In this document: positions 1 through 64,000 of the stretch, in pieces
How positions within the stretch are numbered: the first letter of the stretch is position 1
Layout of the letters: the number at the start of each line of letters is the position of its first letter
Source: Thalassobaculum sp. OXR-137
GTDB taxonomy: Bacteria > Pseudomonadota > Alphaproteobacteria > Thalassobaculales > Thalassobaculaceae
Direction of reading: 5' to 3'
Length of the DNA stretch: 64,000 nt
NCBI RefSeq assembly: GCF_034377285.1
Contig: NZ_CP139715.1
Location: 4,138,001-4,202,000 of the forward strand
Made by a program: the position numbers and the translations under genes
The notes under the pieces: model-generated
Told to the model about the DNA's origin: nothing
Database searches by the model: none
What the model saw: the letters and a program-made list of their open reading frames with translations, nothing else

Positions 1-382
1 TGCCGAACAGCACCATGGAGAAGGCCAGGTTCAGCATGGCGAAGAAGATCTCCCGGTATTTGCGGATGATGAAGCCGAGCGCGAACCCCACGAGTGCTGC
101 CACCAGCCCGGCGGCCGGCAGGGTGATCAGCACCTCGGTGATGCCGAGATCCTTGCCCAGCATCGCCACGGTATAGGCGCCCAGCCCGAAATACAGGGCG
201 TGACCGAAGGAGATCAGCCCGGTGCGCCACAGGACCAGCAGCCCGAGCACCGCGAGCGCCCGGGAGAACGCGATCAGGATCTGGCTCATCAGCCAGTCGG
301 GAAGAACGAAAACGCCGAGCAGCGCGACGAGCGCGAAGCCGACGGTGAGGCCGATAACGGTCCGGTCCATGAAGTGTTTCAT
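1..382 (-). CDS. livM: Branched-chain amino acid ABC transporter permease LivM, N-terminal part
   Basis: This is the first 127 residues of an inner-membrane permease subunit of an ABC importer for branched-chain or related amino acids; the rest lies beyond the window. Hydrophobic helices alternate with short loops, and a family-typical segment (GLGAYTVAMLGKDLG) follows the third helix. The ATG at 382 has a GAGG ribosome site about 7 bases upstream and lies 9 bases after the livH stop, so the two are one transcript. The substrate cannot be told from sequence. LivG and LivF ATPases would be expected next, outside the window. Confidence 0.85.
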   Translation of the reverse strand, partial: MKHFMDRTVIGLTVGFALVALLGVFVLPDWLMSQILIAFSRALAVLGLLVLWRTGLISFGHALYFGLGAYTVAMLGKDLGITEVLITLPAAGLVAALVGFALGFIIRKYREIFFAMLNLAFSMVLFG

Positions 383-391
383 CGCCGGACC

Positions 392-1288
392 TCAGATCTT
401 GCGGGCTTTGGCGGGCGCGAAGAGGCCCTCGGGACGGAAGATCAGCACCGCGGCCATGACCGCATAGACCACGAACAGCTCGATCTCGGGCCATTGCAGC
501 ACGGCGTAGGCGCGCAGCAGGCCGACCAGAAGCGCGCCGATGGCCGCACCGCCGATGCTGCCCATGCCGCCGATCACCACCACCGCGAAGGACAGCACGA
601 TGACCTCCACGCCGAAGCCGGGAGACACCGAGATGGTCGGCGCGATATAGGCGCCGCCCAGAGCGCCGAGCACCGCGCCGACGACGAACACGACGTAGAA
701 CACGCGGCGCACGTTGACGCCCATGGCCACGGCCAGGTCGCTGTCGAAGATGATCGCGGAGACCAGCTTGCCCCAATGGGTGCGGTTGAGCACGAACCAG
801 GAGACCAGGCCGATCGCGAGACTGAGGGCGATCATCGTCAGCTTGTAGCCGTCCTGATAGATGCCGCCGATCTGCACGCCGGGGATCGCAAGGGTCGGCT
901 GGAAGGCGAAATAGGGATCGACGCCGAACACCAGCAGGATGACGTCCTCCAGCACCAGAAACAGCCCGAAGGTCGCCAGGACGATGATCACCTCGTCGCG
1001 GCCGTAGAGGTTGCGGATGATGGTGCGCTCGATGGCGGAGCCCAGGACGAGGCCCACCGCCAGGGCGGCGATCGGGATCGCGACCATGGTGCCGAGATCC
1101 GACACCCCCATGGTCGAGAACTCGCCGATCAGGAAGGCGCAGGCATACGCCCCCCAGGCGTAGAACGCGCCATGGGCCACGTTCAGGATCTTGAGCACCC
1201 CGAAGATGATCGTCAGGCCGAGAGAGACGATGAACAGATAGGACGCGTAGCCCAGTCCCTCGACAAGAATTGTCAGTGCCAGGTCCAT
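392..1288 (-). CDS. livH: Branched-chain amino acid ABC transporter permease LivH
   Basis: This 298-residue polytopic inner-membrane protein is the LivH-type permease. It starts with a membrane helix, carries the family-typical LNVAHGAFYAWGAYA near residues 36-50, and ends in a glycine-rich GGMGSIGGAAIGALLVG stretch before the last helices. Length and hydrophobic pattern match LivH. It lies between the periplasmic binding-protein gene (upstream on the minus strand, with a strong hairpin between) and livM. It forms the channel with LivM; transported compound unknown. Confidence 0.9.
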   Translation of the reverse strand: MDLALTILVEGLGYASYLFIVSLGLTIIFGVLKILNVAHGAFYAWGAYACAFLIGEFSTMGVSDLGTMVAIPIAALAVGLVLGSAIERTIIRNLYGRDEVIIVLATFGLFLVLEDVILLVFGVDPYFAFQPTLAIPGVQIGGIYQDGYKLTMIALSLAIGLVSWFVLNRTHWGKLVSAIIFDSDLAVAMGVNVRRVFYVVFVVGAVLGALGGAYIAPTISVSPGFGVEVIVLSFAVVVIGGMGSIGGAAIGALLVGLLRAYAVLQWPEIELFVVYAVMAAVLIFRPEGLFAPAKARKI

Positions 1289-1358
1289 AAATCGATACCC
1301 AGTCGGCGCTGCCGCGGAGTCGGAAGCCGCCGGCGATGAGAGGAAGGATCCAACGAAA

Positions 1359-1385
1359 GAGTGACGGCGCCGGGCGCCGTCACTC
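1359..1385 (-). terminator. Strong hairpin between binding-protein gene and livH
   Basis: A perfect 12-bp inverted repeat (gagtgacggcgc / gcgccgtcactc) with a 3-base loop lies about 30 bases past the binding-protein stop and 70 bases before livH. There is no clear T-run on the minus-strand RNA. It is more likely a partial terminator or 3'-end stabiliser that leaves the binding protein more abundant than the permeases. This role is inferred. Confidence 0.55.
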
Positions 1386-1413
1386 GCGGTGTATTTGCGG
1401 CTGTATCAGACGC

Positions 1414-2721
1414 TCAGCACTTGGCGCCCGGCATCCCGGCCTCGATCCACTCGACGCTGGTCGTGTCGGCCGGAGGCATGACGCATTCCGCCGGGTAGAC
1501 CTTCACGTCGCGCAGCCCGAGCTCGCCGGCGGCCTCGTCCCACTGGACGATGCCGTACATGTGCTCGGTGACCGCCTGGTGCCCGTTGCCCAGCGCCATC
1601 TTCACCGGCGCGGCGAAGCTCTCGAACTCGAGACCGGTCAGCGCCTCGCGCACCTGCTTCTCGTTCGGGAAGGAGCCGGCCGCCTCGGCCGCCTTGTCGT
1701 AGGCGATCTTGGTGGCGAGGATCGCCTGGGCATACTGGTAGGCCGCGCCCGACGGATACTCGCCGTAGGTGTCGCGATAGGTCTTGATGAACCAGGTGTT
1801 CAGCGGGGTATCGCGGTCGCGGACCAGGATCCCGTACGGGCCCCGGCTGCCGATCGCCACGCCGTCCGGCAGACGCTTGCCAAGGCGGTAGGCGCTGACG
1901 CCCCCGACGGTCAGCACGACCTTCTTCTGGCTGAAGAACCCGCGCGGGGTCGCCTGCAGGATGAAGGCTTCGAAATCGCCGCCCCAGAACGAGGAATGCA
2001 CCAGTTCGGCGTCGTCCAGCGACAGCGCCGAGATCTCGGAGCCATACTGGCCGGCGAAAATCTTCGGGAACTGCGGCTTGTCGGACACCTTGGCATCCGG
2101 CATGAGGCCGGTCATGGCCAGCGAGAAATCGCGCCAGCTGTCCTGGCCCCAGGCGTAGTTCTGGTTGATGCCGGTATAGGACTTCACGTCCGGCATCATC
2201 TCCTTCACGTAATGCGCGGCGGCGATGTTGTCGGCCGTCGCGTGGCTCATCGTGCGGAAGACGTACTCGCGGGGCGCTTCCTCGAAAATCCGCGGCGTGC
2301 CGCAGACCGACATGACCGTCAGCGTCTGCAGCTCCTCGGCCACCGGTGCTACGGCAGCACAGGAGCCGGAGGAGACGTAGCCGATGATCGCGTCGACCCC
2401 CCGCTTCTGAACCAGGTTGCGGTACTCGGAGACCTGCTTGGTGTTGCCACCGGATTCGTCGATGTACTCCGCGGCCACCGTGGCGCCGGCGAATCCCTTG
2501 GTGCCGTAGGGAGCCGGCAGCGTGCCCTTGTTGATCGCATCGATCACCATCTCGGCACCGTTGCGACCGGGAACGCCGTACGGCCCCGCCGCCGGGCCGG
2601 ACAGAAACGCAACGATCCCGAGCGATACCGTGTCTTTCGCCGCTACCGGCATCGGCGCGGCAAGAGCAATCACGCCGGCCAGGCCGGCGCCAAGAACACC
2701 AGCATATCTCAATGATTTCAT
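1414..2721 (-). CDS. ABC transporter substrate-binding protein, LivK type
   Basis: This 435-residue secreted binding protein belongs to the type I periplasmic family (Peripla_BP_6) that delivers amino acids, amides or urea-like compounds to LivHM transporters. Residues 1-28 form a Sec signal peptide (basic MKSLR, hydrophobic core, PVAAKD cleavage region). The mature protein begins with TVSLGIVAFLSGPAAGPYG, a usual family start with a ligand-contact loop. It heads the minus-strand operon with livH and livM and is divergent from an aldehyde dehydrogenase, so the substrate may be one whose breakdown yields an aldehyde. An AGAGGGAAA ribosome site precedes the ATG. Confidence 0.88.
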   Translation of the reverse strand: MKSLRYAGVLGAGLAGVIALAAPMPVAAKDTVSLGIVAFLSGPAAGPYGVPGRNGAEMVIDAINKGTLPAPYGTKGFAGATVAAEYIDESGGNTKQVSEYRNLVQKRGVDAIIGYVSSGSCAAVAPVAEELQTLTVMSVCGTPRIFEEAPREYVFRTMSHATADNIAAAHYVKEMMPDVKSYTGINQNYAWGQDSWRDFSLAMTGLMPDAKVSDKPQFPKIFAGQYGSEISALSLDDAELVHSSFWGGDFEAFILQATPRGFFSQKKVVLTVGGVSAYRLGKRLPDGVAIGSRGPYGILVRDRDTPLNTWFIKTYRDTYGEYPSGAAYQYAQAILATKIAYDKAAEAAGSFPNEKQVREALTGLEFESFAAPVKMALGNGHQAVTEHMYGIVQWDEAAGELGLRDVKVYPAECVMPPADTTSVEWIEAGMPGAKC

Positions 2722-2840
2722 TTGCTATTTCCCTCTCTCAAACGGTGAAGCCCGTCCCGTGACCGGTGTAGCGGAGGCGACCTTGTCCGGCCGATCTTCT
2801 GCACTCCGCACTGCGGCGGTTCGTGCAAGGGTAACCACTC

Positions 2841-2865
2841 TCTTCGCTGCGATGCAACGAAGAGG
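2841..2865. promoter_or_regulatory. Inverted repeat in divergent promoter region
   Basis: The 218-base region between the binding-protein gene and the aldehyde dehydrogenase gene contains a 7-bp inverted repeat (ctcttcg / cgaagag) with an 11-base spacer. Its spacing and position between divergent genes fit an operator for a dimeric regulator. No regulator gene lies nearby, and a simple transcript hairpin is also possible. Confidence 0.3.
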
Positions 2866-2939
2866 ACCGCTTGCATGCACCCGGCCGGAGCGTTACCTCA
2901 GTCTCCAAAATGCTTCTGAACCCTGTAGGGAGAAAGCAC

Positions 2940-4373
2940 ATGGGCGTGCAACAGAACTATATCGGCGGCAAGTGGACTGACGGCGCCACCGCCAAGGACA
3001 ACGTCAACCCGTCCGATCTGACCGACGTCATCGGCAGCTACGCGCAGGCCGACGCCTCGGGCGTTGAGGCCGCCGTCGACGCCGCCAAGGCTGCGGCCCA
3101 TGGCTGGAACCGCTCCACGCCGCAGCAGCGCTACGACGTGCTGGAGTTCGCCGGCAACGAGATCATGGCCCGGCGCGAGGAACTCGGCCGCCTGCTCTCC
3201 CGCGAGGAAGGCAAGACCCTGCCGGAAGGCATCGGCGAGGCCACCCGCGCGGCGCAGATCTTCAAGTTCTTCGCCGGCGAGGCCCTGCGCATCCAGGGCG
3301 AGAAGCTGGCCAGCGTGCGGCCGGGCGTCGAAGTGGAGATCACCCGCGAGCCAGTCGGCATCGTCGGCATCATCACCCCGTGGAACTTCCCGATCGCCAT
3401 CCCGGCCTGGAAGATCGCCCCGGCCCTGGCCTACGGCAACTGCGTGGTGTTCAAGCCGGCCGATCTGGTGCCGGGCTGCGCCTGGGCGCTGGCCGAGATC
3501 CTGTCGCGCGCCGGCCTGCCTGAGGGCGTGTTCAACCTGGTGATGGGCCGCGGCTCCGTCGTCGGCGAGGCGATCCTCAACGCCGACGCGCTCGGCGCCA
3601 TCAGCTTCACCGGTTCGGTGGACACCGGCAAGCACGTGGCAGCGACCTGCGCCGGCCGTCTGGCCAAGGTCCAGCTCGAGATGGGCGGCAAGAACCCGTT
3701 CGTCGTGCTCGACGACGCCGACATCGCCACCGCGGTCAACTGCGCCGTCAACAGCGCCTTCTTCTCCACCGGCCAGCGCTGCACCGCGTCCTCGCGGCTG
3801 ATCGTCACCGAAGGCATCCACGACAAGTTCGTCAAGGCGATGTCCGACCGCATCGAGACCCTGAAGGTCGACGACGCCCTGGCTCAGGGCACCGAGATCG
3901 GTCCGGTGGTCGATGAAAACCAGCTCAAGCAGGACATGGACTACCTCGAGATCGGCAAGAAGGAAGGCGCCAAGCTGATCGGCGGCGACCGTCTGAAGCT
4001 CTCGAAGGACGGCTACTACATGAAGCCGGCGCTGTTCACCGAGACCACGAACGACATGCGGATCAACCGCGAGGAAATCTTCGGTCCGGTGGCGTCGGTC
4101 ATCCGGGTGAAGGATTACGACGAGGCCCTGGCCGTCGCCAACGACACCAATTTCGGCCTGTCCTCCGGCATCGCCACGACCTCGCTGAAATACGCGTCCG
4201 ACTTCAAGCGCAATGCCGAGGCCGGCATGGTGATGGTCAACCTGCCGACGGCGGGCGTCGACTATCACGTGCCGTTCGGCGGCCGGAAGGGCTCCAGCTA
4301 CGGCCCGCGCGAGCAGGGTCGCTATGCCGCCGAGTTCTACACCACGGTGAAGACCACCTACATCCAGCCGTAA
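2940..4373 (+). CDS. NAD(P)-dependent aldehyde dehydrogenase
   Basis: This 477-residue cytosolic ALDH oxidises an aldehyde to the acid. Cofactor and catalytic residues are present: Asn149 in TPWNFP, Lys172 in VVFKPAD, Glu247 in LEMGGKNP, and the nucleophile Cys281 in TGQRCTASS. Overall it resembles alpha-ketoglutaric semialdehyde (2,5-dioxovalerate) and succinate-semialdehyde dehydrogenases, but the substrate cannot be fixed by eye. The ATG at 2940 is chosen because AGGGAGAAAG precedes it and the family begins at this point; an in-frame upstream extension to 2871 looks non-coding. It is divergent from the Liv-type transporter, suggesting shared catabolism. Confidence 0.9.
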   Translation: MGVQQNYIGGKWTDGATAKDNVNPSDLTDVIGSYAQADASGVEAAVDAAKAAAHGWNRSTPQQRYDVLEFAGNEIMARREELGRLLSREEGKTLPEGIGEATRAAQIFKFFAGEALRIQGEKLASVRPGVEVEITREPVGIVGIITPWNFPIAIPAWKIAPALAYGNCVVFKPADLVPGCAWALAEILSRAGLPEGVFNLVMGRGSVVGEAILNADALGAISFTGSVDTGKHVAATCAGRLAKVQLEMGGKNPFVVLDDADIATAVNCAVNSAFFSTGQRCTASSRLIVTEGIHDKFVKAMSDRIETLKVDDALAQGTEIGPVVDENQLKQDMDYLEIGKKEGAKLIGGDRLKLSKDGYYMKPALFTETTNDMRINREEIFGPVASVIRVKDYDEALAVANDTNFGLSSGIATTSLKYASDFKRNAEAGMVMVNLPTAGVDYHVPFGGRKGSSYGPREQGRYAAEFYTTVKTTYIQP

Positions 4374-4380
4374 AACGAAA

Positions 4381-4401
4381 GGCCGCCGGAACCCGGCGGC
4401 C
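4381..4401 (-). terminator. Intrinsic terminator of pentapeptide gene
   Basis: A perfect 9-bp GC stem (ggccgccgg / ccggcggcc) with a 3-base loop is followed, reading the minus strand, by TTTCGTTTTA. It therefore ends the pentapeptide-repeat transcript, and may also slow transcription from the convergent aldehyde dehydrogenase gene. Confidence 0.7.
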
Positions 4402-4433
4402 TCTCCTGCGGTACTCTTCCGGTGCGGCCGGCG

Positions 4434-5738
4434 TCAGTGGGCGTCGGCCGCAGCCGTATCCTGACCCGCCTCCGCGCCCTGCGATGAGGGCATGCGGGTC
4501 TTGTCGAGATTGGTGTTCTCGAAGCTCGTCCCGTCGATCGTGCAGTCGGCCAGCTGCGCATGCGACAGGTCGCTGCCGTCCAGCACGGCGCCGGACAGGT
4601 TGGCGCTGGTGAAATCCACCCGCTGGAAATTCGCCCCGGCCGCCTTCGCCCCGGCCAGATCCGCCGCCCAGATCCCCTTCTCCTCGCCCGTGCGCGGGTC
4701 GACCACCCGCATGGGCGTGAGGATGCTGGCCTGGAAATTGGCTTCGTCCAGAATGGCGTTGCGGAAGTTCGCCCCGCGCAGGTCGCTGCGCTGCATCTGC
4801 GCGCCGGCGAGGCTGGCGGTGGTGAATTTGGTGAAGCGGAAGGAACAGCGCCGCAGGTTGGCGCCGTTCAGGTTGGCGCCGGTGAAATCCGCGGCGGACA
4901 GGTCGGCGCCGGAGAAGTTCACCCCTTCCAGATTGCGGCCGGAGAAGTCGGCCGGCGCGCCCCGGCGGCCGCCGGAACTGATCCAGGCGAAATGCCGGAC
5001 CAGGAGCTCGCGCACATCCGCCTCCAAAGCCTCCATGTCCGAGGCGATGACGCAGTCGGACAGGTCGGCCCCGGACATGTCTGCGCCGTCGAGATGACAC
5101 GAGCGCAGATCGGCGCCGGTCAGGTCGGTATTCGCCAGCCGGGCGTCGGCGAAGTTCACGTCCTGCAGGTTGGCGCCGCGCAGGCTCGAATTCTCCAGGG
5201 TGGCGCCGATCAGGATGGCGCCCTTCAGGTTGGTGGCGTCCATGGCGCAGCCGTCGAAATGCGCGCCGCGCGCCGTCACCCCCATCATGTTGGCGCGGCC
5301 GAGATTGGTGCGCACCGCCTTGGCGTTGTCCAGATCGGCCCCGCCCAGGTTGGTGACCGTCTCGTCGCCCTTGCGGGCCCCCACCTTGGTGGCGCGGAAA
5401 TCCGCATCGGTCAGGTCCGCCGAGGCCAGCCGCGCCTGCTCCAGGTCGGCGCCGCGGAAGTCGGTCTTGATCAGCTTGGCGCCGGTGAAGTCCGCCGCGC
5501 GGAGCTGGGTGCCCGACACGGACGCTTCCGACAGATTGGCGCCGACGAACTGGGCGCCGCGGAAGTCCGCATTGGTGATCAGCGCCCGCCGCAGGTCGAC
5601 TCCGTTCAGAAGCGCGCCCTTGTGCTGCTGGCCGCGCAGGTCCGCCCGCTTGCCGTCGCTGTAGTTGTTCAGGAAGTTCACATGCTTCCTGATGGTGTCC
5701 GCCAACTTCCAGTCGACATTGCTTGGATCGAATGCCAA
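4434..5738 (-). CDS. Pentapeptide-repeat protein
   Basis: This 434-residue protein is built mostly of A(D/N)LXX-type pentapeptides, which fold as a right-handed quadrilateral beta-helix. Two repeat blocks are separated near residues 225-265 by a helical linker (EALEADVRELLVRHFAWI) followed by SGGRRGAPADFSG. The N-terminus carries a similar short cap (H-x2-FL, then GKRADLRG). There is no signal peptide or membrane segment, so it is probably cytosolic. Its role is unknown; some family members mimic DNA against gyrase, but nothing here shows that. A longer paralogue with the same modular plan lies at 32221-33660. It is a single-gene transcript with its own terminator. Confidence 0.85.
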   Translation of the reverse strand: MAFDPSNVDWKLADTIRKHVNFLNNYSDGKRADLRGQQHKGALLNGVDLRRALITNADFRGAQFVGANLSEASVSGTQLRAADFTGAKLIKTDFRGADLEQARLASADLTDADFRATKVGARKGDETVTNLGGADLDNAKAVRTNLGRANMMGVTARGAHFDGCAMDATNLKGAILIGATLENSSLRGANLQDVNFADARLANTDLTGADLRSCHLDGADMSGADLSDCVIASDMEALEADVRELLVRHFAWISSGGRRGAPADFSGRNLEGVNFSGADLSAADFTGANLNGANLRRCSFRFTKFTTASLAGAQMQRSDLRGANFRNAILDEANFQASILTPMRVVDPRTGEEKGIWAADLAGAKAAGANFQRVDFTSANLSGAVLDGSDLSHAQLADCTIDGTSFENTNLDKTRMPSSQGAEAGQDTAAADAH

Positions 5739-5858
5739 GCGTCCTCTCCTTGGATCCCCACAATCCTCCGGGCGCCCCCGGACCGACGCAATGTCGGTAA
5801 ACCTTCGTGGACTTCGCTACTACTCATTGTACGCCGAAAACCGTCCCGGCGGACAGAG

Positions 5859-6635
5859 TCATAACCCTTCCAGGTATTTCGCCCCGTCCGCAAGAGTTTC
5901 GAACACCATTTGGAAGCGGTCTGCGGCATATCTCACATGGGAGAACTGAACCGGCACGCCGTCGGGATCGACGTTGACCGCCTCGACGTACAGCACCGGC
6001 CGGTTGCGTGGCTGCCCCAGCAACTCGGCCTCCGACACATCCGGCATCCGCGCGGTCACCTTGGTGACGGCACGGGCGTAGTTGGGAATACCGTGATGCT
6101 CCATCACCCGGGTGATCGAGTGGGTGGCGTTGTAGACCTCCTGAAAATCAGGGAAGCGCTTCGCCGGAAACCAGTTGGTGCCGTAGGACATCGGCCGGCC
6201 GTCGACCTCGCCCACCGTTTCGACCTGAAGCACGGCGGTTCCGACAGCCAGCCGCAGCACCGTCGCCACCTCCTTGGAGGCCCGTAGCCGCTTGAAGGAG
6301 ACGAGCCGCCCGGCGCCGGTCCGGTTGGCGCGGCGCACGTTCTCGGTGAAGCGGGTGCGCTGTCCGACCAGATATTCCAGCACGTTCTCGCGCACGAAGG
6401 CGCCGCGCCCCTGCTCAACGCGCACCAGGCCCCGGTCGACCAGGGCTGAGACCGCCCGGCGCAGGGTGTGGCGGTTCACGGCGAAGCGCCGGGACAGATC
6501 CGCCTCGGTCGGCAGCTTCTGTCCCTCCTCCCACCGGCGGCTGCGAATTTCCTCGGCCAGCGTCTCCTCGATCTGCCGCCATACCGCCAGCCCGGACTCC
6601 CGATCGATCCCCGACACGCGCGCTTCTCCAGTCAC
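5859..6635 (-). CDS. phnF: GntR/HutC-family regulator of phosphonate genes, PhnF
   Basis: This 258-residue regulator has an N-terminal winged helix (about residues 15-75, with LPTEADLSRRFAVNRHTLRR as recognition region) and a C-terminal UTRA ligand-binding domain. It is divergent from phnG, and a HutC-type palindrome lies in the gap, so it likely represses the phn operon and itself until a phosphonate-derived ligand binds. The GTG at 6635 is chosen because no in-frame ATG occurs closer to the winged helix and the product length matches PhnF. A longer in-frame extension upstream would run antisense through phnG and is rejected. Confidence 0.85.
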   Translation of the reverse strand: MTGEARVSGIDRESGLAVWRQIEETLAEEIRSRRWEEGQKLPTEADLSRRFAVNRHTLRRAVSALVDRGLVRVEQGRGAFVRENVLEYLVGQRTRFTENVRRANRTGAGRLVSFKRLRASKEVATVLRLAVGTAVLQVETVGEVDGRPMSYGTNWFPAKRFPDFQEVYNATHSITRVMEHHGIPNYARAVTKVTARMPDVSEAELLGQPRNRPVLYVEAVNVDPDGVPVQFSHVRYAADRFQMVFETLADGAKYLEGL

Positions 6636-6703
6636 GAAACGTTCATCATCGACGGCTTTACAGCCGCAGAAATCTTGATCATATTGCCCTCGATAAGTCT
6701 GGA

Positions 6704-6713
6704 TGTCTAGACA
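6704..6713. promoter_or_regulatory. HutC/PhnF-type operator
   Basis: TGTCTAGACA is a perfect 10-base palindrome matching the GT-N-TA-N-AC core recognised by HutC-subfamily GntR regulators. It is the only such site in the gap between phnF and phnG. A possible -35 (ttgccc, 6684-6689) sits 16 bases before tctaga, which would place the operator over the -10 of the phnG promoter. The match is visible; binding is inferred. Confidence 0.6.
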
Positions 6714-6729
6714 AATTGGAAATTCGTCG

Positions 6730-7212
6730 ATGACCTCGAAACGCCCCACAGCCTGCTCCCCCGAACAGAGTGCGGAACGCCGCGCCCGCCAGCGCTGGAT
6801 GTCCGCCCTGGCCAAGGCCGAGTTCAGCGATCTCGACTCGCTCTGGAACAACCTGCCGTCCAAGCCGGCCTGGACCATCATCCGCGCACCGGAGGTCGGC
6901 ATGGTCATGGCCCGCGGCCGCGCCGGCGGTACCGGCGCCCGGTTCAACATCGGCGAGGTGACCGTCACCCGCTGCGCCGTGCAGCTCGACTACGGGGCTG
7001 TCGGCTTCGGCTACGTGATGGGCCGCAACAAACGCCATGCCGAGCTGGCGGCGGTGGTCGACGCGATCATGCAGACCCCGTCGCGCCGCGAGGCGCTGGA
7101 GCGGGCGGTGATCGCTCCGCTGGCGCTGCGCCAGGACGCGGCGAAACGGGAGCGCGGCCAGAAGGCGGCCTCCACCAAAGTCGATTTCTTCACCCTCGTG
7201 CGGGAGAGCTGA
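6730..7212 (+). CDS. phnG: C-P lyase core subunit PhnG
   Basis: This 160-residue protein is the PhnG subunit of the carbon-phosphorus lyase core complex (PhnG2H2I2J2), which with PhnI transfers the phosphonate onto ribose of a nucleotide. The conserved core ARGRAGGTGARFNIGEVTVT is at about residues 61-80. The ATG at 6730 has GGA 9 bases upstream; an alternative ATG at 6703 would lie inside the operator and is less likely. It is the first gene of the operon and phnH follows after 2 bases. Confidence 0.92.
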   Translation: MTSKRPTACSPEQSAERRARQRWMSALAKAEFSDLDSLWNNLPSKPAWTIIRAPEVGMVMARGRAGGTGARFNIGEVTVTRCAVQLDYGAVGFGYVMGRNKRHAELAAVVDAIMQTPSRREALERAVIAPLALRQDAAKRERGQKAASTKVDFFTLVRES

Positions 7213-7214
7213 CC

Positions 7215-7811
7215 ATGGCGCCGATGACCGACATCAAGCCGGGCTTCCGCGATCCGGTGCTCGACTCCCAGGCGGTGTTCCGCGCCGTGCTCGACGCCAT
7301 GGCCCGGCCCGGCCGGCTGCAGACCGTCGCCCTGCTCGACGAGCCCCCGGCCCCGCTGGCGCCCGCCACCGCCGCGGTCTGCCTCGCCCTGGTGGATCAG
7401 GACACGCCCCTGTGGATCGCGCCGGACCTGCGCTCCCAGGCGGCGGAGACCTTTCTGAAATTCCATTGCGGCTGCCCGATCGTCGACGACCGCGCCAAAG
7501 CCGCCTTCGCCATCGCCTCGGGCGCGAAGCTGCCGGCGCTGGACGGCTTCGCCATCGGCGACGACGCCTATCCGGAGACCTCCACCACGGTGATTGTCCA
7601 GACCGGAGGGCTGAGCGCCGAGGGTGGCCTGACCCTGAGTGGGCCGGGAATCAAGGACGTCCACCGCCTCGCCGTCACCGGCCTGCGCTCCGGCGTGTGG
7701 CGCGAGTGGATGGAGAACGGCGTGCTGTTCCCCTGCGGCATCGACCTGATCCTGGCGGACGGCGCCACGCTCGCCGCCCTGCCCCGCACCACCAAAGTCA
7801 CGGAGGCCTGA
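7215..7811 (+). CDS. phnH: C-P lyase core subunit PhnH
   Basis: This 198-residue protein is PhnH, a structural core subunit of C-P lyase. It starts with KPGFRDPVLDSQAVFRAVLDAMARPG, typical of the family (here quoted around residues 7-32 by its key words FRDPV and MARPG), and has the family length. The start lies 2 bases after the phnG stop and the gene runs into phnI with 3 bases between, so translation is coupled. Confidence 0.93.
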   Translation: MAPMTDIKPGFRDPVLDSQAVFRAVLDAMARPGRLQTVALLDEPPAPLAPATAAVCLALVDQDTPLWIAPDLRSQAAETFLKFHCGCPIVDDRAKAAFAIASGAKLPALDGFAIGDDAYPETSTTVIVQTGGLSAEGGLTLSGPGIKDVHRLAVTGLRSGVWREWMENGVLFPCGIDLILADGATLAALPRTTKVTEA

Positions 7812-7814
7812 GCC

Positions 7815-8924
7815 ATGTATGTCGCCGTCAAGGGTGGCGAGAAGGCCATCGAGAACTCCCAGAAGCTGCTCGCCGAGGAGCGCCGGGGCGACCCTAAGGT
7901 GCCCGAGCTCAGCCTCGACCAGATCCGCGAGCAGATGAGCCTCGCCGTCGACCGGGTGATGACCGAGGGCTCGCTCTACGACCCCGAGCTGGCCGCGCTG
8001 GCGATCAAGCAGGCGCGCGGCGACCTGCAGGAGGCGATCTTCCTGCTGCGCGCCTACCGCACCACCCTGCCCCGCTTCGGCGATGGCGAGCCGATCGACA
8101 CCGCCGAGATGAACGTCCGGCGCCGGATCTCCGCCACCTACAAGGATCTGCCCGGCGGCCAGGTGCTCGGCCCGAGTTTCGACTACACTCACCGGCTGCT
8201 CGATTTCGCGCTGGCCGCCGGCGACAACCGGCCGGCCGCCGAGATCGCCGCCGCCCCGGTGGAAGGCGGCATGCCGCGGGTGACCGAGATCCTGAACTAC
8301 GAGGGCCTGATCGAGACCGAGCAGCCGGACAATCCGAACGACCCGGTGTTTGATTTGACCCGCAACTCCCCGCGCTATCCGGCGGAGCGCGCCGCCCGGC
8401 TGCAGAACCTGGCGCGCGGCGACGAGGGCTTCCTGCTGGCGCTCGGCTACTCGACCCAGCGCGGCTACGGCAACAACCACCCCTTCGCCGGCGAGATCCG
8501 CATGGGCGAGGTCGCGGTCGAATTCGCGCCGGAGGAGCTCGGCTTCCCCATCGAAATCGGCGAGATCACCGTGACCGAGTGCCAGATGATCAACCAGTTC
8601 AAGGGCTCAGCCACCCAGCCGCCGCAATTCACCCAGGGCTACGGCCTGACCTTCGGCCATTGCGAGCGCAAGGCGATGTCCATGGCGCTGGTCGACCGGG
8701 CGCTGCGGGCGCGCGAGTTCGACGAGCCGATCGACGCCCCGGCCCAGGACGAGGAATTCGTCATGGCCCATTCCGACAATGTGGAGGCGTCCGGCTTCGT
8801 GCAGCACCTGAAGCTGCCGCACTACGTCGACTTCCAGGCCGAACTGGTCACAGTGCGGGCCCTGCGCAAGGCGTTCGAACAGCGTGCCGAAGACGCCGAG
8901 ACCGTCTCCGACGCGGCGGAATGA
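7815..8924 (+). CDS. phnI: C-P lyase core subunit PhnI
   Basis: This 369-residue protein is PhnI, which with PhnG, PhnH and PhnL displaces adenine from ATP to form ribose 1-phosphonate 5-triphosphate; PhnI alone is a nucleosidase. It begins MYVAVKGGEKAIENS, a hallmark of the family, and contains the conserved SFDYTHRLLDFAL and YGNNHPFAGEIRMGEV segments. Length is close to the Escherichia coli protein. The gene is tightly packed between phnH and phnJ. Confidence 0.95.
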   Translation: MYVAVKGGEKAIENSQKLLAEERRGDPKVPELSLDQIREQMSLAVDRVMTEGSLYDPELAALAIKQARGDLQEAIFLLRAYRTTLPRFGDGEPIDTAEMNVRRRISATYKDLPGGQVLGPSFDYTHRLLDFALAAGDNRPAAEIAAAPVEGGMPRVTEILNYEGLIETEQPDNPNDPVFDLTRNSPRYPAERAARLQNLARGDEGFLLALGYSTQRGYGNNHPFAGEIRMGEVAVEFAPEELGFPIEIGEITVTECQMINQFKGSATQPPQFTQGYGLTFGHCERKAMSMALVDRALRAREFDEPIDAPAQDEEFVMAHSDNVEASGFVQHLKLPHYVDFQAELVTVRALRKAFEQRAEDAETVSDAAE

Positions 8925-8935
8925 GGAACTGAGGA

Positions 8936-9886
8936 ATGGCTGACGTGATCGACCACCCGAGCCGCACCGCCGCCGCCGAGAAGCGCGCCGCGACCGGCTA
9001 CAACTTCGCCTATCTGGACGAGCAGACGAAGCGGATGATCCGCCGCGCGATCCTCAAGGGCGTCGCCGTCCCCGGCTACCAGGTGCCCTTCGGGTCCCGC
9101 GAGATGCCGCTGCCCTATGGCTGGGGCACCGGCGGCATCCAGGTGACCGCCGCCGTCATCGGCCCCGACGACACCCTGAAGGTCATCGACCAGGGGGCCG
9201 ACGACACCACCAACGCCGTCAACATCCGCAGCTTCTTCGCCAAGACCGCCGGCGTGGCGACGACGGAGAAGACGGTGGAGGCCTCGGTGATCCAGACCCG
9301 CCACCGCATCCCGGAGACGCCGCTGAGCGAGGACCAGATCCTGGTCTATCAGGTGCCGATCCCCGAGCCCCTGCGCTGGCTGGAGCCGCGCGAGACCGAG
9401 ACCCGCAAGATGCATGCGCTGGAGGAATACGGCGCGATGCATGTGAGCCTCTACGAGGACATCGCCAAATTCGGCCGCATCACCAAGTCGTACAACTACC
9501 CGGTCCGGGTGAACGGTCGCTACGTGATGTCGCCGAGCCCGATTCCGAAATTCGACAACCCGAAGATGGACCGCATGGCGGCCCTCCAGCTCTTCGGCGC
9601 CGGGCGCGAGAAGCGGATCTACGCCGTGCCGCCCTATACCGAGGTGAAGTCGCTCGATTTCGAGGATCACCCCTTCGCCATCGAGACCTGGGACGAGTGC
9701 TGCGCGCTCTGCGGCGCCGGCGACAGCTATCTCGACGAGGTCGTGACCGACGACAAGGGCGGCAAGATGTACGTCTGCTCCGACAGCGACTACTGCGAGC
9801 AGCGCCGCGAGGCGGGCCATGTGGGCGATGGCGGCGACAGCGCCTATGCCACCCGCGACAAGACCCCGGCAGGAGACGAGCAATGA
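8936..9886 (+). CDS. phnJ: C-P lyase radical-SAM subunit PhnJ
   Basis: This 316-residue enzyme cleaves the C-P bond of ribose 1-phosphonate 5-phosphate by radical SAM chemistry. The exact family cysteine pattern CX2CX21CX5C is present at Cys256, Cys259, Cys281 and Cys287. The conserved N-terminal NFAYLDEQTKRMIRRAILK and PYGWGTGGIQ regions are intact. It is about 35 residues longer than the Escherichia coli protein, mainly through a polar C-terminal tail and a slightly longer N-terminus. Its stop overlaps the phnK start (ATGA). Confidence 0.96.
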   Translation: MADVIDHPSRTAAAEKRAATGYNFAYLDEQTKRMIRRAILKGVAVPGYQVPFGSREMPLPYGWGTGGIQVTAAVIGPDDTLKVIDQGADDTTNAVNIRSFFAKTAGVATTEKTVEASVIQTRHRIPETPLSEDQILVYQVPIPEPLRWLEPRETETRKMHALEEYGAMHVSLYEDIAKFGRITKSYNYPVRVNGRYVMSPSPIPKFDNPKMDRMAALQLFGAGREKRIYAVPPYTEVKSLDFEDHPFAIETWDECCALCGAGDSYLDEVVTDDKGGKMYVCSDSDYCEQRREAGHVGDGGDSAYATRDKTPAGDEQ

Positions 9887-10680
9887 GCGCCGAACCCGCT
9901 TTCCGAATGCCCGACCCGCTGCTGCAGGTGCGGGGCCTGACCCACCGCTACGGCCCGCATATCGGCTGCCGCGACGTGTCCTTCGACCTGTATCCGGGCG
10001 AGGTCCTCGGCATCGTCGGCGAGTCCGGTTCGGGCAAGACCACGCTGCTGAAATGCATCTCCGGCCAGATGGAGCCGACGGAAGGTTCCGTCGAATACGA
10101 GACCCGCGACGCCGGCCTGATCGACCTGTTCGCGATGAGCGAGGCGCGCCGCCGGCTGCTGATGCGCACCGACTGGGGCATCGTCTACCAGAACCCGCGC
10201 GACGGCCTGCGTATGCGGGTCTCCGCCGGCGCCAATGTGGGCGAACGGCTGATGGCGATCGGCGACCGGCATTACGGCCATATCCGCTCCGAGGCGGTCG
10301 ACTGGCTGGAACGGGTGGAGATGGATATCGGCCGCATCGACGACATGCCGCACACCTTCTCCGGCGGCATGCAGCAGCGCCTGCAGATCGCCCGTAATCT
10401 GGTCACCAAGCCGCGGCTGGTGTTCATGGACGAGCCGACCTCCGGCCTGGACGTGTCGGTGCAGGCCCGCCTGCTCGACTTGGTGCGCGGCCTGGTTCGG
10501 ACGCTGGGCATCGCCTGCGTGATCGTGACCCACGATCTTGGCGTGGTCCGGCTGCTGTCGCACCGGCTGATGGTGATGAAGGGCGGCAACGTGGTGGAGA
10601 GCGGCCTGACCGATCAGGTGCTCGACGACCCGCAGCACCCCTACACCCAGCTTCTCGTCTCCTCGATCCTTCCGGTGTGA
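9883..10680 (+). CDS. phnK: C-P lyase ABC-type ATPase PhnK
   Basis: This 265-residue ABC-fold ATPase binds the C-P lyase core and is not a transporter subunit. Walker A (GESGSGKTT), signature (FSGGMQQRLQIARNL) and Walker B (LVFMDEPTSG) are all present. The ATG at 9883 overlaps the phnJ stop, which fixes the start; longer in-frame readings would run through phnJ. phnL follows after 4 bases. Confidence 0.94.
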   Translation: MSAEPAFRMPDPLLQVRGLTHRYGPHIGCRDVSFDLYPGEVLGIVGESGSGKTTLLKCISGQMEPTEGSVEYETRDAGLIDLFAMSEARRRLLMRTDWGIVYQNPRDGLRMRVSAGANVGERLMAIGDRHYGHIRSEAVDWLERVEMDIGRIDDMPHTFSGGMQQRLQIARNLVTKPRLVFMDEPTSGLDVSVQARLLDLVRGLVRTLGIACVIVTHDLGVVRLLSHRLMVMKGGNVVESGLTDQVLDDPQHPYTQLLVSSILPV

Positions 10681-10684
10681 TGCC

Positions 10685-11398
10685 ATGACCCAGCTCGACG
10701 ACACCGTGATGCTCCACGCCCAGGGGCTCTCCAAGCACTTCATCCTGCACAACCAGGGCGGGGTGAAGATCGACGTGTTCGAGAAGGTGGAGTTCACCGC
10801 CCGCCAGGGCGAATGCGTGATCCTGGCCGGCCCGTCCGGCTCCGGCAAATCCACCCTGCTGCGCTCGCTCTACGCCAACTACAAGCCGCAGGCCGGATCA
10901 ATCTATGTCCGCCACGGCGAGGCCTGGGTCGATCTCTGCGCCGCCCGGCCGTTCCAGATCATGGAGATCCGCCGCGACACGCTCGGCTATGTCAGCCAAT
11001 TCCTGCGGGTAATCCCGCGTGTGGCGACCCTGGACCTCGTCTGCGAGCCGCTGATCGGCCAGGGTCTCAGTGCCGAGGGCGCAAAGGAGCGGGCGTCGAC
11101 GATCCTCGCCCGCCTGCGCATTCCCGAAGCGCTCTGGTCGCTGCCACCGTCGACCTTCTCCGGCGGCGAGCAGCAGCGCGTGAACATCGCCATGACCTTC
11201 GTGCAGGACTATCCGATCCTGCTGCTGGACGAGCCGACCGCCTCGCTGGACAAGGACAACCGCGAGACCGTCATCGCCCTGATCAACGAAGCCAAGGCCC
11301 GTGGCGCGGCGATCATCGGAATCTTCCACGATGCCGAGGTGCGCGAGGCCGTCGGCACCCGGTCCTACGACGTCACCGAAGCGAGACAGGCCGCATGA
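10685..11398 (+). CDS. phnL: C-P lyase ABC-type ATPase PhnL
   Basis: This 237-residue second ABC ATPase of the C-P lyase pathway has Walker A (GPSGSGKST), signature (FSGGEQQRVNIAMTF) and Walker B (ILLLDEPTASLD). PhnL is required with PhnGHI for the first step and associates with PhnK on the complex. The C-terminus overlaps phnM by ATGA. Known family members have no membrane partner, which agrees with the absence of permease genes here. Confidence 0.93.
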   Translation: MTQLDDTVMLHAQGLSKHFILHNQGGVKIDVFEKVEFTARQGECVILAGPSGSGKSTLLRSLYANYKPQAGSIYVRHGEAWVDLCAARPFQIMEIRRDTLGYVSQFLRVIPRVATLDLVCEPLIGQGLSAEGAKERASTILARLRIPEALWSLPPSTFSGGEQQRVNIAMTFVQDYPILLLDEPTASLDKDNRETVIALINEAKARGAAIIGIFHDAEVREAVGTRSYDVTEARQAA

Positions 11399-12540
11399 AC
11401 CACACCGTCACCCTGACCAACGCGCAGATCGTCCTCGACGACGAGATCGTCCTCGGCACCCTGCGGATCGAGAACGGACGCATCGCCGATGTCAGCAGCG
11501 GCGGCACCGGCGTGACCGCGGCCGACGACCTGGAGGGCGACTATCTCTGCCCCGGCCTGGTGGAGCTGCATACCGACAATCTGGAGAAGCACGTCCAGCC
11601 GCGCCCGAAGGTGAAGTGGCCGACCTCCTCGGCGCTGCTCGCCCATGACGCCCAGGTGGTCGCCTCCGGGATCACGACGGTGCTCGACGCCATCGCCGTG
11701 GGCGGCACCCTGAGCGAGGATGTGCGCGACTATCTGGTGCGGGAATCCTCCGAGGCGATCCACGCCTTCCGGGCCGACGGCCTGCTGCGCGCCGACCACC
11801 ACCTGCACATGCGCTGCGAGGTGGCGCATAAGGACGTGCTGACCCTGTTCGAGCCGTTCAAGAACGACCCGCTGGTGAAGCTGGTCTCGCTCATGGACCA
11901 CACCCCGGGGCAGCGACAGTTCGTGAACCTTGAGAAGCTGCGGGTCTACTACAAGGGCCGCCACCACCTGGACGATGCCGCCTTCGAGCAGATGATCATC
12001 GACCGCAAGGAGGCGCAGGTCCTCTATTCGGACAAGCACCGCCGGATCCTGGTCGAGATGGCGCACGAGGCCGGCTATCCCCTCGCCAGCCATGACGACG
12101 CCACCGTCGAGCATGTGGACGAGGCCGCCGAGCTGGGCCTGACCATCAGCGAGTTTCCCACGACCCTGGAGGCCGCGAAGGCCGCCCACGACAAGGGGCT
12201 GCGCACCATCATGGGCGGGCCGAACGTGGTCCGCGGCGGCTCCCATTCCGGCAACGTCTCGGCCGGCGAACTGGCCGAGGCCGGCGTCCTCGACTGCCTG
12301 TCCAGCGACTACGTGCCGGCGAGCCTGCTGCACGGCGCGCTGCTGCTGAACAGCCAGCACGGCATCGCCCTGCCGAAGGCGCTGGCGACCGTCACCAGCA
12401 ACCCGGCGGCGATGGTCGGCATGGACGACCGCGGAAAGATCGAGACCGGACGGCGGGCCGATCTGGTGCGGTTCCGGCCGCTGCCGGACGGGGTGCCGGC
12501 GGTCCGGCGGGTGTGGCGCGAAGGGATGCGGGTGCTGTGA
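11395..12540 (+). CDS. phnM: Alpha-D-ribose 1-methylphosphonate 5-triphosphate diphosphatase PhnM
   Basis: This 381-residue amidohydrolase-superfamily enzyme removes pyrophosphate from ribose 1-phosphonate 5-triphosphate. Metal-ligand regions are visible: LVELHTDNLEKH near residue 58, DHHLHMRCEV, and MDHTPGQRQF, with SHDDAT near the C-terminal half. The start overlaps the phnL stop and its own stop overlaps the next ATG by one base, so it is translationally coupled on both sides. Confidence 0.94.
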   Translation: MNHTVTLTNAQIVLDDEIVLGTLRIENGRIADVSSGGTGVTAADDLEGDYLCPGLVELHTDNLEKHVQPRPKVKWPTSSALLAHDAQVVASGITTVLDAIAVGGTLSEDVRDYLVRESSEAIHAFRADGLLRADHHLHMRCEVAHKDVLTLFEPFKNDPLVKLVSLMDHTPGQRQFVNLEKLRVYYKGRHHLDDAAFEQMIIDRKEAQVLYSDKHRRILVEMAHEAGYPLASHDDATVEHVDEAAELGLTISEFPTTLEAAKAAHDKGLRTIMGGPNVVRGGSHSGNVSAGELAEAGVLDCLSSDYVPASLLHGALLLNSQHGIALPKALATVTSNPAAMVGMDDRGKIETGRRADLVRFRPLPDGVPAVRRVWREGMRVL

Positions 12541-13175
12541 TGGACGGCCTGAAATCGAACCCGAAGAAGCTGAAGGCGGACGGCCCGCTGATCCATCCGG
12601 ACGCCCATGTGCAGGACAGCACCTTCGGCGCCTGGACCGAGGTCGGCGCGCGCACCAGCGTTGTGGAGAGCAGCTTCGGCGACTACAGCTACGTCGTCTC
12701 CGACAGCCAGATCATCTACACGACGGTCGGCAAGTTCGCGAACATCGCCTCCCACACCCGGATCAACCCGGGCAACCACCCCCACTGGCGCGCCAGCCTG
12801 CACCATTTCATGTACCGCTCGGCCTCCTACGACCTGGGCGAGGATGACGGCGCGTTCTTCGACTGGCGCCGCGACCATCACTGCACCATCGGCCACGACA
12901 CCTGGATCGGCCACGGCGCGGTGATCATGGGCGGGGTGAGCGTCGGCGACGGCGCCATCATCGGCTCCGGCGCGATCGTCACCAAGGACGTGCCGGCCTA
13001 CACGATCGTGGTCGGCAATCCGGGCCGGGTGCTGCGCCGCCGGGTCTCCGAGGCGGTGGAAGAGAAGTTGCGCCGGATCGCCTGGTGGGACTGGAGCCAC
13101 GACCTGCTGCGCGAGCGCATGGAGGACTTCCGCTCCCTGGAGGCCGAGGCCTTCGCCGAAAAATACGCGGACTGA
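12540..13175 (+). CDS. Phosphonate-cluster hexapeptide-repeat acyltransferase
   Basis: This 211-residue protein has left-handed beta-helix hexapeptide repeats and resembles the xenobiotic/chloramphenicol acetyltransferase group often found in phn operons (the family TIGR03308 describes such proteins). HDTWIGHGAVIMGGVSVGDG and the following repeats form the coil, and the acceptor-region HH occurs in RRDHHCTIGHD. It probably acetylates or otherwise modifies a phosphonate or an intermediate; it may stand in for PhnO, which is not present. The start overlaps the phnM stop. Confidence 0.85.
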   Translation: MDGLKSNPKKLKADGPLIHPDAHVQDSTFGAWTEVGARTSVVESSFGDYSYVVSDSQIIYTTVGKFANIASHTRINPGNHPHWRASLHHFMYRSASYDLGEDDGAFFDWRRDHHCTIGHDTWIGHGAVIMGGVSVGDGAIIGSGAIVTKDVPAYTIVVGNPGRVLRRRVSEAVEEKLRRIAWWDWSHDLLRERMEDFRSLEAEAFAEKYAD

Positions 13176-13182
13176 CCGGCAG

Positions 13183-13761
13183 ATGACCAAACATACTGGG
13201 GGGCGGGGCACCCTCATCCTGGTGGTCGGACCGTCCGGGGCCGGCAAAGACACCCTGATCGACGCCGCAAAAGCCGCGCTGGCGGACGATCCCCGCTTCC
13301 ACTTCCCCCGGCGCGACATCACCCGCCCGGCCGAGGCCGGCGGCGAGGACCACAATCCGGTCGATGCCGCCACCTTCGAGTCCCGCAAGGCCGACGGCGC
13401 CTATGCTTTGTGCTGGGGCGCCCACGAACTGTTCTACGGCGTGCCGGCCGCCATCGCCGACTGTCTGGCCGCCGGGGTGTCGGTGGTGGTGAACGTGTCC
13501 CGCTCGGTGATCGACCAGGCCCGCGAGACCTTCCCGCCGACCGCCGTGGTCAGCCTGTCGGTCCCCGAAGACGTCCTGCGCCGGCGCCTGACCTCCCGGG
13601 GCCGGGAGAGTGCGGAGCAGATCGAAGCCCGGGTCGCCCGCGCCGCCGCGGTACCGGTCTCCGGACCGAACGTGTTCGAGGTGGTCAACGACGACACGGT
13701 GGAGACGGCGGTCGCCCGGTTCCTCGCAGCCCTGCACGACGCCGCCGAGCTTCAGCAATAG
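13183..13761 (+). CDS. phnN: Ribose 1,5-bisphosphate phosphokinase PhnN
   Basis: This 192-residue guanylate-kinase-like enzyme phosphorylates ribose 1,5-bisphosphate to PRPP, the last step linking the C-P lyase product to nucleotide metabolism. The P-loop GPSGAGKDT is at residues 16-24, and RRDITRPAEAGGEDH is the typical substrate-binding stretch. It ends the phn operon, 7 bases after the hexapeptide transferase. No PhnP-type phosphodiesterase is visible in the operon. Confidence 0.93.
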   Translation: MTKHTGGRGTLILVVGPSGAGKDTLIDAAKAALADDPRFHFPRRDITRPAEAGGEDHNPVDAATFESRKADGAYALCWGAHELFYGVPAAIADCLAAGVSVVVNVSRSVIDQARETFPPTAVVSLSVPEDVLRRRLTSRGRESAEQIEARVARAAAVPVSGPNVFEVVNDDTVETAVARFLAALHDAAELQQ

Positions 13762-13820
13762 GCGGAAGCGGACCACACCGCATCTTGCGCCGGGCAAGAA
13801 TCCGGTTACCGTCGCGCCCC

Positions 13821-14855
13821 ATGAAAACAGACGTTGATTACATTTTCGGCGAGACCCTGCCCGAGCCGGGCACGGCCATGGAAGTCGCTCCCGGAATCCG
13901 CTGGATCCGGATGCCCCTGCCCTTCGCCCTCGACCACGTGAACCTGTTCCTGCTGGATGACGGCGAGGACGGCTGGGTTCTGGTGGATACCGGTGCCGCG
14001 CTGAAGCCGACCCAGGACCTGTGGGAACTGGTGCTGGCGAACGAGCTCCAGGGCAAGCCGATCACGCAGATCATCGTCACCCATTTCCACCCGGACCACG
14101 TCGGCAATGCCGGCTGGCTGCAGGAGCGCACCGGCGCGCCGTTGTGGATGAGCCGCACCGAATGGCTGTCCGCCCGGGTCAACCGCGCCGAGCCGCCGGA
14201 GCAGTTCCAGCAATACGCGCCGGATTTCTACAGCCGCGCCGGGCTCTCCGACCTGCTGGTCGCCGAGCTGCGCGACCTCGGCAACCACTTCCACAGCCTG
14301 GTCTCGCCGGTGCCGCCGATCTACCGGCGGATCAGCGAGGAGACGGCGCTGGAGATCGGCGGCCGGACCTGGGTTCCGATCCTGTCCGGCGGCCACTCTC
14401 CGGAGCATATCTGCCTGTACTGCCCGGACGACAACATGGTGCTGGGGGGAGACTTCCTACTGCCGCGGATCTCGCCCAACGTGTCGGTCTGGTGGAACGA
14501 GCCGGAGGGCAACCCGCTGGCCGACTACATCCGGTTCCTGCAGAACCTGGATTACATGGAGGACGACATCCTGGTGTTGCCGTCCCACGACCGGCCCTAT
14601 CGCGGCCTGCACGAGCGCCGCGCCGACCTGATCGCCCACCACGAGGAGCGGTTCGATCTGGCGCTGGAGGTCTGTGCCGAGCCGTCCACGGCGGCGGATG
14701 TCATGTACACGATGTTCAAACGCCAGCTCGACGCCCACCAGAGCCGCTTCGCCATCGGCGAGGCGCTGGCCCATCTGAACTACCTGGTGGAAGACGGCCA
14801 GCTCGAGCGCAGCCTGGATGAGAATGGGGTGTGGCGCTACCGGGCGGAGGCGTGA
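13821..14855 (+). CDS. MBL-fold metallo-hydrolase
   Basis: This 344-residue protein has the metallo-beta-lactamase metal motif HFHPDH (His88, His90, Asp92, His93), followed by SGGHSPEH, GGDFLLP and LPSHDRPY for the remaining ligands. It is not the PhnP phosphodiesterase type by length and has an extra C-terminal helical region (about residues 260-344) seen in hydroxyacylglutathione-hydrolase-like and lactonase-like members. The start is the ATG at 13821, 59 bases past phnN. Whether it shares the phn transcript is open. Substrate unknown. Confidence 0.85.
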   Translation: MKTDVDYIFGETLPEPGTAMEVAPGIRWIRMPLPFALDHVNLFLLDDGEDGWVLVDTGAALKPTQDLWELVLANELQGKPITQIIVTHFHPDHVGNAGWLQERTGAPLWMSRTEWLSARVNRAEPPEQFQQYAPDFYSRAGLSDLLVAELRDLGNHFHSLVSPVPPIYRRISEETALEIGGRTWVPILSGGHSPEHICLYCPDDNMVLGGDFLLPRISPNVSVWWNEPEGNPLADYIRFLQNLDYMEDDILVLPSHDRPYRGLHERRADLIAHHEERFDLALEVCAEPSTAADVMYTMFKRQLDAHQSRFAIGEALAHLNYLVEDGQLERSLDENGVWRYRAEA

Positions 14856-15316
14856 GGAGTTTTCCGCTCCTCTTCCTCCCTCGCACACTCCCGTCTCTTT
14901 CACTCACTCCCCGGACTTTGTTCCGGGGCAAGAGGTCCGCATGGTTGGCGCCGAGAACCAATGCTCCAACGACGAAGCGTGCCTTGGCCCTGCCCCGGAC
15001 TGAATCCGGGGAGTGAGTGAAGGGTGGCTGAAAGGACAGGAAGAATGTCTCCCCAGCCTTGCTCCGGAATCCTTCCGAACGCTCCAGCGCCTCCCATCCT
15101 CGATCCCGGCGCAAGGCCGGGAAGACGCCAAGGCAAAAAGTACCGCCACAGAAGCCCCTCGAACCGGCACCCGGATTCGTGGAATACTGACCGTTAGCGG
15201 CACCGATTCCGATCGGACCGCGCCCGGAGGAGCGGAAAACCGTCCCCGGTTTGGGAGGAACACCCCGGACGACAGCGAACCACCCGCTCGGGCGCGGTGA
15301 CAGGAGGGTTTTTCCC
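14856..15316. other. 461-base intergenic region upstream of the PEPC homologue
   Basis: This gap holds a family A foldback repeat (14901-15020) and a small hairpin (tcccggc / gccggga, 15104-15122). The remainder, about 190 bases up to the AGGAGG site at 15302, shows no coding sequence I can support and presumably carries the promoter of the next gene. Confidence 0.6.
14901..15020. repeat. Family A intergenic foldback repeat, copy 1
   Basis: Left arm (14901-14930) and right arm (14991-15019) are near-perfect inverted copies containing ccccgga...tccgggg, so each arm is also a hairpin by itself. About 60 unrelated bases separate them. The copy begins 45 bases after the MBL hydrolase stop. Related copies are at 18202-18302 and 47238-47318. 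Confidence 0.8.
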
Positions 15317-18178
15317 GTGTCCCAGGCCGAAATCTCCCGCGACGACCAGCCCAAGGCGCCCGCCGACGCGGCCGTCCACCCGCTGCACCCCGCCCCGCAC
15401 GACCTGGTGGCCTGGTGCCTGGATCGGCTGAACCATCACGATGCCATCGCCCAGCACGACCCGCTCGCCACCGGCGTGCGCAGCCTGGCCATCGACTTGC
15501 TGGAGCATCTGGAAGAGGGCAGCCTCGACCTGTCCGCCCTGCATTCGGTGGTGCGCCAGATCAGCGACCGCGCCCTGATCGAGCGCGCCGGCCGCCTGCG
15601 CGAGCAGTGCCCGCCGGCCGATTGGACGGCCACCGTCGCCGCCGCCCTGGCGCCACTCGAAGAGTCCGGGTTGGCAGAGATCCGCGCCGCAGTGGAGACC
15701 ACCCGCGCCGGCGTGGTGTTCACCGCCCACCCGACCTTCGCCCTGTCCCGCCGCATGCGCGCCATCCTGGCCGGCATCGCCAGCGGAGACGCCGATGCCT
15801 CTGCCCAGCTCGGCGACGTCCCCCACGCGCCGGATCCGGCGATCACCCTCGGTGCCGAGCACGCCGACGTGCGCGCCGCGCTGCTGAACGCCCAGGACGC
15901 CCTGCGCAAGCTGAACGGCGCCATCCTCAACTGGCTTGAGACCCACGTCCCCAACAAGTGGTGGAGCATCCGCCCGGCACCGCTGCAGCTCGCCACCTGG
16001 GTCGGCTACGACCTGGACGGCCGCACCGACATCCATTGGGCCGAGACCCTGCGCTTCCGGCTGGAGGAGAAGGCGCTGCAGCTCGCCCGCTACCGCGACA
16101 CCCTGGCGGAGATCGGCGGCGACGGGGTGCAGCCGCTGATCGACCGGCTGGCCGCCGCCGAGGCCGAGACCGCCGCCCAGGCCGCCCAGTTCGCCGGCGA
16201 CCTGGAGGACCCGGACGTGGTGGTGGCCGCCGCCAACCGGCTGACCGCCGAGGGGCCGGGCCGCCTCACCTCCCTCGCCCCGATCCTGGAGGCGATCGAC
16301 GCCCTCATCGCCCAGGAGAGCGACAGCGCCCGGCGCAAGGCGCTCTGCGTGCTCGCCGCCGAGATGGAGGCCTGCGGGCTCGGCATCGCCAAGATCCACC
16401 TGCGGGTCAATGCCGCCCAGGTCCGCTCCGCCGTGCAGGCCGATCTCGACCTGTCGGGCCTGGCCGAGTTCCACGACCGGCGCGCGCTGGCCGCCGCCGC
16501 CGAGAAATCCGCCGAGGCCACCGCCGCCAACGTGAATTTCGGCGCGGTCTTCCAGGAGAGCATGACGGCGCGGCGCCAGATGATGCTCTGCGCCCAGATC
16601 CTGAAGCATATCGACGCCGACGCGCCGATCCGCTTCCTCATCGCCGAGGTCGAGGCGCCGGCCACCATCATGGGTGCCGTCTATCTCGCCCGGCATTACG
16701 GCATCGCCGACCGGCTCGACATCTCGCCGCTGTTCGAGACCCCACCGGTGATCGAGCGCGGCGCCCGCTTCATGGAGCGCCTGTTCGACGAGGAGGAGTA
16801 CGTCGCCTATATCCGCGGCCGCGGCCGGGTCAGCCTGCAGTTCGGTTTCTCAGACAGCGGCCGGTTCATGGGCCAGATCGGCGCCAATCTGGCGATCGAG
16901 CGGCTGCAGATCCAGGTCGCCCGCGCCATGGCGGCGCGCGGGATCGACGATGTGGAGGTCCTGCTGTTCAACACCCACGGGGAATCCATGGGCCGCGGCG
17001 GCTTCCCCGGCACGCTTGCCGACCGGTTCGACCACCTGTTCACCCCCTGGGCGCGGGCGCGCTACGCCCAGAAGGGCCTGCGGGCGCTGGCGGAGATAAG
17101 CTTCCAGGGCGGCGACGGCTATCTGTATTTCGCCACCCCCGCCCTGGCCGAGGCGACCGCCTGCGGCATCGCCCGCTGGGCCTTCGCCCCGCCGGGCATC
17201 GAGAAGCCGGAGGACGACGCGTTCTACGGCGATATCGACTTTTCCTGGGACCTCTACCGGGCGGTGAAATCCTGGCAGGAGGCGCTGTTCGAGGACGAGC
17301 ATTACCAGGACGTGCTCGGCGCCTTCCCGCCGAACCTGCTGCCGGCCACCGGCTCGCGCAAGACTCGGCGGCAGAGCGGCACCTCGAAGGGAGCTGGCGC
17401 GCGCGGCATGCGGGCGATCCCGCACAACGCCGCCCTGCAGCAGCTCGCCGCCCCGGCCAACGTGATGGGCGGGCTCGGGTCGGCGGCCCGGCGGGAGCCG
17501 GAACGGTTCCTGGCGCTGATCGAGGGTTCGCCCCGGTTCTCGCGGCTGATGGCGATGGTGATGCGGGCGCGCCGGCTGACCAGCATGGCGGTGCTGCGGA
17601 CCTATGCAGATCTCTACAGCCCGAGCTTCTGGACCATCCAGGCGTCGCGCACCGACAGCGAGGATGCCGCCAAGGTGGCCTACCGCATCGCCGACCGGCT
17701 GAGCCGGCGCGACCACGACCACGCGATCCAGAGGCTGGCCAACCTGCTGTCCCGCGACCGCCGCCAGCTCGACACGGTCTGCGGCGACATGGCGAGCGAC
17801 GGGATCGGCGACCGCAGCTTCCCGCGCGAGCTCTACGTGCTGCACGCGGTGCGGCTGGTGCTGGTGATGCAGGCGTTTTCGCTGACCGCGTCGACGCCGG
17901 GATTCTCCCACCGCCACGACCTGACCCATGCGGTGCTGATCGACATGGCGCTGGATCTGCGCTTCGCCGAGGTGGCGGAGACGATCGAGACGATCTTCCC
18001 CACGGGAACGGAGGCGGCGGAGGCGTTCTCTGCCCTGACCGAGCCGAGCGACATCGCCGCCGAGCAGGCGGGCTATCCGGAAGTGAAGCGCGGCATCGCC
18101 GACCCGCTGCGCTGGATCGACGGCGCGATCAAGGAGATCAGCGTGGGGATCGCGCATTTCTATGGGGCATATGGGTGA
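15317..18178 (+). CDS. Phosphoenolpyruvate carboxylase family protein, atypical
   Basis: This 953-residue protein is a full-length PEPC homologue, an enzyme that normally adds bicarbonate to PEP to form oxaloacetate. The catalytic His region is kept (VFTAHPT, about residues 134-140) and ATWVGYDLDG corresponds to the WxGGDRDGNP loop. Other sites differ: the SDSGKDAG loop reads SDSGRFMG (about residue 511) and the FHGRGGTxGRGG loop reads FNTHGESMGRGG (about residue 552), keeping only the last Arg. The C-terminus ends HFYGAYG, not the usual RNTG. The GTG at 15317 has AGGAGG 9 bases upstream. It may be an ordinary divergent PEPC or have changed activity. Confidence 0.8.
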   Translation: MSQAEISRDDQPKAPADAAVHPLHPAPHDLVAWCLDRLNHHDAIAQHDPLATGVRSLAIDLLEHLEEGSLDLSALHSVVRQISDRALIERAGRLREQCPPADWTATVAAALAPLEESGLAEIRAAVETTRAGVVFTAHPTFALSRRMRAILAGIASGDADASAQLGDVPHAPDPAITLGAEHADVRAALLNAQDALRKLNGAILNWLETHVPNKWWSIRPAPLQLATWVGYDLDGRTDIHWAETLRFRLEEKALQLARYRDTLAEIGGDGVQPLIDRLAAAEAETAAQAAQFAGDLEDPDVVVAAANRLTAEGPGRLTSLAPILEAIDALIAQESDSARRKALCVLAAEMEACGLGIAKIHLRVNAAQVRSAVQADLDLSGLAEFHDRRALAAAAEKSAEATAANVNFGAVFQESMTARRQMMLCAQILKHIDADAPIRFLIAEVEAPATIMGAVYLARHYGIADRLDISPLFETPPVIERGARFMERLFDEEEYVAYIRGRGRVSLQFGFSDSGRFMGQIGANLAIERLQIQVARAMAARGIDDVEVLLFNTHGESMGRGGFPGTLADRFDHLFTPWARARYAQKGLRALAEISFQGGDGYLYFATPALAEATACGIARWAFAPPGIEKPEDDAFYGDIDFSWDLYRAVKSWQEALFEDEHYQDVLGAFPPNLLPATGSRKTRRQSGTSKGAGARGMRAIPHNAALQQLAAPANVMGGLGSAARREPERFLALIEGSPRFSRLMAMVMRARRLTSMAVLRTYADLYSPSFWTIQASRTDSEDAAKVAYRIADRLSRRDHDHAIQRLANLLSRDRRQLDTVCGDMASDGIGDRSFPRELYVLHAVRLVLVMQAFSLTASTPGFSHRHDLTHAVLIDMALDLRFAEVAETIETIFPTGTEAAEAFSALTEPSDIAAEQAGYPEVKRGIADPLRWIDGAIKEISVGIAHFYGAYG

Positions 18179-18201
18179 GCGCTCTTCCATTTTCCCCTCC
18201 G

Positions 18202-18302
18202 CTCACTCCCCGGATCTATTCCGGGGCAAGCGGATGGAGCCGAATCAGGCCGCCCAAGATTCGCGCATCGGAGGCCTCACCCCGGAATAAATCCGGGGAG
18301 TG
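18202..18302. repeat. Family A intergenic foldback repeat, copy 2
   Basis: Arms at 18202-18226 and 18280-18302 are inverted copies around ccccgga...tccgggg. The element fills the convergent gap between the PEPC homologue and pxpC, starting 24 bases after the PEPC stop. It could serve as a two-way terminator. Confidence 0.8.
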
Positions 18303-18347
18303 CTGAAAGAGACGTGGGGGGCGTCAGGCGAGAACGCCCCCGCCCCC

Positions 18348-19373
18348 TCAATCCATCGGGCCGACCACGCCGCTGACCAGGTTCTCGCGGTAGAGTGCCG
18401 CCTCGTCGAGCCAGGCGCCGGCGCGCTCGAAGCGGTCGATCACCTTGGCCGTCGCCGCCTCCAGCTCCGCGCGGGCGGCCTGGGCCTCTTCCACGGAAAT
18501 CTCTTCGAACCGGATCTCGTCGCCCGGCCGCAGCCGGCCGAGCCGCGGCACGTCGGCGGAGATCACCGTGCCGACCTTCGGGTAGCCGCCGGTGGTCTGG
18601 TGATCCGCCAGCAGCAGGATCGGCATGCCGTTGCCCGGCACCTGGATGGCACCGGTGACGATGCCGTCCGACACGATGTCGTGGCCCTTCACATGGGAAA
18701 GCGCCGGCCCGTCGAGCCGGATGCCCATGCGGTCGGCCTCGCGCGTGCAGGTATAGGTCTCGGCGAACAGCCCGGCGATGCTCTCCTCTGAGAAGAAATC
18801 GTCCTGCGGTCCCAGCACCACCCTGATCGGGCCGCTCACCCGCGCCCAGTCGAGATTGGGACATTTGATCTCGCTGCGCTCGCCGACGCTGTCCTGGGCC
18901 AGCGGCAGCAAGTCGCCGTCCTTCACCGCGCGGCCTTCGATCCCGCCGATCTGCGAGCGGGTATAGGTGGCGCGCGAGCCGTAGATCTCCGGCACGTCGA
19001 TCCCGCCCTCCACGGCGAGATAGGCGACCCCGGTGTCGGATAGCCCGCCGATCCGGAACTTGGTGCCGCGGCCGAAGCGCACCGAGCGGTTGGCGTCCAC
19101 CGGCCCGCCCCGCTCGCCCTGCACCTCCAGGGCAGCCACGGTGCCGACCAGGGCGACGCGCACGGACTCCGCCTCAACCTCCAGGGTCGGCCCCATCACC
19201 CGCAGTTCCAGCGCGGCGGCACCCGGTTCGTTGCCGACCAGCGCGTTGGCGATGGCCAGCGCCACCGGATCCAGCGCGCCCGAGGGCGGCACGCCCAGAT
19301 GCTGCACATGGGGACGACCGAGATCCTGGATCGTCGGCGCGAAACCGGCATTGACGACGCGAAGCCCGCTCAT
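18348..19373 (-). CDS. pxpC: 5-oxoprolinase subunit PxpC (KipA-like)
   Basis: This 341-residue protein belongs to the biotin-dependent carboxyltransferase-like/KipA family and is the PxpC subunit of ATP-dependent 5-oxoprolinase, which opens pyroglutamate to glutamate. The family N-terminus is clear (LRVVNAGFAPTIQDLGRPH, then GVPPSGALDPVALAIAN), as is the NPAANA-like ALVGNEPGAAALE stretch. It overlaps pxpB by ATGA, and pxpA lies just beyond on the opposite strand, so all three subunits are present. Confidence 0.92.
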   Translation of the reverse strand: MSGLRVVNAGFAPTIQDLGRPHVQHLGVPPSGALDPVALAIANALVGNEPGAAALELRVMGPTLEVEAESVRVALVGTVAALEVQGERGGPVDANRSVRFGRGTKFRIGGLSDTGVAYLAVEGGIDVPEIYGSRATYTRSQIGGIEGRAVKDGDLLPLAQDSVGERSEIKCPNLDWARVSGPIRVVLGPQDDFFSEESIAGLFAETYTCTREADRMGIRLDGPALSHVKGHDIVSDGIVTGAIQVPGNGMPILLLADHQTTGGYPKVGTVISADVPRLGRLRPGDEIRFEEISVEEAQAARAELEAATAKVIDRFERAGAWLDEAALYRENLVSGVVGPMD

Positions 19374-20137
19374 GCGCCGTCTCCCGCCTGGTCGATTTCC
19401 TGGGGTTCGATGACCGGATCGCCCTCGTCGGCCCGGGCCCGCATCTCTTTATAGGTGGCCTCGTCGATCTCGTAGAACTGCACGCTGTCGCCGGCATTCA
19501 GCAGGATCGGCTCGTCGCGGCGCAGGTCGAACAGCTCGATCGGCGTGCGGCCCAGCAGGTGCCAGCCGCCGGGCGATTCCTTGGTGTAGATGTTGGTCAG
19601 GTTGGTGGCGATGGCCACCGAACCGCCCGGCACCCGCACCCGCGGCTCGGTGCGGCGCGGCAGGGCGAGTTCGTCCGGCAGCGTGCCGAGATAGCCCAGC
19701 CCCGGCATGAACCCCATCATGTAGCACTCGTAGGTGCCGCCGGAATGGATCTCCACGACCTTCTGCGGACTCATGCCCGTCCGCTCGGCGACCTCCTCCA
19801 GATCCGGGCCGTAGTCCCCGCCATAGAGCGTGGGCACCCGCCAGAGCCGGCCGCCGGTGGCCTCGTCGCTGAGATCGGGCAGCAGGGCGTTGACCTTCTC
19901 CTCGATCTCGGCCCGGCGGATCACGGTCGGATCGTAATGCACCATCAGCGAGCGGAAGGTCGGGACCAGGTCGACGATCCCCGCCATTTCCGCTTCCCGC
20001 AGCGCCCGGCCGAGGCTCGTCACCCGCCGGTTCACCGCCCGGTCGACGACGGTGCCGAACTCGACCACCACGGCCGTATCGCCCGCCGCCAGGAAGCGCG
20101 GGGCCGTTGACGTTTCGTCTGCCGTGGCTGGAGGCAT
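19370..20137 (-). CDS. pxpB: 5-oxoprolinase subunit PxpB (KipI-like)
   Basis: This 255-residue protein is the PxpB/KipI subunit of 5-oxoprolinase. Conserved segments include RSLMVHYDP, the PTLYGGDYGPDLEEVAERTG block, GFMPGLGYLGTLPDEL, and the C-terminal GGWHLLGRTPIELFD. It is about 35 residues longer than the Escherichia coli protein, mostly at both ends. Translation is coupled to pxpC. The gene is divergent from pxpA with a 63-base gap that must hold promoters for both directions. Confidence 0.92.
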   Translation of the reverse strand: MPPATADETSTAPRFLAAGDTAVVVEFGTVVDRAVNRRVTSLGRALREAEMAGIVDLVPTFRSLMVHYDPTVIRRAEIEEKVNALLPDLSDEATGGRLWRVPTLYGGDYGPDLEEVAERTGMSPQKVVEIHSGGTYECYMMGFMPGLGYLGTLPDELALPRRTEPRVRVPGGSVAIATNLTNIYTKESPGGWHLLGRTPIELFDLRRDEPILLNAGDSVQFYEIDEATYKEMRARADEGDPVIEPQEIDQAGDGA

Positions 20138-20200
20138 GGACCTGTCCGTTCGTGAGGTGTTTACTCAGAGCAGTTCCCACCTCCGTAGGATGAAGTCGCA

Positions 20201-20977
20201 ATGGCTCGCAAGGTCAATTTGAACGCCGATATGGGTGAAGGTTTCGGCGATTACGACATCGGCAACGACACCGAGATGCTGAAGATCATCAAATCGGCCA
20301 ATGTTGCCTGCGGCTTCCACGGCGGCGACTGGAACGTGATGGACCGGGTCTGCAAGCAGTCCAAGGAGCGCGGCGTGTCCGTCGGCGCCCATCCGGGCTT
20401 CAACGATCTCTGGGGCTTCGGGCGCCGCAAGATCCAGATGGCGACCGACGATGTGGAGCGGATGGTCTGCTACCAGATCGGCGCCCTGCAGGCGATGGCG
20501 GCGGCCAACGGCATGAAGGTCACCCATGTGAAGACCCACGGCGCGCTCGGCAACATCTGCGCCGTCGAGCTCGACTGGGCCCAGGCCATCGGCCGGGCGA
20601 TCAAGGCGGTCGACCCGTCGCTGATCTTCCTCGCACCGACCGGTTGCAAGATGATCGAGGTCGCCCAGGACATGGGCCTGACCTTCGCCTCGGAGGTCTT
20701 CGCCGACCGCACCTATGACGACGACGGCAACCTGACCCCGCGCAGCCAGCCCAACGCCATGGTTCACGACCCGGACGAGGCGGCGGAGCGGGTCATTCAC
20801 ATGATCCAGAACCAGGAGATCGTCTCGACCTCCGGCAAGCATGTGCCGGCGGTGGTGCACAGCATCTGCGTGCATGGCGACGGGCCGACCGCGGTCGCCG
20901 TCGCGACCAAGGTCCGCGCCGGCATCGAAGCCGCCGGCATCGACATCGTTCCCCTTCCCGAGATGGAGCTTGGCTGA
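20201..20977 (+). CDS. pxpA: 5-oxoprolinase subunit PxpA (LamB/YcsF family)
   Basis: This 258-residue protein starts NLNADMGEGFGDYDIGND, the hallmark of the LamB/YcsF family, and contains CGFHGGDWNVMD and GAHPGFNDLWGFGRR. With PxpB and PxpC it makes the cytosolic ATP-dependent 5-oxoprolinase. It is divergent from pxpBC and followed after 3 bases by an M24-fold hydrolase, suggesting the two are co-transcribed and the hydrolase acts on a related amide or dipeptide. Confidence 0.93.
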   Translation: MARKVNLNADMGEGFGDYDIGNDTEMLKIIKSANVACGFHGGDWNVMDRVCKQSKERGVSVGAHPGFNDLWGFGRRKIQMATDDVERMVCYQIGALQAMAAANGMKVTHVKTHGALGNICAVELDWAQAIGRAIKAVDPSLIFLAPTGCKMIEVAQDMGLTFASEVFADRTYDDDGNLTPRSQPNAMVHDPDEAAERVIHMIQNQEIVSTSGKHVPAVVHSICVHGDGPTAVAVATKVRAGIEAAGIDIVPLPEMELG

Positions 20978-20980
20978 CCC

Positions 20981-22159
20981 ATGACCTCACCCGCCTTCTC
21001 CCACGCCGAATACACCGCCCGTCAGGACGCCGTTCGGCGCTCCATGGAGAAGGCGGGCATCGATACCCTGGTCGTCACCGAACCGGCGAACATGTGCTAC
21101 CTGACCGGCTATGACGGCTGGTCGTTCTACACGCCGCAATGCCTGCTGGTGGCGTTGAAACTGGACGAGCCGGTACTGATCGTGCGCGGCATGGACGCCA
21201 ATGCCGGCAAGGTCACCACCCATCTCCGGCACGAGAACATCCTGGGCTTCCCGGACCACTACGTGCAGCAGCCGGACCGCCACCCGATGGACTGGGTGGC
21301 CGAGGAGATGGGGCGCCGCGGCATCGACGGCGGCACCGTCGGTCTGGAGATGGACAGCTACTACTTCTCCCCGATGGCCTACGAGCACATCAAGAAGGGT
21401 CTGCCGAACGCCAAGATCGCCAACGGCAACAACGTCGTGAACTGGGTGCGCTCGATCAAATCGCCGGCCGAACTCGCCTATATGCGCGAGGCCGCCAAGA
21501 TCATCGCCGAGACCATGCGGGTCGGCATCGAGGCGGTTCAGCCTGGCGTGCGGCAATGCGATGCGGTGGCAAAGATCTACGACACCGCGATCCGCGGCGT
21601 GGACGGGATCGGCGGCGACTATCCCGCGATCGTGCCGATGCTGCCCTCGGGCATCGGCGCTTCGACCCCGCACCTGACCTGGTCAGACGCGCCGTTCAAA
21701 TCCGGCGAGGCGACGATCCTGGAACTGGCAGGGGTGCGCCGGCGCTATCACTGCCCGATGGCCCGCACCGTCTCGCTCGGCAAGCCGCCGCAGAAGCTGG
21801 CCGATGCCAGTGCGGTGATCTGCGACGGCATCGCCGCGGCCCTGGACGCCGCCAAGCCCGGCGCGACCTGCGAGGAGGTGGAAGCGGCCTGGCGCCGCGA
21901 ACTGGCCAAGTCCGGGTTCGAGAAGGAAAGCCGGATCGGCTACTCGGTCGGGCTGAACTATCCGCCGGACTGGGGCGAGCACACCATGAGCCTGCGCCCG
22001 GGCGACAAGACCGTGATCCAGCCGAACATGACGTTCCACATGATTCCCGGCCTGATGCTCGACGATTGCGGCATCGAGATCTCGGAATGCTTCCTGATCA
22101 CCGAGAAAGGCGCGGAATGCTTCTACGACTTCCCGCGGCCGATGGTGGTGAAGGACTAG
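20981..22159 (+). CDS. M24-fold hydrolase, ectoine-hydrolase (DoeA)-like
   Basis: This 392-residue protein has an N-terminal creatinase domain and a C-terminal pita-bread domain. The N-terminus (EPANMCYLTGYDGWSFY) resembles ectoine hydrolase DoeA and related Xaa-Pro-like proteins. The usual dinuclear metal ligands are altered: the first Asp site reads ILELAG, the second HCPMART where YxSDxTRT is normal, so a metal-free creatinase-like mechanism is plausible. It directly follows pxpA, pointing to cleavage of a cyclic amidine, pyroglutamyl or prolyl compound. No DoeB deacetylase is present. Fold is sure; substrate is not. Confidence 0.75.
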   Translation: MTSPAFSHAEYTARQDAVRRSMEKAGIDTLVVTEPANMCYLTGYDGWSFYTPQCLLVALKLDEPVLIVRGMDANAGKVTTHLRHENILGFPDHYVQQPDRHPMDWVAEEMGRRGIDGGTVGLEMDSYYFSPMAYEHIKKGLPNAKIANGNNVVNWVRSIKSPAELAYMREAAKIIAETMRVGIEAVQPGVRQCDAVAKIYDTAIRGVDGIGGDYPAIVPMLPSGIGASTPHLTWSDAPFKSGEATILELAGVRRRYHCPMARTVSLGKPPQKLADASAVICDGIAAALDAAKPGATCEEVEAAWRRELAKSGFEKESRIGYSVGLNYPPDWGEHTMSLRPGDKTVIQPNMTFHMIPGLMLDDCGIEISECFLITEKGAECFYDFPRPMVVKD

Positions 22160-22166
22160 AAGCGCC

Positions 22167-22700
22167 ATGCCGTGGACCAATGGCCCTCTGAAGGCATTCC
22201 ACGGCACGGACGCTGCCTCTGCGTCGGCCATCGTGGCAAACGGGGTCGACCCTACCAAGGGTCGGCCCACTACCGATTTCGGACAAGGCTTCTACGTCAC
22301 AACCTCGCTCCAACAGGCAATGAATTGGGCCCTGCGGAAGGCAAACTATCCTCATGTTCGACCGTCGAGGAGGCCGGCTCTGGTCTATTTTGAAATAGAT
22401 CGGGAGAAGCTTGCCGCGTTGGACGGTTTGGTTTTCGTGATGGAAGATCCCGATAGCGACTATTGGGACTTTGTCGCCCATTGCCGCGCCGGGATTCGGG
22501 GCCACGGCCGTCCACACCAATCTTACTATGATGTGGTGATGGGGCCCGTATCTCTTTGGCGCCAGAAGCATACGATCGCCAATGTGGACCAGATCAGTTT
22601 CCACACACCGAACGCCGGACACGTTGCATCCCAGGCAATGTCACCCAAAATCATAGATGTGTTATCGTTTCCTTCACTCTCGCGATATGTGAACCTTTAG
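22167..22700 (+). CDS. Putative ADP-ribosyltransferase-fold protein (DUF3990-like)
   Basis: This 177-residue protein shows an HGT motif at the start (KAFHGTDAASASAIVANGVD) and DFGQGFYVTTSLQQAMNWA, the H and Y elements of the ADP-ribosyltransferase fold seen in DUF3990-type proteins, some of which are predicted toxins. I do not see an unmistakable catalytic Glu. Codon and base use differ from neighbours: the 60 bases at 22381-22440 contain only 28 G or C. It starts 7 bases after the M24 hydrolase and is followed after 2 bases by a 95-residue protein, so the two form a pair. A toxin-antitoxin or defence role is inferred only. Confidence 0.6.
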   Translation: MPWTNGPLKAFHGTDAASASAIVANGVDPTKGRPTTDFGQGFYVTTSLQQAMNWALRKANYPHVRPSRRPALVYFEIDREKLAALDGLVFVMEDPDSDYWDFVAHCRAGIRGHGRPHQSYYDVVMGPVSLWRQKHTIANVDQISFHTPNAGHVASQAMSPKIIDVLSFPSLSRYVNL

Positions 22701-22702
22701 CT

Positions 22703-22990
22703 ATGGCGCAGATCTCTGAGAAGGACATACAGGACCTTACTCACCTGGGTGAGATGGTCTTATTGCAGGCGTGGCAGGCAGCGTCAGAAGTCGACATTGA
22801 TACCCATGGCCAGCAGCGCATGACCTACAGGGCCTTCGTGGAAGAGACGAGGCACCGGATGCCGCCTGGCGTGGTTTTGGCCCTCCTCCACGATGGCCCG
22901 GAGGAAGTGGCGCGGTGGATGGCCGAAACGATGGCAGAAAAGCATCAGCCAGATCTGGAACTCGACGGCCCGCCAATGGGCTATTCCTAA
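22703..22990 (+). CDS. Small acidic hypothetical protein, partner of ADP-ribosyltransferase-like gene
   Basis: This 95-residue protein is not one I recognise. It is predicted mainly helical, with a conserved-looking TYRAFVEETRHRMP centre and an acidic C-terminus ending PPMGYS. It starts 2 bases after the preceding gene and shares its lower GC, so the two probably moved and are expressed together. It could be an antidote or specificity partner of the putative toxin, but gene order alone suggests this. Confidence 0.55.
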   Translation: MAQISEKDIQDLTHLGEMVLLQAWQAASEVDIDTHGQQRMTYRAFVEETRHRMPPGVVLALLHDGPEEVARWMAETMAEKHQPDLELDGPPMGYS

Positions 22991-23131
22991 TTCACGGCTT
23001 TAACAAACTGCTCTCGCAGGCGTGCCTGGACGACACACAGCAGCTAATTCTTTCATATAGTCGTCAGTAAATCTTGCAGTGCAACAAAAGATCGCTATTT
23101 TCCGGCCATCCCAACGTTGGTGGCCCCCAAA

Positions 23132-24961
23132 ATGTCGCTCCGCAATATCGCGATCATCGCGCACGTCGATCATGGCAAGACAACCCTCGTGGATGTCCTG
23201 CTGAAGCAGTCCGGTACCTTCCGCGAAAACCAGCAGACCGCTGAGCGGATGATGGACAGCAACGACATCGAACGCGAGCGTGGCATCACCATTCTCGCCA
23301 AGTGCACCTCCGTCGACTGGAAGGGCACGCGGGTCAACATCGTCGACACGCCGGGCCACGCCGATTTCGGCGGCGAGGTCGAGCGCATCCTGACCATGGT
23401 CGACGGCGCCCTCCTCCTGGTGGACGCGTCGGAAGGTCCGATGCCGCAGACCAAGTTCGTGCTCGGCAAGGCGCTGGCCCTGGGCCTGCGTCCGATCGTC
23501 GTGGTCAACAAGGTCGATAAGCCGGAGCAGCGCGCCTACGAGGTGCAGGACGAGGTCTTCGACCTGTTCGGCGCGCTCGGTGCCGACGAGAAGCAGCTCG
23601 ACTTCCCGACGATCTTCGCTTCCGCGAAGATGGGCTGGGCATCAGAGACCCCGGACGAGAAGGGCACCGACATGGCGGTGCTGTTCGAGCGGATCGTCGC
23701 CCATGTGCCGGAGCCGACCGTTCAGCCGGACGAGCCGTTCTCCATGCTGGCGACCACGGTGGAGGCCGATCCGTATCTCGGCCGCATCCTGACCGGCCGC
23801 ATCCAGTCCGGCCGGATCAAGCCGAACACCAGCCTGAAGGCCCTGTCGCGCACCGGCAAGGAACTGGAGCGCGCCCGCGTGTCCAAGATCCTGGCCTTCC
23901 GTGGCCTGGAGCGCACCCCGCTCGAAGAGGCGTCGGCCGGCGACATCGTCGCGCTGGCCGGCTTCTCCGAGGCCACCGTCGCCGACACGCTCTGCGCGCC
24001 GGAAGTGGCGGTGCCCCTGCCCGCCAACCCGATCGATCCGTCGACCATCGCCGTGACCTTCGCGGTGAACGACAGCCCGTTGTCCGGCCGCGAGGGCGAC
24101 AAGGTCACCTCGCGCCTGATCCGCGACCGTCTGTTCCGCGAGGCCGAGGGCAACGTCGCCATCCGGGTCAAGGAAACCGAAGACAAGGACGCCTACGAGG
24201 TCTCCGGTCGGGGCGAGCTCCAGCTCGCCGTGCTGATCGAGCAGATGCGCCGGGAAGGCTTCGAGCTGTCGATCAGCCGGCCCCGCGTGCTGCTGAAGAC
24301 CGATCCCGAGACCGGCCAGCGCCAGGAGCCGATCGACGAGGTTTATGTCGACGTGGACGAGGAGTTCTCCGGCGCGGTGATCGAGGCGATCACCATGCGC
24401 AAGGGCGAACTGCTGGAGATGAAGCCGTCGGGCGGCGGCAAGCAGCGTCTGGTGTTCAACGCGCCGTCCCGTGGCCTGATCGGCTATCACGGCGATTTCC
24501 TGACCGCCACGCGCGGCACCGGCATCATGAACCGGGTGTTCCAGGGCTACGCTCCCTACAAGGGGCCGATCCCCGGCCGCCGCGCCGGCGTCATGGTCTC
24601 CATGGAACAGGGCGAGGCCATGGCCTATGCCCTGCAGAACCTGGAAGAGCGCGGCCCGCTGATGGTGTCGCCGGGCGACAAGGTCTATTCCGGCATGATC
24701 CTGGGCGAGAACAACAAGGGCCAGGACCTGGAAGTGAACCCGCTGAAGTCGAAGCAGCTCACCAACTTCCGTGCGTCCGGCAAGGACGAGAACGTCGACC
24801 TGACCCCGCCGATCCGGATGACCCTGGAGAAGGCGATCGCCTATATCGAGGACGACGAGCTGGTCGAGGTGACGCCGCAGAGCATCCGCCTGCGCAAGCG
24901 TTATCTGGATCCGAACGAGCGCAAGCGCATGCTCAAGAAGAGCGTCCAGCAGAGCGCCTGA
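23132..24961 (+). CDS. typA: Translational GTPase TypA/BipA
   Basis: This 609-residue ribosome-associated GTPase acts in stress adaptation and late 50S assembly. The G1 motif AHVDHGKTT is at residues 10-18, with RERGITI (switch I), [14 protein letters not shown] (G3) and NKVDKP (G4). EF-G-like domain III and V sequences and the TypA-specific C-terminal domain follow, and length matches the family. The ATG at 23132 gives the usual [16 protein letters not shown] start; a GTG at 23120 four codons upstream is possible. The 140-base upstream region is AT-rich and probably the promoter. Confidence 0.96.
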
Positions 24962-24967
24962 GATAAC

Positions 24968-24994
24968 GGGGCGTCCGACCGGTTCGGGCGCCCC
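24968..24994 (+). terminator. Terminator of typA
   Basis: An 11-bp stem (ggggcgtccga / tcgggcgcccc, one G-U pair) with a 5-base loop begins 7 bases after the typA stop. It is followed by pyrimidine-rich sequence without a long T-run. Confidence 0.65.
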
Positions 24995-25067
24995 TCCAAT
25001 CCTGTCCCCTGCTTCTTTAGGTGGTCGACGCGCCGACCGGCACCTGATATCTGCCGGGTCTCGCGCA

Positions 25068-25072
25068 GGCTG
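25068..25072. repeat. Left target-site duplication of IS21-family element
   Basis: GGCTG immediately precedes the left end and recurs at 27414-27418 immediately after the right end. A 5-bp duplication is usual for the IS21 family. Confidence 0.8.
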
Positions 25073-25132
25073 TGTCAATGCCGCCCGTAATTTCCCCAGA
25101 AGCGCCGAAGTAAATTTCCCCAGTTTCGCCGG

Positions 25133-26005
25133 TCAGGTTGTCGCGGTGATGTGGTCGTTTTTGGGCGGCCGTCCCCTTGGCCGTCGTAGCGGTGCTGGGG
25201 TCGGCGGTGTGATGGTAGCCTTGGAGCGGACGTGCTCGGGCATGAGGTCGGCGTGCTGGCGCAACCGGTAGCTGGAGCCTTCGATCTGGATGACCAGAGC
25301 ATGATGCAGCAGGCGGTCGAGGAGTGCGGTGGCGACGACCGGGTCTCCGAACACCTCGCCCCATTCGGCAAAGCCGCGGTTGGAGGTCAGGACCATCGCA
25401 CCACGCTCGTATCGGGCGTTGACCAGCTGGAAGAACAGGTTGCCACCCCCAGGAACGACGGGCAGGTAGCCGATCTCGTCAACGATCAGCAGAGCCGGTC
25501 GACAGAAGAAGCGTATGCGTTCCGTCAGCCGTCCCTCGCGCTCGGCGCGGGCGAGTTGCCCGAGCAGGTCGGCGAGTGTGCAAAAGTAGACACTGCGCCC
25601 TGCCTTCACCGCCTCGACGCCGAGGGCGATGGCCAGATGGCTCTTGCCGGTGCCGGGCGGGCCGAGGAAGTGGACGACCTCGCAGCGACCGATAAAGCCG
25701 AGTTGTGCGAGGGTGAGGATACGATCGCGGTCGAGCGACGGCTGGAAGGAGAAGTCGAACCCTGAGAGCGTCTTGATGGTCGCCAGTCGGCCCATGCGCA
25801 GGGCCGTCTTGATGCGGCTGTTCTCGCGCAGGGTCAGTTCCTCGGCGAGCAGCATGTCGATGGCCTCCAGAGCACCGATCTCCCCGTGCTCGAGGCGGCG
25901 CACGACCTGATCGAGGGCTTCCAGGGCGCGTGGCATTTTCAGACCGACCAGATCGTGGCGGATCCGCTCCAGGGTCGACGGGGTCAGATCACCTGGAGCG
26001 CTCAT
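25133..26005 (-). CDS. istB: IS21-family helper ATPase IstB
   Basis: This 290-residue DnaC/DnaA-like AAA+ ATPase helps the IstA transposase choose and remodel target DNA. Walker A is GPPGTGKSH and Walker B is LLIVDEIGYLP; the LTSNRGFAEWGEVF sensor region is typical. The ATG at 26005 overlaps the istA stop (ATGA), which fixes the start and couples translation. The C-terminus is basic (RRPRGRPPKND). No frameshift is seen. Confidence 0.94.
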   Translation of the reverse strand: MSAPGDLTPSTLERIRHDLVGLKMPRALEALDQVVRRLEHGEIGALEAIDMLLAEELTLRENSRIKTALRMGRLATIKTLSGFDFSFQPSLDRDRILTLAQLGFIGRCEVVHFLGPPGTGKSHLAIALGVEAVKAGRSVYFCTLADLLGQLARAEREGRLTERIRFFCRPALLIVDEIGYLPVVPGGGNLFFQLVNARYERGAMVLTSNRGFAEWGEVFGDPVVATALLDRLLHHALVIQIEGSSYRLRQHADLMPEHVRSKATITPPTPAPLRRPRGRPPKNDHITATT

Positions 26006-27246
26006 GACCGGCACTCCCGGGCAAGACGGCGAGCGACAGCGTCGTAGAACTCCAGGGAGCGCTGAGCGACCACGTCGCCGGTTCGGCTGACGACCACATC
26101 TCCGTCGGCTCCACGTCTTCGTCCTGTGGAGCCCCCTCCTTTTCGGTGTCCAGGAGCCACCCGGCGCTGGTGGCGGCCTTCCAGGACCGGATGGGTCGCG
26201 ATCAACGTGCCGTCCTCGAAGATCCTGATCTCCTGGGCGAGCGTGTGCACCTCGACCGTGCGCCGCCGGGTGGCATCCGGAACGCTGTAGAAGTTGCCAC
26301 CGACGCTTACCATCCCTTCCCGGGAGATCCGTCGCTCCAGACGTAGTACGGAGCGGAACGGCGCCAGAGGCAGAACCAGCAGGTGCGGCTTCTCCTCGGC
26401 GAACGCCTCGTTCACGACCCGCCGGGTTGTGGCATGCACCCTGGGATTGGCGACACTGTCCAGCCAGCGCCGCAGCTGCTCGTTCAGATCGTCCAGGTTG
26501 CGGAACGAACGGGCCAAGAAGAAGTCCTCGCGGATGTATCGGAACGGCCGCTCGACCTTGCCCTTGGTCTTGGCCCGGTAGGGCTGGCACGCGCGCGGGT
26601 GGAAGCCATAGTGGCGGGCCAGATCCACAAGGGCCCTGTTGTAGACGATGCCGCGCGGCTCCCCGTCAGCAGCTTCGCCGATCACCGCCGTCTTCATGCG
26701 GTCGTAGAGAAGCTCGCGTGGCACGCCGCCGATCGCGTCGAAGGCGGCGACGTGGCAGCGCAGCACTGTCGCTAGGTCCTGATGGGCGACGAACCGTGCC
26801 CAGATCAGGCGGCTATGCCCCAGGACCAGCGAGAACAGCCACACGATCCGCGGCTGTTCCGGCTCATCGGTGAACACCACCTGGAACTGAGCAAAGTCGA
26901 CCTGTCCTTGCTGACCGGGAGGTGTCTCGAAGCGGATCTCATAACCCGGTGTCGGCGCGGGACGGATATCACGCAGATAATCCGTCACCGCCGTATAGCC
27001 GCCGCTATAGCCGAGGTCCCGCAATTCTCGCAGCAGCCGGGCGCCGGTCAGGCCAGGCCACGTCATCACGCGTTCGCGCAGATAGGGGGTGTACGGATCC
27101 AGCAGACGTGACCGTGGCCTGCGTGGGCCATAGCTCGGTGGCTCCAGGCCGCGCTCGATGTAGCGACGAACGGTCTTGCGGTCGAACCCGCTCTCCCGTG
27201 CGATCGCCGATATAGACAGCCCCTGCCGATGCAGTTCCAAGATCAT
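26002..27246 (-). CDS. istA: IS21-family transposase IstA
   Basis: This 414-residue transposase has an N-terminal helix-turn-helix (GLSISAIARESGFDRKTVRR), a DDE integrase core with Asp in QVDFAQFQVVF, Asp in LLYDRMKT and Glu in KGKVERPFRY, and a C-terminal beta-barrel-like region. The ATG at 27246 has GGGAGAG 5 to 8 bases upstream and gives the usual IstA beginning; further in-frame sequence upstream to 27357 crosses a palindrome in the element end and is probably not translated. Confidence 0.92.
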   Translation of the reverse strand: MILELHRQGLSISAIARESGFDRKTVRRYIERGLEPPSYGPRRPRSRLLDPYTPYLRERVMTWPGLTGARLLRELRDLGYSGGYTAVTDYLRDIRPAPTPGYEIRFETPPGQQGQVDFAQFQVVFTDEPEQPRIVWLFSLVLGHSRLIWARFVAHQDLATVLRCHVAAFDAIGGVPRELLYDRMKTAVIGEAADGEPRGIVYNRALVDLARHYGFHPRACQPYRAKTKGKVERPFRYIREDFFLARSFRNLDDLNEQLRRWLDSVANPRVHATTRRVVNEAFAEEKPHLLVLPLAPFRSVLRLERRISREGMVSVGGNFYSVPDATRRRTVEVHTLAQEIRIFEDGTLIATHPVLEGRHQRRVAPGHRKGGGSTGRRRGADGDVVVSRTGDVVAQRSLEFYDAVARRLARECRS

Positions 27247-27318
27247 GAGCATCTCTCCCAGTTTGATCACCGCCGAACTCCTCTCGCCGACCGAGAGGAG
27301 CATCGGCAACTCGCCGCC

Positions 27319-27352
27319 GCCGGTCATCCGGGGCGCGCCCCGGATGACCGGC
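27319..27352. terminator. Perfect 34-bp palindrome inside the IS right end
   Basis: Seventeen bases (gccggtcatccggggcg) are followed directly by their exact reverse complement, upstream of istA. In RNA it would form a very stable stem. Its place suggests a block to outside transcription entering the transposase genes, as several insertion sequences have; this is inference. Confidence 0.55.
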
Positions 27353-27413
27353 GACACGCCAACTGGGGAATTTTCAAACGGCGGTTCTGGGGAGATTCAC
27401 TCCGGTATCAACA

Positions 27414-27418
27414 GGCTG
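27414..27418. repeat. Right target-site duplication of IS21-family element
   Basis: GGCTG follows the element's terminal ACA and matches 25068-25072. Confidence 0.8.
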
Positions 27419-27435
27419 AACGGACGGGTCCCCCC

Positions 27436-28089
27436 ATGCCCCTCGAATTCCAGGTCGCCCAGGACCTCGTGATGGCCTTCCCCACGCCGATCCTCAAGAT
27501 CCGCGTGCCCGAAGCCGCCCAGATCAATCCTGGCCTACGCTCCCAGATCCTCGACCGCGAACGAAGCGAGCCCGGCCAGGTCCGCTCCAATGTCGGCGGC
27601 TGGCATTCCAACGACGACCTGCTCGACTGGCCGGGGCCCGAGGTCGGCGCGCTGAAGAGCTGGATCGGCCGCGCCATCCAGCGCATGACAGAGGTTACCG
27701 CCGGCAAGCAGCAGCAGGGCCTGAACGTCCAGCTCGACGGCGGCGCCTGGGCCAACGTGCTGCGCGACGGCGGCTACAACAAGATCCACAACCACCCGGG
27801 CTGTTCCTGGTCGGGCGTCTATTACGTGAGCCTGGGCGAACGCCGGGGCGACATTCCGGGCAACGGGCAGATCGAGTTCCTCGACCCGCGCATGGGCGTC
27901 GACTTCGCCGAGCTGCCGGGCATGCCCTTCGCCGGCAAGCACGTGGTCGAGCCGGAACCCGGGCTGATGCTTGTGTTCCCGAGCTGGCTCTACCACTACG
28001 TCAACCCGTTCCACGGGTCGGGCGAGCGCATCACCATCGCCTTCAACGTGATCCTGCGGATCGGGAAAGGCGGGCCGGCGACGCGCTGA
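27436..28089 (+). CDS. Putative 2-oxoglutarate-Fe(II) oxygenase (TIGR02466-like)
   Basis: This 217-residue protein matches the small 2OG-Fe(II) oxygenase family (PF13759/TIGR02466). NKIHNHPGCSWSGVYYVSLG is the typical first metal-ligand region, followed by a late His and Arg region in WLYHYVNPFHGSGERITIAFN. The ATG at 27436 lies 22 bases after the IS21 right end, so the insertion has replaced the native upstream region and expression may now depend on the element or be lost. Substrate unknown. Confidence 0.75.
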   Translation: MPLEFQVAQDLVMAFPTPILKIRVPEAAQINPGLRSQILDRERSEPGQVRSNVGGWHSNDDLLDWPGPEVGALKSWIGRAIQRMTEVTAGKQQQGLNVQLDGGAWANVLRDGGYNKIHNHPGCSWSGVYYVSLGERRGDIPGNGQIEFLDPRMGVDFAELPGMPFAGKHVVEPEPGLMLVFPSWLYHYVNPFHGSGERITIAFNVILRIGKGGPATR

Positions 28090-28129
28090 CGCCCGGCACC
28101 ACCAGGTCGTCGATCGGCGTCGCGCCCTT
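28088..28129 (-). pseudogene. Possible aldo/keto reductase remnant
   Basis: Read on the minus strand these bases encode KGATPIDDLVVPGV. The intact aldo/keto reductase at 29650-30660 contains KGATPIDLAV and, about 50 residues later, DALVVPGH. The short stretch thus looks like a relic of a similar gene with an internal deletion. It is only 14 codons, so chance or microhomology cannot be excluded. Confidence 0.3.
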
Positions 28130-28191
28130 GGCGAGAGATCAGGGCGTCGAGAGGCAGGCGTCGTTATCGCCTCGGAGCCCTTGAACAGCCT

Positions 28192-29565
28192 TCAAGCGTT
28201 CTTGCCGTACCGACCTTCGAGCTCTGCCGCTATCGCCTGCTCCGGCAGCAGACTGCTTCCGCCGAGCACGAGTTCGACCACCTTCCCGTCCGCGCCACGG
28301 ACCAGCTTCGCCTGCTCGCCGTGATTGGCGAAGCCGCCGGCAAGCCGGATCGTACCGGTATCGTCACCGGTCACCTCAATCTCGCCCGCGTCCATCAACG
28401 GGTTCATCAAGCCCGGCGCGCACAGCAGGACACGGTCCTTCATCGGAACGAGATCGATAGGCCCCCAGAGTGTCCACCAGCGCCCGCGCCAATCCTCGGT
28501 CCGCGTGGTCGGTGCCCCGCGGCTCTCGTAGCCGCGCAGGATTTGCAGCACACCGTCGGACCAGGGCTGGGCATACCCGTCGACCGCATTGGTCAGGATC
28601 GATACCGTCAGGTCCTTGCCGGGGATTACGGTCGTGCGGCTGATGCAGCTCTGGAAGCCGCCGCTGTGGCCGAACCACTCCGAGTCGCCGGTATTGCCGA
28701 GAATCACACCGAGACCGTAGTGGCGGGCGAGGCTCGAATGCGCGTCGCTCCACTGCCGCCGGATCATTTCCCGCCGGCTCTCCGGCGACAGGACGCTGCG
28801 CTTGGCCGCCGGGTCCAGGCTTGCGAAGAAGCGGGCGAGATCGCTGGCGGTCGACACGAAACCGGTGGCGGCGCTGAGCGCTCGGGTGTCGTTGGTCCCC
28901 GGTACGACAACCCGGCGTCCGAGCGGCAGCTTGCCGGAATGGCCCCGCCCCATCACCGCCCCTTCGGGCAAAGGCATGTCGGGCTCAGTCTCGGCGAGCT
29001 TCGAGGGGACCACGATGGTCCGCCTGATCCATTCCCGGTACGGCATGCCGGTGACCGCTTCGATCACCAGCCCGAGCAGGCCGAAGCCATGGTTCGAGTA
29101 TTTGAAGCGCGTGCTGGCGGGGATGATCGGCGCTTCGGTCAGCGCGGCGCGCAGTTCCGCCTCATCGAGATAGGGACGCCGGTCCTGCCACTGGCCCGCA
29201 TCCAGACCGTCTCGAATGATGCCGGCGCTGTGCGACAGCAATTGCCCAATGGTCGCCCGGGCGATTTTCGGGTGCAGCCCGTCGACGTAGCGGCCGACCG
29301 GATCGTCGAGACGGACCTTGTCCGCCTCGCGCAGCTTCATGATGCCGGCCGCCGTAAAGGTCTTGGAATGCGATGCGACGCGCAGCCGATGGCGCGGGGT
29401 CAGGGCTTCGCCGCTCGCCAGGCTGGCGTGACCGAACGCCTGCTCCAGGACCACCTTGCCCCGATGGGCGATCGAGATCGAGCAGCCCGGCTGTTCCGAT
29501 AGCCGCATCTGGTAGTCGATCCACCGCGGCACGTAGTCCAACGCCGCCGTCAGCCAGCTCTTCAT
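28192..29565 (-). CDS. Serine hydrolase, beta-lactamase class C-like family
   Basis: This 457-residue protein belongs to the penicillin-binding-protein-like serine hydrolase family (PF00144), which includes esterases, D-aminopeptidases and peptidases. The nucleophile motif SxxK is SHSK (Ser65, Lys68), the YxN motif is YSN at 156-158, and GHSGGF fits the third motif. A C-terminal beta-rich domain (from about residue 350) resembles the lipocalin-like tail of such esterases. There is no signal peptide, so it is likely cytosolic. It stands alone on the minus strand; substrate unknown. Confidence 0.85.
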   Translation of the reverse strand: MKSWLTAALDYVPRWIDYQMRLSEQPGCSISIAHRGKVVLEQAFGHASLASGEALTPRHRLRVASHSKTFTAAGIMKLREADKVRLDDPVGRYVDGLHPKIARATIGQLLSHSAGIIRDGLDAGQWQDRRPYLDEAELRAALTEAPIIPASTRFKYSNHGFGLLGLVIEAVTGMPYREWIRRTIVVPSKLAETEPDMPLPEGAVMGRGHSGKLPLGRRVVVPGTNDTRALSAATGFVSTASDLARFFASLDPAAKRSVLSPESRREMIRRQWSDAHSSLARHYGLGVILGNTGDSEWFGHSGGFQSCISRTTVIPGKDLTVSILTNAVDGYAQPWSDGVLQILRGYESRGAPTTRTEDWRGRWWTLWGPIDLVPMKDRVLLCAPGLMNPLMDAGEIEVTGDDTGTIRLAGGFANHGEQAKLVRGADGKVVELVLGGSSLLPEQAIAAELEGRYGKNA

Positions 29566-29649
29566 GGTCGAGCCTTTTATTGGAGGAAAGTCCGAGGACG
29601 GTACTCTATTCGAGGTCGAAGTCAGCGCGCATCCGCGGCCTGGCCGCCC

Positions 29650-30660
29650 TCACCCCACCCGGCTGACCCGTCCCTCGATCGGATACTGCGGATCGTTGTA
29701 ACCCGGGGTCGAGGGGTGGCCCGGCACCACCAGGGCGTCGATCAGCGCCTCGTCCTCGGCGGTGAAGGCGTAGTCCAGCGCCTTCAGATAGCCTTGGAAA
29801 TGCTCCATGGTCCGCGGACCGGCCAGGGTCGCGGTGACCAGCTTGTTGTTCAGCACCCACCGCACCGCCAGGTCGATCGGCGTGGCCCCCTTGGCCTCGG
29901 CATGCGCCTTGATCTTCTGCGCGATCTCCAGGCTCTCGTGGCGCCACTCGGTCTGCATCATCCGCTTGTCCTGGCGGGCCGCCCGGCTGCCCTCCTCCGG
30001 CGTGACGTTCGGCGCGTATTTCCCGGTGAGGATCCCGCGGGCCAGCGGGCTGTAGGGGACGACGCCCAGGCCGTAATAGCTGCAGGCGGGCAGGTGTTCC
30101 ACTTCCGGCATGCGGTTCAGGGCGTTGTAATAGGGCTGGCTCACCACCGGCCGGTCGATGCCGATCTCGTCGCAGAGCCGGCAGATCTCCGCCACCCGCC
30201 AGGACCGGTAGTTGGACACGCCGAAATAGCGGATCTTGCCGGCCTTCATCAGATCGCCCAGCGCCGTGACCGTCTCGCGCAGGTCGGTCGCATGGTCCTC
30301 CTTGTGGAGGTAGTAGATGTCGATCACGTCGGTGCCGAGCCGCTTCAGCGAGGCGTCGCAGGCCATGTGGACCCAGCGCCGCGACAGCCCGCCCCGGTTC
30401 GGATCGCCGCCCAGCGGGTTGGCGAGCTTGGTCGCCAGCACCCAGTAGTCCCGTCCTTGCGCGATCGCCCGGCCGACCACCGCCTCGCTCTCGCCGCCGT
30501 TATAGGCGTCGGCGGTGTCGATGAAGTTGATCCCGGCATCGCGCGCGGCGGCGATGATCTCCTTGCTCTCCGCCTCCGGGGTCGGCCCGCCGAACATCAT
30601 CGCCCCCAGGCAGAGCGGCGAGACCTTCAGGCCCGAACGGCCCATCGTGCGGTAATCCAT
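29650..30660 (-). CDS. Aldo/keto reductase
   Basis: This 336-residue TIM-barrel oxidoreductase has the AKR catalytic tetrad: Asp and Tyr in DTADAYNGGESE, Lys in VLATKLANP and His in YYLHKEDHATD. The start MDYRTMGRSGLKVSPLCLG is standard and is preceded by GGAGGAT 5 bases upstream of the ATG at 30660. It reduces or oxidises an unknown carbonyl or alcohol with NADPH. It is divergent from the RraA-like gene, 139 bases away. Confidence 0.9.
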   Translation of the reverse strand: MDYRTMGRSGLKVSPLCLGAMMFGGPTPEAESKEIIAAARDAGINFIDTADAYNGGESEAVVGRAIAQGRDYWVLATKLANPLGGDPNRGGLSRRWVHMACDASLKRLGTDVIDIYYLHKEDHATDLRETVTALGDLMKAGKIRYFGVSNYRSWRVAEICRLCDEIGIDRPVVSQPYYNALNRMPEVEHLPACSYYGLGVVPYSPLARGILTGKYAPNVTPEEGSRAARQDKRMMQTEWRHESLEIAQKIKAHAEAKGATPIDLAVRWVLNNKLVTATLAGPRTMEHFQGYLKALDYAFTAEDEALIDALVVPGHPSTPGYNDPQYPIEGRVSRVG

Positions 30661-30799
30661 GACATCCTCCGGTTCGGATCGGGGCGGCAGTCTCGCGCAG
30701 CGGATAGAGCACGTCCAGCCGGTGACTGATCCCTTGCCTCCCGCGCCCCCGCGTGGTGGCATCGCGCCAACAAGACCATCCGCCCGAGGGAGGGGCACC

Positions 30800-31528
30800 A
30801 TGAGCACCGACACCCTGTCTGACGAGACCCGCGAGAAGCTGTCGACGGTCAGCACCGCGACGCTGACCACCCAGATGTACAAGCGCGGCTTCCGTAACGT
30901 CTTCATGCAGGGCGTCGGACGGCTGACGACCGCCCATGACCGCAACATGGTCGGCCCCGCCTTCACCCTGCGCTACATCCCGGCGCGCGAGGATCTAGAC
31001 GACCTGTCGGTCTTCCAGGACTACGACCACCCGCAGCGCAAGGCGATCGAGACCTGCCCGGAAGGCCACGTGCTGGTGATGGACAGCCGCGGCGACGCCT
31101 CCGCCGCCTCGGCCGGCAACATCCTGATCACCCGGTTGATGAAGCGCGGCGCGGCCGGAGTCGTGACGGATGGCGGCCTGCGCGACAGCTATCAGATCGC
31201 CGAGTACGACATCCCCTCCTATCACTCGCACCCCTCGCCGCCGACCAACCTGATCAAACACCACGCGGTGGAGACCCTGAACGAGCCGATCGCCTGCGGC
31301 GGGGTCGCGGTCTATCCGGGCGACATCCTGGTCGGCGACCTCGACGGCGTGGTCGTCATCCCACGCCACCTGGCCGACGAGGTCGCGAAGGACGCCGCCG
31401 AGCAGGAGATCCACGAGGAGTTCATCTATTCCGAAGTGGCCGGCGGCAAGCCGCTGCGCGGCACCTACCCGCCGGACGAGGCCGCCAAGGCGCGCTATGC
31501 CGAGTGGCGCAAGAAGCGGGACGGCTGA
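30800..31528 (+). CDS. RraA family protein
   Basis: This 242-residue protein belongs to the RraA/HMG-CHA aldolase fold. It has the conserved GNILITRLMKRGAAGVVTDGGLRD and GDILVGDLDGVVVIP stretches (quoted around residues 105-185). The Asp and Arg of the TDGGLRD motif bind metal and substrate in the aldolases. Homologues are often annotated as RNase E regulators but many act on 4-hydroxy-4-methyl-2-oxoglutarate or sugar acids; the latter is more likely in this catabolic setting. GAGGGGCACC precedes the ATG. A methyltransferase gene follows after 4 bases. Confidence 0.82.
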   Translation: MSTDTLSDETREKLSTVSTATLTTQMYKRGFRNVFMQGVGRLTTAHDRNMVGPAFTLRYIPAREDLDDLSVFQDYDHPQRKAIETCPEGHVLVMDSRGDASAASAGNILITRLMKRGAAGVVTDGGLRDSYQIAEYDIPSYHSHPSPPTNLIKHHAVETLNEPIACGGVAVYPGDILVGDLDGVVVIPRHLADEVAKDAAEQEIHEEFIYSEVAGGKPLRGTYPPDEAAKARYAEWRKKRDG

Positions 31529-31532
31529 TCCG

Positions 31533-32159
31533 GTGAGCACCGAGACCACTCCCTCGCCCAGCATCGACGACGCCATCGCCGATTACGACCGGTTGGCGGG
31601 GACCCTCGCCCCCCGCTATGCCGGCTCCGGTGCCGCCGAGCGCCTGGTCAAGCGGCACGCGGCGATCCTGCCGAAGCCGCCGGGGCCGGTGCTGGATATC
31701 GGCGCCGGCAGCGGTGCCCACGCGGTCGCTTTCGAGGCCGCAGGCTACCGGGTGGTCGCGGTCGAGCCGTCGGCCGGGATGCGGGCGCAGGCGCTGACCC
31801 TGTTCCCGGACATGGACGCCGAATGGATCGACGACCGGCTGCCCGACCTCGCCGTGGTGCGGGCGCGGGGCGAACGGTTTGCGTTCATCCTGATCAACGC
31901 GGTGTGGATGCACGTCCCGCCGGCCGACCGCGGCACCGCCGTGGCCGCCGTGGCCGATCTTCTGACGCCGGGCGGCATCGTCTCCCTCGCCCTGCGCCAG
32001 GGCCCGCCCCCGGCGGACCGGCCGATGTACGAGGTGCTGCCGGAGCCGATTTCCGCCGATTTCCGCGCGGCCGGCTTCGAGGAATTGGAACGCTCCGAGC
32101 ATGGCGGCGGGGGCGGCTCGGATGCCGGCTTCGTCCGACTGGTCCTGCGCAAACCGTAA
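31533..32159 (+). CDS. Class I SAM-dependent methyltransferase
   Basis: This 208-residue protein has SAM motif I (VLDIGAGSGAHAVAF, about residues 52-66), an acidic residue ending motif II (VVAVEPS), and a typical LLTPGGIVSLALRQ motif. There is no accessory domain to tell the substrate. The GTG at 31533 lies 4 bases after the RraA-like stop, so the two are co-transcribed. Confidence 0.8.
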   Translation: MSTETTPSPSIDDAIADYDRLAGTLAPRYAGSGAAERLVKRHAAILPKPPGPVLDIGAGSGAHAVAFEAAGYRVVAVEPSAGMRAQALTLFPDMDAEWIDDRLPDLAVVRARGERFAFILINAVWMHVPPADRGTAVAAVADLLTPGGIVSLALRQGPPPADRPMYEVLPEPISADFRAAGFEELERSEHGGGGGSDAGFVRLVLRKP

Positions 32160-32220
32160 TCATTTATTATCCGCGTATCTGTTACGGTTATGGGATAGCG
32201 CCCGCGATTCAGGATCCCCC

Positions 32221-33660
32221 GTGACAGAGATGGACGACGATTTCCCCCCTGGGGCGGATCCGGACGCGGCCACCGAACAGAGCGCCACGCCGAAGAAGAC
32301 GCGACTGCGCGAGGAAGGTCCTCCCACCATGGAGGACCGGCTTGAGGAGATTTCCGACCGGGAGCTCGACGCGGTGCTCGCGGCGCACCAGAAATACGTC
32401 AACGGCCGCAACGGCGGCGCCCGCGCCAACCTGTCCTTCAAGAACCTCAGCGACCGCGACCTGTCCGGCCGCGATCTCCGTCACGTGGAGCTGACCGCCG
32501 CCCGGCTGCGCGGGGCCAGCCTGTCCGGCGCGAACCTGCGGGCGGCGACCGTCTTCTGCGCCGATCTGCGCGGCGCCAAGCTGGTCAGCGCCCAGCTCGA
32601 CCGGGCCGACCTGCGGGGATCCTGCCTGCGCGGCGCCAATCTCAGCGGCGCGAGCATGATCGACGCCGATTTCCGCGAGGGCACGCTGTTCCATTGGGAC
32701 CGCAGCGGCAACCTGACCGCCTGGACCCACGAGACCGACGCGAACAACGCCAGCAGCGCCATCATCCGCAACGCCGACCTCACCGACGCCAAGCTCTCCA
32801 ACGCCTTCGTCCAGCAGACCGACTTCACGGATTCGATCCTGCGGAACGTGAAGCTCAACCGGGCCGACCTCAGCCATGCGGACCTGACCGGGGTCGATCT
32901 CGGCGGTTCCGACCTCAGCGAGGCGAACCTGACGGGGGCAAAGCTCAACGGGGCGATGCTGGCGGACGTGATCCTGAGCCACGCGAACCTGACCGACGCC
33001 GACCTGTCCGGTGCGCTGATCGACGCGGTGGACATGGACGCCTCCTCCATCGCCAATGCCACCCTGCCCCGTACGCTGGAATCCCTCGACAAATCCCTGC
33101 GCGAGATCCTCGAGCTGCATCTGCGATTCTACCACACGGGCGGGCGCGAGGGCGTGCGGGCCGATCTGGAGCGGGTCGACCTGTCCCACAAGGAACTGGA
33201 GCGGGTCACCCTGGTCGCCGGCAACCTGCGCTACGCGGTGCTGCGCGGCGCCAAACTGAGCCGGGCGACCCTGATCATGGCGGATATGGCCTTCGCCGAC
33301 CTGACCGGCGCGGACCTGTCCTTCGCCGATCTGCGCGGAGCCAACCTCCACCGCGCCCGGCTGAAAAACGCCCGGATGCGGCGGGTGCGCATGGAACCGG
33401 TGGATATCGCCGGCTTCGCCATGCAGAAATGGCCGACCAATGCCAGCAACGCGACCTTCGACGACGCCATCCTGGACGAAGCCAATCTGCGGGCGGCCAA
33501 GCTGGGGGAGGCGAAATTCCGCAACACGTCCCTGAAGAATACCGATATGAGCGAGGCGGATCTCAAGGGATCGGATTTCACCGGGAGCAGCAGCGGGGCG
33601 CTGAAGCTAGACGGGGCGGACACCCGCAATGCCGCGGGGCTGCCGGAACCCACCGAATAG
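32221..33660 (+). CDS. Large pentapeptide-repeat protein
   Basis: This 479-residue protein has an acidic, charged N-terminus (about 55 residues), a cap motif (AAHQKYVNGRNGGARANLSF), a long first block of A(D/N)LXX repeats, a helical linker near residues 285-305 (LDKSLREILELHLRFYHTGG) and a second repeat block. The linker carries the same H-x2-(Y/W)...GG(R/N)-x-G-x-RA(D/N)L motif as the cap. It is a paralogue of the 434-residue protein at 4434-5738. The GTG at 32221 has AGGA 6 bases upstream; an ATG at 32230 is an alternative. A coiled-coil gene follows after 12 bases. Function unknown. Confidence 0.82.
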   Translation: MTEMDDDFPPGADPDAATEQSATPKKTRLREEGPPTMEDRLEEISDRELDAVLAAHQKYVNGRNGGARANLSFKNLSDRDLSGRDLRHVELTAARLRGASLSGANLRAATVFCADLRGAKLVSAQLDRADLRGSCLRGANLSGASMIDADFREGTLFHWDRSGNLTAWTHETDANNASSAIIRNADLTDAKLSNAFVQQTDFTDSILRNVKLNRADLSHADLTGVDLGGSDLSEANLTGAKLNGAMLADVILSHANLTDADLSGALIDAVDMDASSIANATLPRTLESLDKSLREILELHLRFYHTGGREGVRADLERVDLSHKELERVTLVAGNLRYAVLRGAKLSRATLIMADMAFADLTGADLSFADLRGANLHRARLKNARMRRVRMEPVDIAGFAMQKWPTNASNATFDDAILDEANLRAAKLGEAKFRNTSLKNTDMSEADLKGSDFTGSSSGALKLDGADTRNAAGLPEPTE

Positions 33661-33672
33661 ACGGCAGGTCGC

Positions 33673-34305
33673 ATGGTTCAAAACGTCTCCACCGACGAAG
33701 CCGTCGAGTTCGCCCGCGGGCTGATCGCCGAACTCCGGGAGCGCCGCCTGTCCGCCCTGGCCGGGGTCTCGACGAAGATCGATCCGGTGACGGAGCGCCG
33801 CATCGCCCTGGAGGTCGGCGGCGACGAGCTGAAGGAGCTGGCGAAGCGGCGCCACGGGCTGGAGGAAGCCGCCAAGCGCACCCGCCGTCAGGCCGACGAG
33901 CCGCGCAACACGACGACGAACTTCGCGTCGGCCCGCATGTACGAAAAAGCCCGCCGCCAAGACGTGGAGATCGAGCGGGCGGCGCAGAAGGCGCGACAGG
34001 CGCGGGCCAAGTTCCAGTTCGTCTACGACGCCGTCATCGCCTCGGAGGCCTTCGCGGAACGGCTTCGCGATGAGATGGCCGCGGCTGATCCGGCCTATGC
34101 GCGGGTGGCGCAGCTCGAGGGCGCCATCAGCGGGGTCGAGGCGCTGGTGGATATCTGGATCGCCCGCAAGGGCCAGGGCCACGCGACCGTGGCCGTCGAT
34201 TTCGGTGCGCTGCGCGACATGGCCCCCTACGACGCCGCCCGGCGGCTGATGCAGCTCGTCCACGGCCGAAGCGGCGGCGGTGGTGACGCTCTCGCCCCGT
34301 CCTGA
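33673..34305 (+). CDS. Coiled-coil hypothetical protein beside pentapeptide gene
   Basis: This 210-residue cytosolic protein is not one I recognise. It is rich in Ala, Arg, Glu and Lys with heptad-like spacing over about residues 45-160 (for example KELAKRRHGLEEAAKRTRR), predicting a long coiled coil, then a small C-terminal domain (VAVDFGALRDMAPYDAARRL). It starts 12 bases after the pentapeptide gene, so the two likely form an operon and perhaps a complex. Confidence 0.6.
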   Translation: MVQNVSTDEAVEFARGLIAELRERRLSALAGVSTKIDPVTERRIALEVGGDELKELAKRRHGLEEAAKRTRRQADEPRNTTTNFASARMYEKARRQDVEIERAAQKARQARAKFQFVYDAVIASEAFAERLRDEMAAADPAYARVAQLEGAISGVEALVDIWIARKGQGHATVAVDFGALRDMAPYDAARRLMQLVHGRSGGGGDALAPS

Positions 34306-34381
34306 AACTCCGCCGTTCTCTCGCGGCGCCCCAGGCTCTAAGCTGCCGGAAAACCGGTAAGAACCGTCCCTGGGAGGACCC

Positions 34382-35182
34382 ATGACTTTCGAGACCATCA
34401 CCCTGGAGCGCATCGGCGACGTGGCCCGGCTGTCGATCAACCGGCCGGAGAAGCGCAACGCCGTCAACGAACAGGTCCACCAGGAGATGCGCGCCGCCGT
34501 GGCCGAGATCACCGGCGGCAGCGACAAGGCCAAGGCGCTGATCCTGACCGGGACCGGCGACCGCGCTTTCTGCTCGGGCCAGGACCTCTCCGCCCGCATG
34601 CCGCCGGAGAGCGGCCCGCCGACCCGCGATCTCGGGGCCGGGCTGGAGATGTACTACAACGCCCTGATCCGCCGCCTGCGCCAGATCGAGATGCCGGTGG
34701 TCACCGCCCTGAACGGCGTCGCCGCCGGCGCCGGCGTCGGCGTGGCCCTGGCGGGCGACATCATCCTGGCGGCCCGGTCGGCGAAGATCGTGGTCAGCTT
34801 CTGCCGCGTCGGGCTGATCCCCGATGCCGGCGTCACCCACCACCTGCCCCGCCTGATCGGCGAGAACCGGGCGCTCGCCCTGGCACTCACCGCCGATCCG
34901 CTCGACGCCGAGACGGCGGAGAAATGGGGACTGGTCTGGAAGGTCCATGACGACGACAAGCTGCAGGACGAGGCGGTCGCTATGGCCGCCAAGCTCGCCA
35001 AGCTGTCGCCCCGTGTCGTCCAGCGCACCCGCCGGGTGATGCGGGCGGCCATGTCGAACGACCTGGACACCCAGCTCGCCCTGGAGCGCGATATCCAGCG
35101 CGAGGTCGGATTCGGCAACGACTATGCCGAGGGGGTGCGGGCCTTCCTGGAGAAGCGGGAGCCCAAATTCACCGGGACCTGA
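34382..35182 (+). CDS. Enoyl-CoA hydratase/isomerase family protein
   Basis: This 266-residue crotonase-fold protein has the oxyanion-hole sequence FCSGQDLSARMP and ALNGVAAGAGVGVALAGD. The active-site loop reads GLIPDAGVTHHLPRLIG, with Asp where classical hydratases have Glu, as in the PaaG isomerase group (1,2-epoxyphenylacetyl-CoA isomerase). This suggests an isomerase rather than a hydratase. GGGAGGACCC precedes the ATG. No paa genes are nearby. The last 14 bases overlap the convergent GNAT gene. Confidence 0.85.
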   Translation: MTFETITLERIGDVARLSINRPEKRNAVNEQVHQEMRAAVAEITGGSDKAKALILTGTGDRAFCSGQDLSARMPPESGPPTRDLGAGLEMYYNALIRRLRQIEMPVVTALNGVAAGAGVGVALAGDIILAARSAKIVVSFCRVGLIPDAGVTHHLPRLIGENRALALALTADPLDAETAEKWGLVWKVHDDDKLQDEAVAMAAKLAKLSPRVVQRTRRVMRAAMSNDLDTQLALERDIQREVGFGNDYAEGVRAFLEKREPKFTGT

Positions 35183-35747
35183 GCTCCTCCCAGGTCTTCC
35201 GCGAGATCCGGTAGAGCACGTGGCGCAGCAGCCGGTGCCCTGCCGGCAGCAGCGGGTGGTCGAAGTCGCCGCTTTCGTCCCGCGTCATGCCGATGCGGCG
35301 CATCACCGCCTGGGAGCGGGCGTTCTGAACGGCGGTGAAGGCCACCACCTCCTCGCGGCCGAGCACCCCGAAGGCGAAATCGAGCGAGGCCACCGCCGCC
35401 TCGCTCGCGTAGCCCTTGCCCCAGGCATCCCGGCTCAGGCGCCACCCCACCTCGGTGCAGGGACCGCAGGGCAGTTCGGCACCGTAGGCCGGCACGCTCG
35501 GCCCGACCATGCCGATGAAACCCGGACCGCCCTTCACCTCCACGGCGAAGAAGCCGAGGCCCTCGGTCTCGATCCGCTCCTTCATACGCAGCGCCAGCGC
35601 GTCGCTCTGCGCCCGGTTCAGGGTGTCGGGGAAATGCTCCATCACTTGCCGATCAGCGTTCAGCGCGGCGAAGGAAGCGAAATCGGACTCCCGCCAGGGC
35701 CGCAGGATCAGGCGCTCGGTTTCGATCGGCAGGCCGGTGGGAGACAT
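35169..35747 (-). CDS. GNAT family N-acetyltransferase, RimJ/RimL type
   Basis: This 192-residue protein begins with the RimJ/RimL-like pattern LPIETERLILRPWRESDF and has the acetyl-CoA pocket around GWRLSRDAWGKGYASEA, followed by FTAVQNARSQAVMRRIGM. Such enzymes acetylate protein N-termini or small amines; the substrate is unknown. It converges on and overlaps the enoyl-CoA hydratase gene by 14 bases. Confidence 0.87.
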   Translation of the reverse strand: MSPTGLPIETERLILRPWRESDFASFAALNADRQVMEHFPDTLNRAQSDALALRMKERIETEGLGFFAVEVKGGPGFIGMVGPSVPAYGAELPCGPCTEVGWRLSRDAWGKGYASEAAVASLDFAFGVLGREEVVAFTAVQNARSQAVMRRIGMTRDESGDFDHPLLPAGHRLLRHVLYRISRKTWEELRSR

Positions 35748-35813
35748 GGGAACACCCTTGGAGTGGGAACGGCCCCCGGACTACCTTAGGCGCCGGATCT
35801 TGTGGAGAAGGAA

Positions 35814-36161
35814 ATGACCGTTCGCATCTATCACAACCCGCGCTGCTCCAAGTCGCGCCAGACCCTGGCCCTGCTGCAGGAAAAGGGGATCGAGCCGGAG
35901 GTGGTGGAGTACCTGAAGACCCCGCCGAGTGCCGCCGAGTTGGACGGGCTGCTGACCGCCATGGGTCTGGAGCCCCGCGAGGCGATGCGCCGCAAGGAAG
36001 CGCCGTATAAGGAGTTGGGCCTGGATGACCCGGCGCTGGACCGGGCCGCGCTGATCGAGGCGATGGTGAAGAACCCGATCCTGATCGAACGCCCGATCGT
36101 CGCCAAGGACGGAAAAGCGGCGATGGGCCGGCCGCCGGAGGCGGTGCTGGGGATTCTGTAG
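35814..36161 (+). CDS. arsC: ArsC-family arsenate reductase (glutaredoxin-dependent type)
   Basis: This 115-residue thioredoxin-fold protein has the nucleophile Cys in HNPRCSKSRQTL at the N-terminus and the RPIVAKDGKAAMGRP anion-binding segment at the C-terminus, as in ArsC. Members reduce arsenate using glutathione and glutaredoxin; the related YffB/Spx-like proteins do not, but the three-Arg pattern of ArsC appears kept. GGAG lies 6 bases before the ATG at 35814. No arsenite pump or ArsR gene is adjacent. Confidence 0.82.
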   Translation: MTVRIYHNPRCSKSRQTLALLQEKGIEPEVVEYLKTPPSAAELDGLLTAMGLEPREAMRRKEAPYKELGLDDPALDRAALIEAMVKNPILIERPIVAKDGKAAMGRPPEAVLGIL

Positions 36162-36168
36162 GCTCACC

Positions 36169-36308
36169 CCCGGCCCTTCGACACGCCCCGTCCCGGATCA
36201 AGTCCGGAACGGGGCTGCTCAGGGCGAGGTCAAACAACTTTTCACAACTCTGACCTCGCCCTGAGCAGGACCCCGGCTTTCAGCCGGGGGACGTGTCGAA
36301 GGGCCGGG
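36169..36308. repeat. Family B cloverleaf foldback repeat, copy 1
   Basis: A perfect 17-bp outer inverted repeat (36169-36185 with 36292-36308, containing cccttcgacacg) encloses three consecutive hairpins: 36186-36214 (ccccgt...acgggg), 36216-36267 (17 perfect pairs, tgctcagggcgaggtca) and 36271-36289 (ccccggct ttc agccgggg). The fold is a closed cloverleaf. It begins 8 bases after the arsC stop. A second copy lies at 37429-37549, so the pair brackets the TauD-family gene. Confidence 0.85.
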
Positions 36309-36414
36309 ATTGCGGAATGAAGGAGCCTGGAGCAAGCCGCCGTTCCCATCTGGAACAGGGCAGCCGCCCTGCCCTAAGATGACCCGTCTCCTCTCCCAGC
36401 AACGGGTCCCAGCC

Positions 36415-37422
36415 ATGTCCAAGCTCGATTTCCAGCCGCTTGCCGGTGCCAGTTTCGGCCGTCATGTCCGGGTCACCGGCGCCAACGGCGATGCGGAGGT
36501 GATCGAGGCGCTGGAGGCCGAGGCCGACACCCTGCTCAAGGCCTTCTACGACGGCCACGGCTTCATGCTGCTGACCGGCCTGCACAGCATGGCCCGCGAC
36601 CCGTCGCAGCTCGTGCGCCTGTCGCGGCTGTTCGGCCCGGAAGTGGAAGACTACACCAAGACCGGCATGATTCTGGACCGGGTGCACAAGGAGGTGCCGG
36701 AGATCCTGGTGATCTCCAACGCCGCACCGATGAACCAGAAACCGCCGGCCCGGCCGGAACCCGCCCTCACCGCCGACGGCAAGCTGCCGGTGCAGTTCCC
36801 GCACCGCCGGGGATGGCATACGGATCAGAGCTACCGCCGTCCGCCGCCGGACATCTCGCTGTTCTACTGCGTCCACCCCGCCCCGATCGACCAGGCGCAG
36901 ACCCTCTATGCCGACGGCATCTCCGCCTACGAGGCGCTGTCGGACGAGATGAAGGCACGGATCGAGGGGGTGGAGGCGTTGCACGTACAGCCGGGGACCG
37001 GGCGCGCCGAACTGGCGGTGAAGGCCGGCGAACCGGTGAAGCCTCTGGGCCCCCTGCAGCAGCCCCAGCGCCAGCCGATCGTGCGCGTCCATCCGGTCAC
37101 CGGGCAGAAGGCGCTGTATCTCTGCGAGAGCGGTCAGCTCGACTGGATCGAGGGGCCGATCGTCGGCATGGAAAAGGGCGTGGACGGCGACGGCGCCAAG
37201 CTGGTCTACGAGCTGATGAGCCACTTCACCAGCGAGCCCTTCGCCTATGTGCAGGAATGGCGGACCGGCGATCTGGTGATCTACGACAACCGCTGCACCA
37301 TCCACAGCGCCACCTGGTTCGACGGCGACGCGACCGACCGGGTGATGTGGCGCACCACCATCCGCGGCAACCCCGGCCCCGAATATGCGGACGAGGCACC
37401 GAGCTGGCTTCCGGCCGCCTGA
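36415..37422 (+). CDS. TauD/TfdA-family Fe(II)/2-oxoglutarate dioxygenase
   Basis: This 335-residue oxygenase has the metal motif HTD (His135, Asp137 in GWHTDQSYRR), the distal His in CTIHSATWF and the 2OG-binding Arg in DRVMWRTTIRG. The residues before the HTD motif include a family-typical GWHTDQ. It hydroxylates an unknown substrate (sulfonate, carnitine-like or aryloxy acid). The ATG at 36415 fits the usual N-terminus; in-frame codons upstream to 36310 overlap the repeat and are unlikely to be used. Foldback repeats lie on both sides. Confidence 0.87.
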   Translation: MSKLDFQPLAGASFGRHVRVTGANGDAEVIEALEAEADTLLKAFYDGHGFMLLTGLHSMARDPSQLVRLSRLFGPEVEDYTKTGMILDRVHKEVPEILVISNAAPMNQKPPARPEPALTADGKLPVQFPHRRGWHTDQSYRRPPPDISLFYCVHPAPIDQAQTLYADGISAYEALSDEMKARIEGVEALHVQPGTGRAELAVKAGEPVKPLGPLQQPQRQPIVRVHPVTGQKALYLCESGQLDWIEGPIVGMEKGVDGDGAKLVYELMSHFTSEPFAYVQEWRTGDLVIYDNRCTIHSATWFDGDATDRVMWRTTIRGNPGPEYADEAPSWLPAA

Positions 37423-37428
37423 GCCCGA

Positions 37429-37549
37429 CGCCCTTCGACACGCGCTCCCGGGCCAAGTCCGGGAGCGCCGCTCATGGTGAGGTCAATTTTCTGAGTCATT
37501 TGTTTTTGACCTCATCCTGAGCAGGCGCGAAGCGACGTGTCGAAGGGCG
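37429..37549. repeat. Family B cloverleaf foldback repeat, copy 2
   Basis: A 14-bp outer inverted repeat (37429-37442 with 37536-37549, cgcccttcgacacg) encloses hairpin 1 at about 37442-37468, hairpin 2 at 37470-37522 (14 of 16 paired) and a reduced third hairpin at 37526-37534. It starts 7 bases after the TauD-family stop. Outer arms and the gaggtca core match copy 1, while loops differ. Confidence 0.8.
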
Positions 37550-37591
37550 ACGCGCCGATTGAACGCCGACCACGACAAACGCTAGAATGCC

Positions 37592-38896
37592 GTGCACTAT
37601 CCATCCACCGGGTGGAGCACGGATCGGCGCTCGGTATCGGGTCGTCGACGCAAGCGGGGGCGGGCCTTGGAGATCTCACTGGCGACTATCTACGGCCTGC
37701 TTGTGGCGATCGGCCTCGTGTCCGTCGACACGGTGCTGAACGCCAACACGCTGTTCCTCGACTCCCATGTCGCCGCCAAGTTCGAAGAGGCCGGCTATTC
37801 CGCCGAAGTGGTGGAACAGCATCTGATCAGCGAGCTCGCGATCATCGCCGACACCAAGTCGCTGGTGAAGGCGCCGGTGATCAAATCCAGCGATACGCCG
37901 TCCATCTCCGCAGCCCTGGCCTCGGTGGTGAACCTTCAGGCCTCGCTTGAGGCGGCGCAGCAGCTCGTCGGCTTCGCCCCACCCAAGCTCTATGCCGCCG
38001 CGGTCCGGCACGGCGAAACCGATACGCTGGAGCTGACCGGCCGCTCGCCGCTGTTCGGCCGCTTCTCGATCTCGGTCGACGGGACGGAGAAGAACACCGA
38101 TCAGATGATCGAGGAAGCCGCCTACCGGACCTTCCGCGAACTCGACCCCTACACCGCCATCCTGTCGCGCTTCTCGCTCAACCCCGACGATCTGGCGGCG
38201 GTCGAGGCGGAGCTCGACGAGGTCCTGGCCCGGGTGCGGACGCTGCCGACCCCCGACACCAAGGCGCAGCTCCAGAACCTCAAGGGCATCATCGCGCTGG
38301 ACCGCAACGACGTGGAGGGCGCGGTCACCTGGTTCCAGGCCGCGCTGAAGGACGATCCGCATTTCCACGTGGTGCGGCTGAATCTGGCGCTCGCCCTGGT
38401 GCAGCTCGACCGCTACAACGAGGCGATCGTCCAGACCAGCTTCATCGCCGATCCGGCCTATTGGCCGATGACGGGCGATCCGGTTCTGCTGTCCGCCGCC
38501 CACGTGCTGCGCGCCGTCGCCCATTGGGGCCGAGGCAATCTCCTGGAAGCCAGGAGCGATCTCGACTACGCGATCTACCTGCAACCGACCTCGACCGCTG
38601 CCTACTGGTACATGTCCGGCCTCCTACACGCCATGGGGCAGCAGACCAGGGGCGAGATGATGCTGCAGAAGGCGATCGACAACCTGGTCTATTTCGAGAC
38701 CTATCCGGAAGTCGCGCTGCTGTACTTCTGGGTCTCGGCCGAAGACATGCGCCCGCTGGAGCGGCGCTCCACGACCCTGCCGAGCTGGCGCGACCAGGGA
38801 CAGTCCAACGCCGTTCCCGCCGTTCCGCAGAGCAAGCCGGACGCGGCCCCGCGTGCGCCGACACCATCGCTGTCGCCGCTGCGCCGAACCACCTGA
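37592..38896 (+). CDS. Membrane-anchored TPR-repeat protein
   Basis: This protein of up to 434 residues has a basic N-terminus (RRSVSGRRRKRGR), one membrane helix (about residues 28-48, LATIYGLLVAIGLVSV), a middle alpha/beta region and tetratricopeptide repeats from about residue 215 (KGIIALDRNDVEGAVTWFQAALKDDP and following, given by its ends). The TPR face would lie in the periplasm if the basic end is inside. The GTG at 37592 is the most upstream sensible start; TTG at 37667 would trim the basic segment. The stop codon lies in a 15-base tandem duplication. Function unknown. Confidence 0.7.
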   Translation: MHYPSTGWSTDRRSVSGRRRKRGRALEISLATIYGLLVAIGLVSVDTVLNANTLFLDSHVAAKFEEAGYSAEVVEQHLISELAIIADTKSLVKAPVIKSSDTPSISAALASVVNLQASLEAAQQLVGFAPPKLYAAAVRHGETDTLELTGRSPLFGRFSISVDGTEKNTDQMIEEAAYRTFRELDPYTAILSRFSLNPDDLAAVEAELDEVLARVRTLPTPDTKAQLQNLKGIIALDRNDVEGAVTWFQAALKDDPHFHVVRLNLALALVQLDRYNEAIVQTSFIADPAYWPMTGDPVLLSAAHVLRAVAHWGRGNLLEARSDLDYAIYLQPTSTAAYWYMSGLLHAMGQQTRGEMMLQKAIDNLVYFETYPEVALLYFWVSAEDMRPLERRSTTLPSWRDQGQSNAVPAVPQSKPDAAPRAPTPSLSPLRRTT

Positions 38897-38912
38897 GGCC
38901 GAACCACCTGAG
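38883..38912. repeat. 15-base tandem duplication across a stop codon
   Basis: gccgaaccacctgag occurs twice in direct succession. The TPR-protein stop TGA lies in the first unit, and the second unit repeats it in the same frame. It looks like replication slippage. Confidence 0.75.
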
Positions 38913-38923
38913 GCCAACGAAAA

Positions 38924-38947
38924 CGGGGCCGCCCGAAGGCGACCCCG
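38924..38947. terminator. Possible terminator between convergent genes
   Basis: A stem (cgggg-c-cgcc / ggcg-a-ccccg, one mismatch) with a cgaa loop lies 28 bases after the TPR-protein stop, in the 181-base gap facing the convergent SDR gene. No T-run follows. Confidence 0.4.
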
Positions 38948-39077
38948 CTCCGACGACGGGTCCGGCTCTGGAGGGAGGATCGGACCGTCGCCGGACCGTT
39001 ATCGCCTCTCCTCCGCCCGGCTTCCAATCGAAGGGCCGTATGACAGCGATCGGGTTTTCCTATCGCTGGTCCGCCGG

Positions 39078-39800
39078 TCAGGAACCGGCAGCGGCCGAAC
39101 CCACGGTGAAGCCGCCGCAGATATACATGACCTGCCCGGTCACGAAGCCCGAGCGCCCGTCCATGAAGAAGCTCACCCCGTTGGCGATGTCCGCCGGGGT
39201 GCCGAGGCGGCCGACCGGGATGCCGTCGATGATCTTCTGGGTACGCGGATCGCTGGCCGGGTTGGCGGCGTGCCACAGCGGCGTCTCGATGCTGCCCGGG
39301 CCGATTGCGTTCACGGTGATGCCCGAGCGCGCCAGCTCCAGCGCCCAGGTGCGGGTCATGCCGTGGATTGCCGACTTAGACGCCGCATAGGCGGTGCGCA
39401 GTTCCTTGCCCATGGCGGCGCGCGAGGAGATGGAGACGATGCGCCCGAAGCCTTCCGAGCGCATACCCTCGACCAGCCGCTGGGTGATGGTCAGGATCGG
39501 CTTCACGTTCAGCCCCATGACCGCGTCGAAATCCTCCAGCGTCGTGCCATCCAGATCGGCCGGCTTCACATGGCCGACATTGTGGCAGACCCGGGTGATC
39601 GGCCCGTCCTTGAGCACGTCGTCCAATGCTGCATGGATGGCGTCGGTGTTCAACAGGTCGACCTCGACCCAGCGGGTCTGGATCGGCGGATCGGGCTCCA
39701 CCCGGTCGAGGATCACGACCTCGTAGCCGTCCTCGATCAGCCGCTCGACGATCCCGCGGCCGATCGAACGCGACCCTCCGGTCACCAATGCCCGTTCCAT
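39078..39800 (-). CDS. Short-chain dehydrogenase/reductase
   Basis: This 240-residue classical SDR has the cofactor motif TGGSRSIG (7-14), catalytic Ser125 in VSISSR, and YAASK with Tyr138 and Lys142. Asp32 in VILDRVEP near the second strand end suggests NAD rather than NADP. GGGAG lies 7 bases before the ATG. It follows the amidohydrolase gene after 27 bases on the same strand and is likely the last gene of that catabolic run. Confidence 0.9.
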   Translation of the reverse strand: MERALVTGGSRSIGRGIVERLIEDGYEVVILDRVEPDPPIQTRWVEVDLLNTDAIHAALDDVLKDGPITRVCHNVGHVKPADLDGTTLEDFDAVMGLNVKPILTITQRLVEGMRSEGFGRIVSISSRAAMGKELRTAYAASKSAIHGMTRTWALELARSGITVNAIGPGSIETPLWHAANPASDPRTQKIIDGIPVGRLGTPADIANGVSFFMDGRSGFVTGQVMYICGGFTVGSAAAGS

Positions 39801-39827
39801 GCGTCTTCTCCCTTTCGGTTTTTCAGG

Positions 39828-41357
39828 TCAGGTTCGCGAATTCTGCGCGATCCAGGGGTCCATCTCCGGGACCTCCCAGTCGGCGTACCAGGCTTCGATA
39901 TGCGGTTTCAGCGCGGCGTAGAGATCGGCGTAGTCCTGGTCGTAGGGCAGCGCCGAGACCTGCTCCGCCAGCTCTGCGGCGACCGCCTTGAGGTCGAAGC
40001 GGGTGGGCAAGCCGCCCTCAAGCACGACCTCGCCGTCGATGATCACCGTGTCCACGTCGCCCTGCTTGGCCCGCTGCAGGACAACGGCGAAGGGATCGGC
40101 CTCCGGCGCGATATAGGGCCAGCTCAGGCGGTCCAGATCGACCAGCACCAGATCGGCGGCCATGCCCGGAGCGATGCGCCCCACCTCGTCTTCCCGGCCC
40201 AGCAGCTTCGCCCCGCCCGTGGTGACGAGCCCGAAGGTCTGGGCGAGCGTCGGTGCCGGCGATCCGATCCGGGGCGTGCGGTGCAGCCGGTGGGCCAGCC
40301 GGATCTCCGCGAACATGTCCTCGTCGTCGCCGATGGTCGTGCCGTCCATGCCGAGGCCTGTCGTCACGCCGCCGGCGAGCAACCCGTTCAGCGGCGCCAC
40401 GCCGGAGCGCAGGCGCAGATTGGAGCTCGGATTGTGGGAGATCGCCGCCCCGGTCTCCGCCAGGATCTCGATATCCGCCTGCGACGACCAGACCGCATGG
40501 GCGAAGGACATCCGCGGCGACAGCACGCCCAGATCCTTCAGATGCGCGGTCATCGACTTGCCCAGCGCCCGCTCGGCTTCCAGTCGCTCGTACAGGCTTT
40601 CCTGCACATGGGTCTGGATGCCGGTGTCGTGGCGGGCGGCCCCGTCGGCGATGGCGACCATCAGGTCGTCCCCGACCCATTGCGGGCCGGGCGGGCCGTA
40701 CCAGGCGCGCGCCCGCTTCATACCCTTCGCCCGGTCTATCAGGCTCTCCATCAGGGCGAGATAGTCCTGCTCGCTGCCCTTGTCCGCGTCGAGGAAATGG
40801 GCCCGTGCCCGCCGGGCGAGCTCCTCCGGCAGCGAGGCGACGAAAGCCTCGTCCTCGCGGTGGACCAGCCGGCTATAGAAGCTGACCCCACCCGCCAGAT
40901 GGCCGCGGATGCCGCTCTCTTCATAGGCGTCGAGCCGGGCCGACAGATCGTCATGGCCGGACTGGTAGGCGTTGCCGACGGACGCCATATCGACCACCGC
41001 GGTCACGCCGGTCTGCAGCAGCCGTCCCGCCGCCACCAGGGTGCGCAGCCGCGGGTCGGTCCAGCGCATACGCGGGTTGCCCAGGATCCAGGGCTCCAGC
41101 ACCCCGTCCTCGATGCCGTGCTGGATATGGGTGATGGCGTTGGAGTGGTGGTGGGCGTTGATCAGGCCCGGCAGCAGCGCCTGGGTCCCGTCGCCGAATG
41201 TCGGCGCGTTCGGATACCGGGCGCGCAGATCGGCGGCGGGCGCGACCTCCACGATCACGCCGTGACGCACCAGCACGGCGGCATCGTCCACCCGCCTGGG
41301 TGCGGGATCGGACGCGTCCTGGACGAAGACCCAACGGGCCTGGATCAAGATCGGCAT
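39828..41357 (-). CDS. Amidohydrolase family protein (cytosine/guanine deaminase-like)
   Basis: This 509-residue TIM-barrel hydrolase has metal-ligand motifs LINAHHHSNAITH, GIQTHVQES, FAHAVW and GLGMDGTTIGDDEDMF, the layout of ATZ/TRZ chlorohydrolases and nucleobase deaminases. A composite beta-sandwich is formed by N- and C-terminal ends. The ATG at 41357 follows GGGAGGGTGCC. It lies between an SDR and an MFS transporter; together these suggest uptake and hydrolysis of an N-heterocycle or amidine. The exact substrate cannot be told. Confidence 0.87.
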   Translation of the reverse strand: MPILIQARWVFVQDASDPAPRRVDDAAVLVRHGVIVEVAPAADLRARYPNAPTFGDGTQALLPGLINAHHHSNAITHIQHGIEDGVLEPWILGNPRMRWTDPRLRTLVAAGRLLQTGVTAVVDMASVGNAYQSGHDDLSARLDAYEESGIRGHLAGGVSFYSRLVHREDEAFVASLPEELARRARAHFLDADKGSEQDYLALMESLIDRAKGMKRARAWYGPPGPQWVGDDLMVAIADGAARHDTGIQTHVQESLYERLEAERALGKSMTAHLKDLGVLSPRMSFAHAVWSSQADIEILAETGAAISHNPSSNLRLRSGVAPLNGLLAGGVTTGLGMDGTTIGDDEDMFAEIRLAHRLHRTPRIGSPAPTLAQTFGLVTTGGAKLLGREDEVGRIAPGMAADLVLVDLDRLSWPYIAPEADPFAVVLQRAKQGDVDTVIIDGEVVLEGGLPTRFDLKAVAAELAEQVSALPYDQDYADLYAALKPHIEAWYADWEVPEMDPWIAQNSRT

Positions 41358-41433
41358 GGCACCCTCCCAACCATTGGACACGGCAGATGATACGACGCGG
41401 CAGGCGGGCGCGAACCCGTTCTTCTGGTCCGGT

Positions 41434-42693
41434 TCACCGCCGCCCGCCGGCGAGTTTGACGGAATCCGGATGCGCCCGCAGCTTGAGCATCGCCCAGATC
41501 CCGAAGGCCGGGCCCAGAGCCAGCGGCGCGAAGGCCCAGGTCCAGCCGACCAGATCCACGAAGACCGGCATCAGATGGATGCTGACCAGGGTCAGCAGGA
41601 AGCCGATGGCGGTCTGCAGGGTGATCATGGTGCCGACCAGATAGCGGTTCGACAGCTCCGCCACCGAGGCCGAGAACTGGGCGCTGTCGGCGATGATGCT
41701 CACCCCCCAGAGCAGGCAGACGGCGATCAGCAGCAGCGGCGGGCCGCCGAAAAACAAGCCGACCGTGAGCGAGCAGATCCCGCTCACCGCCATGGCGATG
41801 GAGGTGACCATGGTCCGCCCGACCTTGTCCGCCAGCACGCCGGCGGCGAAGGCGCCGGCCGAGCCCACGGCGATGGTGGCGAAGGTGGCAAGTCGAGCCC
41901 AGGTGATCGCCGCCCCCTCGTCCATCACCAGCCGGAAGCTGGCGTCCAGGAACACCCCGAGCCAGGCCCAGGCGGCATAGAGCTCCCACATGTGGCCGAA
42001 ATAGCCGAAATTCGCCAGGCGCAGGGCCGGCAGCTTCCAGGCCCAGAGTGCGGCCCCCGGATCGAACCGGGCGCCCACGGTCATCAGCGGACCGCTGCCG
42101 GCGGACCGGATCGCCACCGCCGAGCTGACCGCCAGCAACGACGTGACGGCAATGGTCCAGCGCCAGTCGACCACGATCAGGCCGTTCACCAGATGCGGCA
42201 TGGCCGACCCGAAGGTGAGGGCCGACACCAGCAGGCCGACGAGCAGACCGAGATCGCCCTTGGCCCAGCTCGCCGCGATCTTCATGCCGACCGGGTAGAT
42301 GCCGGCGATGCAGGCGCCGGTGATGAAGCGCAGCACCAGCACCACCGGCGACGTAGGATCGACCGTCAGGATCAGCGCGTTCGCCGTCGCCGCCACAAGG
42401 GCCGAGATTGTGAAGAACAGCCGCGGGTCGATCCGGTCGGCCAGCGCCAGGAAGGCGCTGGTCAGACTGCCGGCGACGAAGCCGGCCTGCACCGCGCTGG
42501 TGAAGGCCGATTGCTGGAAGGCCGAAAGGGCCACCTCCTCGCGCAGCGCCGGCATGACGGCGGAGGCGGAGAACCACAGGGACATGGCCGCCACCTCGGC
42601 ATAGGCGAGAACGGCGAGCGAGGCTCCCTTGGTGCGGAACGGCACGGTCCGGAACCGGCGGCCGTCAGCCGCCGATGACCCTCTTGGGCGCAC
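41434..42693 (-). CDS. MFS transporter
   Basis: This protein of up to 419 residues has 12 predicted membrane helices and a major-facilitator loop (RFITGACIAGIYPVGMKIAASW) between helices 4 and 5. The CynX/NimT-like cyanate and nitroimidazole group and other small-anion carriers look similar. The most upstream GTG (42693) overlaps the preceding gene by 29 bases; the GTG at 42645 is a good alternative that leaves a 19-base gap. It is in one run with an amidohydrolase and a hydroxyacid dehydrogenase. Confidence 0.83.
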   Translation of the reverse strand: MRPRGSSAADGRRFRTVPFRTKGASLAVLAYAEVAAMSLWFSASAVMPALREEVALSAFQQSAFTSAVQAGFVAGSLTSAFLALADRIDPRLFFTISALVAATANALILTVDPTSPVVLVLRFITGACIAGIYPVGMKIAASWAKGDLGLLVGLLVSALTFGSAMPHLVNGLIVVDWRWTIAVTSLLAVSSAVAIRSAGSGPLMTVGARFDPGAALWAWKLPALRLANFGYFGHMWELYAAWAWLGVFLDASFRLVMDEGAAITWARLATFATIAVGSAGAFAAGVLADKVGRTMVTSIAMAVSGICSLTVGLFFGGPPLLLIAVCLLWGVSIIADSAQFSASVAELSNRYLVGTMITLQTAIGFLLTLVSIHLMPVFVDLVGWTWAFAPLALGPAFGIWAMLKLRAHPDSVKLAGGRR

Positions 42694-43618
42694 CGTCGGC
42701 CCAGGCCTGAATGTTCTCGACCATCTGGCTGTAGAACGTCCGGTAGGATTCCTGGGTCACGTAGCCGACATGGGGCGTGGTGAGCAGGTTGTCGATCTTG
42801 CGGAACGGGTGATCCGCCGGCAGCGGTTCCTGGTCGTAGACATCGACCGCTGCCGCCCGGATCTTGCCGCCGGTCAGCGCGTCGATCAGCGCCTGCTGCT
42901 CGACGATCGGTCCGCGCGAGGTGTTCACCAGGATCGCCGAGGACTTCATCCGGCCGAGATCCTCGGCCGTGATCAGGCCGCGCGAGCGGTCGGACAGGAT
43001 CATGTGGATGGTGACGATGTCGGCGCGGCTGAACAGCTCCTCCTTCGACACCTTCTCCACGCCCAGCTCGTCGCAGCGCTCCTGCTTCAGGTTCGGCGAC
43101 CAGGCGATGACGTCGAGGCCGAATTTCGGCGCGATATCCGCCACCGCGCCGCCGAGCTTGCCGAGGCCGACCACGCCCAGCGTCTTGCCCGACACGGCCG
43201 TGCCGGTGCGCTCCTGCCAGCCGCCCTGCTTCATGGTCAGGTGGTCGAAGGCGACGTTGCGCATGGTGCCCAGGATCAGCGCCCAGGTGAGCTCCACCGT
43301 GCTGGAGCCGGGGCTGTCCGTGCCGCAGGTGACGACGCCCATCTCCTTGGCCGAGGCGAAGTCGACCGCGTTGTTCCGCATGCCCGAGGTGATGAACAGC
43401 TTCAGGTTCGGCAGTCGCCGGAACACCTCGCCCGGAAACGGCGTGCGCTCCCGCATGGCGCAGACGATCTCGAACTCCTTCAGCCGCTCGACCAGGGGCT
43501 CCACCGCCACCAGGTTGTCGGTGAAGACCACCGGCTCGAACCCGTCGGGCAGGCTCGACCAGTCGGCGCTGGTCAGGGCGGCGTTGGCGTAGTCGTCCAG
43601 GATCGCAATCTTGGGCAC
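42665..43618 (-). CDS. D-2-hydroxyacid dehydrogenase family protein
   Basis: This 317-residue enzyme has the Rossmann motif GVVGLGKLGGAVAD, the catalytic Arg in NTSRGPIVEQQAL, Glu in the DQEPLPADHP region and His in TPHVGYVT. It oxidises or reduces a D-2-hydroxy acid or related compound with NAD(P). The GTG at 43618 is chosen because GAGG lies upstream and VPKIAILDDYAN is the usual beginning. Runs into the MFS gene and follows msrB after 22 bases. Confidence 0.88.
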   Translation of the reverse strand: MPKIAILDDYANAALTSADWSSLPDGFEPVVFTDNLVAVEPLVERLKEFEIVCAMRERTPFPGEVFRRLPNLKLFITSGMRNNAVDFASAKEMGVVTCGTDSPGSSTVELTWALILGTMRNVAFDHLTMKQGGWQERTGTAVSGKTLGVVGLGKLGGAVADIAPKFGLDVIAWSPNLKQERCDELGVEKVSKEELFSRADIVTIHMILSDRSRGLITAEDLGRMKSSAILVNTSRGPIVEQQALIDALTGGKIRAAAVDVYDQEPLPADHPFRKIDNLLTTPHVGYVTQESYRTFYSQMVENIQAWADGAPKRVIGG

Positions 43619-43640
43619 GGGCGTTTCCTCAGATATTGGA

Positions 43641-44057
43641 TCAGGATGCTTCCTGATCCTTTTGTTTTTCATGGAGAACCATGCTGGCCGAATTCATGCA
43701 ATAACGTTGGCCGGTGGGGGCCGGGCCGTCCGGGAACATGTGCCCCAGATGGGCCTCGCACCGGCTGCAATGGACCTCGGTACGGGTCATGAAGAACGAG
43801 CGGTCGGTCTTGACGCCGACCGCCTCCTCGCTGATCGGCGCCCAGAAACTCGGCCAGCCGGTGCCGCTGTCGTACTTGGTCTCGCTGTCAAACAGCGGCT
43901 GACCGCAGCACACGCAGACATAGGTCCCGGGCGTCTTGCTGTCGTGATAGGCGTTGGCGAAGGGCCGCTCGGTGCCGTGCTTGCGCGCGACCTTGTACTG
44001 CTCGGGTGTGAGCTGGGCCTTCCACTCGGCATCGGTCTTTTCGATCCTGTCGGCCAT
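43641..44057 (-). CDS. msrB: Peptide-methionine (R)-S-oxide reductase MsrB
   Basis: This 138-residue protein reduces methionine R-sulfoxide in proteins. Zinc-binding CxxC pairs are present (CVCCG, CSRCE), as are GTGWPSF and the catalytic Cys in RYCMNSASM. No signal peptide is present, so it acts in the cytosol. GGAGG lies 5 bases before the second of two adjacent ATGs, which is used here. It is upstream of the hydroxyacid dehydrogenase gene on the same strand. Confidence 0.95.
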
Positions 44058-44102
44058 CATATCCTCCTCAATCTCAGGTCCCGATATAGATGGTGCCCGA
44101 CC

Positions 44103-44124
44103 CCGCTGACGTCACCGTCAGCGG
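44103..44124. terminator. Hairpin after CoA-transferase gene
   Basis: A perfect 8-bp stem (ccgctgac / gtcagcgg) with a 6-base loop lies 14 bases past the stop of the minus-strand CoA-transferase gene and ahead of msrB. No T-run is present, so termination may be partial. Confidence 0.4.
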
Positions 44125-44137
44125 AGCCGGGTGTCGA

Positions 44138-45352
44138 TCACGACTTGCGGCGCGCCTCGAGTACGGTGCCGTCGGCGATCAGGCCGTCGACCTCCTCGGC
44201 GCTGAAGCCGTTCTCTTCCAGCAGCTCGCGGCCATGCTCGCCGAAACGCGGCGGGCGGCGCTTGATCTCGCCGGGGGTGCGGGAGAACTTGATCGGGATG
44301 CCCCAGCCCTTCCAGCCGTCCTTCTCCGCCGCCATGGCGCGGTGGAGGGTATGCGGATGGGTCATCACCTCCTCGGTGTTGCGCATCGGCCCGACCGGCA
44401 GGCCGGCCGCCAGCAGGCGGTCGCACAGCTCGTTGCCATCGACTTCGGCCAGCAGAGCCTGCAGTTCGGCGCGCAGGGAATCCTGATTGTTCAGCCGGTC
44501 GCCGTTGGTGGCGTAACGCGGATCGTCGCCCAGCTCCGGCTTGCCCAGCTCCTTGCAGAGCTTCTTGAACGCCCGGTCGTTGCCGCCGGCGACGAAGATG
44601 TCGACGGTGGCGGTCTTGAACAGGTCGTAGGGGCTGATGTTCGGATGCTGGTTGCCGGTCAGCTTCGGCACCCGGCCCGACAGCGAGTAGTTGGCGACAT
44701 GCGGGTGCATGAGCGCCAGACCGCAATCGTACAGGGTCATGTCGATATACTGGCCGTGGCCGGACCGCCCGCGCTCCAGCAGCGCCATCAGGATGGCGTT
44801 GCACGAGTACAGGCCGGTGCCGATATCGACCATCGGAATGCCCAGACGGACCGGGCCGGCCTCCGGTGCGCCATTGATCGAGAAATGCCCGACCATCGCC
44901 TGGATGATCCCGTCATAGCCCGGGAACCCGCCATAGGGCCCGTCGGCACCGAAGCCGGAGATCCGGCAGTGGACCAGCTTCGGGAAGCGCTCCTTCAGCA
45001 CCTCCTCGTAGCCCAGGCCCCATTTTTCCATCGAGCCCGGCTTGTAGTTCTCGACCAGGACGTCCGCCTCTTCCAGCAGGCGGAGCAGAACCTCCTTGCC
45101 GCGGTCGGTGGACAGGTCGAGGGCGAGCGACCGCTTGTTGCGGTTCACGCCGAGAAAGTAGCTGGCGTCCTTGCCGTCGTCGAACGGCGGGCCCCAGTCG
45201 CGGACCTCGTCGCCCTGGGGCGGCTCGATCTTGATGATCTCGGCCCCGTGGTCGCCCAGCATCTGGGTGCAGTACGGCCCGCCGAGCACGCGGGTGCAGT
45301 CGACAACCTTGATCCCGGCGAGTGTGCCGCCGGACGTCTTCTCATTCGCCAC
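44138..45352 (-). CDS. CaiB/BaiF (type III) CoA-transferase
   Basis: This 404-residue protein transfers CoA between carboxylic acids, probably in catabolism. Family segments LAGIKVVDCTRVLGGPYCTQMLGDHGAEIIKIEP (quoted by its parts VVDCTRVLGGPYCTQ and GAEIIKIEP), NRNKRSLALDL and VLVENYKPGSMEKWGLGYE are present, and PGYDGIIQAMVG holds the catalytic Asp. The GTG at 45352 follows GGAGGATATCG. The acyl donor and acceptor are unknown. Confidence 0.92.
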   Translation of the reverse strand: MANEKTSGGTLAGIKVVDCTRVLGGPYCTQMLGDHGAEIIKIEPPQGDEVRDWGPPFDDGKDASYFLGVNRNKRSLALDLSTDRGKEVLLRLLEEADVLVENYKPGSMEKWGLGYEEVLKERFPKLVHCRISGFGADGPYGGFPGYDGIIQAMVGHFSINGAPEAGPVRLGIPMVDIGTGLYSCNAILMALLERGRSGHGQYIDMTLYDCGLALMHPHVANYSLSGRVPKLTGNQHPNISPYDLFKTATVDIFVAGGNDRAFKKLCKELGKPELGDDPRYATNGDRLNNQDSLRAELQALLAEVDGNELCDRLLAAGLPVGPMRNTEEVMTHPHTLHRAMAAEKDGWKGWGIPIKFSRTPGEIKRRPPRFGEHGRELLEENGFSAEEVDGLIADGTVLEARRKS

Positions 45353-45416
45353 CGATATCCTCCCGAAGGGTAAGCGGGTGCAGCCTAACGGCGGGGCGGC
45401 GAAAGCGGAAGACGCC

Positions 45417-45433
45417 GAGACCCGTCGGGTCTC
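45417..45433 (-). terminator. Hairpin after PAS-domain gene
   Basis: A perfect 7-bp stem (gagaccc / gggtctc) with a 3-base loop begins 3 bases after the minus-strand stop of the PAS protein gene and separates it from the CoA-transferase gene. Confidence 0.5.
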
Positions 45434-45436
45434 TGC

Positions 45437-46018
45437 TCACGGTTCCGGGGAGAATTCCGTGTAGGTGATCCAGGTCCAGATCCGATCCACCTGGCCGGAC
45501 TCGTTGCCGAGGATCGGCATGACGATCCGGCGGTAGCGCTCGAACATCTGCCGGCTTTCGATCATCGAGATCCGCTGGCCGCTGTAGCAGCTGCAGGTTT
45601 CAACGACCTGGCGGTAGATCGCGACGTCACGGGTGGAATCCGCACCGAAGGCTTCCTCCAGCGTCAGCCCCTTGAGATCCCGGCCGGCGAAATCGACCAG
45701 TTGCGTGCCCATGAGCCGGTATCGGAACTGCAGCGGTCCCGCTTCCGGCCGCTCGACATCGAACATGATGGTGGTCGGCAGATAGCTCGGAAAGTCGATC
45801 GGCGGGTCGATATCGTCGCGCCGGGGCGCCGGTCCGCCCCGGGCGGCCGCCTTCCAGTAGTCGAACAGCCGAAGAAGCTGCGGATTGTCCAGGGACGCGC
45901 CGTCCGATTGCGACGACAACCAGATCGCCCGCTCTTCCAGATCCTTCATGCCAGGGTCACGCTTTCGCAGATGTCGGACAGTCTCACCCCAATCGATGAC
46001 TCCTACACCGTTAACCAT
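45437..46018 (-). CDS. PAS domain protein (PAS_5 family)
   Basis: This 193-residue protein matches the alphaproteobacterial PAS_5 family (PF07310): LLRLFDYWKAAARGGPAPRRDDID near residue 48 (in parts DYWKAAARGG and PRRDDIDP), FRYRLMGTQLVDFAGRDLKG and the C-terminal RIVMPILGNE. It has no output domain, so it probably signals through partner contacts. The ATG at 46018 is used; the ATG at 45949 is possible because residues before it are unconserved-looking. Confidence 0.75.
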   Translation of the reverse strand: MVNGVGVIDWGETVRHLRKRDPGMKDLEERAIWLSSQSDGASLDNPQLLRLFDYWKAAARGGPAPRRDDIDPPIDFPSYLPTTIMFDVERPEAGPLQFRYRLMGTQLVDFAGRDLKGLTLEEAFGADSTRDVAIYRQVVETCSCYSGQRISMIESRQMFERYRRIVMPILGNESGQVDRIWTWITYTEFSPEP

Positions 46019-46081
46019 GGACTTCAAACCGCTTCCCGGCGAATGCTAGCCCTTCTCTGACCAAGACTGAACGGCCCATCC

Positions 46082-47221
46082 ATGACCGACCCGAATCGCA
46101 TCCCCGCCGTCTTCATCCGAGGCGGTACCAGCAAGGGCGTCTTCTTCCACGCCCGCGACCTGCCCGCCGACCAGGCGGCACGGGACGCCCTGTTCCTGAC
46201 GGTGATCGGCAGCCCGGACCCTTACGGCCGCCAGTTGGACGGGATGGGCGGCGGCTATTCCTCGGTTTCCAAGGCGGTGATCATCGCCCCGTCGGAGCGC
46301 GACGACGCCGATGTGGACTTCACCTTCGCCCAGGTGGTGGTGGACAAGCCGCTGGTCGACTACGCCCAGACCTGCGGCAACCTCTCCAGCGCGGTCGGCC
46401 CCTTCGCGGTGGACGAAGGGCTGGTGTCGGTGCCCGACGGGCCGACGGTGGTGCGGGTGTTCAACACCAACACCTCGAAGATCTACCACGCCCATTTCGA
46501 GGTGCGCGGCGGACGGGCGGTGGAGGTCGGCGACTACGTGCTGGCCGGGGTGTCGGGCAGTGCCGCCCTGGTGCGCCTCGACTATGTGCATCCGGGCGGG
46601 GCGATGACCCGGGCCTTCCTGCCCACGGGCAACGCCGTCGACAGCTTCGAGGTGGCGGGGATCGGGCGGGTGGAATCCTCCCTGGTGGACGCGACCAACC
46701 CGGTCGTGTTCGTGGATGCCGCCGCCTTCGGCAAGACCGGCACGGAGCACCCGGACGCTCTGGACGCGGACAAGGCCTTCATGGCGGCGATGGACGACCT
46801 GCGGCGTCAGGCGGGTGTCGCCATGGGCATGGCCGAACGGCCCCAGGACGTGCCGCTGTCCAACCCGAAGATCGCCATCCTGGCCGGACCGGCGGATTTC
46901 ACCACCATCGCCGGGGAGCCGGTCCCCGCCGCCGACCACGACATCTTGATCCGCATCCTTTCGATGGAGAAATGCCACAAGGCGGTGACCGGGACGGGCG
47001 CGATGTGCCTGTCGGCGGCCTGCGGGGTGGTGGGCTCTGTGCCGCATCGCCTGCGCCGGGGGAGCGACCCGAAGGTCCGGCTGGCCTCGCCCTCGGGGAT
47101 CGTGGAGCTGGCGGCCGATGTGGGACAGGCGGCGGACGGCACCTGGGAGGCGCGCGCCATCTCCGTGGAACGCACCCAGCGGCGCCTGATGGAAGGCTGG
47201 GTGCGTCTGCCGCACGGGTGA
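46082..47221 (+). CDS. PrpF-family isomerase
   Basis: This 379-residue protein has the diaminopimelate-epimerase-like PrpF fold. The start IPAVFIRGGTSKGVFFH is diagnostic, with GNLSSAVGPFAVDEGLV and KCHKAVTGTGAMCLSAA later. Relatives isomerise aconitate/methylaconitate or 4-oxalomesaconate. No prpB, prpC or acnD is nearby, so the pathway is uncertain and an aromatic-ring-cleavage tautomerase is as likely. It is divergent from the PAS gene and converges on a FadJ-like gene. Confidence 0.88.
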   Translation: MTDPNRIPAVFIRGGTSKGVFFHARDLPADQAARDALFLTVIGSPDPYGRQLDGMGGGYSSVSKAVIIAPSERDDADVDFTFAQVVVDKPLVDYAQTCGNLSSAVGPFAVDEGLVSVPDGPTVVRVFNTNTSKIYHAHFEVRGGRAVEVGDYVLAGVSGSAALVRLDYVHPGGAMTRAFLPTGNAVDSFEVAGIGRVESSLVDATNPVVFVDAAAFGKTGTEHPDALDADKAFMAAMDDLRRQAGVAMGMAERPQDVPLSNPKIAILAGPADFTTIAGEPVPAADHDILIRILSMEKCHKAVTGTGAMCLSAACGVVGSVPHRLRRGSDPKVRLASPSGIVELAADVGQAADGTWEARAISVERTQRRLMEGWVRLPHG

Positions 47222-47237
47222 TCCGTTTTCTCTAACC

Positions 47238-47318
47238 CACTCCCCGGATTTATTCCGGGGCAAGACTTCAGCTTGCGCGCACGGCTCAGGCGTTGCCCCG
47301 GAATAAATCCGGGGAGTG
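47238..47318. repeat. Family A intergenic foldback repeat, copy 3
   Basis: Arms at 47238-47263 and 47293-47318 are a perfect 26-bp inverted repeat (cactccccggatttattccg and on), with each arm itself self-complementary. The element fills the convergent gap between the prpF-like and FadJ-like genes, 16 bases after one stop, and could end transcription from both sides. Confidence 0.85.
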
Positions 47319-47353
47319 AGCGTACCTTACGAGGGCGGGCAAGGGGACCGGGA

Positions 47354-49471
47354 TCAGACGTCCCCGAACCCCTTGCCCTCTTCCGCCAGCTTCAGCAGCA
47401 GCGGGCTCGGGGCCATCCAGGGGCCGTGGGCCTTTTCGAAGGCCTGGAGCTTCGCCGCGATGGTCTTCAGCCCCACCTTGTCGGCCCAGAACATCGGACC
47501 GCCGCGGTAGCGCGGGAAGCCGTAGCCGTGCATCCACACCGCATCGATGTCGCTGGCCCGCAGGGCGATGCCCTCGTCCAGGATCTTCGCGCCCTCGTTC
47601 ACCAGCGGGTAGAGGCAGCGCTCCAGGATCTCCTCGTCGGACACCGATCGGCGCTCAATGCCCAGCTCCTTTGACGTCTCGACGATGATCGCCTCGACCT
47701 CGGGATCGGGCTGCGGCGTCCGGCCGTCGGCATAGGCGAACCAGCCCTTGCCGGTCTTCTGTCCGAACCGGCCGAGATCGCAGATCTTGTCGGCGACGGT
47801 GCCGGAATAGCGCCCGTTGGATGGCTTGCCGCCGTTGGCCTTGATCTGCTCCTGACGCACCCGCCAGCCGACATCGTTGCCGGCCAGATCGCACATGGCG
47901 AACGGTCCCATGGGCATGCCGAAATCGTACAGCACCCGGTCCACGTCCTGGGGCAGCGCGCCCTCCTCCACCAGGAACATCGCCTCGCGCAGATACTGGT
48001 GCAGCATCCGGTTGCCGACGAAGCCGTGGCAGACCCCGACCAGCACGCCGACCTTGCCCAGGGTCTTGGACAGGTCCATGACCGTGGCGATCACGTCGGC
48101 AGCGGTCTTCTCGCCGCGCACGTTCTCCATCAGCCGCATGACGTTGGCCGGGCTGAAGAAGTGGGTCCCGATCACGTCCTGCGGCCGCTGGGTGGCCGCG
48201 GCGATCTCGTTCACGTCGAGCGTCGACGTGTTCGTCGCCAGGATCGCGCCAGGCTTGCAGATGCCGTCGAGCCTGGCGAACAGCTGCTTCTTCACGGCCA
48301 TGTCCTCGAACACGGCCTCCACCACCATGTCGACATCCGCCAGCGCCGCCATGTCGGTGGTGCCGGTGATCAGGCCCATGCGTTTGTCCATTGCCGCCTG
48401 GGCCAGCCGGCCCTTGGAGACGGTGGCGGCGTAGTTCTTCCTGATCTTCTCGATACCCGCGTCCAGAGCCGCCTGCTCACTCTCGACCACCGTCACCGGC
48501 AGGCCGGCATTGGCGAAGACCATGGCGATCCCCCCACCCATGGTGCCGCAGCCCACGACGCCGACCTTCTGCACCGGCCGGGTCGGGGTGTCCTTGGGCA
48601 CGTCGGGGATCTTGGCCACCTCGCGCTCGGCGAAGAAGGCGTGGCGCATGGACTGCGCCTCCACCGCGTTGACCAGTTGCTCGAACTCGGCGCGCTCGAA
48701 CTTCAGCCCCTCGGCGAGGTCGAGACGGGTCGCGGCCTCCACGCAGCGCACACAGGCATAGGGCGCGTTCATGCCGCGCGCCCGCTTGGCCATGGATTTG
48801 CGGAAGTCGTCGAACAGCCCCGGATTGTCCTTGGCCTCCTGCAGCTTGTCGGTGCGCTGGCCCGAGCGGGGCAGCGGCGCGTCCGACGCGGCAAGCCGTT
48901 CGGCGGCGGCGACGGCCGCATCGATCACCGCGGCGACGTCGCCGTCCACCAGTTCGTCGACTATACCGGCCTCATAGGCCTCCTTCTCGGAGATCAGCCG
49001 GCCGGAGACGATCAGCTCCAGCGCCTTGGACACCCCGGCGACCCGCGGCATGCGCTGGGTTCCGCCGGCGCCCGGCAGGATGCCGAGGGTGACCTCGGGC
49101 AGGCCGAGCTTGGTCTTCGGCCCGCAGACCCGGTAGTGGCAACCCAGCGCCAGCTCCATGCCGCCGCCGGCCGCCACGCCGTGAATGGCGGCGACCACCG
49201 GCTTGTCGAGGCCTTCCATGTCGTCGAGGATCGGCGTCAGACGGCGCACATGCTCCGGAGGGGTGGTGCCGAACTCGCGGATGTCGGCGCCGGCGCAGAA
49301 CATCCGCCCGTCGCCGGTCAGCACGATCCCGTCGACCTCCGGATCGCCACCTAGCCTGGCGACCGCCGCGTCCAGCCCTTCGCGCACCGGCCAGCCCAGG
49401 CCGTTCACCGGCGGATTGTTCAGCCGCAGCAGCGCGATACGCCCACGGCGCTCTTCGATCACGGCGCTCAT
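47354..49471 (-). CDS. Bifunctional enoyl-CoA hydratase/3-hydroxyacyl-CoA dehydrogenase (FadB/FadJ-like)
   Basis: This 705-residue protein joins an N-terminal crotonase domain (residues 1-190; CAGADIREFG, LPEVTLGILPGAGGTQR with the catalytic Glu) to 3-hydroxyacyl-CoA dehydrogenase domains (VGVVGCGTMGGGIAMVFANAG near 300; GTHFFSPANVMRLMENV with the catalytic His; GFVGNRMLHQY). It carries out two steps of beta-oxidation. GAGAGGAAACGAG precedes the ATG at 49471. It is divergent from an acyl-CoA synthetase gene 121 bases away, a sensible functional pair. Confidence 0.94.
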   Translation of the reverse strand: MSAVIEERRGRIALLRLNNPPVNGLGWPVREGLDAAVARLGGDPEVDGIVLTGDGRMFCAGADIREFGTTPPEHVRRLTPILDDMEGLDKPVVAAIHGVAAGGGMELALGCHYRVCGPKTKLGLPEVTLGILPGAGGTQRMPRVAGVSKALELIVSGRLISEKEAYEAGIVDELVDGDVAAVIDAAVAAAERLAASDAPLPRSGQRTDKLQEAKDNPGLFDDFRKSMAKRARGMNAPYACVRCVEAATRLDLAEGLKFERAEFEQLVNAVEAQSMRHAFFAEREVAKIPDVPKDTPTRPVQKVGVVGCGTMGGGIAMVFANAGLPVTVVESEQAALDAGIEKIRKNYAATVSKGRLAQAAMDKRMGLITGTTDMAALADVDMVVEAVFEDMAVKKQLFARLDGICKPGAILATNTSTLDVNEIAAATQRPQDVIGTHFFSPANVMRLMENVRGEKTAADVIATVMDLSKTLGKVGVLVGVCHGFVGNRMLHQYLREAMFLVEEGALPQDVDRVLYDFGMPMGPFAMCDLAGNDVGWRVRQEQIKANGGKPSNGRYSGTVADKICDLGRFGQKTGKGWFAYADGRTPQPDPEVEAIIVETSKELGIERRSVSDEEILERCLYPLVNEGAKILDEGIALRASDIDAVWMHGYGFPRYRGGPMFWADKVGLKTIAAKLQAFEKAHGPWMAPSPLLLKLAEEGKGFGDV

Positions 49472-49592
49472 CTCGTTTCCTCTCGGGTTTGGTCTTTTCC
49501 GTTGCGTCTTCGATATCAGGCTGCGCCGGACCTTGCCAGACGACACGAAGCCCGCGACGCTATCGAAAAAATACAACCGGGAGGAGACGGGC

Positions 49593-51134
49593 GTGACAAT
49601 GGTCAATCTGGCCCATGCGCTGGAGGCCTCGGCGGCGCTGTATCCGGCGCGCGAGGCCGTGGTCTGTGGCCCCCGTCGACTGACCTACCGGGAGCTCGAC
49701 CGCGCAGCGAGCCGGCTGGCCGCCGGATTGGCGGATCGCGGCATCGGTCCGGGCAGCATCGTGGCGCTGGCCTGCCCCAACCTCCCCGCCTTCCCCATCG
49801 CCTATTTCGCCATCCTGAAGACCGGCGCCACCGTGCTGCCGGTCAGCCTGCTGCTGAAGGCCGACGAGATCGCCTACATGCTCGGCCATTCGAAAGCCGC
49901 CGCCTTGCTGTGCCATGTGGGCTCCGAGACGGCGCAGATCGGCCGGGAGGGGCTGGCGGCGTTCGAGCGGACGCAGAGTTGCGCGCACTTCGCCTGGATC
50001 GCCGCGGAAGACGGGTCCCGGCCGGTGGACGGGCATCCGTCCCTGGACGACCTCGCGGCCGAAGTGGACGCATTCGACACCGTCAACCGCTCGGCCGCCG
50101 ACACCGCCGTGGTGGTCTACACATCGGGCACGACTGGACGGCCCAAGGGGGCGGAGCTGACCCATTCCAACCTGCTGATCCACGCGCTGATGATCCGCAA
50201 CAACGGAACCTGGGACAGCGACGAGGTGCTGCTGGTGGCCCTGCCCCTCTTCCACATCTTCGGCCAGATCTGCCAGATGGCGGCCGGACTGTCCGGCGGG
50301 GCGACCCTGGTGCTGGTACCGAAGTTCGATGCCGCCACGGTCCTGCGGCTGATGCGGAGCGAGGGTGTCACCCGGTTCTCCGGCGTGCCGACCATGTACT
50401 GGGCGATGCTGAACCACGCCGAAAAGGAGGGCATCGGGGCCGAGGCCTTCGCCAGCATCCGGGGCGCGACCTCGGGCGGGGCGTCCATGCCGGTGGATAT
50501 CATGCGCCGGTTCGACGCCCGCTTCGGCACCGAGATCCGCGAGGGCTACGGGCTGAGCGAGACCTCGCCGGCGGCCACCACCCATGCGCCGGGCATGCCG
50601 CGCAAGCCGGGCTCGGTGGGAACCCCGCTCTGGGGCGTGCAGGTGCGGATCGTGGACGATGACGGTAACCCGATGCCGACCGGCGAACGCGGCGAGGTGG
50701 TCGTGCGCGGCCACTGCGTGATGAAGGGGTATCTGAACGACCCGGAGGCGACGGCAGAGGCGTTCCGTGGCGGCTGGTTCCACACCGGCGATATCGGCCT
50801 TCTGGATGCGGACGGCTATCTGTTCATCGTCGACCGCAAGAAGGAGATGATCATCCGCAACGGGATGAACGTCTATCCGCGCGAGGTGGAGGAGATCCTG
50901 ATCTCCCACCCGGAGATCTCCCTGGTCGCGGTGATCGGCGTGCCGCATGAGGAGCACGGCCAAGAGGTCAAGGCGGTCGCCGTGCGGGCGCCCGGGTCGG
51001 CGGTCTGCGAAAGCAGCCTCATCGCCTGGGCGCGGGACCAGATGGGGGCGCACAAGTATCCGCGCATCGTGGAGTTCCGGGATGCGCTGCCGATGAACGC
51101 GACGGGAAAGATCCTGAAGCGGGAGCTGAGTTAG
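49593..51134 (+). CDS. Acyl-CoA synthetase (AMP-forming)
   Basis: This 513-residue ANL-superfamily ligase activates a carboxylic acid to its CoA thioester. Motifs are VVYTSGTTGRPKGAELTH, GYGLSETSP, GWFHTGDIG, the hinge DRKKEMIIRNGMNVYP and the catalytic Lys in NATGKILKREL. It resembles long-chain fatty-acid and feruloyl-CoA ligases. GGAGGAG lies 6 bases before the GTG at 49593; the ATG at 49599 is an alternative. It is divergent from the FadJ-like gene, supplying its substrates in principle. Confidence 0.93.
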   Translation: MTMVNLAHALEASAALYPAREAVVCGPRRLTYRELDRAASRLAAGLADRGIGPGSIVALACPNLPAFPIAYFAILKTGATVLPVSLLLKADEIAYMLGHSKAAALLCHVGSETAQIGREGLAAFERTQSCAHFAWIAAEDGSRPVDGHPSLDDLAAEVDAFDTVNRSAADTAVVVYTSGTTGRPKGAELTHSNLLIHALMIRNNGTWDSDEVLLVALPLFHIFGQICQMAAGLSGGATLVLVPKFDAATVLRLMRSEGVTRFSGVPTMYWAMLNHAEKEGIGAEAFASIRGATSGGASMPVDIMRRFDARFGTEIREGYGLSETSPAATTHAPGMPRKPGSVGTPLWGVQVRIVDDDGNPMPTGERGEVVVRGHCVMKGYLNDPEATAEAFRGGWFHTGDIGLLDADGYLFIVDRKKEMIIRNGMNVYPREVEEILISHPEISLVAVIGVPHEEHGQEVKAVAVRAPGSAVCESSLIAWARDQMGAHKYPRIVEFRDALPMNATGKILKRELS

Positions 51135-51160
51135 CGGCCGGCTGCCCATACCCCTTTCGC

Positions 51161-51275
51161 CGTCATCCCGGCCAGCCCCGGACCTGATCCGGGGATGGGC
51201 CGGGACCCTGGACCAGGCGACGGGGCTGGGTCCCGGCCGATCTCCGGGTCGAGCCCGGAGTTCGCCGGGATGACG
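51161..51275. repeat. Family C cloverleaf foldback repeat
   Basis: A perfect 12-bp outer inverted repeat (cgtcatcccggc, 51161-51172 with 51264-51275) encloses three perfect hairpins: 51176-51194 (ccccgga / tccgggg), 51198-51238 (11 pairs, ggccgggaccc) and 51242-51260 (ctccggg / cccggag). It fills the convergent gap after the acyl-CoA synthetase gene. Sequence differs from family B but the architecture is the same. Confidence 0.85.
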
Positions 51276-51333
51276 GAGGAGGGATATTGTTCCGCCTCAT
51301 TCCTCACCTCACCTCGGTGGGTCAGCGGGTCCC

Positions 51334-51888
51334 CTATCCCGTCCGTCGCACCCGTTTCGGACACGGAACGACCGTTCCCGCCAGCGGGTTGAACTCGCTG
51401 CGGTCGGTCTTGGCGAGACTGCGGCCGTAGAGGTGCAGCGACAGGGACGGCCGGTCGGAATCGTTGCGGATCGAGTGGATGTCGTCCGGCCGGAAGGTCT
51501 TCACCACGCCGCCGGTTACCACAGTCTCCCCCGCCTGCTCCAGGGAGGCCCTGCCCGGCTCCGCCCCGTCGTCGAGGCGCCGCCAGTCGACATTGATCTC
51601 CTCCCCCGCCAGCCCCATCACCACACCCCAGGTCTGGTGGTCGTGCGGCGCCACGCCCCGGCCCGGCTCCCAGCACACGGTCTCCAGCAGGAAGCCGTCA
51701 TCCTCCTCCTCGTGCAGGACCGAGATACCGAAGCCCTGATTGGCGTCGGTCTCGTACAGCTCGTCGACGATCCATGAGGTGTCGCGGGCCAGGGGCGCCA
51801 GCCGGTCGGTCAGGGCGGCCAGCATCGGCTCACCCGCCGGCTCCTCGCCCAGGATGCGGCGGATATCGGCGACCAGGGTCTCGATCAT
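51334..51888 (-). CDS. Cysteine dioxygenase-like cupin protein
   Basis: This 184-residue protein fits the cysteine dioxygenase/COG5553 cupin group. Metal ligands appear as His residues in APHDHQTWGVV and a third in PDDIHSIRN; the C-terminal SLHLYGRSLAK is typical. Thiol dioxygenases oxidise cysteine or mercaptoalkanoates to sulfinates. The ATG at 51888 has GGAG 8 bases upstream; more upstream in-frame codons look non-coding. It is divergent from atuA with a 302-base gap. Confidence 0.78.
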   Translation of the reverse strand: MIETLVADIRRILGEEPAGEPMLAALTDRLAPLARDTSWIVDELYETDANQGFGISVLHEEEDDGFLLETVCWEPGRGVAPHDHQTWGVVMGLAGEEINVDWRRLDDGAEPGRASLEQAGETVVTGGVVKTFRPDDIHSIRNDSDRPSLSLHLYGRSLAKTDRSEFNPLAGTVVPCPKRVRRTG

Positions 51889-52190
51889 CGCAGGTACTCC
51901 GTTCTTGGTTTCAGCCATCATCCCATCGGCACCCGGCCGGCAAAACCCGCAAACGCCGACCAAGGTCATTGCGGGGCCGGATCGATTGAAACCAGATAAA
52001 AAGATACATAACGCCAGTCCCAGCGACGTCCGGCGCCTGTCGCCCCATCGGAAACTGCATATCCAGTCACGAGTCGCCCGTTCGTCGCCGCACACCGGGG
52101 CACCGAGTTTCCGCCTCTCGACGCCCCTCGCCCGCCGGGGCTACCCTCTCGGCAACCAAGAAGGATCCATCAAGCACAAGTGAGGAAACC
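51889..52190. other. Divergent promoter region between cupin gene and atuA
   Basis: The gap of 302 bases has an AT-rich centre (about 51985-52014, with ttgaaacc, ataaaaagataca) unlike the GC-rich surroundings. It probably holds promoters for both directions. GAGGAAACC just before 52191 is the ribosome site of atuA. No repeat or small gene is seen. Confidence 0.5.
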
Positions 52191-53570
52191 GTGTCGGGCA
52201 AGACCGTCCATATCGGCTGCGGAGCCGGCTTCGCCGGAGACCGCTGGGACGCCGCCGTTCCCGTCGTCGCCACGCTCGCCACCCGCGAGGGGCCGCGTTA
52301 CCTGATGTACGAGACCCTGGCCGAGCGCACCCTGGCGCTGGCCCAGCAGGCCAAGATCGAGGACCCGTCGAAGGGCTACTCGCCGTATCTGGAGCGCATC
52401 CTGCGCCCGGTCCTGGCCAAGGCGAAGGCGGCCCGCATCAAGGTCGTCTCCAATTTCGGCGCCGCCAATCCGGGCGCCGGGGCGAAGCGCATCCTGGAGA
52501 TGGCCAGGGAGGAAGGCATCGACGGCCTCAAGGTCGCCGTCGTGGAAGGCGACGACCTGACCGCGGTGATGAGCGAAGGCGACATCCGCGGCCACAAGGC
52601 GGTGGAAGGACTGGAGATGCCCGAGGGCAAGCTGGTCGCCGCCAACGTCTATCTCGGAGCGCAGGCCATCGCGGACGCGCTTGCCATGGGCGCCGACGTG
52701 GTGGTGGTCGGCCGCTGCGCCGATCCGGCACTGGCGCTGGGCCCTCTGATCCACGAGCACGGCTGGAGCCTGGAGGATCTCGACCGCATCGCCGCCGGCA
52801 CCATGTGCGGCCATCTGCTGGAATGCGGCGCCCAGGTCACCGGCGGCTACTTCGCCGATCCCGGCTACAAGGACGTCCCCGATTTCGGCCATGTCGGCTT
52901 CCCGATCGCCGAGGTGGAGGCCGACGGCACCGTCACCATAACCAAGGCCGACAAGACCGGCGGGCTGGTCAGCCACCGCACGGTGAAGGAACAGCTGCTT
53001 TACGAGATGCACGACCCGGCCAACTACCTCACCCCCGACGTGGTGCTGGACATCACCGGCGTGGCCATCGAGGAGGTCGGCCCCGACCGGGTGAAGATCA
53101 CCGGGGCGAAGGGCAAGCAGCGTCCGCCGACCCTGAAGGCGACGGTCAGCTTCGAAGGCGGCTGGATGGGCGAAGGCGAGATCACCTATGCCGGCCCGAA
53201 CGCCCGGCGCCGGGCGGAGCTGGCGATCGAGGCGCTGCAGACCCGGGTGCGCGATCTCGGCACCAACTGGCCGCTGCGCTTCGACCTGATCGGCACGGTC
53301 TCCACCTTCGACGGAGACGGCGGCGACCTGCGGAGCGCCGCGGACTGGGATACCGACGGCGAATACCGGGTCCGGATGGCGACCAAGGGGCCGGACAGGC
53401 AGATGGCCCAATGGATCGCCGACGAGGTGCTGTCGCTCTACTGCTCGGGTCCCGCCGGCGGCGGCGGGGTGCGGCACCGCATCGTGCCGCAGATCACCAC
53501 GGCCTCCATCCTGGTCGACCGCGCCAAGGTCTCGGCCTCCGCCCGTCTCGTCGAGGAGACTGCCCGATGA
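52191..53570 (+). CDS. AtuA family protein (DUF1446)
   Basis: This 459-residue protein resembles AtuA of acyclic terpene utilisation (DUF1446). The start VHIGCGAGFAGDRWDAAVP and the VVSNFGAANPGAGAKRIL, GRCADPALALGPLIHE stretches are typical. The biochemical role of AtuA is not settled; it accompanies geranyl-CoA-type carboxylation and beta-oxidation genes. The gene starts with GTG and overlaps its small partner by ATGA. No carboxylase genes are here, but acyl-CoA genes lie just upstream. Confidence 0.86.
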   Translation: MSGKTVHIGCGAGFAGDRWDAAVPVVATLATREGPRYLMYETLAERTLALAQQAKIEDPSKGYSPYLERILRPVLAKAKAARIKVVSNFGAANPGAGAKRILEMAREEGIDGLKVAVVEGDDLTAVMSEGDIRGHKAVEGLEMPEGKLVAANVYLGAQAIADALAMGADVVVVGRCADPALALGPLIHEHGWSLEDLDRIAAGTMCGHLLECGAQVTGGYFADPGYKDVPDFGHVGFPIAEVEADGTVTITKADKTGGLVSHRTVKEQLLYEMHDPANYLTPDVVLDITGVAIEEVGPDRVKITGAKGKQRPPTLKATVSFEGGWMGEGEITYAGPNARRRAELAIEALQTRVRDLGTNWPLRFDLIGTVSTFDGDGGDLRSAADWDTDGEYRVRMATKGPDRQMAQWIADEVLSLYCSGPAGGGGVRHRIVPQITTASILVDRAKVSASARLVEETAR

Positions 53571-53944
53571 CCGACGAGAAGAACCGCCGCGTGCTGCGCG
53601 TCCCGCTGCACGAGGTCGCCCATGGCCGCACCGGCGACAAGGGCAACCGGGTCAATATCAGCCTGATTCCGTATCACGAGGCTGCCTTCCCCTATCTGCG
53701 CGAGCAGGTGACGGAGGCGGCGGTCAAGCAGCACTTCGCCCATAAGGGCGCGAGCGCGGTGACCCGCTATGAGCTGCCGACCTTCCCCGCCTTCAACTTC
53801 GTCATCGACGACGTGCTGGAAGGCGGGGTGAACGGGGCGCTGAACCTGGATACCCACGGCAAGTCCTTCGCCTTCCACCTGCTGGCGATGGAGGTGGACA
53901 TGCCCGAGGACCTGGTGCTGCACCCCGAGAAAGGCGCCCGCTGA
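53567..53944 (+). CDS. AtuA-associated small protein
   Basis: This 125-residue protein matches the domain found fused to the C-terminus of longer AtuA proteins. LHEVAHGRTGDKGNRVNISLIPY (in parts VAHGRTGDKGN and NISLIPY) is its hallmark, and LNLDTHGKSFAFHLLAMEV closes it. The overlap with the preceding gene shows that the two chains are made together and probably form one protein complex. Confidence 0.83.
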   Translation: MTDEKNRRVLRVPLHEVAHGRTGDKGNRVNISLIPYHEAAFPYLREQVTEAAVKQHFAHKGASAVTRYELPTFPAFNFVIDDVLEGGVNGALNLDTHGKSFAFHLLAMEVDMPEDLVLHPEKGAR

Positions 53945-53950
53945 ATCACA

Positions 53951-53985
53951 AGGGCGCACGACCGGACATCGCGGCCGTGCGCCCT
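53951..53985. terminator. Bidirectional terminator between atuA partner and nhaA
   Basis: A perfect 10-bp stem (agggcgcacg / cgtgcgccct) with a 15-base loop lies 6 bases after the plus-strand stop and 26 bases past the end of the convergent nhaA. Confidence 0.6.
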
Positions 53986-54011
53986 GCTTCCTGGCGGCGG
54001 TGCCAGCCGCG

Positions 54012-55262
54012 TCAGTCGTGCCCGGCCTCGGCGGGCGTGGCCGCACGGGTGTCGGTGCTCGGGGACTGATCCTTCAGCGCCCAGGCCAGGGCCGTCATGC
54101 CGAGCACGATCGAGACGATCGTTCCGCCCAGCACGCCGATACGCACAGCCGACTGGAGTGCCGGATCGGAGAAGGCCAGCGTGCCGATGAACAGCGACAT
54201 GGTGAAGCCGATGCCCGCAAGTTGGGACACGCCGTAGAGCTTCAGCCAGTTCACGCCGTCCGGAAGGTTGGCCCAGCCGAGGCGCACCGCGATCCAGCAG
54301 GCGCCGAGAATGCCGATCGGCTTGCCGACCACCAGACCGGCGGCGATGCCCAGGGGCACGGGGGCAAACAGATCCGAGACGGACATCCCGGCAAGGGGGA
54401 CGCCCGCATTGGCGAAGGCGAACAGCGGCAGGATCATGAACGCGACCCACGGGTGCAGCACGTGCTCCAGCACCTCCAGGGGAGAACCGCCTTCACGGAA
54501 CTCGCCTTCCTTGCCGCGCAGCGGCAGCGTGAAGGCGACGACAACGCCGGCCAGCGTGGCATGGACGCCGGACTTCAGCACGGCAACCCAGATCACCAGG
54601 CCGACCACGATGTAGAGGCCGATCCGCTTGACCCCGAGCAGGTTCATCGCCAGCAGCACGGCGAAGCCGGCGGCGGCGATGCCGAGAGCGCCCAGGGACA
54701 GGTTGGCCGTATAGAACAGGGCGATGACGACGATTGCGCCGAGATCGTCCAGCACCGCCAGGGCCAGCAGGAAGATCTTCAGACCCGCCGGCGCCCGCGA
54801 GCCGACCAGTGCGAGCGCGCCGAGCGCGAAGGCGATGTCGGTGGCCGCCGGGATCGCCCAGCCGCCGAGGGTCTCCGGCGTGGCGGCGTTCAGGGCGACG
54901 TAGATCAGCGCCGGCACCGCCATGCCGCCGATGGCGCCGAACGCCGGAAGGCTCGCGGCCCGCAGCGACGACAGCTTGCCCTGGATCACCTCGCGTTTGA
55001 TCTCGAGGCCGACGAGGAAGAAGAAGATCGCCATCAGGCCGTCGTTGATCCAGAGGAGCAACGGCTTCTCGATCCCGACATCCTCGACGGTCACCGAGAC
55101 GAAGGCGAGCAGCAGGCGATCGTACAGTCCGGCAAACAGGGAATTATCGGCGATCAGGGCGATCACCGCGGCGATGGCGAGCAGAACGCCCGGCGCCGCT
55201 TCGTGATGGAAAAGTGCGGCAAGCGTAGGCTTCCCTGCCGCGAGATTGGGGGTCGTCGTCAT
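54012..55262 (-). CDS. nhaA: Na+/H+ antiporter NhaA
   Basis: This 416-residue inner-membrane antiporter expels sodium in exchange for protons. The ion-binding Asp pair is in LAVLDDLGAIVVIALFY, and FFFLVGLEIKRE, IPAATDIAFALGAL and the GIGFTMSLFIGTLAF helix are family hallmarks. The ATG at 55262 has GGAG 6 bases upstream; further upstream in-frame codons are unlikely to be used. Its presence fits a marine or saline habitat. It is a single-gene unit. Confidence 0.95.
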   Translation of the reverse strand: MTTTPNLAAGKPTLAALFHHEAAPGVLLAIAAVIALIADNSLFAGLYDRLLLAFVSVTVEDVGIEKPLLLWINDGLMAIFFFLVGLEIKREVIQGKLSSLRAASLPAFGAIGGMAVPALIYVALNAATPETLGGWAIPAATDIAFALGALALVGSRAPAGLKIFLLALAVLDDLGAIVVIALFYTANLSLGALGIAAAGFAVLLAMNLLGVKRIGLYIVVGLVIWVAVLKSGVHATLAGVVVAFTLPLRGKEGEFREGGSPLEVLEHVLHPWVAFMILPLFAFANAGVPLAGMSVSDLFAPVPLGIAAGLVVGKPIGILGACWIAVRLGWANLPDGVNWLKLYGVSQLAGIGFTMSLFIGTLAFSDPALQSAVRIGVLGGTIVSIVLGMTALAWALKDQSPSTDTRAATPAEAGHD

Positions 55263-55332
55263 GGCGATCTCCATACCCGCGGATTGGCGCCCGCGATGCT
55301 TTTGAGAGTCTATATCCTCCCTATTTAGGTAT

Positions 55333-56037
55333 TCAGGCGCTGTTCGCAAACTTGAATACGGTCCCGGCCTTCAATTTCTCCTGAACGGTGCGCTCCTGAG
55401 CGTTCAGACGTTCGATGTCCGCCGGCTTCATCTCGTCGGCCAGCGCTTTCATCGCGTCGCTCCATTTCGGCAGATTGTTGTCGATTTCAGCCTTCACCCG
55501 CCGCATCTCGTTGAGCTTGTCGAACTCGCTCTGGATCCGCTCCTCGATGCCGCTGTTGCGGAGCTCGACATAGTCGCGGTGGTTTGGAAGGACCTGGGCG
55601 ATCGCCGGGATCACGGCGTTGGCGTAGTTCTGGTCCGCATCGGTCCGCGAGGCCGACTGGATGCTCAGGAACGACCAGCCCTGGACCGAGCCGAGACGGT
55701 ACGAGCCGAGATTGCAGACGTCGAAGACATACTGAGCGGGATAGTTCTGGGCCAGTTCCTCCAGGGTCCGCAGCGCCTTGGTGGAATTCACGAAGGTTTC
55801 GCGCATCGCCCGCAGCAGCACGTCGACCTTGGCGCGGTGGCGGGAAAAGAACGCGTGGTCCTCTTTCAACCTATTATAGTTTCTCTCCTGCTTGCGGATC
55901 TCCGAGCCAAGTTTTTCGGCAGATTTGTACCCTGCATCGAGCAACTTCACGTAAGAGCGGAAGGCCTCCACAGCGTCTACGCCCTTGGTGGCTTCCTTCA
56001 GCAACTTTTCGAGATTGTTTGGAAGAGTTGAGGCCAT
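55333..56037 (-). CDS. Coiled-coil hypothetical protein in low-GC islet
   Basis: This 234-residue protein is not one I recognise. Residues 1-75 are helical and charged (LEKLLKEATKGVDAVEAF, SEIRKQERNYNRLKED), a middle part (SYRLGSVQGWSFLSIQSASR) looks globular, and a second coiled coil follows (IEERIQSEFDKLNEMRRV). No signal peptide or membrane segment is seen. Base use is lower in GC than neighbours (28 of 60 bases at 55861-55920), and the upstream 165 bases are also AT-richer, pointing to recent acquisition. Confidence 0.6.
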   Translation of the reverse strand: MASTLPNNLEKLLKEATKGVDAVEAFRSYVKLLDAGYKSAEKLGSEIRKQERNYNRLKEDHAFFSRHRAKVDVLLRAMRETFVNSTKALRTLEELAQNYPAQYVFDVCNLGSYRLGSVQGWSFLSIQSASRTDADQNYANAVIPAIAQVLPNHRDYVELRNSGIEERIQSEFDKLNEMRRVKAEIDNNLPKWSDAMKALADEMKPADIERLNAQERTVQEKLKAGTVFKFANSA

Positions 56038-56202
56038 CGTGTCCGAGCGTCGCGGTTTCCACAGCCAGTGTATCGAACATTCTGGTTTACAGATCCTTAA
56101 AGCAAAACACTGGCAATCGCCTATCGGCGCATGCGAGGCTCGACCTTCGCACGCATCGCGGTGCGACACCGTCGATCATCCCATCTGAACCGCAGGCTCT
56201 CC

Positions 56203-58503
56203 ATGCATCGTTTTGAAGACGCCCGACTGCTGACCGGCGGCGGCCGTTACGTCGAGGATGTCCGCCCGGCCGACGCCCTGTCGATGCGCGTACTGCGCTC
56301 CCCCGCCGCGCATGGGCGGATCTCGGCTCTTGAGATCGACTCGGCCCGCGAATTGCCGGGCGTGGTCGCGATCCTGACGGCGGCGGATCTGGCGGCGTTC
56401 GGAATCGGCCCGATGACGGCGCTGTCGCCGGTGAACAATGCGGACGGCTCTCCCATGGCCGAGCCGCGCCGGCCGGTCCTGGCCGAGGGTGAGGTCAAAT
56501 ATGTCGGCCAGCCGATCGCCGCCATCCTCGCCGAATCCGACTCGACCGCAGAAGACGCCCTGGAGGCGATCCTGCTGGATATCGATGAGCTGCCCAGCGT
56601 CACCGATCCGGAATCGGCCTTCGACGGCGCGGTGCAGATCTGGCCGGAGGTCCCGGGCAACGTCGCCATCGACTGGGAGAAGGGCAACCGGGAGGAGACC
56701 GAGGCGGCCTTCGCCGCCGCCGCCCATGTGATCGAGCTGACCGTGCGGCACCCGCGCGTCGCCATCCAGCCGATCGAGACCCGCGGCTGCATTGGCGCCT
56801 TCGATCCGGAAACCGGCCGCTACACGCTCACCACCCCGTCCCAGGGCGTGATGTCGCTCAAGGGCGCGATGGCCACGTATCTGGGCGTCGACGCCGACCT
56901 CGTGCGCGTCGTCACCGAGGATGTGGGCGGCAGCTTCGCCGTCAAAATCTGGCCCTATCCGGAGCAGGTGCTGGTCCTGGCCGCCGCCAAGGCGACCGGA
57001 CGGCCCGTCGCCTGGCAGGCCTCGCGCACCGAGAGTTTCGTGTCCGATGCCATGGGCCGCGGCCGGGTCGACCGTGCCGCCCTCGCCCTGGATGCGGAGG
57101 GCAGGTTCCTCGGCTTCAAGATCGACGCGCTCGCCGATATCGGCGCCTATTGGAACGCGGTGAACCCGGCCATCGTCACCGGCGGCGCGGTGCGGACCTT
57201 CGGCCACTGCTACCGGATCCCGGGGATGCACTACCGGGTGCGCGGCGTCTTCACCAACGCCATGACCACCGATGCCTATCGCGGGGCCGGCAAGCCGGAG
57301 AGCGGCGGCACCCTGGAACGGCTGATCGACGTCGCCGCCGACCGGCTGGGCATCGACCGGATGGACCTGCGTCGGCGCAACCTGATCACCCCCGATCTGC
57401 TGCCCTATACGACGGCGATGAGCGAGACCATCGACGGCGGCGACTTCCCCAACATCTTCGCCCGCATCCACGAGATCAGCGAGGCCGAGGGTATCGGCCG
57501 GCGCAAGCAGGACAGCGAGCGGGCGGGGAAGCGGCGCGGCTTCGCCATCGGCACCCACATGCACGCCACCGGCGGGTCGGTCGCCGAGCGCTCGGAAGTG
57601 CGCGCCCTGCCCGACGGCTCGGTACTGGTGCGCACCGGCACCCAGGATTCCGGCCAGGGCCACCGCACCGCGCTCGCCATGGTCGCCGCCGAGGCGCTGG
57701 AGATCCCGGTCGAGCGCATCCGCGTCGAACAGGGCGACAGCGACTTTCTCGCCAAGGGCGGCGGCACCGGCGGCTCCAACCTGATGCCGATCGCCGCCAA
57801 CACCGTCCACCGCACCGCCCTGCACATGCTCGACAAGGCCAAGCAGGTCGCCGGCCACTTGCTGGAGGCGGCTCCCGTCGACATCGAATACGGGCTGGGC
57901 GACTTCCGCATCGCCGGTACCGACCGGAAGATCAGCCTCGCCGACGTCGCCGCCGGCTGGGATGGCATCCCGCCGGAACAGTATGACGGCGATCTCGGCA
58001 CCGGCTGCATGGCCCAGCTCGATTTCGAAGGCCTGCACACCACCTTCCCCAACGGCTCCTATGCCGTGGAGGTGGAGGTCGACCCCGACACCGGCCATGT
58101 CCGCATCGACCGGTTCAGCGGCGTCGACGATCTCGGTCGGGTGATCAACGAGCAGACCGCCCGCGGCCAGCTCCATGGCGGAATCGGCCAGGCCATCGGC
58201 GAGGCGCTGATGGAGGTGATGGTGCACGATCCGGACTCCGGACAGGTGCTGTCCGGCTCGCTGATGGACTACGCCCTGCCCCGGGCCGACGACATGCCGC
58301 TGTTCGACCTGCACTGGGCACCGACCGCCAGCCCGAACAGCCTGATCGGCGCCAAGGGCGTGGGCGAGGTCTCCTCCATCGGCGCGCCCGGGGTGATCGT
58401 GAATGCCGCGCTCGACGCCCTGCGCCCGCTCGGCGTGGAGCATGTCGACCTGCCGCTGACCCCGGAAAAGGTCTGGCGCGCCATCCACGACGCCCGGTCC
58501 TGA
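56203..58503 (+). CDS. Xanthine dehydrogenase/CoxL-family molybdopterin-binding subunit
   Basis: This 766-residue protein is the large, molybdenum-cofactor-binding subunit of a xanthine-oxidase-family hydroxylase. It starts with FEDARLLTGGGRYVEDVRPA and contains GGSFAVKIWPYPEQ, AYRGAGKPESGG (normally AYRGAGRPE), GTQDSGQGHRTALAMV, GGTGGSNLMP and the catalytic Glu in GAKGVGEVSSIGAPGV. The CO-dehydrogenase Cys motif (AYxCSFR) is absent, so it is not a true CO oxidiser. No FAD or 2Fe-2S subunit lies beside it. It leads an apparent operon with a ThDP enzyme and an SDR. Substrate unknown. Confidence 0.85.
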   Translation: MHRFEDARLLTGGGRYVEDVRPADALSMRVLRSPAAHGRISALEIDSARELPGVVAILTAADLAAFGIGPMTALSPVNNADGSPMAEPRRPVLAEGEVKYVGQPIAAILAESDSTAEDALEAILLDIDELPSVTDPESAFDGAVQIWPEVPGNVAIDWEKGNREETEAAFAAAAHVIELTVRHPRVAIQPIETRGCIGAFDPETGRYTLTTPSQGVMSLKGAMATYLGVDADLVRVVTEDVGGSFAVKIWPYPEQVLVLAAAKATGRPVAWQASRTESFVSDAMGRGRVDRAALALDAEGRFLGFKIDALADIGAYWNAVNPAIVTGGAVRTFGHCYRIPGMHYRVRGVFTNAMTTDAYRGAGKPESGGTLERLIDVAADRLGIDRMDLRRRNLITPDLLPYTTAMSETIDGGDFPNIFARIHEISEAEGIGRRKQDSERAGKRRGFAIGTHMHATGGSVAERSEVRALPDGSVLVRTGTQDSGQGHRTALAMVAAEALEIPVERIRVEQGDSDFLAKGGGTGGSNLMPIAANTVHRTALHMLDKAKQVAGHLLEAAPVDIEYGLGDFRIAGTDRKISLADVAAGWDGIPPEQYDGDLGTGCMAQLDFEGLHTTFPNGSYAVEVEVDPDTGHVRIDRFSGVDDLGRVINEQTARGQLHGGIGQAIGEALMEVMVHDPDSGQVLSGSLMDYALPRADDMPLFDLHWAPTASPNSLIGAKGVGEVSSIGAPGVIVNAALDALRPLGVEHVDLPLTPEKVWRAIHDARS

Positions 58504-58547
58504 CAGACATCATCGACAAAAAGACGACCGAAAACGAGGAAACGACC

Positions 58548-60209
58548 ATGACCGCCTCTCCCTCCAAGACCAGCAGCCCGATCTCCGGTGGGGAGGCGAT
58601 GGTGAACGCGCTGACCGCCCACGGCATCGACACCGTGTTCGGCCTGCCCGGCATCCAGCTCGACCACCTGTTCAACGCCTTCCACGACCATTCCAACGAG
58701 ATCCGCGTGCTCAACGCCCGCCACGAGCAGGGCACCGCCTACATGGCCTTCGGCTGGGCCCAGTCGACCGGCAAGGTCGGCACCTACGCCGTGGTTCCGG
58801 GGCCGGGCATCCTGAACACCGGGGCCGCGCTCTCGACCGCCTATGGCTGCAGCGCCAAGGTGCTGGCGCTGACCGGCCAGATCCTGTCCGGGGCCATGGG
58901 CCGCGGCTACGGCATGCTGCACGAGATCCCCGACCAGCTCGGCATCCTGGAGCGGCTGACCAAGTTCGCCGGCCGGGCAGACCATCCCAGCGAGGTCCCC
59001 GGCATGGTCGCCGACGCTTTCCGCGCCATGTACTCCGGCCGTCCGCGCCCCGCTGCGGTGGAAGTACCGATGGACGTGCTGGAGCAGCGCGCCATGGTCG
59101 CCCCCGTCGCGCCCTACGAGATCCGCCATCCGGAGGCCGATCCCGAGCTGATCGAGGCCGCCGCCAAGCTGCTGGGCAAGGCGAAGAACCCGATGATCCT
59201 GGTCGGCGGCGGCGCCTATGACGCGGTCGAGGCGGTGCGCGAACTATCGGCCGCCCTGGAAGCGCCGGTCGTCTCCTATCAGAACGGCCGCGGCGTGATC
59301 GACGAGCGCTCGCCCTACGCCCTGCCGCACCCGGCAGGTGCGGAATACTGGTCGAGCTGCGACGTGGTCATCGGCATCGGCTGCCGCATGCAGCCGGAGC
59401 GGATGATGTGGGGCACCGATGACGAGCTGAAGGTCATCCATATCGACCTCGACCCGACCGAACTGGTCCGCATCGCCAAGCCGGAAATCGGCATCCTGGC
59501 CGACGCCGACACCGCCACACGGGCGATCCTCGACGCCCTGCCGAAGCATAATGCGGCCCGCGCCTCCCGCGCCGAGGAGTTCGCGGCGCTCAAGGCCCGC
59601 TACTGGCAGCGGTTCCACGACATCTGCGGCCCGCAGATGGCCTTCCTGGACGCGCTGCGCCGGGCGCTGCCGGAGGACGGCTACTTCGTCGACGAGTTCA
59701 CCCAGGTCGGCTATGTCAGCCGCGTCGGCTTCCCGGTCTACGGGCCGCGCATGATGGTCACCCCGGGCTACCAGGGGACACTGGGCTACGGCTACGCGAC
59801 CGCGCTGGGCGTCCAGGCGGCCCATCCGGACAAGCCGGTGCTGTCGGTGAACGGCGATGGCGGCTTCATGTTCACCTCCAACGAGATCGCAACGGCGGTC
59901 CATCACGGTCTGCCGCTGGTGGCGGTGGTGTTCGCCGACGGCGCCTATGGCAATGTGCTGCGGATGCAGAAGAACCTGCACGACAACCGGGTCATCGCCT
60001 CGACCTTCACCAATCCGGATTTCGTCAAGCTGGCCGAGGCCTATGGCGCCGACGGCCGCCGGGCCGAGACCCCGGAGGCGCTGGAGGTCCAGGTGAAGGA
60101 GGCCTTCGCCGCCCGCCGCCCGACCATCATCGAGGTTCCGGTCGGCGAGATGCCCGAACCCTGGGATGTGATTAGACCGACCGCCACGCGCGGCTCTAAG
60201 AAGGGCTGA
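58548..60209 (+). CDS. Thiamine-diphosphate-dependent enzyme (acetolactate synthase-like)
   Basis: This 553-residue enzyme has the three-domain ThDP layout: the activating Glu in NARHEQGTAYMAFGWA, a central Rossmann-like domain, and the ThDP/Mg motif beginning GDGGFMFTSNEIATAV. The motif ends ADGAYGNV, where many members have NN. It resembles acetolactate synthase, sulfoacetaldehyde acetyltransferase and benzoylformate decarboxylase-like proteins. It lies 44 bases after the CoxL-like gene and 24 before an SDR gene, suggesting decarboxylation or C-C cleavage in the same pathway. Exact reaction unknown. Confidence 0.85.
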   Translation: MTASPSKTSSPISGGEAMVNALTAHGIDTVFGLPGIQLDHLFNAFHDHSNEIRVLNARHEQGTAYMAFGWAQSTGKVGTYAVVPGPGILNTGAALSTAYGCSAKVLALTGQILSGAMGRGYGMLHEIPDQLGILERLTKFAGRADHPSEVPGMVADAFRAMYSGRPRPAAVEVPMDVLEQRAMVAPVAPYEIRHPEADPELIEAAAKLLGKAKNPMILVGGGAYDAVEAVRELSAALEAPVVSYQNGRGVIDERSPYALPHPAGAEYWSSCDVVIGIGCRMQPERMMWGTDDELKVIHIDLDPTELVRIAKPEIGILADADTATRAILDALPKHNAARASRAEEFAALKARYWQRFHDICGPQMAFLDALRRALPEDGYFVDEFTQVGYVSRVGFPVYGPRMMVTPGYQGTLGYGYATALGVQAAHPDKPVLSVNGDGGFMFTSNEIATAVHHGLPLVAVVFADGAYGNVLRMQKNLHDNRVIASTFTNPDFVKLAEAYGADGRRAETPEALEVQVKEAFAARRPTIIEVPVGEMPEPWDVIRPTATRGSKKG

Positions 60210-60233
60210 CGCCGACCGATCCGGAGGAACCCC

Positions 60234-60917
60234 ATGTCCGACAAGACCGCGCTGATCATCGGCGCGGGCGCCGGCCTCAGCGCCTCGCTCGCCCGCAAGT
60301 TCGCCGCCAACGGCTACAGGGTGGCGCTCGCCGCCCGCAACGCCGGCAAGCTGGCCGATCTCGCCAAGGAGACCGGGGCGACGGCCTATGCCTGCGATGC
60401 CGCCTCGCCGACGGACATGGCGGATCTCTTCGCCTCGGTGGACCGCGACATCGGGGAGCCGGAGGTCGTGGTCTACAACCCGTCCGCCCGGGTCCGTGGG
60501 CCGGTGCACGAGACCGACCCGGAGAAGGTGCGCGACGCCCTGCTGATCACCGGCTACGGCGCCTATCTGGCGGCGCAGGAGGCGGTGAAGCGGATGCTGC
60601 CCAAGAAGCATGGTGCCCTGCTCTTCACCGGCGCCTCGGCCGGGGTGAAGGGCTTCCCCAACTCCTCCAGCTTCGCCATGGGCAAGTTCGCGCTGCGCGG
60701 CCTCGCCCAGGCCCTGGCCCGGGAACTGCACCCCCAGGGCATCCATGTGGGGCATTTCGTAATCGACGGCGGCATCGCCTCCTCCTACGGCGCGAAGGAG
60801 GACGACAGCACGCTGAGCCCCGACGCGATCGCGGAGACCTACTGGCACTTCGTCCAGCAGCACCGCAGCGCCTGGGCTTGGGAAGTCGAACTCCGCCCCT
60901 GGGTCGAGAAGTTCTAG
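60234..60917 (+). CDS. Short-chain dehydrogenase/reductase with Phe in place of catalytic Tyr
   Basis: This 227-residue SDR-fold protein has a glycine-rich cofactor loop IIGAGAGLSASLA and the Ser of TGASAG. The YxxxK motif reads FAMGK (SSSFAMGKFALRGLAQALA), so the catalytic Tyr is Phe while Lys is kept. The end IHVGHFVIDGGI is typical of a group of small SDRs. It is the third gene after the CoxL-like and ThDP genes, preceded by GGAGGAACCCC. It may be a non-classical reductase or a binding protein. Confidence 0.85.
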   Translation: MSDKTALIIGAGAGLSASLARKFAANGYRVALAARNAGKLADLAKETGATAYACDAASPTDMADLFASVDRDIGEPEVVVYNPSARVRGPVHETDPEKVRDALLITGYGAYLAAQEAVKRMLPKKHGALLFTGASAGVKGFPNSSSFAMGKFALRGLAQALARELHPQGIHVGHFVIDGGIASSYGAKEDDSTLSPDAIAETYWHFVQQHRSAWAWEVELRPWVEKF

Positions 60918-60930
60918 CCCGGCCGCCGGG
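60918..60930 (+). terminator. Small hairpin after SDR gene
   Basis: A 5-bp stem (cccgg / ccggg) lies directly after the stop; a second one (gttcgc / gcgaac) follows at 60940-60958. Together they may end the three-gene operon. Confidence 0.4.
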
Positions 60931-61340
60931 TTGCACGGTGTTCGCGCATCAGGCGAACGGTGACGCAATTCTTAACAAAATTGCCGTGGGGCAGTGACGC
61001 AAGGCCGCGCAGTTACGCGAGTCGCGGCACAACAAAATACCGTAGTGGGTGCTGATAACGTCGCCATGCAACCCTCGGATATTGTTAAAAAATCGGAAAA
61101 GTAACGGACAGTCTCCGCGCCGCGAATCGGCAGTGTCACGCCAGTTTCAAATATTGTTGATCGACAATTTCCCCGTTAACCTTTACGAATCGCCTAAGTC
61201 CCGGTGGGACTGGCATCGTCTGAGGAGACGGGACGAGACGTCGTCCCACGTACGTGCGGTCGCCTTTGAAGGCCCCCTCGAACGTCCTGAGAGGGTGTAC
61301 TTTCAAGATTGGTGGACGCATCACGTGGAGTGCATATCGA
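60931..61340 (+). promoter_or_regulatory. Long promoter and leader region of the cold-shock gene
   Basis: This 410-base gap is AT-richer from about 61030 to 61195, with a near-palindrome attgttgatcgacaat (61151 onward) probably near the promoter. Between there and the ATG at 61341 the transcript could form hairpins gtccc/gggac and gggacga/tcgtccc (61230-61247). Long structured leaders are common for cold-shock genes, where they control translation by temperature. Transcription start is not known. Confidence 0.5.
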
Positions 61341-61547
61341 ATGGCCACTGGCACGGTGAAGTGGTTCAACACCACTAAAGGTTACGGGTTCATCAAGCCG
61401 GACGACGGCGGCGCGGACGTGTTCGTTCACATCACCGCCGTTCAGCGCTCCGGACTGCAAGGCCTCGACGAAGGGCAGGCTATCGCCTTCGAGCTGAAGC
61501 CGCAGCGCAACGGGAAGATGGCGGCAGAGGATCTCAGCCCTCTCTGA
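61341..61547 (+). CDS. Cold-shock protein, CspA family
   Basis: This 68-residue OB-fold protein binds single-stranded RNA or DNA. The RNP1 motif is KGYGFIKPD and RNP2 is VFVHITAV, preceded by GTVKWFNTTKG. GGAG lies 10 bases before the ATG. It is probably an RNA chaperone, induced by cold or expressed constitutively in growth; the long leader supports regulation at the RNA level. It has its own terminator. Confidence 0.96.
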   Translation: MATGTVKWFNTTKGYGFIKPDDGGADVFVHITAVQRSGLQGLDEGQAIAFELKPQRNGKMAAEDLSPL

Positions 61548-61575
61548 GAATTCACTGGCGCATCGAGATTTCAGG

Positions 61576-61612
61576 CGGCGGCGCAGATTCTGCGCCGCCG
61601 TTTGCGTTTGCG
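61576..61612 (+). terminator. Intrinsic terminator of the cold-shock gene
   Basis: A perfect 11-bp stem (cggcggcgcag / ctgcgccgccg) with a 3-base loop is followed by tttgcgtttgcg. It starts 28 bases after the stop. Confidence 0.75.
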
Positions 61613-61689
61613 CGTCCCGACCTTCCCCGTTCCACCGCGCCACTCCACCTGCCCGTTCCCGCCGACTGCACAAAACTATTGAAAGTCGT

Positions 61690-61726
61690 ATATCGATCCG
61701 ACATATATCGAGGCGATATGTATCCA
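61690..61726. promoter_or_regulatory. Candidate PadR operator region
   Basis: Three copies of the word ATATCG or its complement CGATAT occur in about 35 AT-rich bases just before the PadR gene, including acatatatcg-agg-cgatatgt, an imperfect palindrome. The surrounding sequence is GC-rich. It is a likely promoter/operator for autoregulation; the binding is inferred. Confidence 0.45.
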
Positions 61727-61755
61727 GCCGATAGATGTTGGCAGTCGAGGCGCCC

Positions 61756-62325
61756 ATGGATGTTCGCACACTCTGCCTCGCGGTCCTGACCAAGGGCGAC
61801 GCGACCGGGTACGAAATCAAGAAGATGTTCGAGGAAGGTCCGTTCGCGCATTTCCAGAGCGCGAGCTTCGGGTCGATCTATCCCGCCCTGTCCCGGCTGC
61901 TGTCCGAAGGCCTCGTTGAGGCGCGCGCCCAGGAACAGGACGGCCGACCGGACAAGAAGGTTTACTCGATCACCCCGGCCGGCAACGCGCTGGTCGACGC
62001 CGCGCTGACCGTGACGCCGGAAGCGGACACCTTCCGCTCCGACTTCCTGTTCCTGCTGTTCTTCGCCACCCGCCTGCCCGAAGCCCGCGTGATCGAGCTG
62101 ATCGACCAGCGTGTCGACATGTACCGGGCCAAGCAGAACCACATCGCCGAGCAGATGGCCGCGCGGGAACAGAACGACTGCACCGGCGATCCCGGCCGCG
62201 AGACCGTGGCCGGTTTCGGCATCTCCCTGTATCGGGCCGCCGCCGACTATCTGGAAAGCCAGAAAGGCCCCTTGATCGCGGAACTGCGCGCCTATCGCGC
62301 GCGGCGCCCTGAAGCCGCAGAATAG
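61756..62325 (+). CDS. PadR-family transcriptional regulator
   Basis: This 189-residue protein has the PadR winged helix: TLCLAVLTKGDATGYEIKKMFEEG, SFGSIYPALSRLLSEGLVEAR and KKVYSITPAG (given in parts). A C-terminal helical region (from about residue 90) serves for dimerisation. It lies 9 bases before an RND efflux adaptor gene, so it most likely represses its own operon and responds to a drug or phenolic compound. The ATG at 61756 has GAGG upstream; an ATG at 61735 in frame is possible. Confidence 0.88.
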   Translation: MDVRTLCLAVLTKGDATGYEIKKMFEEGPFAHFQSASFGSIYPALSRLLSEGLVEARAQEQDGRPDKKVYSITPAGNALVDAALTVTPEADTFRSDFLFLLFFATRLPEARVIELIDQRVDMYRAKQNHIAEQMAAREQNDCTGDPGRETVAGFGISLYRAAADYLESQKGPLIAELRAYRARRPEAAE

Positions 62326-62334
62326 GAATCCGGC

Positions 62335-63435
62335 ATGCGCATCAAAGGATCCGTCGTTCTCGCCTGTCTCCTGGCGATCGGGGCCGTGGCCTGGATCGCC
62401 TCGGGACAGATGGGCGAAAAGCCGGCCACCGCCTCCCAGCCGCCGCCGAAGATCACCGCGCCGCCGGCCGATGCCATCACCCGCGTCCGGGTGAAGGAGA
62501 CGTCCGCCTCGCCCTTCGTGGCCTCCCTGGTGAGCTCGGGCCATACCGAGGCGGTGCGCATCGTCACCCTGAAGGCGGAAACCGCCGGACGGATCGTCGC
62601 CACGCCGGCGATCAAGGGCACCGTCGTCGAGAAAGGTGCCGAGATCGTCCGGATCGACGAGGCGGACCGTGCCGCCCGGCTGGAGGAGACGAAGGCGCGG
62701 ATCGCCCAGCGTCAGCTGGAATACACCGCCGCCTCCAAGCTCGCCGCCAAGGGGTTCCAGGCGGAAACCACCCGTGCCGGCGCCAAGGCCGAACTCGAGG
62801 CCGCCAAGTCGGAACGCCGGACCATCGAAGTCGATCTGGCGCGCACCCGCATCGAAGCCCCGGTCCGCGGCGTCCTGGACGACCGAATGGTCGAAATCGG
62901 CGACTACGTCGCGGTCGGTGACGAGGTGGCGCAGGTGGTCGAACTGAACCCCCTTCTGATCACCGCCCAGGTGGCCGAGCGGCAGGCGCCGCAGATCGAA
63001 GTCGGGATGCCGGCCCATGCCCGGCTGTCGACCGGCGACGAAATGATGGGCGTGGTGAGCTATGTCTCGTCGGTGGCCGACAACGAGACCCGCACGTTCC
63101 GCATCGAGATCGAGTTCGACAACCCGAACAACCGCTTCGGCCAGGGGCTCTCGGCCGAGATCACGATCGCCCTGCCCGCCGTCGAGGCCCACCGGGTCAC
63201 CCCGTCGATCTTCCGGCTCGACGAGCTGGGCCGGGTCGGCGTGATGACCGTGGACGCCGAGAACACCGCCCATTTCACGCCGGTCACCATCATCGGGATC
63301 GATGACGGCGGGACCTGGGTCGGCGGCCTGCCGGACAACACGAAGGTGATCGTGGTCGGCCAGGACCTGGTGGCCGACGGAGAGACCGTCGAGCCCGTCA
63401 TGGTCGGCGGAGCGGCCGGAGCCGCCGGCTCATGA
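62335..63435 (+). CDS. RND efflux periplasmic adaptor (membrane fusion protein)
   Basis: This 366-residue adaptor links an inner-membrane RND pump to an outer-membrane channel. It has an N-terminal membrane anchor (residues 7-25), a split lipoyl domain (VKETSASPFVASLVSSGHTE; later APVRGVLDDRMVEIGDYVAVG), a short coiled-coil hairpin, and beta-barrel and membrane-proximal domains. It overlaps the pump gene by ATGA. No outer-membrane factor is visible before the window ends. Confidence 0.92.
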   Translation: MRIKGSVVLACLLAIGAVAWIASGQMGEKPATASQPPPKITAPPADAITRVRVKETSASPFVASLVSSGHTEAVRIVTLKAETAGRIVATPAIKGTVVEKGAEIVRIDEADRAARLEETKARIAQRQLEYTAASKLAAKGFQAETTRAGAKAELEAAKSERRTIEVDLARTRIEAPVRGVLDDRMVEIGDYVAVGDEVAQVVELNPLLITAQVAERQAPQIEVGMPAHARLSTGDEMMGVVSYVSSVADNETRTFRIEIEFDNPNNRFGQGLSAEITIALPAVEAHRVTPSIFRLDELGRVGVMTVDAENTAHFTPVTIIGIDDGGTWVGGLPDNTKVIVVGQDLVADGETVEPVMVGGAAGAAGS

Positions 63436-64000
63436 ACGCGCTGATCTCCGCGGCGCTGTCCCACAGCCGCACCACCCTGTCGGCCCTGCTGCTCATCCTG
63501 ATCGCCGGGACGGTGTCCTATATCGAGATCCCCAAGGAAGCGGATCCGGACATCAACATCCCGATCATCTACGTCTCGATGACCTACGAGGGCATCTCGC
63601 CCGAGGATGCCGAACGTCTGCTCCTGCGTCCGATGGAGCAGGAGCTGCGCGCAATCGAGGGCGTCAAGGAGATGCGCTCGACCGCCTTTGAGGGCGGCGC
63701 GAACGTCACGCTGGAATTCGACGCCGGGTTCGACGCCGACCAGGCGCTGGACGACGTCCGCGCGAAGGTCGACATCGCCAAGCCGGAGCTGCCGGAGGAT
63801 GTCGACGAACCGACGGTGAACGAGGTCAATTTCTCGCTCTTCCCCGTGCTTGTGGTCACCCTGTCCGGCAATGTCGAGGAGCAGGTCCTCCTGCGGACCG
63901 CGCAGCAACTGCGCGACGCGGTGGAAGGCATCCCCTCGGTGCTGGAGGCGAAGCTCACCGGCCAGCGCGAGGAGCTGGTCGAGGTGGTGATCGACCCGGT
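63432..64000 (+). CDS. RND efflux permease, N-terminal part
   Basis: The first 189 residues of an RND pump continue past the window. After a short cytosolic start comes membrane helix 1 (TTLSALLLILIAGTVSYIEI), then the periplasmic porter region with PKEADPDINIPIIYV, SPEDAERLLLRPMEQELR and VTLEFDAGFDADQALDDVR, the usual order for AcrB-like pumps. The start ATG overlaps the adaptor stop. Substrates unknown. Confidence 0.92.
   Translation, partial: MNALISAALSHSRTTLSALLLILIAGTVSYIEIPKEADPDINIPIIYVSMTYEGISPEDAERLLLRPMEQELRAIEGVKEMRSTAFEGGANVTLEFDAGFDADQALDDVRAKVDIAKPELPEDVDEPTVNEVNFSLFPVLVVTLSGNVEEQVLLRTAQQLRDAVEGIPSVLEAKLTGQREELVEVVIDP

Follow-up and report, generated by a model that had tools for sequence, protein, structure and literature searches.

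A CoxL-like molybdenum large subunit gene that has no adjoining FAD or [2Fe-2S] partner gene was found to belong to a conserved set of genes, which comprises AtuA, AtuA_fd, CoxL as an optional member, a ThDP enzyme and an SDR-like protein. The gene lies in the window, by which we mean the whole stretch of 64,000 nucleotides that was analysed (G000:C1:4138001-4202000 of the 5.6 Mb genome of a marine bacterium that, judged by the 97% identity of the ThDP protein, is close to Thalassobaculum litoreum). We tentatively propose that one CoxS/CoxM pair could be the common base of electron transfer for between three and six CoxL-like subunits per cell, which would be interchangeable and at least in part encoded in separate catabolic operons, that new molybdenum oxidases might arise by duplication of the large subunit alone, and that the copy in the window would complete a new route of lyase cleavage, decarboxylation and aldehyde oxidation. 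We regard this proposal as possible, though we would not yet call it probable.

The gene set and its conservation in the family

The CoxL-like gene (56203..58503, 766 aa) is followed by the genes for the ThDP enzyme (58548..60209, 553 aa) and the SDR-like protein (60234..60917, 227 aa), all three on the + strand and in this order, with intergenic gaps of 44 and 24 bases. The place, the strand and the tight order were as described in the first-pass annotation. However, that annotation regarded the operon as one of three genes and did not list AtuA and AtuA_fd, which the conserved set also includes. These two genes lie upstream of CoxL on the + strand and encode an AtuA family protein of 459 aa (52191..53570; PF07287, 466 bits) and a small protein of 125 aa (53567..53944; PF23544, 122 bits), the start of AtuA_fd overlapping the end of AtuA by 4 bases. 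In the window the pair (52191-53944) is separated from CoxL by two genes of the opposite strand. One of them (54012..55274, -), which we take from its sequence to be NhaA-like, is outside the conserved set, and the other (55333..56004, -) is a small uncharacterised gene with an uncertain start and zero matches in Pfam or NCBIfam.

The family survey covered 36 genomes, and the genome of the window was included when CoxL orthologues were counted. CoxL orthologues with 52-94% identity were present in 19 of the 36 genomes (in G013 in two pieces). The ThDP gene was located directly downstream of CoxL in 13 of the 18 genomes, own genome included, that carry a CoxL orthologue and are decidable (a contig end intervenes in G012), and AtuA-AtuA_fd was located upstream of CoxL in 15 of the 17 decidable genomes (contig ends intervene for AtuA_fd in G015 and G020). 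Because the CoxL-ThDP order recurs in 13 of 18 genomes, it has not come about by chance; chance adjacency of the two genes is ruled out by this synteny, and the order is not unique to this genome, a possibility that the first-pass annotation had raised against itself.

The arrangement varied in its details. AtuA, AtuA_fd and CoxL directly adjoin one another on the same strand in G012, G013 and G022, both the NhaA-like and the small gene stand between AtuA_fd and CoxL in G025, G026, G027 and G010, as they do in the window, and the small gene alone is found there in seven further genomes (in G029 together with one more ORF). AtuA-AtuA_fd-CoxL occurs without ThDP in G028, G029 and G030, and in G028 (Thalassobaculum fulvum) ThDP-SDR is found about 223 kb from there on that contig. 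In G014 and G015 CoxL is followed by the SDR gene with ThDP missing between them, and in G014 and G009 AtuA-AtuA_fd is at another place than CoxL. In the neighbourhoods of G009 and G022, no such SDR gene was seen to follow ThDP. Genomes that had been fetched twice were counted once (L017/G025, L018/G026, L020/G010, L022/G020, L023/G018, L027/G009, L084 and L026/G027, L021/G028, L019/G029, L028/G002, L025/G003 and L024/G007).

In addition, five genomes that lack a CoxL orthologue (G002, G003, G007, G031 and G033), where the top-scoring CoxL match had 38-40% identity, carry AtuA-AtuA_fd-ThDP-SDR as an uninterrupted row, even though some of them are incomplete MAGs. Since these five genomes keep the set without CoxL, CoxL is the added part. 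The stable core therefore consists of AtuA, AtuA_fd, ThDP and SDR, and CoxL is an addition that is most closely tied to AtuA_fd. This gene set was not found in the open-licence PMC literature.

Large subunits and their partners

The genome of the window had nine matches to MoCoBD_2 (large subunit), four to FAD_binding_5 and four to Fer2_2 ([2Fe-2S]). All four FAD and all four [2Fe-2S] matches sit at other loci, which bears out the earlier statement that the large subunit lacks adjoining partners. The genome also had one match to XdhC_CoxI, the expected maturation factor. Inspection of the surroundings (about 20 kb) of the other eight large subunits revealed partners for four (L100-L103) and none for the remaining four (L096-L099), bringing the orphans in this genome, the window's copy included, to five. 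L100 belongs to a complete CoxS-CoxL-CoxM set (G000:C1:3807593-3810857) that is located about 383 kb away from the CoxL gene in the window. A tree of 23 large subunits placed L100 in one clade (support 100/99) with the window's copy, 14 orthologues of that copy and the genome's four other orphans; the three other partnered subunits of the genome fell outside this clade, on branches whose length drew a warning from the program. Among the genome's own members of this clade, five of six are orphans and L100 is the only partnered one. Because of this, and with one complete set present elsewhere, the orphan state is not peculiar to this operon, which departs from the reading in the first-pass annotation. 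That annotation had considered that the partners might be encoded and co-regulated elsewhere in a known pathway; this is borne out in part, in that a suitable CoxS/CoxM pair exists.

The same imbalance was observed across the family. Matches were obtained in 34 of the 36 genomes searched, and in 34 of 34 the large subunits outnumbered both the FAD and the [2Fe-2S] proteins, with totals of 311, 121 and 144 matches, respectively, in which one gene of a fragmented genome may be counted twice. Of the 17 family genomes that are at least 95% complete, G023 and G024 (1.5 Mb) had no match, and the remaining 15 contained 71 CoxL-like subunits, counted among the matches listed as those with at least 38% identity and more than 480 bits, a cut that was set after the match list had been seen and that left out fragments (e.g., G014:C115) and rows at 32-36% identity. 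One subunit per genome had M or S within 8 kb. This partnered subunit had both in 14 of 15 genomes; in G020, where it is located at a contig start, only S was seen. Neither M nor S was present within 8 kb of 56 of the 71 subunits, some of which are near contig ends where neighbours could be cut off; the single-contig G000 (five orphans, 5.46 Mb) and G016 (three orphans) display the pattern free of this doubt. Moreover, each of the 15 genomes carries one complete CoxS/CoxM-partnered set in the clade of the window's CoxL (with only S seen in G020).

The excess of large subunits over FAD proteins is widespread in the class. In the class-wide search, which covered large-subunit and FAD matches only, 48 of 77 genomes had any match, and large subunits exceeded FAD proteins in 45 of these 48 (422 versus 165). 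We set this aside as proof of sharing, since some large-subunit types of this kind may need no FAD protein and could make up part of the excess.

The orphan state fits one partner pair for many large subunits, and the simplest reading would be a single CoxS/CoxM pair that works with the large subunits of the group to which the window's CoxL belongs. No report of sharing was recognised, for shared or orphan large subunits, in those parts of the open-licence PMC literature that were accessible, which hints that CoxS/CoxM sharing may be new to the literature. Should many large subunits indeed depend on a single S/M pair, these enzymes are misread by annotation that looks for adjoining partners, and the many alphaproteobacterial large-subunit paralogues could be assigned to pathways through their operons.

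Predicted functions of the encoded proteins

The CoxL-like product contains the three Pfam domains of Moco subunits, Ald_Xan_dh_C (a/b hammerhead), MoCoBD_1 and MoCoBD_2, each above the cut-off, and its top PDB match, over the full length, was CoxL of 8uem (E 1.7e-127). By its sequence it belongs to the xanthine oxidase family, as a molybdenum large subunit. The KGxGE motif, which holds the catalytic Glu of such subunits, was kept in 15 of 15 CoxL orthologues. At the same time, all 15 have GGSFAxK in place of GGGFGxK in an active-site loop, a form seen in none of the eight other large subunits of the genome, and about 20 N-terminal residues that are present in the other CoxL-like subunits of the genome are missing from the clade of the window's CoxL and its orthologues. 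The shortened N-terminus and the changed loop could alter docking or chemistry.

The three domains are shared with aerobic CO dehydrogenase of the CoxL type (PDB 8uem and 1n5w), whereas the window's CoxL lacks adjoining CoxS and CoxM. CO-oxidising CO dehydrogenases are marked by a Cys-bearing active-site loop. The window's CoxL does not have it, the loop being DAYRGAGKPE, and its CO dehydrogenase family score was 453 bits against a cut-off of 991; oxidation of CO by this subunit is ruled out on these two counts. Its highest NCBIfam score (489 bits, below the cut-off of 790) was obtained with NF041018, the archaeal-type glyceraldehyde dehydrogenase alpha subunit, which is an aldehyde oxidiser in the same family.

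The ThDP enzyme carries TPP_enzyme_N/M/C and scored 749.5 bits (cut-off 571) with NF006122 (PRK08266), a family without an assigned function. Glu60, which we take to be the ThDP-activating Glu, was invariant in 28 of 28 rows. The second-best family, 5-guanidino-2-oxopentanoate decarboxylase NF005712, was the best-scoring one with an assigned reaction (365.8 bits), but its cut-off of 500 was not reached, and membership lies with NF006122 instead. Among 79 loci of ThDP relatives, enolase-superfamily proteins were present within 4.5 kb at 19 loci, aldehyde dehydrogenases at 9, aminotransferases at 8 and prephenate dehydratases at 7, in overlapping classes whose cluster names come from one representative each; many of the loci belong to related Caldilineaceae MAGs and are not independent, and many carry none of these four types. 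Most of these neighbours are enzymes that form 2-oxo acids or dispose of aldehydes. This suggests that the ThDP enzyme is probably a 2-oxo acid decarboxylase.

In the SDR-like protein (adh_short, 100 bits) the catalytic Tyr of YxxxK is replaced by Phe and the Lys is kept in 23 of 23 rows, 18 of which are distinct and five are duplicate records. The SDR_c10 subgroup of CDD is, as we take it, described with Phe at the position of the catalytic Tyr. Because of this replacement, ordinary hydride transfer is unlikely, and the protein is probably not an ordinary reductase.

For AtuA, a profile of 18 rows matched subunit A of citramalate lyase in the PDB (9erq, E 1.3e-5), the next rows having an E of 0.003 over short stretches. 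The AtuA model (mean pLDDT 84) matched 9evf_A, from the complex of citramalate lyase with ADP and pyruvate, both by Foldseek (E 2.2e-23) and by VIA (Z 31.8 over 405 residues, rmsd 4.0), followed by a row with Z 10.4 over 89 residues. In the case of AtuA_fd, no match passed in the sequence search against the PDB, and the top row for its model (pLDDT 87) was 9evf_B, which is the smaller chain in that complex (by Foldseek, E 0.012 with a probability of 1.00; by VIA, Z 8.8 over 96 residues with an rmsd of 2.6, against Z 6.4 for the next row). Taken alone, this match is modest, but the fact that adjoining genes match both chains of one complex is stronger, and AtuA/AtuA_fd is likely to be a C-C lyase of two subunits, with a 2-oxo acid among its products. 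As to a role of AtuA_fd as the missing ferredoxin, the protein of the window has no Cys, 20 of 22 rows have none and two have one, and the top structural match is a lyase subunit, all of which rule this out; we read the "fd" of the Pfam name as fold.

Citramalate lyase cleaves citramalate to acetate and pyruvate. AtuA/AtuA_fd shares with CmlA/CmlB (9erq, 9evf) the two adjacent genes and the two-subunit fold of chains A and B; however, the identity is only about 20%, so that activity on citramalate is not implied, and AtuA/AtuA_fd is linked to the ThDP, SDR-like and CoxL genes. The AtuA family (PF07287) is also common to this set and the acyclic terpene utilisation (atu) cluster of Pseudomonas, which encodes geranyl-CoA carboxylase and others as well. 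The remaining genes of that cluster are missing here, and terpene substrates are not indicated. A link of AtuA to citramalate lyase was not found in the open-licence PMC literature, where citramalate lyase (CmlA) by itself led to a paper on a CoA transferase and the entries listed for AtuA/DUF1446 were unrelated. For AtuA-type lyases, and likewise for the PRK08266 thiamine enzymes that lack an assignment, the gene set points to a function that can be tested.

A candidate route and its alternatives

From the gene set, its synteny, the counts and the predicted folds, we infer a set of reactions, their order and the sharing of subunits. In the best model, which we regard as possible but short of probable, AtuA/AtuA_fd would cleave a hydroxy acid to give a 2-oxo acid along with a carboxylate, the ThDP enzyme would decarboxylate the released 2-oxo acid to an aldehyde, and the molybdenum subunit would oxidise this aldehyde, in the place held by aldehyde dehydrogenase near some other ThDP relatives. 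The electrons would pass from the window's CoxL to CoxS/CoxM encoded about 383 kb off. Against this route stand the absence of CoxL from five genomes that keep the rest, the splitting off of ThDP in G028-G030, the missing ThDP between CoxL and SDR in G014 and G015, and the shortened N-terminus and changed loop of CoxL. The same five genomes, together with the separation of CoxL and AtuA in G014 and G009, speak for another explanation, according to which AtuA, AtuA_fd, ThDP and the SDR-like protein are the functional core, and CoxL has only its location or its regulation in common with them, its own substrate being an unrelated one. We consider this rather unlikely, as CoxL accompanies AtuA_fd in 15 of 17 decidable genomes and stays with it even in G028-G030, where ThDP is no longer beside them.

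It is also conceivable, but improbable, that the window's CoxL is active without CoxS/CoxM, either passing electrons to another acceptor or catalysing a reaction without net electron transfer. The 56 of 71 subunits without a nearby partner and the GGSFAxK loop confined to the orthologues would agree with this; on the other hand, one complete set belonging to the clade of this CoxL is present in each of the 15 genomes, the KGxGE motif is retained, and the neighbouring AtuA_fd, with its near-complete lack of Cys, is not an Fe-S protein. The pathway of the first-pass annotation, in which molybdenum hydroxylation is combined with C-C cleavage by the ThDP enzyme and reduction by the SDR, can draw on the adjacency of the three genes and the recurrence of their order. 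We nevertheless find it very improbable: the SDR-like protein has Phe for Tyr in every row, which makes the reduction step unlikely, the family neighbours of the ThDP enzyme indicate 2-oxo acid decarboxylation, and AtuA/AtuA_fd, with its resemblance to the citramalate lyase chains, is the better candidate for the C-C lyase.

Genes flanking the set

The gene set is neighboured by a group of catabolic genes (window 42665-51134), in which Pfam matches identified a 2-hydroxyacid dehydrogenase, PrpF and an acyl-CoA ligase, and which also holds genes that we take to be CaiB-like and FadB-like. After the set, at window 61756-63998, lie a PadR-type regulator, recognized by Pfam, and an efflux pair, presumably RND-like. 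Synteny comparison revealed that the regulator and the efflux pair come after the set in the window and in many relatives. This recurrent position suggests that these genes may be co-inherited with the set or may regulate it. The window also carries an IS21-type pair, consisting of an IstB-like ATPase and a transposase with an integrase core (25133-27327).

Other CoxL-like subunits

The same genome encodes another orphan CoxL-like subunit at locus L099 (8672-11017; contig C1, approximately 4836.8-4839.1 kb). Motif comparison showed that it has KGVGQ in place of the KGxGE of the others, and thus it lacks the catalytic Glu. The CoxL orthologue of the family genome G013 (L151, G013:C14:81365-83654) is in two pieces with an in-frame stop; the gene is a pseudogene, or else the assembly is wrong at this point.

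Neighbours of the ThDP relatives

In five alphaproteobacterial loci (L032:8757-9922, L033 and L036-L038) the ThDP relative is preceded by a PqqD-like gene and a protein of 199-303 aa. In L032 this protein is 299 aa long, and a Pfam search with it gave no match at E 0.001. Three Caldilineaceae loci (L040, L042 and L047) contain two ThDP-family genes each, located near one another, and every gene of these pairs comes after an enolase-superfamily gene.
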